The notes below the pieces were generated by a model. That model did no database searches. It worked only from the letters and a program-made list of their open reading frames with translations, and was not told where the DNA came from. A stretch of DNA of 23,840 nt from a virus: IMG/VR virus record IMGVR_UViG_3300020118_000137, positions 1 through 23,840 of that record; one strand, written 5' to 3'. Made by a program: the position numbers and the translations under genes. This document shows, one piece after another, positions 1 through 23,840 of this stretch (positions within the stretch are counted from its first letter, which is position 1; each line of letters begins with the position of its first letter).

Positions 1-954
1 GACCACGTTCGGGGTGAAGCCTTCGTTGGCGATCAGACCGAGCAGCGAGATCACCATCTGACCCGCGGGCATGTTGTAGTAGTTGACTCCCGCCGATTGC
101 GCGGTGATGTCGTAGGTGACGATCAGCTCATCCGATGCGCCCAAGACGACGCCCGAGGGATCCTGGCGCACCAGATTCGAGCCTGTCCGGTAGTAGAACT
201 GCGCCCCTTCTCCTCCGCCATAGGAGTTATTGAACAGGTCCGGATTATTCGAGAGGCTGATCGTCTGCGCAACCCCGTTGAGTGTGATCGAGGTAATCAG
301 CGAGGGGACATTGGAAAGCGGAAATAGAAAATAGCTGAAGCCGCCGTGGAAGGTATCGTTGCCGGTGGGACCGGCCGGAACCGCGAGTCTCAGCAGCCGC
401 CTTGCCAGCACCATGTTCCACGACACGCACTGGCACTGGGTCGCGGTGGGGAGTTGCGTCGGATAGTTGCTGGCCTGGGTCTGGTCGATGAAGCCGCCGA
501 ACAGATCGCCCCAGGTTTCATGGGTCAGTAAGACCGGCTGGCCTACTTTCGGGATGAAGGAGCCATCGGGGGAGAAGATGCTGAAGTTGAGAGTGGGGGG
601 AGTCGTCAGGGCGGAATTGAATTGCAGCGTGCCTTGCAGCACGTAGGGCGCTGCCGGATCTGTTTCCGCAATCTCGCGGTAGATCACGATCTGCGCGCCG
701 ATGACGTTCTGGGTAGCCGAGGCCGCCAGCGTTACATTGATGGCCGAGCCGAAGGCGGATACGGTCGTCCAGAGGGGCGTGCCGCCTACACCCGCTCCCA
801 TGACCATGACGATGCAGTTGTCGTCTTCAGGAATGAAGTTGAAGCCTGTTGCGATGTTGATGGTTAAAGCATTGCCTACTAAGTTTCCATCGGTGTTCAC
901 GAAGCCTAAGAACACATGGAGTAAAGAGGCTGAATCTAATGGATAGGAGGGCAT
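1..954 (-). CDS. Tail-tip / baseplate hub-like phage protein (3' end cut by window edge)
   Basis: The minus frame is open from ATG 954 to the left edge, giving 318 codons with no stop, so this is the N-terminal part of a larger protein. It starts MPSYPLDSASLLHVFLGFVN. After a beta-rich N-terminal region (residues ~1-100), a segment around residues 130-185 reads like the part of siphovirus tail proteins that defines a local frame on the tail (FIPKVGQPVLL, LFGGFIDQTQAS, then CQCVSWNMVLARRLL). The gene lies directly downstream of the tape measure in transcription order, where distal tail or tail-hub genes normally sit. No convincing Shine-Dalgarno precedes the ATG, so the start is tentative. The tail role rests on position and general sequence style; which tail component it is remains inference. 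Confidence 0.6.
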   Translation of the reverse strand, partial: MPSYPLDSASLLHVFLGFVNTDGNLVGNALTINIATGFNFIPEDDNCIVMVMGAGVGGTPLWTTVSAFGSAINVTLAASATQNVIGAQIVIYREIAETDPAAPYVLQGTLQFNSALTTPPTLNFSIFSPDGSFIPKVGQPVLLTHETWGDLFGGFIDQTQASNYPTQLPTATQCQCVSWNMVLARRLLRLAVPAGPTGNDTFHGGFSYFLFPLSNVPSLITSITLNGVAQTISLSNNPDLFNNSYGGGEGAQFYYRTGSNLVRQDPSGVVLGASDELIVTYDITAQSAGVNYYNMPAGQMVISLLGLIANEGFTPNVV

Positions 955-1078
955 TACAAGAAAATGCTTTTCTGAGGGATTGGCCGCGTCAGCCGCTACG
1001 GGTCCAGGCAGGACATTGCGCGGCGGCTTCGCGCTACAATGCAGTTAGCGCAATAGTCCGGCGATAGGAGCTATCAAC

Positions 1079-1423
1079 ATGAAAGTGCTACTGATTTCGG
1101 CTGGGCTGCTGGGCGCGCTGTTTATACTGACGCATCCCCTGCCGGACCCTGCTGGCACCTACACGAAAATCGAGCCGCCCGCGATAGATGCGCTCCACGC
1201 GGAGGTTAGAGCCCAAGAAGAGATTAGTTCGCGGCTAGTGTCGCCGGGATCAGCACGGTTCGCCCCCGCCATCACTGAAGAGCGTGACAAATCCACGTGG
1301 AGCGTTACCGGCCAGGTGGACTCGCAAAATCGGTTCGGGGCACTATTGAGAACCCACTACACCTGCGTCATGAAGGTCATGCCGACCGGATACTGGGGCG
1401 ACGTGAATTGCAGCACACGCTAG
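1079..1423 (+). CDS. Small exported or membrane-anchored hypothetical protein (moron-like)
   Basis: This 114-residue protein is encoded on the strand opposite to all neighbouring tail genes. The start is supported by AGGAG about 8 bases before ATG 1079. Residues 3-19 form a hydrophobic helix (LLISAGLLGALFILTH), a signal peptide or membrane anchor. The C-terminal half carries SPGSARF, then WSVTGQVDSQNRFGALLRTHY and a Cys pair (C96, C110). That pattern of a processed N-terminus plus a W-V-G-VD-QN-FGA core occurs in many short bacterial secreted proteins of unknown function. Its stop shares the palindrome CTAG (1420-1423) with the stop of the convergent tape-measure gene. Opposite orientation, its own ribosome binding site and its place between two tail genes suggest an independently transcribed moron. 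Function unknown. Confidence 0.7.
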   Translation: MKVLLISAGLLGALFILTHPLPDPAGTYTKIEPPAIDALHAEVRAQEEISSRLVSPGSARFAPAITEERDKSTWSVTGQVDSQNRFGALLRTHYTCVMKVMPTGYWGDVNCSTR

Positions 1424-4116
1424 ATCTTTGCTCCCGTCCGGCGCGCTGCCTGAACCATCCTGTTCATCACATCATCTACAAGCTGGGGAGTCACGCCATT
1501 AAAGATCGGATTGTTGAGCACGAACGCTGGCCCGGAGCGACCGCCGCCGACTTGCGCCGCTTGAGCCGCCGGTACAACGTATTCTCCCTCGTGAACCATC
1601 GCCAGCATGTCTTGAGGCACCCATCCGCCGGTAGCGAATGCCGCCGCTGGGAGAAATGTTGACTCGATCGCTCCAGCCATCGCCAAACCGGCCTCGACGG
1701 CAAATTCGGGACCTACAAAGGGAATGGCGGCAGTCCAAGCTGCCACAGCAGACCCCGCGACGGCAGCATTACCGGAAATTTCATCGGCATCCAGGGCGGA
1801 GGCGATAGCTTTCGAAGCCAAAGCCGCCGCGAGCTGAGGAGCAATTGTACCCAGAAGGCTCGCTGTGATGCTGCCGACCAATTTCGCAAACGCATCCTCC
1901 AGGGGGAGCAGGAGCCCCTTGAACAGACTAGAAAGAATCGACACGCCGAGCTGCGAGAATACGTCCTTCAGTGTTTGGGCGAATCCCTTCCAATGGATAA
2001 TGTCCGTCGCGATCCCTTGCTCAAGCTGGGTGAACATTGTATGCGCCGCTGCAACGTTCCGGGTAAGAACATCGCCCCACCGCGAACTGGCGTCGGAAAG
2101 CTGCTGTGTTTTCTCTTTTAGGGCGGTAAGCTGAACGATTTCGCGCGTTGCGTCGGCTCCTAATTTTTCCTTGTCCGCAATAAGTTTCTGGAGTTGCTGC
2201 TCTTCGTCTCCATAGCCCTGGTTGAGCGCGCGCAAGGCATTGGCGTTCTTCTGCTCGTCGGCGAGGTGTCTATCATCCATCGCCGAAAGTTTGTTGAGCA
2301 GCGCTTGACGCTTGGAGGCATAGTCAGTCTCGGCCTTACTTCGCTGATCGAGTAGCGCAATCTCGTGATTGATCGCCTGCCTGTCGAGGGCTTCCTCATC
2401 CGCATCCACTTGCTGCGCAATCGCAATCCTTTGCTTGCCAGAGATCAGACCCAGCGCGTAATCGGCGTCGGCCATAGTTCGCCGAAGGTCCAGCATTTTC
2501 GTGCCGTGCGCCAACTCTCCAGCCGCCTCCTCCATCTGCGCCTTGATCTGGTCGTCGTGCATCTTGAGGTTTAACGCTGTCACGTGGGCGGCAACATCCT
2601 GCTGCCCTTTTAATTCTTCATTGAGCCCCTTGATGTGGATCTTGACGCGCTCCTCGAATTGCTTAGCGAGCGTAGCCGTGACGTGCTCTTCCAGTTTGAC
2701 GGTGTGCTCTGCGTTCAGATCTTCTGCTTTTTGCAAATCGGCGGCAAGCTTCGCCGACCCGGTAACCTCTTCGGCGGCGTTTCGGGCGACCAGGGCGCGC
2801 TTCTTGGTGATCGCGTCTTCGGTAATGGCGAGTTCCCGGTCCTCTATCGATTGCAGCCGCGGCAGATTCGCCTGAGCCGAAATCAGGCCCAGCTTCTCCT
2901 CCTCCTCATAGCCCATCTTTTCGATGTTAAGGAGGGATTTCTGATGAGCAGCCGCCGCATCGATCACGATAGTCTGAGTCTTGGCGTAATCCTTGGCCCG
3001 GTCGTCGGCTTCGAGCGCCCACTTCTTGGCTTTCGCATTACTCTCATCCAGTTCGGCGTTGTATTCCTTGCTGCGACCGATAGCCGCCTGCTGAGCCTCC
3101 AGCATATCGAGCAGCGCCTTCTTCTGTGCAATGGCGGCTTGGGTGCTATCGTTCGATATCAGACCAAGGCCCTGCATGTAGTTAATGTCGCTGGCTCCCC
3201 TTTTTGCTTCCGCCTCCAACTGTTTGATTTCTGCCGTAACATCCGCGATTTGCTTCGGGAGAGTGGGATTCGGCGTGCCGACGAATAAGTTCGTCAACAT
3301 TTCAAGTCCCGCGATCACTGCCGGAGCAAACGTCGCCGCCAGACCCTCTTTGAGATGGTCCCAGGCTACTCCGAGCAGCTTACTGGCTTTTTCGGCTTCG
3401 AGCAGCTTGGCCACTCCCTCCTTGTCCAACTGGCCGCCCAACTGCTCAATCGCCGCAGAGAGACCTTCGTAAGTCCGCAGCAACGGTTCCAGTTGCACCG
3501 CGCCCTTGCCCATGACCGTGTGGGCTTCGTTGATGCGCTGGGTAGCGTCGGGGATCTCGGCCAGATGCTTCAGGAGCTTGAGCAGCGCATCGCCGCTGTC
3601 AGCCGCCCAGATGCCCATGTCTTCGAGCGCCGACGCGACCTTCTTGCCTGCGCCGGCCGGATCTTCGAGCGCGTCGGCCAGCCGCATCGAGACGCGCCCC
3701 AGGACGCTCAAGTCCACGCCTGCGACTTGGGAGATCTCGGAGAGCTTCTTGGTGTCCTCGTAACTGAGATTCAATCGGTAGGAGAGGTTCTCGATGGCCT
3801 TGGCCGCAGCGCCTTCCTCCTCCACTAAACCGTAGATCTCGTACCCCACTGCTGCAAAGCCAGCCCCGGCTGCGGCAGCGACCACTCCCAGCGGACCCAT
3901 GGATTCGAGAACAGCCTTTGTAGCCTCTCCCGCCGATTTGAGCGGATGCTCCAGGAAATCGGTGATCTTCTCCCCGAAGCCTTTCAGCGTATCGCCCACA
4001 TCGGACGACAGATTCCCAAAGGCGCTCAGTTGACCCGAGGCTTCGTCGAACTTCTTTTTGAAGTCGGTAGTATCGCCGGATAAACGAACAAAAAGATCAG
4101 CTAAAGAGTCGGCCAT
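1420..4116 (-). CDS. Phage tail tape measure protein
   Basis: This 898-residue protein sets tail length and occupies the tail tube lumen. It starts MADSLADLFVRLSGDTTDFK, the usual tape-measure opening. A hydrophobic Ala/Gly stretch follows at about residues 75-92 (PLGVVAAAAGAGFAAVGYEI). The long central region is charged, coiled-coil-rich and holds three LGLIS-containing repeat units (coding near 3160, 2885 and 2445) followed by Gln/Ala-rich helices. The C-terminus has the family signature GGWVPQDMLAMVHEGEYVVP. The open frame extends upstream to 4230, but those 38 codons lie inside an intergenic repeat copy, so ATG 4116 is chosen as the start. There is no clear Shine-Dalgarno. It follows the gp10-like gene and precedes the tail-tip gene, as expected. 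Confidence 0.93.
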   Translation of the reverse strand: MADSLADLFVRLSGDTTDFKKKFDEASGQLSAFGNLSSDVGDTLKGFGEKITDFLEHPLKSAGEATKAVLESMGPLGVVAAAAGAGFAAVGYEIYGLVEEEGAAAKAIENLSYRLNLSYEDTKKLSEISQVAGVDLSVLGRVSMRLADALEDPAGAGKKVASALEDMGIWAADSGDALLKLLKHLAEIPDATQRINEAHTVMGKGAVQLEPLLRTYEGLSAAIEQLGGQLDKEGVAKLLEAEKASKLLGVAWDHLKEGLAATFAPAVIAGLEMLTNLFVGTPNPTLPKQIADVTAEIKQLEAEAKRGASDINYMQGLGLISNDSTQAAIAQKKALLDMLEAQQAAIGRSKEYNAELDESNAKAKKWALEADDRAKDYAKTQTIVIDAAAAHQKSLLNIEKMGYEEEEKLGLISAQANLPRLQSIEDRELAITEDAITKKRALVARNAAEEVTGSAKLAADLQKAEDLNAEHTVKLEEHVTATLAKQFEERVKIHIKGLNEELKGQQDVAAHVTALNLKMHDDQIKAQMEEAAGELAHGTKMLDLRRTMADADYALGLISGKQRIAIAQQVDADEEALDRQAINHEIALLDQRSKAETDYASKRQALLNKLSAMDDRHLADEQKNANALRALNQGYGDEEQQLQKLIADKEKLGADATREIVQLTALKEKTQQLSDASSRWGDVLTRNVAAAHTMFTQLEQGIATDIIHWKGFAQTLKDVFSQLGVSILSSLFKGLLLPLEDAFAKLVGSITASLLGTIAPQLAAALASKAIASALDADEISGNAAVAGSAVAAWTAAIPFVGPEFAVEAGLAMAGAIESTFLPAAAFATGGWVPQDMLAMVHEGEYVVPAAQAAQVGGGRSGPAFVLNNPIFNGVTPQLVDDVMNRMVQAARRTGAKI

Positions 4117-4123
4117 GTTGAGT

Positions 4124-4269
4124 GATTGGCTACAGGAATTAACGCGATTTCGATATTGTGCGCGCGGTAGAGGGTTGCGCACTAATGCTCGACCGCAGGG
4201 AGCCGGGATCGCAATCGCACGCGCTCGCACCCTTCTGTGAGAGGAGCGCCAGCACCGAATTCAAAAACG
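4124..4269 (+). repeat. Intergenic repeat family, copy A (about 146 bp, full length)
   Basis: The copy runs from a GATTGGCTACAGG end, 8 bases from the tape-measure start codon, to a GAATTCAAAAAC end, about 26 bases from the stop of the gp10-like gene. It shares blocks with the other copies: ACGCGATT, ATATTGTGCGCGCGG, GGGTTGCGCA, TGCTCGACCGC, GAGCCGGGATCGCAATC, CGCGCTCGCACCC. Positions 4158-4163 (GTGCGC) and 4177-4182 (GCGCAC) form a perfect 6-bp stem. Confidence 0.9.
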
Positions 4270-4295
4270 AATAAAACATAACGCTATAAACCTGT

Positions 4296-4736
4296 TTAAG
4301 AGAACTCTCCCCCAATACTCATACTCGTGATATAAGGATCGAGTACATCCCGTATCCCATCCCTCACTATCCGTCGTGCTCCTGCTTTATTGCTTTGTAC
4401 CGCGTCGGAGAAGAACGGATAGGCTGCGGCCGGATGCGGTCCTCCATGGCCGAAGTTGACGAAGTAGGGATAGGGAGAGGCTTTCCCTTTCGACATCACG
4501 AAGGCGATTTTCTTGTCTACTTTGAGATAGGCGGATGGATTGATTCCTTTTCCTTCCATCACGACGATGGCTTGCACGGTTCGGCCGGTGACCGAGTGGA
4601 CATTGGAGATGGCCGCGTCCTTCATCGGCTCCAAGGCTTCTACCAGCACCTGACGGAACTTCTGGGTTGCGCCGATATCTTCCATGAGCTTCAGTTTGGC
4701 TACTGCTTCCTTGAGGCCTTTGGTAGAAAGTTGCAT
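4296..4736 (-). CDS. HK97 gp10-like phage protein (tail/head-tail completion)
   Basis: This 146-residue protein resembles the HK97 gp10 family, found between connector and tail genes in many siphophages and thought to act in tail completion or joining. Visible features are the helical N-terminus (GLKEAVAKLKLM), the central SVTGRTVQAIVV and LKVDKKIAFVMSKGKASPYP segments, and the family-like FVNFGHGGPHPAAAYPFF block at about residues 91-110. The length is normal for the family. The gene is isolated by repeat copies on both sides: copy A lies past its stop and the left part of copy B lies 14 bases upstream of ATG 4736. The position just before the tape measure is slightly later than in HK97, where it precedes the major tail gene. 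Confidence 0.8.
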   Translation of the reverse strand: MQLSTKGLKEAVAKLKLMEDIGATQKFRQVLVEALEPMKDAAISNVHSVTGRTVQAIVVMEGKGINPSAYLKVDKKIAFVMSKGKASPYPYFVNFGHGGPHPAAAYPFFSDAVQSNKAGARRIVRDGIRDVLDPYITSMSIGGEFS

Positions 4737-4750
4737 AAGACAAATAAGTT

Positions 4751-4856
4751 GTTGGCTACCGAGATTTCCGCGATTTTTTGCTTTGTGCGCGCGGTGGACG
4801 GTTGCGCGCGCCGTGCTCGACCGCTGGGAACCGATGAACAGAATCCGAATCCAGAG
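4751..4856 (+). repeat. Intergenic repeat family, copy B, left part
   Basis: This begins GTTGGCTACCGAG next to the gp10-like gene start. It continues through CGCGATT, TTTGTGCGCGCGGTGGACGG, TTGCGCGC and GCTCGACCGCTGGGAACC, then loses similarity. The matching right part is found 700 bases further on (5552-5604), with two small genes between. The terminal GGCTAC supplies the TAG stop of the minus-strand gene 4756-5100. Confidence 0.85.
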
Positions 4857-5100
4857 GCTTAACGTCCACTAGTTCGCGCTGCTTCAATTTCCCTTTGCAG
4901 TGGGCGCAGACCTCGATATTGATTACCTTCGCCGCGCCCTCGATGGAGCTGTTCAGCGCTATGGATTTCAGCGTGAGCACTGGAACTCTACGAACCGTCT
5001 GCGTTAGCTTGAACTCAACAACGCCGCATTGCTCGATATCGTCAACCCAGATGCGCGTTCCAATTGGACACACTTCCAATTTGATTTTCTGGACACTCAT
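4756..5100 (-). CDS. Small phage hypothetical protein, cargo of a split repeat
   Basis: This 114-residue ORF begins MSVQKIKLEVCPIGTRIWVD. Residues ~18-55 (IWVDDIEQCGVVEF, VRRVPVLTLKSIALN, SSIEG) form a beta-rich segment like small phage proteins that describe a binding or assembly surface. A CAHC motif at about residues 67-70 could be half of a metal site. The last ~25 residues (from HRFPAVEHGAR on) are encoded by the left part of repeat copy B and end at a TAG inside the repeat terminus, so the C-terminus is probably not ancestral. It is divergent from the plus-strand gene at 5221. I do not recognise the family, and the product name is only descriptive. Confidence 0.6.
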   Translation of the reverse strand: MSVQKIKLEVCPIGTRIWVDDIEQCGVVEFKLTQTVRRVPVLTLKSIALNSSIEGAAKVINIEVCAHCKGKLKQRELVDVKPLDSDSVHRFPAVEHGARNRPPRAQSKKSRKSR

Positions 5101-5220
5101 ACCGAAATCAACCTACTCCTTCTCCAGCAGACCTCAAGACAAAACGAACGCGCCCACAGATCGTACCAGCAGACACTAAACTGTAAGATCCGAAAACCCC
5201 ACAAATGATACTTCGATATA

Positions 5221-5541
5221 ATGCGAATCATGGAAATGAACGATGTACTCTCGGCAATGCGGATACTTTGCAAACATCCCCTTTTCGACGCCTGTGATAA
5301 CTCGCTTCGCGCCGAGCCGGGACAGAAAATGAAGTGGTTCGGTGTTCCCATGGGAAGTGGTGATCCACTGGAAAATGCCGTGTTCGGTCTTTGGAAACAC
5401 GCTTCCGAAGACCAATTGCGCAAGGGATGGAAAGTGATTCGAGAAGAAGGCTTACTGCCTAGCCTAATCGATGAGCGCGGCAATCGATCTCGCTATGGTG
5501 GCTGGCGAGAAACCCTGCCGCTTTTCAAGTCCAAAGCGTAA
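5221..5541 (+). CDS. Hypothetical protein, plus-strand moron inside split repeat
   Basis: This 106-residue soluble protein is encoded against the direction of the phage structural genes. The open frame starts ATG 5221, but ATG 5230 and ATG 5236 (MNDVLSAMRILCKHPLF) are equally possible and none has a strong Shine-Dalgarno. Features seen: an N-terminal helix, a C-x5-FDAC pair of cysteines (C17, C24), a KMKWFGVPMGSGDP loop, and a helical LRKGWKVIREEGLLPSLIDERG segment. The composition is that of a folded protein. It lies between the two halves of repeat copy B and ends about 11 bases before the right half. No family recognised. A TATAAT sequence at 5217-5222 overlaps the first start codon but lacks a good -35. 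Confidence 0.6.
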   Translation: MRIMEMNDVLSAMRILCKHPLFDACDNSLRAEPGQKMKWFGVPMGSGDPLENAVFGLWKHASEDQLRKGWKVIREEGLLPSLIDERGNRSRYGGWRETLPLFKSKA

Positions 5542-5551
5542 CCGACAACCC

Positions 5552-5604
5552 GCACGCGCTAGCACCCGCCGTAACGGGATCGGCCAATGGCGAATTCAAA
5601 CACT
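5552..5604 (+). repeat. Intergenic repeat family, copy B, right part
   Basis: The sequence GCACGCGCTAGCACCC, then ACGGGATCGGCCAATGG, CGAATTCAAACAC matches the right third of the full-length copy at 14997-15142. The outer TA overlaps the TAG stop (5603-5605) of the frameshift-extension ORF. It completes the left part at 4751-4856 across a ~700-base cargo. Confidence 0.85.
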
Positions 5605-5965
5605 AAACCAGCCTTGGGCCTCCTACTCTCTGGTTATATGAATCAAACTGTATCAGGAGAACATCCTCAGCAGAAAGCGAGGGCGCTTCATCCTCTGATG
5701 TCAACCTTTCCGGCTTCTTTGTTTTGGGCACTAACGCCGGAATGAAATCCCCCAGCGTGGTTTGTTTTGCTTCCTCTTTCAAATGGCAGTTGAGATAGAT
5801 CGAGGAGATCTGCGCGATCGGAACGAAGGCGTACTGATACCGATTCACCAGCGCGGAGAATTGAACCGGGTGCAGGTCCCAGAACTCCTGCTCGCTCAGC
5901 CCTAAGTCGTAGCGGCCAATTGCCCAGATTGTGTTCCAGTCTGGACACTCGGAGGGTCCGAAGGA
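5603..5965 (-). CDS. Tail assembly chaperone, frameshift extension (GT-like)
   Basis: This minus frame is open from just after a TGA at 5966-5968 to TAG 5603. It carries no good initiation signal of its own apart from GTG 5848. It encodes CPDWNTIWAIGRYDLGLSEQEFWDLHP..., which resembles the C-terminal T part of lambda G/GT-type chaperones (short helical domain with a xxEFWxL motif). The frame is -1 relative to the upstream chaperone gene (5902-6291) and overlaps its last ~60 bases, so it is most likely expressed as a G-T fusion of about 230 residues by programmed -1 frameshifting. GT proteins recruit the major tail protein to the tape measure. A candidate slip point is GGACCCT at 5953-5959; it is not a textbook heptamer. 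Confidence 0.75.
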   Translation of the reverse strand, partial: SFGPSECPDWNTIWAIGRYDLGLSEQEFWDLHPVQFSALVNRYQYAFVPIAQISSIYLNCHLKEEAKQTTLGDFIPALVPKTKKPERLTSEDEAPSLSAEDVLLIQFDSYNQRVGGPRLV

Positions 5966-6291
5966 TCAGTATCGGGCTTCGGTTGCTCCGACTTCACTTT
6001 GCTCATGGTCGCCATGATGGCCATGAACTGCTGGCCGTCCATCACGTCGATCAGCTCCTCGACAGTCGGAACCGTTCCCGTGTCGTGCTTGGCGATCACG
6101 GCGTTTTCGATTCCGGCTTGCAGAAGCGCGCAGATCTTATCGACATCCGGCTCCTTCAGGTACTCGCCCAAACCGGCCTGCTCGAAGGGGTTCAGGCCCA
6201 ATTTCTTGAAGGCGCGGAACCCCATGTAGAACTTGCGCGTTGCGCCGCCCACTTGGATATCGTAGACCGGCGCAGTGGTGGGTACTGACAT
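5902..6291 (-). CDS. Tail assembly chaperone (G-like)
   Basis: This 129-residue protein lies between the major tail protein and the tape measure, the fixed position of lambda G-type chaperones. It opens MSVPTTAPVYDIQVGGATRK, then FYMGFRAFKKLGLNPFEQAG, the domain common to gp13/G-like chaperones. Next come an acidic helical region (VPTVEELIDVMDGQQFMAIM) and a low-complexity acidic/Pro tail (residues ~100-129), where the frameshift is expected. AGGAG sits about 7 bases before ATG 6291. The chaperone binds the tape measure during tail assembly and is not in the mature virion. Confidence 0.85.
   Translation of the reverse strand: MSVPTTAPVYDIQVGGATRKFYMGFRAFKKLGLNPFEQAGLGEYLKEPDVDKICALLQAGIENAVIAKHDTGTVPTVEELIDVMDGQQFMAIMATMSKVKSEQPKPDTDPSDPPSVQTGTQSGQLAATT
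5953..5959 (-). promoter_or_regulatory. Candidate -1 ribosomal frameshift site
   Basis: In the chaperone frame this reads G GAC CCT. A one-base backward slip gives GGA CCC and enters the GT frame about nine bases after that frame opens. The A-site re-pairing (CCT to CCC) is good, but the P-site re-pairing (GAC to GGA) is poor. The site is placed by frame logic rather than by a canonical slippery motif. Confidence 0.35.
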
Positions 6292-6303
6292 TGAATCTCC
6301 TGT

Positions 6304-6729
6304 CTACGTAATTGGTCCGCTGTTCGTGATCTCGACTTTTACCGTGCCGACTTTGATTGCCTGGTTGTCGAATTCAAACTTGGTCACGTAGCCATCAAAG
6401 GTGACCGTTTTGGGGGTCACACTGGACATAACCAGCGTGAAGTGCTCTAGGACCGACACGGCGGCGGCGTTCGAAGCCCGCAGATATTCGTGGGCCGGAT
6501 CGGCAGGGTTGTAGATTAAATCAAAGGAGCACGGCCCTGGATCTTTGGCGACTGGTTTCTTCTCTTTGAAGCCCCCCGGCGAACTCAAGTTGGTGATGTC
6601 TTCAATAGTCCAATTGATGGAGGGGCCGGTATACCCTTTTGATTGAAGGATAGGCGTTAAAACCGCCGGTGAGCCCATGAGCACATTGAGAACTGTGCCT
6701 TGAGCGGAATACGAAATGGTTGCAGACAT
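6304..6729 (-). CDS. Major tail (tube) protein
   Basis: This 141-residue beta-rich protein opens MSATISYSAQGTVLNVLMGS. It has INWTIEDITNLSSPGGFKEK, a DPGPCSFDLIYNPADPAH stretch, and an end domain VTFDGYVTKFEFDNQAIKVG that matches the last strands of siphovirus tail-tube proteins (domain swapping around the tube). AAGGAGC lies about 9 bases upstream of ATG 6729. It is followed immediately by the tail chaperone pair, the strongest context for a major tail protein. It is short compared with lambda V, but normal for the single-domain tube proteins of environmental phages. Confidence 0.85.
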   Translation of the reverse strand: MSATISYSAQGTVLNVLMGSPAVLTPILQSKGYTGPSINWTIEDITNLSSPGGFKEKKPVAKDPGPCSFDLIYNPADPAHEYLRASNAAAVSVLEHFTLVMSSVTPKTVTFDGYVTKFEFDNQAIKVGTVKVEITNSGPIT

Positions 6730-6784
6730 GTTAGTGATGCTCCTTTTTCCGCTTTAGCTCAGCGGCAGCTTGAGTGATTTCAGG

Positions 6785-6930
6785 GTTTGAATACAGGCGT
6801 GAAACGAAATTTCTTATCGAGTGCGAGCGCGAGCGTCCACGCCTCTCGGCTCCCAGCGGTCGAGCCGAAACGCGCAACCCGCTTCCGCGCGCAGAACATC
6901 GAAACGGGCGCGGGAGCCGGTAGCCAACAA
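6785..6930 (-). repeat. Intergenic repeat family, copy C (inverted orientation)
   Basis: This is the reverse complement orientation relative to copies A, D and G. It starts GTTTGAATACAGGC and ends GGTAGCCAACAAC, 1-3 bases from the TAG stop of gene 6931-7356. Shared blocks include TGCGAGCGCGAGCG, GGCTCCCAGCGGTCGAGC, GCGCAACC and CCGCGCGCAG. Both flanking genes are on the minus strand, so orientation is not tied to transcription. Confidence 0.88.
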
Positions 6931-7356
6931 CTAAGGCAACTGGTACGTCATCTTGTATGAGGAGTAGGCGTCAAAGACGATAGTGTCCGCTGTTAAGGCT
7001 ACTTTCTTGTCTGTCTGCCTTTCGATGTGCAGATCGACTACGGTGATACCGCCAGCTCCGCCCATCACGCCCTTGAATCCTTGCAGGCTCGCATAGATCG
7101 CCGCCTGGAGCTGCTCGGCGACTTCGTAATCTCGCGACCAGGAATGCAGATCAACCATCGACACCGCTTGCTGGCCGCTCAGATCGTACTCGAAGCTGAC
7201 ATCGAACTCGTAGGTCAGGGTTACTTCCCCCGCTGGCGGCAGGGCTACTTCCGGATAGATGCGATCAGCAACCAGGGCTAGAATCGTGGCGTCGGAAGTG
7301 AGCCGCGCCTTGAGCGATTGCGAGCGCGTCAAGACTGGAGGAGGAGGCGCAGGCAT
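6931..7356 (-). CDS. Tail completion / tail terminator-like protein (DUF3168-type)
   Basis: This 141-residue protein resembles DUF3168 / tail-terminator proteins, which cap the head-proximal end of the tail tube. Seen: an N-terminal helix LTRSQSLKARLTSDATILAL, VADRIYPEVALPPAGEVTLTYE, a VSMVDLHSWSRDYEVAEQLQAAIYASL strand-helix unit (DxxSW typical of the family) and a C-terminal strand DAYSSYKMTYQLP. ATG 7356 directly abuts the stop codon (TAA 7359-7357) of the preceding joining protein, suggesting translational coupling. A repeat copy separates it from the major tail gene. The family call is by pattern. Confidence 0.8.
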   Translation of the reverse strand: MPAPPPPVLTRSQSLKARLTSDATILALVADRIYPEVALPPAGEVTLTYEFDVSFEYDLSGQQAVSMVDLHSWSRDYEVAEQLQAAIYASLQGFKGVMGGAGGITVVDLHIERQTDKKVALTADTIVFDAYSSYKMTYQLP

Positions 7357-7773
7357 TTAGTCCTTGATCTCTTCCAGGAAGATTTCTACAAAACGATCCC
7401 GCCTTGACACCTTGGGAATATCCATAATCAAAAACGCTCGGTATCCAGACCTGGTGAGAGATGCTGTATCGGAAGCGATCAGATTATCCGGCACGACCCC
7501 TAGCAGCATGCGGCATTTTTCGTTGACAGCTTTAACGTGATCGTAGTAGGCCAGGCACAAATACAAGTTCTTCGAAATCGCCCAATCCGCCATCAGGGTT
7601 TCCGCACCAGGACGAACACGAGGCGCGACATTGCCCTTGCACTGGATAATCAGCTCCCAACTTTCCCCGTATCCCCCGGAGGCGTTTCGCGGGGCAGAGT
7701 TCCGCTGAAACGTCAATCGATCAGTAAAGCTGCGAGGGTCGGTTAACGCTAAGGATCGGAGGACTTGATTCAT
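7357..7773 (-). CDS. Head-tail joining protein (SPP1 gp16 / HK97 gp7-type)
   Basis: This 138-residue protein begins MNQVLRSLALTDPRSFTDRL. The segment LTFQRNSAPRNASGGYGESW, then ELIIQCKGNVAPRVRPGAET, is the recognisable core of the Phage_H_T_join family (R-x-T-x-Q-R-x(n)-G-G-x3-S/T-W). The C-terminus has SGYRAFLIMDIPKVSRRDRF. This protein plugs the connector and provides the tail docking surface. It sits upstream of the tail-completion gene, and repeat copy D lies just upstream of ATG 7773. The expected connector partner is 5 kb away, at 13068, because the secreted-protein cassette has been inserted between them. Confidence 0.82.
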   Translation of the reverse strand: MNQVLRSLALTDPRSFTDRLTFQRNSAPRNASGGYGESWELIIQCKGNVAPRVRPGAETLMADWAISKNLYLCLAYYDHVKAVNEKCRMLLGVVPDNLIASDTASLTRSGYRAFLIMDIPKVSRRDRFVEIFLEEIKD

Positions 7774-7785
7774 CAGAAGGACTAG

Positions 7786-7933
7786 GTGTTGGCTACAGGC
7801 TGTTACGCGATTCGGATATTGTGCGCGCGGGAAATGGTTGCGCGGGTCTTACTCGACCGCTGGGGAAACCACGCATTGCAGCCCACGAGCGGACCTCGCA
7901 TCCCAAGAGGCGCGACCGACGTAATTCAAACAC
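7786..7933 (+). repeat. Intergenic repeat family, copy D (full length)
   Basis: The copy runs from GTGTTGGCTACAGGCTGTTACGCG to GTAATTCAAACAC. Its left half is well conserved (GATATTGTGCGCGCGG, TGGTTGCGCGGG, TCGACCGCTGGGG) and its right half is more diverged. The left end lies 12 bases upstream of the joining-protein start. Confidence 0.88.
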
Positions 7934-8032
7934 CCTACCTCTCACCGCACTACCGTTCCCGCGCTCACCACAGCGCCAGATTGGATGGAGCCGCCACCGC
8001 TAGGGGAAGCTGATCCTGATATCATAAACAAG
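7934..8032 (-). pseudogene. Orphan C-terminal tail similar to the end of the kelch-like protein
   Basis: Past the stop of gene 8033-8341, in a shifted frame, the minus strand encodes SASPSGGGSIQSGAVVSAGTVVR followed by TGA. This closely matches the C-terminal tail of the protein ending at 8541 (SSGGGSVLSGGVVSTGVIR), and the DNA is also alike. No start codon or upstream body belongs to it. It is best read as the remnant of a related gene's 3' end, or as the former C-terminus of the 8033 gene cut off by a frameshift. Confidence 0.55.
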
Positions 8033-8341
8033 CTAATAATCACTCAGAATGTTCCCGATTGTGCCCGCCGTGGGTTGCTGGATGGCCCAGGTGATTGCGT
8101 TCGGCGCGGCGTTGAGGCTCCCCACGTAGCCATTGGTTGAGCCGACTGCGGGCGTCACGTCGGCTGCGTAGGTTGATCCGCCACCAGTACACGACACGTG
8201 AATAGTTGGTCGAGCAGGGTTCGAGAATGTACAGGAGAGCGTACCTGCCGTGGCCGTTACGTTCTGGGTGACATTGATTGTGCCGGGTGTCTGAGCGCTG
8301 GTGATTGAGAGGGCTGCGAAGAGTAGAACTAATAGTCTCAT
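8033..8341 (-). CDS. Small secreted protein with Sec signal peptide
   Basis: This 102-residue protein has a clear signal peptide, MRLLVLLFAALSITSAQ (predicted cleavage after SA, mature start at Gln). It is followed by a short Thr/Asn/Gly-rich beta domain with two cysteines (residues ~37 and ~51: GTLSCTFSNP, HVSCTGGGS). ATG 8341 directly abuts the TAA of the 64-residue ORF, so it is probably translationally coupled. It is the last gene of the secreted-protein cassette. The protein may once have been longer, because an orphan tail motif follows in another frame. No family recognised; it resembles small adhesive or fibre-accessory proteins rather than an enzyme. Confidence 0.65.
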   Translation of the reverse strand: MRLLVLLFAALSITSAQTPGTINVTQNVTATAGTLSCTFSNPARPTIHVSCTGGGSTYAADVTPAVGSTNGYVGSLNAAPNAITWAIQQPTAGTIGNILSDY

Positions 8342-8536
8342 TTAATTTCTCCCTGGAGAATTAACCCTGCCGTTCTTGGCAAAGGTTGGATTAACCCATC
8401 TATCAAACCATGAACCCTCTAATGAAATATCTCCGTCGAAAAGCATCTCTGGCCGAAAGTTCGTTAGAATTCTTGCAGCCGCCTCTTTCTTGGAGTTTGC
8501 CTCCTGATCCCTTTTAGCGCGTATGGTGTCTTTCAT
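8342..8536 (-). CDS. Small hypothetical protein in the secreted-protein cassette
   Basis: This is a 64-residue charged, mainly helical protein (MKDTIRAKRDQEANSKKEAA then ARILTNFRPEMLFDGD). AAGGTGAGG a few bases upstream of ATG 8536 is a good ribosome binding site, and the gene fits between its neighbours with gaps of 4 and 0 bases. It is the only member of this cassette without a signal peptide, so it would stay in the cytoplasm. Function unknown. Confidence 0.6.
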   Translation of the reverse strand: MKDTIRAKRDQEANSKKEAAARILTNFRPEMLFDGDISLEGSWFDRWVNPTFAKNGRVNSPGRN

Positions 8537-8540
8537 TGCC

Positions 8541-9692
8541 TCACCTTATCACTCCAGTGCTTACCACGCCGCCAGACAGGACGGAGCCGCCGCCACTTGA
8601 GCCTAGTAAAAGTGTGAAGACATCTGCTGTAACGTTGTTCAGCGCGACATGCTTATTGAGAGATGGTACATAAGCCCATCGGCCAAATGTGCCGGTAGCC
8701 ACTGTTGCCGACGGCCCGCCAGTATAAGTAAGCGTGGTGCAGATTTTCGTTCCAGGATCGTACTCTATCACCGTATTCCCAGTCCCGGAATAATAGATCA
8801 ATGTCTTACGGTTGGAATCGTAATCCAGTCCCGGATAATCAGTTCCGTACATGGCACCGCATCCCGTAGTGAGCGAAGTTATGTTAGTCGCCGCGTAACT
8901 GGCCGATCCCGTAAGGTCAACCGAATAAATTCCAGACGCCGCGCCGCCGTAGGTATTCTGACCAGCGCAAATATACAACTTTCTGACGGGATCAATCGCG
9001 CACGAAGCCGTGGACGGTATAAGAGTACCATTGGTAGATCCCGCCGACAACTTAATCCAGGTATCCGTGCCGACCGTGTATCTGTAGAGGTTGTAGGCAT
9101 TTGGTCCGGCGCAAATGACCGATTCCGGTGATGGATTTGCCGTATCCAAGGCGCACATATAACCGCCCGTCGAGCCTGCTGATGGACCATCGGTTTTTCG
9201 AGTCCAGGTAAGCGCCGATAAATCAAAGAGCCATGTGGCGATGGTGCTTGATCCCCCAGGCGCGATGATTCCCCCATAGGAAAACATTTTATTGGCAACC
9301 GGCAGGAACACAAGATCCTGATACGTATGGCGAGAAACGGGCGTGCCATCGGCATTGCTTTCTCCGCTTGTGGCGTAAATGCTGGGATCGGTCAAGCGCG
9401 TGACTGTCACAGGAGACAGGGATAGGTTGACGGAGTAGACTTCATTGCCGTTGTAATCGCCATGTCCACCGCCCCACAGGATAAGCCTAGTTCCTGTTGT
9501 ATCCATTACCGCCCCGCCCCATGCGTCAACAACTGCATGAGCAAAGGCGTTGTAATCGTAGGTAACACCGGCGCAATAAGAGGGTGGTGAAGTGCCGGTA
9601 CACGTTGCTGGAGCAACAGATTGTAAATGGGTATTGGATAGATCCGCCCATTGGGCGGAAAGTGGAAGCGTTAGTAAAATAAAAAATAGCAT
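8541..9692 (-). CDS. Secreted kelch-like beta-propeller protein
   Basis: This 383-residue protein has the signal peptide MLFFILLTLPLSAQ and a mature start at about residue 15. The body shows repeated beta-propeller blades: VVDAWGGAVMDTTGTRLILWGGGHGDYNGNEVY near residues 55-90, then NKMFSYGGI, STIATWLFDLSALTWTR, RYTVGTDTWIKLSAG, RKLYICAGQ and KTLIYYSGTGNTVIEYD. The W-GGGHGDY-NEVY motif is typical of bacterial kelch/galactose-oxidase-like propellers. The C-terminus is a Gly/Ser/Val tail (GGGSVLSGGVVSTGVIR) that recurs as an orphan at 7934. TTG 9698 is an alternative start forming a TTGA overlap with the upstream gene; ATG 9692 is preferred. It may bind surface glycans; an enzymatic role is not supported. 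Confidence 0.75.
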   Translation of the reverse strand: MLFFILLTLPLSAQWADLSNTHLQSVAPATCTGTSPPSYCAGVTYDYNAFAHAVVDAWGGAVMDTTGTRLILWGGGHGDYNGNEVYSVNLSLSPVTVTRLTDPSIYATSGESNADGTPVSRHTYQDLVFLPVANKMFSYGGIIAPGGSSTIATWLFDLSALTWTRKTDGPSAGSTGGYMCALDTANPSPESVICAGPNAYNLYRYTVGTDTWIKLSAGSTNGTLIPSTASCAIDPVRKLYICAGQNTYGGAASGIYSVDLTGSASYAATNITSLTTGCGAMYGTDYPGLDYDSNRKTLIYYSGTGNTVIEYDPGTKICTTLTYTGGPSATVATGTFGRWAYVPSLNKHVALNNVTADVFTLLLGSSGGGSVLSGGVVSTGVIR

Positions 9693-9694
9693 TT

Positions 9695-10432
9695 TCAAAA
9701 CGCGCTGGAATGCGCGGGAGTCAATGATCCAGATGCAGCAGCGGTGGCTAAGTAAGCGGCATGGGTAACGATCCCGTTAAAAGCATTATTCAGCTTCCAC
9801 ACGGTTGTCAATGCATTCGTCGATGTATCCAGTCCCCAGTACAATACCGATAGTAGGCCGGTCGTAGTTCCACTGCCTCTCGCCGCTTGTGCATAGATAA
9901 AACTAGGGTTAGTACAAGCGGTAGAGGCTGCTTCGTTATTGCACGGAAGAAATGTAGCATCGGTAGCGGTTGGCTCGAAACCCCCTGCAATAAAAAGGTC
10001 TCCTGTGGCAGTTGGTGTGATAGCTGTGAGTGCCTGAGGTGTCGCTGACTGGATAGCTCCGATATCTGCCCCATCCGTAGCACCTGTTACTCCAGAGAAG
10101 CCAGCCACGGCGATTACGCAATTGGCGGGAGATGTAAACGTGTGACTATTGGTTGCCGTAGCTGTTTGGACGAAGTATAACCTAGCAAAATTGCTACCTA
10201 CTCCACGTTCTGTCCGCGCCGTCCATGTATTAGAGCTACTGTCGGTTGGGGCAGTGGTATGAACGCCACTGCCGCATGTCTCAAAAAGATGAAATTGGGT
10301 TGCGCCGGAACACGTTAGTGCAGAAGTGGTAGCTCCGGCTGTCGTTGTCGCGGCATTGCACCCGGAAACTGGCGCTTGTGCGTGAAGCGCAACCGCAAAA
10401 AGCAGCCCAAATAGGAGCCTTATTGATCGCAT
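9695..10432 (-). CDS. Secreted lectin-like beta-sandwich protein
   Basis: This 245-residue protein has the signal peptide [19 protein letters not shown]. The mature part is Thr/Ala/Ser-rich with six or more cysteines. It shows a jelly-roll-like order: [91 protein letters not shown]. This arrangement (strand, N-S-H-x-F-T, A-x-[12 protein letters not shown]) occurs in concanavalin/laminin-G-like sandwiches on environmental phage fibres and secreted proteins. ATG 10432 overlaps the end of the collagen-like gene by 13 bases and has GGAG at about 8 bases. The likely role is carbohydrate or receptor binding. Confidence 0.7.
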
Positions 10433-12555
10433 TGCAGCACTCCAGTAATAGACTTGGTGGTAGCTACCGCCGTGACCGCCATAGCAATCATGTCATTTGC
10501 CGAAACTGCCGTGCTGGTAAAGTCAGAAACGGTCGTGGAGTGGATTGCCGTTCCGCTGGCAATGGAAACACCTGACGTATTGATTGAGTTTCCACTGGTT
10601 GGGATCGCCGTGCCGGTGGCCACCTTCCAAAACTTGACCGTGATCGTCCCTGTGTCACCGGGGGAAAAGGCAAGATTGTACGCGCTGATGGTGCAGGCAT
10701 ATGGGACTGTGAGAGTTTGGGAAACACTCGATGTGGTAAGCGCGGAACTGTTCGCTGGATCGCCGATGGAGAAGGAGAGGCCGCGGGCGCGAGTGGCCGC
10801 CGGTAAGTCGGTCTGCACCACTGATGCGCACGTTCCTCTTGCCGAGGAATCAATCGACCGCGTGAACTGGTTGGTGCAGGTGCTGCCTGGTGTGTTGCCG
10901 TTGACTTTCGCTACCACGGCAGCCGTGCTGATACCGCTCAGATCCCCGCCCAATTGGTTGACATGTGACCGGCCCCACAATGCGCTCGCCTGATCTACTA
11001 CTTTGCTGGCCGCGTACTGCGTCGTGAGCGAGTAGGAAGTAGCCCCGTCAATCGTGTCCGATCCCGCCCTTGTGGGAGTGCAGGCGTTGGCGCTGGAGTC
11101 GGTCTTCTTAATCGAGATTTCCCTGCCCGAGCCGGTCGCGGCCGGTAAGTTGATCGTCACCGCCCCCGCTGTCGCGTCGCACGATAGATACGTGTCGGCG
11201 GCAAGCACTGTGTAGGGAGAGGAAGCGTTGTTGATTGCCGTTACCGTATCGTGTACTTGCTTAACAGTGACCGCTCCGGTGTTTGCCATCGAAGCGTCTC
11301 CAGAGACCGCTACATCCGTAGGCACGTTTGAGACGTTGCCGACAAAGACGTGAGCGCTGTTCAAGGTCTCGACTGCGAGTAATTGAGCCGAAGTGCAAAC
11401 CGCGTCGGCCACTCCAGCGCCTCCCGCGCAGCGAGGGTTGCCAGCCGAAAGCTCCTTCGACAGTTGCGAAATCACACCGGAGCTATTCTTGCAGCGATAA
11501 GTTAGCAGCGTCGAGTCCCAGACGCAGTACTCAAATCCAGCGGCAGGGTTTCCCGATGGCATCGCGCTCTCGACCAGGATTGACGGACCGCCGTCTGGGG
11601 TCGCGTTTGCGATTGGATTCGCATTCGTGCCGTCCCAGAAGAAACTCTGCGTCGTACATACGTTGAGAACAGGAGAAATGGTTGCCGCCTTCGAGAAACC
11701 TGTGGGCCAGGCGAACGTGCGGCCCCCGGTTCCGTCCTGGCAGATTTTGAAGTTGTAAATTTGCCCGGCTGCCGAAGAAGCCAGCGAGCTTGTCGTAGCT
11801 CCAGTGAGGGTAACAGACCACGAGTTCACGGTATTGCTTGACGCTGTAAAGGCTGCTACGCCTCCAGAGGGAGTAACCGCCGTGTACTGCCCTGCTCCAC
11901 CAGACCCCGATCCAGAGATAGTGCAATCAGTGGAAGCCGCGCCAGAATTGTCAGCGCACGAAACTCCCGCGCCGACGAAGTTCAGCTTGGCTCGTACCGT
12001 GAGATTGCTGCCTTCGTCCTGGACTTGGGAGATTGCGCCGTTTGTTCCGGCCGCCCCGGTGGCTCCTGTTGCGCCAGCCGCCCCAGCCGCTCCGGTTGCT
12101 CCGGTCGCCCCGGTAGATCCCGCCGCCCCGGCTGCTCCGGTGGCTCCTGTCGCGCCGGTAGCGCCCACGGCTCCGGTTGCCCCCGTCGCCCCTGCGCCGC
12201 CGTTGGAATTGATGACGCAGCCGATATTGGAGGAGCTGGCGAAGGTGAGGGTGGCCGAAGTTGTGCTGCGCGGGCTGATATAGGGAGTCGCCAGCGCGAG
12301 AGGCGTCAGAGGCCCGGTTGGCCCATTGCTGTCTGTGCCTGTGCCTGTCCAGCATTGCGCTAATAGCGTATTGAGAGTAGCCGATGTCAGGCCGAGGCTG
12401 GTGATATCGCAGACGACGGAGGTAGCAGGGCCGGCTGCGGTGCATTTGATGTTGGCTGCGCCGACACCTGTGCCGCTGCCTCCCCCTGGAGGAAAAATAC
12501 CAGATTGGGCTAAGAGCGTAGAGGAAGCGAGGATCAGACAGCAGAGAGTTTTCAT
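10420..12555 (-). CDS. Collagen-like tail fibre / receptor-binding protein with signal peptide
   Basis: This 711-residue protein begins with a signal peptide ([17 protein letters not shown]). After a Cys-containing N-terminal domain, residues ~119-172 form about 18 Gly-X-Y triplets, mostly GAT and GAA, a collagen-like triple-helix segment. Next come a beta domain ([40 protein letters not shown]), then around residues 440-530 the common fibre module ending a trimeric shaft ([60 protein letters not shown]), and a C-terminal sandwich ([33 protein letters not shown]). The domain set is that of a phage fibre, but a Sec signal is unusual for a virion protein. A weak AGAGAA site precedes ATG 12555. 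It leads the cassette with the lectin-like and kelch-like genes. Confidence 0.82.
12040..12201. repeat. Short tandem repeats encoding collagen Gly-X-Y triplets
   Basis: The DNA is built of degenerate 9-base units (GCTCCGGTT / GCTCCTGTT / GCCCCGGTA types on the plus strand) that encode GAT/GAA triplets on the minus strand. Such arrays expand and contract by slippage, so fibre length may vary between isolates. Confidence 0.85.
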
Positions 12556-12569
12556 AAATTCTCTTTTTT

Positions 12570-12708
12570 GTTGAATACAGGCTGGATGCTGGGTTGCGAT
12601 GGGTGCGAGCGCGTGCCGATTATTTTGGTCAGCGAACCGCTGGAAACAGGAGCGCCGGTCCCCGCGCTCCCCGCTGCACAGAATCGCGCGGAGTCTCGGT
12701 AGCCAAAA
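12570..12708 (-). repeat. Intergenic repeat family, copy E (inverted, diverged)
   Basis: It starts GTTGAATACAGGCTGG and ends TCGGTAGCC, 3-4 bases from the stop of gene 12712-13056. Recognisable blocks are GGGTGCGAGCGCG, AACCGCTGGAAACAG and AATCGCGCGGAG. The middle is more diverged than in other copies. It separates the collagen-like gene from the short secreted gene. Confidence 0.75.
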
Positions 12709-12711
12709 TCC

Positions 12712-13056
12712 TCAGTATTGAATGGTTCCCACTACTGCGCTAGCTACCGTAGAAGACCAGGTAAAGCCACCCGGAGCCGGCGTCGAGTTGAAATTCCAAG
12801 ACACAATGGATCCCGCCGATCCAGATGCTGCTAGAGGAGCCGGACCCCACAGCGAACACGGACCGCCGCCACAGTTGGTAGACCTGTCCTTGATGACCAC
12901 CGTGGCTATCGAGCCCGAGGCGTTATTCAAATGCATGTATTTCAGCGTGGCCGTCGTCGCCGAAACCACCGTATCGGTTGTAGGAAGATAGGCCGGGGTG
13001 GTGGCGATCTGAGCGAAGGCCAGGACTGCGATCAGCAGAAGTAGAAAGAGTTTCAT
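12712..13056 (-). CDS. Small secreted protein with Sec signal peptide
   Basis: Starting at ATG 13056 this is 114 residues: signal peptide MKLFLLLLIAVLAFAQ, then a short beta domain (TVVSATTATLKYMHLNNASG, SIATVVIKDRSTNC, GGGPCSLWGPAPL, SIVSWNFNSTPAPGGFTWSS). C43 and C48 (mature region, approximate numbering) flank a Gly loop. The N-acetyl-like WNFNSTPAPGGF segment looks like a strand edge of a small sandwich. ATG 13071 is possible and would overlap the connector stop as ATGA, but AAGGAA lies five to six bases before ATG 13056 and gives a cleaner signal peptide. It is the first gene of the secreted cassette in transcription order. Function unknown. Confidence 0.65.
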   Translation of the reverse strand: MKLFLLLLIAVLAFAQIATTPAYLPTTDTVVSATTATLKYMHLNNASGSIATVVIKDRSTNCGGGPCSLWGPAPLAASGSAGSIVSWNFNSTPAPGGFTWSSTVASAVVGTIQY

Positions 13057-13059
13057 AAT

Positions 13060-13065
13060 TTCCTT
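13060..13065 (-). promoter_or_regulatory. Ribosome binding site deciding start at 13056
   Basis: AAGGAA on the minus strand, followed by ATT and ATG 13056, favours the inner start over ATG 13071 for the small secreted protein. Confidence 0.55.
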
Positions 13066-13067
13066 TT

Positions 13068-13736
13068 TCATCTCACCCGGGGAACCGCTCCATAGCGCAT
13101 CAGCACTTGGGCCGCATAGGGAATGCCGTCCTGGTTGCCTCTTTCGTCGTCCCCGATGTACCAGGACTTGATGAGCACTTTCATTCCGGTGAGTAATCTT
13201 GCTCCGGCGTTGTTCCAGAAGGCGTCGGAGGGCTTCAGTCCTGCGGTGAAGCGAATCAGAACCGCGCTCGAGGGCCAGGGCGTGAAGACCGGCCAGAAAT
13301 TGTTCCAGGTCTGCGAAATCACACCGGGCCGCTTCAACTTATCGACGATGTAATCGGTATTCTCAGCCAGCGCATGGAGAGCACCATCGCTGTCCTTGTA
13401 CTGCACCAGATCGACCGAGATAAGATTGTCGCGCAAGGGCATTTCCAGGCCGTAGAAGTAGTCAAGCGACATATCCCACTGTTTCACCATCAAATCGCAG
13501 CCCTGCTCGATTTCAAACACTTCCCGCGCTGCCGAGATGAAGGTCAGCAGCATCTGGTCGTCGTCGGTGACATCGGGCGTGGCCGTCAGCGAGAGAAAGT
13601 CTTTCACGTCCGTCAGGGTCAAGGGTTCGTCAAAGCTCTGCGCCGGACTGGTTTCGGTAAGCCGGATGCTTCCCCGCGCGTGGGTGTAGGTGCCTACTTG
13701 TCCGTAGCCGTCGTAAGCTAATCCGCCTGGAAACAT
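13068..13736 (-). CDS. Head-tail connector protein (HK97 gp6 / phiE125 gp8-like)
   Basis: This 222-residue protein resembles the gp6/gp8 connector family, whose ring binds below the portal. The start of the conserved region is PLTLTDVKDFLSLTATPDVT, then DDDQMLLTFISAAREVFEIEQG (the family's D-x2-L-x2-I-x2-A-R-x2-E), DLMVKQWDMSLDYF, a strand-rich section NLISVDLVQYKDSDGALHAL, AVLIRFTAGL, and the C-terminal helix LLTGMKVLIKSWYIGDD. The N-terminal ~35 residues are extra compared with the minimal family. In most phages this gene follows the capsid gene directly; here about 5.7 kb of accessory genes separate them. No strong Shine-Dalgarno; the start is by length and codon content. Confidence 0.85.
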   Translation of the reverse strand: MFPGGLAYDGYGQVGTYTHARGSIRLTETSPAQSFDEPLTLTDVKDFLSLTATPDVTDDDQMLLTFISAAREVFEIEQGCDLMVKQWDMSLDYFYGLEMPLRDNLISVDLVQYKDSDGALHALAENTDYIVDKLKRPGVISQTWNNFWPVFTPWPSSAVLIRFTAGLKPSDAFWNNAGARLLTGMKVLIKSWYIGDDERGNQDGIPYAAQVLMRYGAVPRVR

Positions 13737-13759
13737 TTCGCTTTAAAAACCTTTTTTCG

Positions 13760-13806
13760 GTGTGGAATACGGGCTATCGCGCCACGTCTTTTTCGGGTGC
13801 GAGCGC
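13760..13806 (-). repeat. Intergenic repeat family, copy F (partial, inverted)
   Basis: GTGTGGAATACGGGCTATCGCGCC followed by GGGTGCGAGCGC matches one end of the family. A second end-like sequence, GTGTTGAATCAACCATTGGC, occurs at 13821-13840. A weak opposite end (CAGCCCAACGAC) lies at about 14094, past the plus-strand gene, so this may be a third cargo-split copy. Confidence 0.55.
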
Positions 13807-13823
13807 GGCGGCTGTCGTTTGTG

Positions 13824-13852
13824 TTGAATCAACCATTGGCGTGCGCTAGAGT
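13824..13852 (+). promoter_or_regulatory. Possible sigma70-like promoter for the plus-strand small gene
   Basis: TTGAAT (13824-13829), a 17-base spacer and TAGAGT (13847-13852) match 4 of 6 bases at each box. It lies 28 bases before the start at 13880, on the strand opposite to the structural genes, so a dedicated promoter is expected here. Confidence 0.35.
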
Positions 13853-13879
13853 GGTGCTGAAGGAAGAGTGCGACCCTAT

Positions 13880-14068
13880 ATGAGCCAGAATAGAATCAAG
13901 CTTAAACCATCGACCATTCGACAACTCGCGGACTTACCCTGCGCTAACAGACCAGGAGTGCATCACATCCAGGTCATGCACGATGACTGGTGCGCCGCGC
14001 TCAAAGGAACCGGTCCATGCAACTGCAAGCCAGACGTGAAACACATAGCCACTGAGGGCGCGAACTGA
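13880..14068 (+). CDS. Small Cys-containing hypothetical protein (moron-like)
   Basis: This 62-residue protein from ATG 13880 reads MSQNRIKLKPSTIRQLADLP, then HHIQVMHDDWCAALKGTGPCNCKPDV. The HDDWC-x-ALKGTGPCNC core (three cysteines) resembles small widespread proteins of soil bacteria and phages with a conserved H-D-x-W-C...G-x-C-N-C-x-P motif, possibly metal binding; the function is not known to me. GGAAG lies 12 bases upstream of ATG 13880; GTG 13868, in frame, is an alternative four codons earlier. It is transcribed against its neighbours and sits next to repeat remnants, consistent with a moron. Confidence 0.6.
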   Translation: MSQNRIKLKPSTIRQLADLPCANRPGVHHIQVMHDDWCAALKGTGPCNCKPDVKHIATEGAN

Positions 14069-14133
14069 CAGCCGCCGCGCAATGCCGAGCACGGACCTGA
14101 AACATACCGTTCAGCCCAACGACTAAAACCGAC

Positions 14134-14991
14134 TCAGGCCGCTTCCATTCCAAAGCTATCGAGTCCTGCTGCTAGTCCTGGATGCGAATCTAAAATCTTC
14201 AGGCATTCCGCTTCCTGCCATGGTTCGGCGTCCACATCCAGATACTTCATCCATGGCAAGTAGGGCGCCCACCAGGATTCCGGAATATCGGCCAGATTCT
14301 TACCGCCATAGACCGCGGGCTGGTAGCGCTTCCGGACCATCTCCACCGGCTCCCGGTCCGGCCAGCGCAGCCGCTCGGTCAACTGGTAGAGATATTGCTT
14401 CGCCCGCAACCTTCGCTCGGAGACAAATTGCAAGTGCATCATGCCCCCCGAGCGGTTGACCGGCTGGAACGGAATGAAGGGCCGCCCCATTGGCTGCCGG
14501 TGATGGAAGTCGTAACCCGCGCGCGCCGCCCAATGACAGTTCGGCTCGTCCACAAACGCCATGCATACGGTGGCGGTTCCCCACACTCCGTCGGCGTGCA
14601 CCTGGTGGATCGAACCCTTGAGGCATTGCCAGGGGAGCTGCATGGTCGCGTGCGGCAGGAGCATGCGCACATGCTCCCGGATCGATCCCAGCAGATTGCC
14701 CGTCAGGACTTCGTCGGCGTCCACCAGCACGATATGGGTCGCGTTGCGGCCGCGCGCGAATTCTAAGAGCCTCTGGCGATGCGCCATTTCCGCCCACACC
14801 GGATCGCTCTCGTTGATGACGAAGACCCGGTCTCGGTGCTCTTTCCAAACCTCCTCGATGACTTCCAAGGTCTTGTCGGTCGAGGCGTGATTCAAGACGA
14901 TCAATTCATCGCACCATTGAAGGACTGCTCGTGCTGAGAGACCTAATATCCAGTCTTCATTCCGGGCTGGCATGGTACAGACTAGCTTCAT
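14134..14991 (-). CDS. Family 2 glycosyltransferase
   Basis: This 285-residue protein begins MKLVCTMPARNEDWILGLSA. It has the GT-A fold signatures of family 2: the N-terminal strand with PARNE, LIVLNHASTDKTLEVIEEVW (the D-x-S-x-D-x-T nucleotide-sugar region) and HIVLVDADEVL with the DxD metal site at about residues 88-90. A C-terminal part rich in Trp/Arg (RLRWPDREPVEMVRKRYQP) follows. The frame is open back to 15087, but those 32 codons lie in repeat copy G, so ATG 14991 is the start. It is the last gene of the glycosylation island, separated from the methyltransferase only by the repeat. It probably modifies host surface glycan or virion proteins; the sugar is unknown. Confidence 0.85.
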   Translation of the reverse strand: MKLVCTMPARNEDWILGLSARAVLQWCDELIVLNHASTDKTLEVIEEVWKEHRDRVFVINESDPVWAEMAHRQRLLEFARGRNATHIVLVDADEVLTGNLLGSIREHVRMLLPHATMQLPWQCLKGSIHQVHADGVWGTATVCMAFVDEPNCHWAARAGYDFHHRQPMGRPFIPFQPVNRSGGMMHLQFVSERRLRAKQYLYQLTERLRWPDREPVEMVRKRYQPAVYGGKNLADIPESWWAPYLPWMKYLDVDAEPWQEAECLKILDSHPGLAAGLDSFGMEAA

Positions 14992-14996
14992 TGGCG

Positions 14997-15142
14997 GTTG
15001 GCTACCGGGAGTTACGCGATTGGGAATTTCTGCGCGCGGTGGATGGTTGCGCAGCTCATGCTCGACCGCTGGGAGCCGGGATCGCAATCAGCATGCGCTC
15101 GCACCCATCGAAAGCGGACCGGCCAATGATGAATTCAAACAC
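14997..15142 (+). repeat. Intergenic repeat family, copy G (best-preserved copy)
   Basis: The copy runs from GTTGGCTACCGGGAG (5 bases from the glycosyltransferase start) to GATGAATTCAAACAC (12 bases from the methyltransferase stop). Stem arms CTGCGC (15030-15035) and GCGCAG (15049-15054) pair perfectly. It serves as the reference for the family: GCTCGACCGCTGGGAGCC, GGGATCGCAATC, ATGCGCTCGCACCCATCG, CGGACCGGCCAATGATG. Confidence 0.92.
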
Positions 15143-15154
15143 TACGCCCAAAAG

Positions 15155-15757
15155 TCATCGCGCTAAGATCACATTGGTTTCGTTGGTATGAACTGCTTTA
15201 TATCCCCACTGCTGCGCCTGTTGCAGCAAAGACTCTAGCTTGTCGTCGTATTCCACAATCACTACTTTGGGACGCTGCTCTGTAGACAGCAACGCTACCG
15301 CTACTTCTACGCTGGTGCCTTCCGTGTCGATCGAGGCATAGTCGATGCTGGCGTTCTCAAAGAATTGCGCCAGCAACTGCTCGACCGTGAGTGTCGGAAC
15401 CCAGAGCTTGCCGTAATAGCCGCAGGAGGCGTCGGCCCAGCGCTTCTTATGCGCCGGATCGGCAGTCGAGAGCGCATTCTGGGTGATATCGAACTCCGTC
15501 ACACGCTGCGGACCGGCGGTAATCGCCGCCTGGATCAAGCGCACCGTATCCTGATAGCCGTACTCGATGAGCAGGCCGTGCATCGGCATGGGCGAAAACT
15601 CGACCAGCGTGGCGCGCCAGCCTCGTTCGATAAACGCCCGCGAATTGGAGAGGTCTTTGACCGACCACGCGCCGATATCGAGAAGCGTACCGATTTGATC
15701 GCCAAAGATCGATTCGACGATTCGGTCTTCTCCGTACTGGGAGTAGCTACTCGACAT
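15155..15757 (-). CDS. FkbM-family methyltransferase
   Basis: This 200-residue protein fits the FkbM-type SAM-dependent O-methyltransferases, often found in polysaccharide clusters. Motifs: SSSYSQYGEDRIVESIFG at the N-terminus (SQ-x-GED is typical), the SAM-binding GTLLDIGAWS at about residues 23-32, ATLVEFSPMP (acidic end of strand 2), and the late TLTVEQLLAQ then DYASIDTEGTSVEVAVALL, which is the FkbM D-x-E-G-x-E-like motif with Thr/Ser changes. Its start overlaps the preceding glycosyltransferase by 11 bases, so it is translated in the same operon. The likely role is methylating a sugar added by the linked transferases. Confidence 0.85.
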   Translation of the reverse strand: MSSSYSQYGEDRIVESIFGDQIGTLLDIGAWSVKDLSNSRAFIERGWRATLVEFSPMPMHGLLIEYGYQDTVRLIQAAITAGPQRVTEFDITQNALSTADPAHKKRWADASCGYYGKLWVPTLTVEQLLAQFFENASIDYASIDTEGTSVEVAVALLSTEQRPKVVIVEYDDKLESLLQQAQQWGYKAVHTNETNVILAR

Positions 15758-16571
15758 GGGCGCGAGAACTGGGTCCCTCCACCTGGGCTACAAACTGATG
15801 ATTGGTGGCGTAGCGGGAGCCGCTCAAATCGTTGCGGTCCCCGGCGCAGTACTCCTGCGTGAACAGTTGCGGGTAGAGATCCCAGTCGCTCGGGTCCGCC
15901 AGCCCGAAAGCATCTGCTTCCCGATGCAGCGGCAGGCCGTACTTGTGCGCCAGCAGGGAAAAGACCGATTGATCGCCGCGGTTCTCGAGAAAGCCTTCGT
16001 TCTCGGCAGCAAGGACGCTGGGATCGCGCGTGGGGCACAGCGGATTCAAGACGTAGGCGAGCCACTCCGTTAAGAACTGCTCGATCGACCAGCGGCCTTT
16101 CTGAAAGAGCATGAAGCGCGCCGTCGCATGGACCGTATCCGGGGAGATCGCGCCAAGCGGATCAATCACCCGGAAACAGTCCCGCTTGACGTACTGGCGG
16201 TTGGTGCAGCCGCAGGCGGCGAACAGAAAGAATCCATTCTCCCGCGCGCAGTAGTCGAACAGCCGCGAGAAATCGGCGATCGGATAGGTGTCGGCGTCGG
16301 TCCACAGGAGCACGTCGCCCGCCTTCAGCCGCGCCAGCGCGTGCTGGATGATAAACGGCTTCCAGCAGTACCAGCCGTAGCCGTAACGCGCGCCATTCGA
16401 GCCGGGATGATCCCAGGCCCAGCGGTTCAGCTTCCGGAAAGGCTGGCGCTCCAGCCAGGCGTCGTCGTAAATCCAGCATTCGTCAGCGCCCAGCGGGACC
16501 GCTTGCTCGGAGATATTCTTCAGGGTGGCGTCATAAGCCCGCCCGCCGAAGGTGACGTATACCTTTTTCAT
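15747..16571 (-). CDS. Glycosyltransferase-like protein (DxD, capsular polysaccharide type)
   Basis: This 274-residue protein begins MKKVYVTFGGRAYDATLKNI. It resembles the GT-A proteins with the pattern GYGWYCWKPFIIQHALARLK then GDVLLWTDADTYP (a DxD at about residues 91-93), close to many bacterial and phage sequences with GYWxWKPYII...GDxLLYxDAG. A later section (ENEGFLENRGDQSVFSLLAHKYGLP) carries the conserved D-Q-S-x-F acceptor-side motif. ATG 16571 overlaps the stop of the upstream gene as ATGA, implying coupled translation. Substrates unknown. Confidence 0.75.
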   Translation of the reverse strand: MKKVYVTFGGRAYDATLKNISEQAVPLGADECWIYDDAWLERQPFRKLNRWAWDHPGSNGARYGYGWYCWKPFIIQHALARLKAGDVLLWTDADTYPIADFSRLFDYCARENGFFLFAACGCTNRQYVKRDCFRVIDPLGAISPDTVHATARFMLFQKGRWSIEQFLTEWLAYVLNPLCPTRDPSVLAAENEGFLENRGDQSVFSLLAHKYGLPLHREADAFGLADPSDWDLYPQLFTQEYCAGDRNDLSGSRYATNHQFVAQVEGPSSRAHVE

Positions 16572-17332
16572 CGGCCCGATCCCGCTCCGACGCTCGCCAG
16601 CGGTTCGCAGCCCGGAAATCCGGCCGCTTTCCGCTGCTCAAATAGCGCCTTGTACTTGTCCCAGTGAGCCGGGGAATTGGCTTCGACCAGATGCGCCGGA
16701 ACAGGCCGATATACCGCGTTCGATTCGACCGCATCCGACTCGCGCTGGAAGTGATGGTGCAGGTGTATCAGGTCCGGACGCTGCCAGAGGACGCCCAGCT
16801 TCAGCGCCACGTTTTGCAGCTCTTCGTCCACGAACATGTGCCGGTACTCGGGCCAGAACGGACCCTGTCCGCCGTTCATCCGCTGGCAGAACTCGCGGCC
16901 CATCCAGGGGCTGCCGCAGATCCGGTCGATACAGCCGCCGGCGAAGCGGTCCCCGGTGGGCTGCATCACGCCGAATGTTCCATGCGTTGTATCCCACGCC
17001 ACCGAGATCGCATCTTCACTGCGTTGCGTCGTGCCAAAGTGCTCGTCACACTCCAGCGCGATCTGTTCGGCCGAGTGGTTCAGATCGGGTTCGGTATCGT
17101 CACCGCCTGCGACACACCACTCGCATTCCGGGTCCATCGCCAGCACAGTTTTCACAAGGTGATTGACCGCTTGCGCGTACCCTGGATATGGGGCCACCGT
17201 CACCCAATCAGGGATGAATCCCACGCCGCCTTCCTGATCTCTCCAGAGCGCTACTCGATAACCTCTCCGCTTCCAGAGCGCAACCGTTCCGCCATCGGGA
17301 CGGGCCGAGGGAATCGCAAACCAGACGCTCAC
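16568..17332 (-). CDS. Glycosyltransferase-like protein
   Basis: This 254-residue protein starts at GTG 17332, giving a 4-base GTGA overlap with the preceding gene. The longer frame back to 17398 would lie inside that gene. It begins (V)SVWFAIPSARPDGGTVALW, the N-terminal strand of a GT-A-like fold. CEWCVAGGDDTEPD at about residues 70-83 gives a D-D metal/nucleotide site after a hydrophobic strand. A later VDEELQNVALKLGVLWQRPD then HLHHHF resembles the C-terminal His motif that completes the metal site in several family 2-like transferases. It is part of the four-gene, translationally coupled operon. Confidence 0.7.
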   Translation of the reverse strand: MSVWFAIPSARPDGGTVALWKRRGYRVALWRDQEGGVGFIPDWVTVAPYPGYAQAVNHLVKTVLAMDPECEWCVAGGDDTEPDLNHSAEQIALECDEHFGTTQRSEDAISVAWDTTHGTFGVMQPTGDRFAGGCIDRICGSPWMGREFCQRMNGGQGPFWPEYRHMFVDEELQNVALKLGVLWQRPDLIHLHHHFQRESDAVESNAVYRPVPAHLVEANSPAHWDKYKALFEQRKAAGFPGCEPLASVGAGSGR

Positions 17333-17982
17333 AGGGCGCTCCAGTTCTTGGTTCGCAAATCGCGCGGGCTGGTATTGCCTGGGTGGATCGTGGCCCACAT
17401 CATCTCGCCTGCGTCGGTGGTTACCATGTTGCCCTTGGCTTCACTAGCGAACTGGCTGTCTTCTCCGGTTTCCCGGTCAGCGAAGGGATGCATCAGCCAC
17501 CAGTCGCGCGTGTAGCAGAGGGTTGAACCGGGGGCATAGTCGGGAACGTCTGAGGTGTAGAGATAGCGCTCGGTGACGATATGTTGACGCCCCTGAGGCT
17601 CGCCGCGAAACTCCAGTGTCTTGTACCCGGTCACCGGCTTGCCGCTTTCAATCAGCTTGTTTACCTGATCGGCCATGCGTTGAGGCGCGGACCAGTCGTC
17701 GTCGTCCAGATGCCAGATCACTTCGCCTGTAGCTCGGGAGCAGCAGATGTTTCGCTTCGCTCCGATACTCAGACGCCAGGGGAGGAGATGATATTGGTAT
17801 TGCGTCCATCCTTCCGGACTGTCTGAGCCAAGTTTTGCGAAGCCATCGGGGAAACTTGGGTTGTCCGCATCGTCGGCTATTACCAGTTCCTTCTCCGGCC
17901 AGGTCTGACTGAAGAAGCATTGCAAGGCTCGATCTACAAAGGAGGATCGCCCCCGGGTGGGCATGATTGCGGATACCAGCAT
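17329..17982 (-). CDS. Family 2 glycosyltransferase
   Basis: This 217-residue protein begins MLVSAIMPTRGRSSFVDRAL, the classic family 2 N-terminus (strand, PTRxR, then the helix ALQCFFSQTWPEKELVIADD). IGAKRNICCSRATGEVIWHLDDDDW, with the DDDD site at about residues 94-97, is the donor/metal site. DSQFASEAKG is the later acidic (ED-type) catalytic region. It is the first gene of the glycosylation operon; the next three genes overlap it or each other by 4-11 bases. Repeat copy H begins 6 bases upstream of the ATG. The acceptor is unknown. Roles in the phage could be O-antigen/teichoic-type modification for superinfection exclusion, or glycosylation of capsid or fibre. Confidence 0.85.
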   Translation of the reverse strand: MLVSAIMPTRGRSSFVDRALQCFFSQTWPEKELVIADDADNPSFPDGFAKLGSDSPEGWTQYQYHLLPWRLSIGAKRNICCSRATGEVIWHLDDDDWSAPQRMADQVNKLIESGKPVTGYKTLEFRGEPQGRQHIVTERYLYTSDVPDYAPGSTLCYTRDWWLMHPFADRETGEDSQFASEAKGNMVTTDAGEMMWATIHPGNTSPRDLRTKNWSAL

Positions 17983-17987
17983 GATTA

Positions 17988-18093
17988 GTGTTTGAATTCA
18001 GGCGCGAGCGCCCGTTTCCGGTAGTGCGGGGGCGGCGAGTGCAATCACCGCGCGAGGAATACCCGAATCGCGGAAATCTCTTTAGCCAACGAC
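17988..18093 (-). repeat. Intergenic repeat family, copy H (inverted, internally shortened)
   Basis: It starts TTAGTGTTTGAATTCAGGCG and ends TTTAGCCAACGAC. Blocks GCGCGAGCGC, CACCGCGCG and GAATCGCGGAAAT are kept, but about 40 bases present in copy G are missing. The TAGCCAAC end provides the TAA stop of gene 18082-18300 on the minus strand. Confidence 0.8.
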
Positions 18094-18300
18094 TGACTTA
18101 TTTTCTGACGGTGAAAACATCTTGTTTGGATGCGGTACTTTTGCTTTTAATGGCGTTCTGTACCGATACGCTTTCCCGTCCGCTTCCAGCTTCAACGCGA
18201 TCTCTTCGGATACTTCAAACTGCCCATTAGCTGGACAGTTCCCCCAATCCCCGACAAGCTGGCGGATCGCGACCATCGTTACGGTAGTTGCGGTGTTCAT
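18082..18300 (-). CDS. Small hypothetical protein, ATGA-coupled to upstream mini-ORF
   Basis: This 72-residue protein begins MNTATTVTMVAIRQLVGDWG and continues NCPANGQFEVSEEIALKLEAD, then GKAYRYRTPLKAKVPHPNKM. The FEVSEEIALKLEADGKAYR part resembles short phage head-region proteins in which a strand-helix unit ends 'xEEEAxxLxxxGxA'. The frame is open up to 18441, but the region above 18300 encodes a better basic mini-protein in another frame that ends ATGA on this ATG, so 18300 is chosen. The last codons and stop are supplied by repeat copy H. It lies in the head module downstream of the capsid gene. Function unknown. Confidence 0.6.
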   Translation of the reverse strand: MNTATTVTMVAIRQLVGDWGNCPANGQFEVSEEIALKLEADGKAYRYRTPLKAKVPHPNKMFSPSENKSVVG

Positions 18301-18434
18301 TTCTTCGGAGCCCTTGCCGGCTTCTGCCGTGGCAGCTTCACCACACCCGGCATCTTCTTGGGAGGCAGAATCCCGGCGGTACCGGAGCCCAGCGAGGTGG
18401 TGGTGATGACTGCTTTTTTTTCGAGTGTTTTCAT
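18297..18434 (-). CDS. Basic mini-protein (45 aa), previously hidden by a longer frame
   Basis: Minus-strand ATG 18434 opens a 45-residue frame: MKTLEKKAVITTTSLGSGTA, then GILPPKKMPGVVKLPRQKPA and a final RAPKK, with TGA at 18299-18297 overlapping the ATG of the next gene (ATGA). It is strongly basic, with Pro-Lys motifs. The alternative frame over the same DNA gives a His/Ser/Arg-rich sequence without protein-like character (MFHENTRKKSSHHHH), so this frame is preferred. It is preceded by the zinc-finger gene (stop at 18444). Function unknown. Confidence 0.5.
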   Translation of the reverse strand: MKTLEKKAVITTTSLGSGTAGILPPKKMPGVVKLPRQKPARAPKK

Positions 18435-18443
18435 GGAACACTG

Positions 18444-19373
18444 TTAGGCGAGTGCAGAACGTTCGCGCCTTCTGGTTGCCCAGCCTGAACCTATTCGCTT
18501 ACGTTTGGAATCTTCACTTGCCGTCGCCCACCAATCGCGACTAGCTTCCGCTCTAAGGGTGGCGCGCTGACGCTTAGCCTCTTCCAGCAGGCCCGCGGCC
18601 TCATAGCACTTCCACATGCCGCCAAAACATCCTGCAAACGTACTCTCATTTGGCAAGAGACCACGGCGATAATCGGTACGTCTTGGAATCCTCGCATACT
18701 TGGCGTAAAAATCACGCATTAGTTCAATCAGCGTGGTCTCCGTGTATTTCTTTCTGCCCTTACTCGGATTCACACCAGCAGGGCCGCCCGATGGATTAGG
18801 CGCAAGGCCAAGGTAACTCATCACCGCTGAGAGGCTGCCAACGTTGAGCGTTACCAGGAGGCTCGATACATGTATCCCAGCCTCCCGAAGCTCAACAGCC
18901 GTCGGCGTTCGGCCAATTCTGGTGGCCAATGTCTGAACTCTGAATAATAATTGCGCATGACAACGGCCCGATTCGTTCTTCTTTTCAACGCTCTTCCTGC
19001 CAACAAGCCGTTCTGCTGCTGCGAGTTTAGCGCGGGTGGCGGCACTCTGCCCAGCGGCAACAAACTTGGCTATAAGCTCAGGCGATTTAACAGAAGCGGA
19101 AACCCTTACCCCCTCGCTAACGAGAGCACTCTTAATCAAAAGACCATGACGAATCTTGTAATCCCTAGCACGTAAACCATGAGCATGCGCCGCATGAACA
19201 CCAACATTTTGAAACCAGTCGCCGCACTCATGACATCGGACCTTGTCTTCGGTCTGATCGTACTCCAATGCACCAAGCACGGACTTGCCAGAGGGCACGA
19301 ATGGTGCTTTCTGGCGATATAAAAACACTTTGCCGCTCAAGATCACGCGGCGATCATTCTCTACTTGAATCAT
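18444..19373 (-). CDS. Zinc-finger protein with HNH-associated DNA-binding repeats
   Basis: From ATG 19373 the product is 309 residues. Residues ~45-77 hold a Ros/MucR-like finger, VRCHECGDWFQNVGVHAAHAHGL (C47, C50, H60, H63 or H65), then RARDYKIRHGL, as in MucR. The C-terminal half has two copies of the helical homing-endonuclease-associated repeat: RVQTLATRIGRTPTAVELRE ending YLGLAP, and TETTLIELMRDFYAKYARIP with RRTDYRRGLLPNESTF, CFGGMWKCYEAAGL. No HNH catalytic core (N-x-x-H-x-x-x-H) is visible, so it is more likely DNA-binding than a nuclease, or a degenerated homing endonuclease. Upstream in-frame ATG 19412 is possible. It sits right after the capsid terminator, a common landing place for free-standing homing genes. 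Confidence 0.72.
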   Translation of the reverse strand: MIQVENDRRVILSGKVFLYRQKAPFVPSGKSVLGALEYDQTEDKVRCHECGDWFQNVGVHAAHAHGLRARDYKIRHGLLIKSALVSEGVRVSASVKSPELIAKFVAAGQSAATRAKLAAAERLVGRKSVEKKNESGRCHAQLLFRVQTLATRIGRTPTAVELREAGIHVSSLLVTLNVGSLSAVMSYLGLAPNPSGGPAGVNPSKGRKKYTETTLIELMRDFYAKYARIPRRTDYRRGLLPNESTFAGCFGGMWKCYEAAGLLEEAKRQRATLRAEASRDWWATASEDSKRKRIGSGWATRRRERSALA

Positions 19374-19420
19374 GGCCGAAACATGGTGCCACAGGACAAT
19401 TGCAACCGTCAACTCAATCT

Positions 19421-19469
19421 AAAAAGAAAGGGGCAGGCAGAAAGGAAGTTGAGAGATCCTGCCCCTTTT
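19421..19469 (-). terminator. Rho-independent terminator downstream of the capsid gene
   Basis: Eleven-base complementary arms (19427-19437 AAAGGGGCAGG and 19458-19468 CCTGCCCCTTT) are separated by a 20-base loop. On the minus strand the hairpin is followed by CTTTTT. It lies about 25 bases past the capsid stop. The arms are perfect, and a shorter T-run on the plus side could make it weakly bidirectional. Confidence 0.85.
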
Positions 19470-19493
19470 AGGGAGAAAGAACAACGCTTAGGT

Positions 19494-20741
19494 TTAGACC
19501 AGGCCGTTCGGCAGGCTTCCGGTGATGAAAGCGGTCGGACGCTTCACGGCTAAGCCGACTCGTTCCTCGCAGAGGATCGTGGCCAAGTTCGCCGTGAAGT
19601 TGGAGGCGTGCTCATAGCTGATATCGGTTGTGGCCTGCATCCGGTCCACAACCTCGGCCGCCGTGTCGAACGCGCCCACCAGGAACGTGCCCGCCGTGAT
19701 GGAATCGGATTCCACCACCGGCAAATTCCAGAGCATCTTCACCACCGGCCCCGTCTTCGGATCGCCGATGATGTAGAGGCCGGTATTGGCCCCGGATTGC
19801 GCAACCTTGATTAACTCGATCCGCGCCATATCGGTCGGATGGAGCACGTAGGCCGAAGGAGCAAACGTCGCCAAACCGGCCAGTCGCGCTTGTAGCTTCG
19901 CGTGGCGCAGAACATCGATGTTGGTGTCGCCGGTCACATTGTAAGTGCCGGAGAGATACGCGGTCGCCTGCGTGATGAGTCCGTTCAGATGCTCGCCCGT
20001 GCCCGAGCCCGCCAGGATTTCGGCTTCCTCTTTCAGCAGCAAGCCGTACATCAGTTCCGTGTCGATCATGCTGCGCATCCAGGGGATGTCCGATAGGGCC
20101 TGTTTCGACACGTTGGTAAAGTGCGCAATCGTCCGCACGTGATCCTGGAAGGTGTCCCAGGCATACGTAGACTCGGCTTTCGTCACGGCTTCCACCTGGG
20201 GAGACGCGGCGTTGGTGCGCGTGGTCTGGCGCGCGAAGTAATACGCGTTGCCGGTCGTCAGCGGGGTGGACGGCATGATATTGCGAATGCGAAGTTCCTG
20301 TTTCGCCAGGACAATCGGCCCTCCAAAAAACACCGGCATCAGGACACCCGGAGTTCCCCCGCCCACGCCCGCATCGGTGATGTTGGTTTTTTGGAAGAAC
20401 TGGGGGAAAGCGCTGGAGTCGAAATCCGCCTTCACGCGATCTCGTCCACGGAACCCCGCTTCCATGGTCTTTTTGTAATTCTCGTGCTCGGTGAACATCT
20501 GGCCGATGGTCTTCACCACGGGCGCGCCGTTCTCCGTGTGATGCCGGGTGGCGATCTTGGCGTCCAGGGCGTCGAGCTGGGTCTGCATCGCATCGCGCGA
20601 GGCGATGATCTTGTCCAGCGCTTCTTTGGTTTCCTTGCGCATCACGCCGTTGGCTTTGATATCGTCCTCGGCGATCGCTTTGAACTTGACCTGATCCGCG
20701 ACCAGGTCGTTTAGTGCCTTCTCGATTACTGTCGGTTCCAT
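19494..20741 (-). CDS. HK97-family major capsid protein
   Basis: This 415-residue protein has an N-terminal helical, charged delta-like scaffold domain (residues 1-~75; KFKAIAEDDIKANGVMRKET) and then the HK97 fold. Signatures: GTPGVLMPVFFGGPIVLAKQ (~145), RTNAASPQVEAVTKAEST (the start of the P-domain/E-loop region), WDTFQDHVRTIAHFTNVSKQ, LSDIPWMRSMIDTELMYGLL, EEAEILAGSGTGEHLNGLIT, VLHPTDMARIELIK and the C-terminal LCEERVGLAVKRPTAFITGS. GGAGAG is well placed before ATG 20741, and the gene overlaps the protease end by 16 bases. The scaffold part is expected to be removed by the linked protease. A strong terminator follows. Confidence 0.95.
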   Translation of the reverse strand: MEPTVIEKALNDLVADQVKFKAIAEDDIKANGVMRKETKEALDKIIASRDAMQTQLDALDAKIATRHHTENGAPVVKTIGQMFTEHENYKKTMEAGFRGRDRVKADFDSSAFPQFFQKTNITDAGVGGGTPGVLMPVFFGGPIVLAKQELRIRNIMPSTPLTTGNAYYFARQTTRTNAASPQVEAVTKAESTYAWDTFQDHVRTIAHFTNVSKQALSDIPWMRSMIDTELMYGLLLKEEAEILAGSGTGEHLNGLITQATAYLSGTYNVTGDTNIDVLRHAKLQARLAGLATFAPSAYVLHPTDMARIELIKVAQSGANTGLYIIGDPKTGPVVKMLWNLPVVESDSITAGTFLVGAFDTAAEVVDRMQATTDISYEHASNFTANLATILCEERVGLAVKRPTAFITGSLPNGLV

Positions 20742-21634
20742 TGAAAACTCTCCTTCAGGCTTTGAAATAACGGAACGAGCTTGTTATCGAGCGGCTCGTC
20801 GCCCGGCTCGGCGGCTGGTTCGCGCAAGGTGCCTTTGGCGGCCTTGACGAGCAGTGCCTGTAAATTCGTGGTGGCTGTCTCGATCAGCTTGCTGCGCGCG
20901 GCTGAGAGATCCTTGCCTTCTTTCTTCTCGAAGCTGGAGATCGAGCAGCAGTACATGCCGCTGTCGGCCTCGCGCAACGCCAGATACTTCGGCAGCGCTT
21001 CGAGGTAGGCGGCGGTGAATTGCGAGATCGACTCCTGCGAGGAGGCGACCTTCTCTTCCGGCGTCCCGTCTTCCCAGACGATGCTCGATAGCGCCGTTTG
21101 CAGCGCATCGAGGATCATATAGCACGCGGCCCAGGTCTGCGCGGCTTCGAGTTCGGTGTTGAAATCGCCCTTGTGAGACAGGACCATCTGCTTCAGGCTC
21201 GTCACCGTAGCTCCGAGGCACATTGGGAAGGTGACGATGGATACCTCCCAGAGCTGGACTTCTTTCAAGTGCCGGACGCCGTTCTTCACCTCGTCGGTGA
21301 TCGTGTTGAAGCCGATGGACAGGCCCTTCAGCAGACCCAGTTTCAGTTTGCGAAACGCGAAAGCCGCCAGCGGGTCTTCCATGTCGAGCTGCGCGTCGAT
21401 GGCTAAGCCGTCCTTGGTCGATCGGATCGTCCCGGAGCCGATGGGCGCTTCTTTGCTCTGGTGCTGCCAGAGGATCGGCACGACTGGATTCTCTTCCAGG
21501 TTTTTCTTGAATGCGCCGCGCTCGACGACATCGCCGCCCAAGTCCACTTCGCCGTAGACCGAAGCCAGGCCGGTGAACTTACCCTCCGGCGTGGCATCTT
21601 TCACTTCCATCGGGAGAATGAGTTTCTGTATCAT
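20726..21634 (-). CDS. HK97-family prohead protease
   Basis: This 302-residue serine protease cleaves the capsid scaffold domain during head maturation. Family signatures: FTGLASVYGEVDLGGDVVER, VPILWQHQS with catalytic His58, LLKGLSIGF with the nucleophile Ser106, and LWEVSIVTFP with Glu130 as the likely third residue. After residue ~155 comes a long helical extension (to residue 302) that may act as an internal scaffold or portal contact; typical family members end near residue 200. AAGGAGA lies 8 bases upstream of ATG 21634, which overlaps the portal stop as ATGA. Confidence 0.93.
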   Translation of the reverse strand: MIQKLILPMEVKDATPEGKFTGLASVYGEVDLGGDVVERGAFKKNLEENPVVPILWQHQSKEAPIGSGTIRSTKDGLAIDAQLDMEDPLAAFAFRKLKLGLLKGLSIGFNTITDEVKNGVRHLKEVQLWEVSIVTFPMCLGATVTSLKQMVLSHKGDFNTELEAAQTWAACYMILDALQTALSSIVWEDGTPEEKVASSQESISQFTAAYLEALPKYLALREADSGMYCCSISSFEKKEGKDLSAARSKLIETATTNLQALLVKAAKGTLREPAAEPGDEPLDNKLVPLFQSLKESFQWNRQ

Positions 21635-22986
21635 TGCAAAGTCTCCTTGAGTTGCATTTGTCCGAGGGTGGCGATCAATCGCTCGATCTGATCGGCCATG
21701 ACGAGCTGCTTCTGGGCTGCGGTAAGAACCGGCGGCGGCTGGCCGACCACCTGCATGTTGAGCTGGACGCGGAAGTCCTTGCCGAGCCCGTTCGGTAGCG
21801 CGTTCCGGTCTTCCAGGTCCCTGGCTTCGTCAATGTTGATTTCGCCATTCTGCAGCGCTGACGCGTACCCCGCCATACGGGAGGCGAAGTCGCCGCGCAT
21901 CAGCCCGTTCATGTTGTGTTTGAAAAAATACCCTTGGGTCTGCTCTTCCGGCGTCAACACACAGCGCCATAGATTCTGCTCCCAGCGGGTGAGCCAGGCG
22001 GTCAGCGTGTAGGTCCCAAATTGCAGCGAGAGGTTTTCCTCATTGGAAAACGTCGCCCGTGACAGGTCCATCACCATGTGCGGCTGGATGAGAAACCAGC
22101 GGCAGATTTCCGGCGTCGTCCATTGGCGGGTTTCCAAAAACTGGCTCTGCTCGGGGGAGAAGCCGGCGGGCACGAACTTTTGGCCAGGTTCAAAAACGTT
22201 CCACTCATGCGCCGTCTCAGGGTTCTGTGCAGAGATACGCAAGTCCGCTTTGAACTTCGCCATGTCCTCTTTGTCTTTAAACTTGTTGGCCATTTCGATG
22301 TTTCCCATCGGACGGCCACCGGAGGCGAAGAACTTACCGGCATACTTCTCGACCGCCTGCGCGTTGCCGATGGAGTTCCGCGCCATTTGCAGCACTGAGT
22401 AACCGCGCATGCCGTCGTAGCCCAGGCCGGGGATATGCAGGATGTCTTGCGGCTTGCGCTTATCTACCGTGTAGGTTTTTTCCGCCGAGTTCCCGTCTTT
22501 GACTAAGTAGACCAGCCGGCGCTGGGATTCCTTCTCGCGGTCGATCGTCACGCTCTCCGGAGTCAGCGGCCAGAGTTCGTAAGCCACTCCCGTACCGCTC
22601 CGGCGGCTAATCTGCGCGAAGCTGTTCCCGTGCATGACGGTGTGGCCAGTGGCGGTCTCTCGGAAAGTCATCGCTGCCATTTCCGCATTGGGAGCGTTTT
22701 TCAGCGCTCGATACATCGGATGATCGGGAGCGAAGTCCTTATCCCCGTTCCGGTTCTGAATCATCAGATTCAGCGGTAGAAACGCTACGGATTCCGAGAT
22801 GATCCGGACGCAAGCCCAGACCACCGAGTGGGCCATGGCCGAGTAGAGGGTGACATTCTCGCCTGAGGTGCTACGACCGTAACCGCCTTCTAACTTTCGG
22901 GAGATTCCATAGAAGCCGTTTAATCCATACCAGGCGTCTGTAAATACACTGATTCCTTTCTGGAGTAAACGACGAAGGGGATTCAT
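21631..22986 (-). CDS. Phage portal protein (HK97 family)
   Basis: This 451-residue protein forms the DNA-entry ring at the head vertex. Signatures: SAMAHSVVWACVRIISESVAFLP (residues ~49-71), the conserved wing/stem part AYELWPLTPESV, DILHIPGLGYDGMRGYSVLQ, ARNSIGNAQAVEKYAGKFFASG, then GFSPEQSQFLETRQWTTPEI and FLIQPHMVMDLSRATFSNEE, typical of HK97-type portals. The C-terminal helical part (QMQLKETLQ) overlaps the protease start. No Shine-Dalgarno precedes ATG 22986; the left end of repeat copy I is 7 bases upstream. Confidence 0.94.
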   Translation of the reverse strand: MNPLRRLLQKGISVFTDAWYGLNGFYGISRKLEGGYGRSTSGENVTLYSAMAHSVVWACVRIISESVAFLPLNLMIQNRNGDKDFAPDHPMYRALKNAPNAEMAAMTFRETATGHTVMHGNSFAQISRRSGTGVAYELWPLTPESVTIDREKESQRRLVYLVKDGNSAEKTYTVDKRKPQDILHIPGLGYDGMRGYSVLQMARNSIGNAQAVEKYAGKFFASGGRPMGNIEMANKFKDKEDMAKFKADLRISAQNPETAHEWNVFEPGQKFVPAGFSPEQSQFLETRQWTTPEICRWFLIQPHMVMDLSRATFSNEENLSLQFGTYTLTAWLTRWEQNLWRCVLTPEEQTQGYFFKHNMNGLMRGDFASRMAGYASALQNGEINIDEARDLEDRNALPNGLGKDFRVQLNMQVVGQPPPVLTAAQKQLVMADQIERLIATLGQMQLKETLQ

Positions 22987-22992
22987 TACGAG

Positions 22993-23090
22993 GTGTTGGC
23001 TACAGGCTATCGGCGCGGGTTATGCGGTAGTGCGCGCGGTGGAGGAGAGATCGGGTGTTACTGGACCGCTGGGGGAAATCGGGGCACGGG
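22993..23090 (+). repeat. Intergenic repeat family, copy I, left part
   Basis: GTGTTGGCTACAGGCTATCGGCG, then AGTGCGCGCGGTGGA and GACCGCTGGGGGAAAT match the left third of copy G. Similarity ends at the cargo gene and resumes at 23254. Confidence 0.82.
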
Positions 23091-23304
23091 CGATTTTCAA
23101 TCCAGGCTCTAACAAGAGGAACTGGATATCTCCGTGTTCTTGTCCCCATTTCTTCAGATCGTCAACGAATCTTTTTAGGTCTTCTGCGCTTCTGAATTTA
23201 TACTCGGATTCGATGACATAGATTCCTCCAGGCTCTAATCGCAGCGCTCCAGTCAGCACGCGCTCGCACCCATCGGAAACGGGATCGGCCAATGTTGAAT
23301 TCAA
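23020..23304 (-). CDS. Small hypothetical protein, cargo of a split repeat
   Basis: The frame runs from TTG 23304 (forming a TTGA overlap with the terminase stop) to TAA 23020; GTG 23259 is the other plausible start. The unique part, ALRLEPGGIYVIESEYKFRS, then AEDLKRFVDDLKKWGQEHGD and IQFLLLEPGLKIARAP, is a compact alpha/beta protein of about 55 residues, alternating strand-helix-strand. Both ends of the frame (MNSTLADPVSDGCERV and the Thr/Ser-rich ISPSGPVTPDLSSTARTTA tail) are encoded by repeat DNA, so only the middle is likely the functional protein. It sits between terminase and portal, where a small moron is unusual. No family recognised. Confidence 0.55.
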   Translation of the reverse strand: MNSTLADPVSDGCERVLTGALRLEPGGIYVIESEYKFRSAEDLKRFVDDLKKWGQEHGDIQFLLLEPGLKIARAPISPSGPVTPDLSSTARTTA

Positions 23305-23307
23305 TTC
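23254..23307 (+). repeat. Intergenic repeat family, copy I, right part
   Basis: CAGCACGCGCTCGCACCCATCG, then AACGGGATCGGCCAATG and TTGAATTCAATTCAC match the right end of copy G almost base for base. The outer bases overlap the terminase stop codon. Confidence 0.88.
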
Positions 23308-23840
23308 ACGACCTCGATCTTCTTTTCTTCAAACGGTAGTGTTAAAGAGAACCCACCCGTATAAGAGATCGTGTTGTCTACCGCAAACATCCCGCGCGTT
23401 AAGGCTGTGACCATCGCCGCCACTCCATCGATCCTCTTCGACGCCGTATCCCGCACCGGCTTTACCGGCTTGCACTGATCCCCGCCATCGGTCTTCAGAG
23501 ATAAGCAGGAGGCGTGCCAGTTGAGAATCGGGTTATTGCCGTGCGCCAGTTCCTTGTTCATGTACAAGCCGAGGAAGTGTTTCGTCGCCGCGCTCAGGAC
23601 CGTGATCGATTGCGTAACCTCGACGCAGGTGAAACCCTCGGGGACAAGTAGTAATTCACATGCCGCCCGGATGCCGCCCCACTTGTCGTAGGTCACCTCC
23701 TGCACATTGAACAGCCGCGCAGCCCAGCGCACCTTCTCGATGATGGTCAGCAGATCGATGGTAGCGCCGGGTGTGGTTTCGAGGAAGCGGGACTCGACCC
23801 ACTTGGAAAGCTGCGCCCGCGTCCTTCGTTCGATATCCCC
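23301..23840 (-). CDS. Terminase large subunit, C-terminal part (5' end outside window)
   Basis: The minus frame is open from the right edge (GDIERRTRAQLSKWVESRFL...) to TGA 23301, giving 179 residues of the C-terminal nuclease region. Seen: VTYDKWGGIRAACELLLVPE, GFTCVEVTQSITVLSAATKH, then HGNNPILNWHASCLSLKTDG and KPVRDTASKRIDGVAAMVTAL. The last two are the standard end of phage TerL proteins (HGGNPVLxWMxSN ... KIDGVVALxMA), including the acidic residue of the nuclease metal site (D in RIDGV). The ATPase part lies beyond the window. TerL drives DNA packaging through the portal encoded next. GTG 23732 is an internal codon, not the start. Confidence 0.92.
   Translation of the reverse strand, partial: GDIERRTRAQLSKWVESRFLETTPGATIDLLTIIEKVRWAARLFNVQEVTYDKWGGIRAACELLLVPEGFTCVEVTQSITVLSAATKHFLGLYMNKELAHGNNPILNWHASCLSLKTDGGDQCKPVKPVRDTASKRIDGVAAMVTALTRGMFAVDNTISYTGGFSLTLPFEEKKIEVVN

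Follow-up and report, generated by a model that had tools for sequence, protein, structure and literature searches.

A cassette of predicted exported tail-adhesin relatives recurs in the structural gene clusters of environmental phages

Main

Five genes set among the structural genes of a virus record encode a cassette of proteins with tail-adhesin domains that are very probably exported out of the cytoplasm. Judged from sequence, the cassette is a family and not a one-off: over 30 further environmental phages carry related blocks. On the accepted view tailed phages assemble entirely in the cytoplasm, and the search for their receptor-binding proteins looks among proteins without a signal peptide. 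Against that view, an exported block of tail-fibre-like proteins comes as a surprise. The explanation we prefer, tentatively, is that the tail adhesins are exported for oxidative folding and join virions at or after lysis. A shade more tentatively still, widespread uncultured tailed phages may build their virions in two compartments, with adhesins attached only at or after lysis.

Results

The window, the whole stretch of DNA analysed here, is a virus record of 23.8 kb whose phage genes lie on the minus strand; the contig stops short of the distal tail and fibre genes. Its gene set is that of an HK97-like structural cluster. In transcription order it holds a terminase fragment, portal, protease, major head protein (phrog_10) and a protein with HNH-associated repeats, then glycosyltransferase and FkbM-type genes, the head-tail adaptor and the cassette, followed by a head-completion protein (PF05521), tail genes and the tape measure. 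The first-pass annotation had placed the cassette between a connector and a head-tail joining gene, and the flanks do match a head-tail adaptor (phrog_442, 37% identical to the connector of a relative, L005) and Phage_HCP (Table 1).

Several other features of the window were recorded. The glycosyltransferase (PF00535, PF13704) and FkbM methyltransferase-type genes occupy 14134-17982, between the major head protein and the connector; L005 has glycosyltransferase-like genes too (3187-5323, by eye), upstream of its terminase. In the protein at 18444-19412, HNH repeats of the homing-endonuclease-associated kind (PF18780) occur together with a weak match of ROS/MUCR type. A dispersed element of ~155 bp (GTGTTTGAATTCAGG ... 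GGGTGCGAGCGCGTGC ... GGCTCCCAGCGGTCGAGCA ... GCGCAACC ... CCGCGCGCA ... CGCG ... GTAGCCAAC) stands, whole or partial, at ~10 gene boundaries in both orientations, some near the cassette edges, and no copy was seen in the other viral loci compared. Host assignment through this repeat gave a single exact match, which fell within a coding gene in a Hyphomicrobiales MAG and which we judged to be chance.

Table 1 Features of the cassette and its surroundings in the window. Cys counts refer to mature proteins.
Feature	Position	Strand	Description
Head-completion protein, downstream flank	7357..7773	-	Phage_HCP PF05521, E 2.5e-5
p5, small protein, predicted exported	8033..8341	-	Signal peptide MRLLVLLFAALSITSA^Q; 2 Cys
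64-aa ORF within cassette	8342..8536	-	No signal peptide
Probable kelch beta-propeller, predicted exported	8541..9698	-	Signal peptide, A^Q; TTG start (ATG at 9692); 8 Cys
p3, beta-sandwich adhesin, predicted exported	9695..10432	-	Signal peptide with A^Q site; 6 Cys; homologues in 16 other loci
Fibre stop/p3 start overlap	10420..10432	-	13 nt; conserved in relatives
Collagen-type fibre, 711 aa, predicted exported	10420..12555	-	Collagen PF01391; phrog_366 tail fiber; signal peptide; 18 Cys
Fibre C-terminal jelly-roll domain with conserved Cys pair	10423..10800	-	34-row alignment A5; model pLDDT 89
Fibre collagen G-X-Y repeats, residues 119-174	12034..12201	-	PF01391; repeat family D1
p1, small protein, predicted exported	12712..13056	-	Signal peptide MKLFLLLLIAVLAFA^Q; 2 Cys
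Head-tail adaptor (connector), upstream flank	13068..13736	-	phrog_442, E 3e-8
~155-bp element copies	4125-4280, 4734-4834, 5546-5605, 6730-6945, 7774-7869, 12556-12711, 14981-15150, 17983-18107, 22988-23078, 23250-23304		

Signal peptides were scored with a rule-based predictor. Its calibration set was 125 genes of E. coli K-12, with locations assigned from general knowledge; 22/22 exported, 1/81 cytosolic and 5/22 membrane proteins passed. Of the 33 ORFs in the window the rule selected just five and rejected the remaining 28. These are the same five genes, all on the minus strand, to which basic-hydrophobic signal peptides had been ascribed from reading alone. Each has the Sec hallmarks at its N-terminus: the n-region is basic, the core hydrophobic and the cleavage site A^Q, the last placed by reading in p3, where the script cut three residues earlier. 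A plausible Shine-Dalgarno sequence precedes every cassette start except that of the kelch gene. The starts proposed earlier could be kept with two reservations: the kelch signal peptide needs the TTG at 9698, which puts a lysine in the n-region that the ATG at 9692 leaves out, and p1 may begin at 13071, overlapping the connector stop, instead of at 13056, which has the better Shine-Dalgarno sequence. The reading that these hydrophobic N-termini are chance or anchoring segments and no signal peptides gains something from the rule-based nature of the prediction. We consider it scarcely credible against a calibrated rule, the even-cysteine signature of the exported proteins, the replacement of the signal by a Tat-like one in L033 and the recurrence of signal peptides in unrelated phages.

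The mature parts of all five proteins have even numbers of cysteines (Table 1). Counted on proteins with at least two cysteines, an even number occurs in 83/92 exported proteins (76/85 after clustering at 60% identity) as against 139/266 (52%) of those not exported. After clustering the difference has p ~1e-14, a value to be taken as a guide since related sequences are non-independent. Cysteine content is likewise higher, at ~1.9% in exported cassette proteins versus 1.2% for the rest. A cysteine pair is present in all exported fibre domains and in none of four non-exported lineages: L035, L059 and L061 lack the second cysteine, and L056 has it displaced. The second cysteine of L060 lies just outside its aligned piece. 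The even counts and the conserved pair add evidence for export that does not depend on the signal peptides, and together they suggest that the cassette proteins fold with disulfide bonds. Cysteine parity could also serve as a simple genome-level marker for finding further exported cassettes.

The domains themselves point to adhesins. PF01391 confirms the collagen repeats that had been read in the fibre, and the match of the fibre to phrog_366 (1.4e-8) lies mostly over this collagen part. The fibre-tip model is closest in structure to the tail fibre of Agrobacterium phage 7-7-1 (9rkv, Z 9.1), followed by a baseplate protein from a Klebsiella phage (Z 8.6) and by YomS (Z 8.5); unrelated jelly rolls score close behind, so that we claim the fold alone. 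Its top matches in BFVD are phage proteins of the collagen-repeat and tropism-determinant type. The p3 model (pLDDT 75) is modestly similar to XepA, an exported protein of PBSX (Z 7.0), and to the baseplate tripod of Tuc2009 (Z 6.3). Profiles and model thus assign p3 to a beta-sandwich tail-adhesin domain, and the label "lectin-like" given to it by the first-pass annotation finds no support in Pfam. The kelch fold was partly borne out: the gene scores below the Pfam kelch cut-off (E 1.4e-8, 34.8 bits versus 50) and agrees with kelch relatives that are ~30-35% identical to it; a homologue, L010, passes at 62.6. In profile searches p1 has no family match, and no relative of it was found among the viral loci; a Pfam search gave no family above cut-off for p5.

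On sequence or modelled-fold homology, then, the cassette domains are phage tail adhesins. Their setting is that of tail fibres too, within a late structural cluster, between the phrog_442 adaptor and Phage_HCP here and behind tail or baseplate genes in relatives. Known tail fibres are, however, made in the cytoplasm without signal peptides, and these proteins combine five signal peptides with the even-cysteine signature. Having tail-adhesin homology but predicted export, the cassette would work like a tail fibre and be homologous to one without being an ordinary member of the class. Fibre-type domains on very probably exported proteins, as first proposed, thus stand; the position in a connector module is particular to this phage.

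Relatives were collected through the fibre. The fibres of the window and of L012 have a common C-terminal domain (31% identity, BLAST E 6e-8), and with both as queries this domain was found in 40 viral contigs. In ~33 of the 40 the fibre ORF has a signal peptide (29 once near-copies are removed); this count includes L031, L034 and L043, which the rule turned down for charged residues around the cleavage site and which we admitted on inspection. Genes in relatives were called as longest ORFs, which leaves some starts uncertain, and the records may be incomplete. The gene after the fibre overlaps the fibre stop in most exported-fibre loci, usually by 13 nt and otherwise by 10 or 19, and usually has a signal peptide itself. 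It is a p3 homologue in 16 loci (iterated HMM) and a beta-helix or other adhesin-like protein, by eye, elsewhere. In L033 the p3 homologue carries a Tat-like (twin-arginine-like) signal, TRRKFIKRGGLWVAAASSLIVVPELKA, which indicates that this N-terminus serves export and not one particular sequence function. At the C-terminus of many exported cassette proteins a short linker leads into a small basic/Gly tail whose end is hydrophobic (downstream genes of L025, L027, L029, L031, L032, L037, L039, L042 and L043; window 8541 and 9695; L012 9695), perhaps a shared docking or sorting tag.

The same families also occur without predicted export. In L035 the fibre tip (60% identity) is borne by a short fibre with no signal peptide. 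L005, whose portal and connector are related to those of the window, encodes the p3 domain in two places, inside a tail protein and in a tail-region gene, again with no signal peptide. In L015 a kelch gene is followed by a p3-domain protein, neither with a signal peptide. In a tail protein of the L005 phage (L103:1908-3482), an adhesin domain of the p3 type forms an insertion close to the N-terminus (HMM E 5e-10).

Kelch relatives were found in 13 viral loci, with a signal peptide in L010, L011 (accepted by eye), L012, L016, L020 and L057 and without one in L013, L014, L015, L019 and L021. L012 has six consecutive signal-peptide genes (a collagen fibre, a 401-aa protein, a metallophosphoesterase, a kelch plus beta-helix protein and two others), with a DUF2612/phrog_587 tail gene upstream. 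Signal-peptide status does not cluster on the weakly resolved kelch tree. A single capture of a signal-peptide kelch gene gained no support, as the tree, itself poorly resolved, needs ~4 label changes, the same as shuffled labels. Close behind the exported kelch gene of L010, near its major head protein gene, lies a second signal-peptide gene (L010:12788-13222) with a single FnIII-type domain by eye.

This distribution bears on another of the original suggestions, wholesale capture of host genes, which we took to mean secreted genes acquired by this one phage and with no phage function. Kelch and collagen domains are common in bacteria, and the common A^Q cleavage sites look host-adapted. On the viral records compared, we nevertheless regard such capture as very unlikely: relatives of the fibre, the third gene and the kelch gene recur in the structural clusters of dozens of unrelated phages, several of them as tail-region proteins without signal peptides, and the overlap between the fibre and the next gene is conserved. 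Use of the same adhesin families with and without export argues against chance capture.

Within the structural clusters of relatives, cassettes lie mostly behind tail-tip or baseplate genes: behind tail(-tip) proteins phrog_4271/phrog_1101 in L038, L041 and L048 and behind baseplate genes in L044 and L012. The cassette of L027 follows DNA-ejection genes and that of L060 the portal gene. The connector position in the window is therefore unusual and yet not the sole one away from tail genes. Relatives found by portal alignment had no signal-peptide cassette within the connector region examined, and the major capsid protein as bait gave no matches.

A coating or modification of the living host surface by a prophage-expressed cassette, which the first-pass annotation had raised as lysogenic conversion, seems to us unlikely. 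Glycosyltransferase genes adjoin the connector and cassette in the window, and a tyrosine integrase is present in 15/38 related records, a count that covers the tyrosine type alone in records that may be incomplete. On the other side, the cassette is embedded among late structural genes on the same strand, and most related records, though possibly incomplete, lack a tyrosine integrase.

Discussion

The reading we favour, with export for oxidative folding, would run as follows. The cassette would encode an adhesin set, consisting of a collagen fibre with a jelly-roll tip, a beta-sandwich adhesin, a kelch propeller and two small domains, made together with the late genes. The adhesins would pass through Sec (once Tat) and become disulfide-bonded outside the cytoplasm, with the capsid and tail built inside it. 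At cell lysis the folded adhesins may then meet finished particles and dock as receptor-binding parts. The purpose of export would be the oxidative folding of disulfide-stabilised adhesins, and virion assembly would span two compartments.

That folded adhesins join virions at or after lysis, in line with one option of the first-pass annotation (joining after export), is possible, though we hold it somewhat short of probable; we infer it from gene location and from the lack of any other copy of the tip domain. The cassettes lie behind tail-tip, baseplate or DNA-ejection genes, the usual neighbourhood of receptor-binding genes. Several observations count against it. No docking domain was identified on the cassette proteins. 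Short fibre-like proteins without signal peptides are encoded upstream in L027, L032, L038, L044 and L012 and could be the real virion fibres. The window cassette sits in the connector module, outside the usual fibre slot, with the distal tail genes beyond the contig.

The main rival, a serious if somewhat doubtful possibility, is that the exported adhesins never join virions. Released late into the periplasm and medium, they would act there on their own: they might, for example, cover receptors on cell debris and on infected cells, or help progeny to spread by binding and cutting the extracellular matrix. Signal peptides and the disulfide signature suit this role too. The fibre tip domain could occupy a receptor, and exported cassette genes include beta-helix, kelch and metallophosphoesterase proteins. 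XepA, the best structural match of p3, sets a precedent as a late prophage protein that is exported and is not part of mature particles (PMC6834076), and in this it counts against virion joining. Free action is harder to square with cassettes placed mostly behind tail-tip and baseplate genes and not at scattered sites. A decoy of the virion's own tip, moreover, predicts a second, non-exported tip copy per record, and the tip is single in all 33 records with a match, so no record pairs an exported with a non-exported tip.

If dozens of environmental phages export adhesins, there is either an extracytoplasmic step in virion assembly or a release of soluble adhesins and enzymes during lysis. Either outcome changes how host range is predicted from metagenomes.

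The arrangement had been put forward as possibly undescribed, and it is absent from the literature and cultured-phage records that we searched. The full-text literature, with few subscription journals covered, contained no description of an exported tail-adhesin cassette. Cultured phages had no relatives of the kelch protein or p3, one partial match to the whole fibre (a Microcystis phage, one domain) and weak Synechococcus phage matches only to the tip domain; plasmids had no kelch relatives.

Among known systems, collagen-type phage tail fibres (phrog_366; 9rkv) are like the cassette fibre in collagen repeats, jelly-roll tip fold and structural-cluster location. They are made in the cytoplasm without a signal peptide, whereas the cassette fibre is predicted to be exported and is rich in paired cysteines. 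T5 Llp, which masks receptors on debris and infected cells, and Cor of phi80 and N15 are, like the cassette products, phage-encoded exported proteins that may affect receptors; they are single small proteins, whereas the cassette is a multi-gene set of tail-fibre relatives. In filamentous phages, pIII and pVIII are virion proteins with signal peptides that cross the inner membrane, a likeness to the putative virion proteins described here, but those phages assemble at the membrane and the cassette phages are tailed, with capsids filled in the cytoplasm. XepA and YomS, from the Bacillus subtilis prophages PBSX and SPbeta, are late beta-sandwich proteins that the p3 and fibre-tip models resemble, and XepA is exported during development (PMC6834076). 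The resemblance (p3 to XepA, Z 7.0 on a pLDDT 75 model; fibre tip to YomS, Z 8.5) is one of common beta-sandwich fold only, and XepA differs from the cassette in being a singly encoded lysis-cassette protein not found in particles (PMC6834076). What is new, as far as sequence can tell, is that tail-adhesin modules known in kind are here very probably exported.
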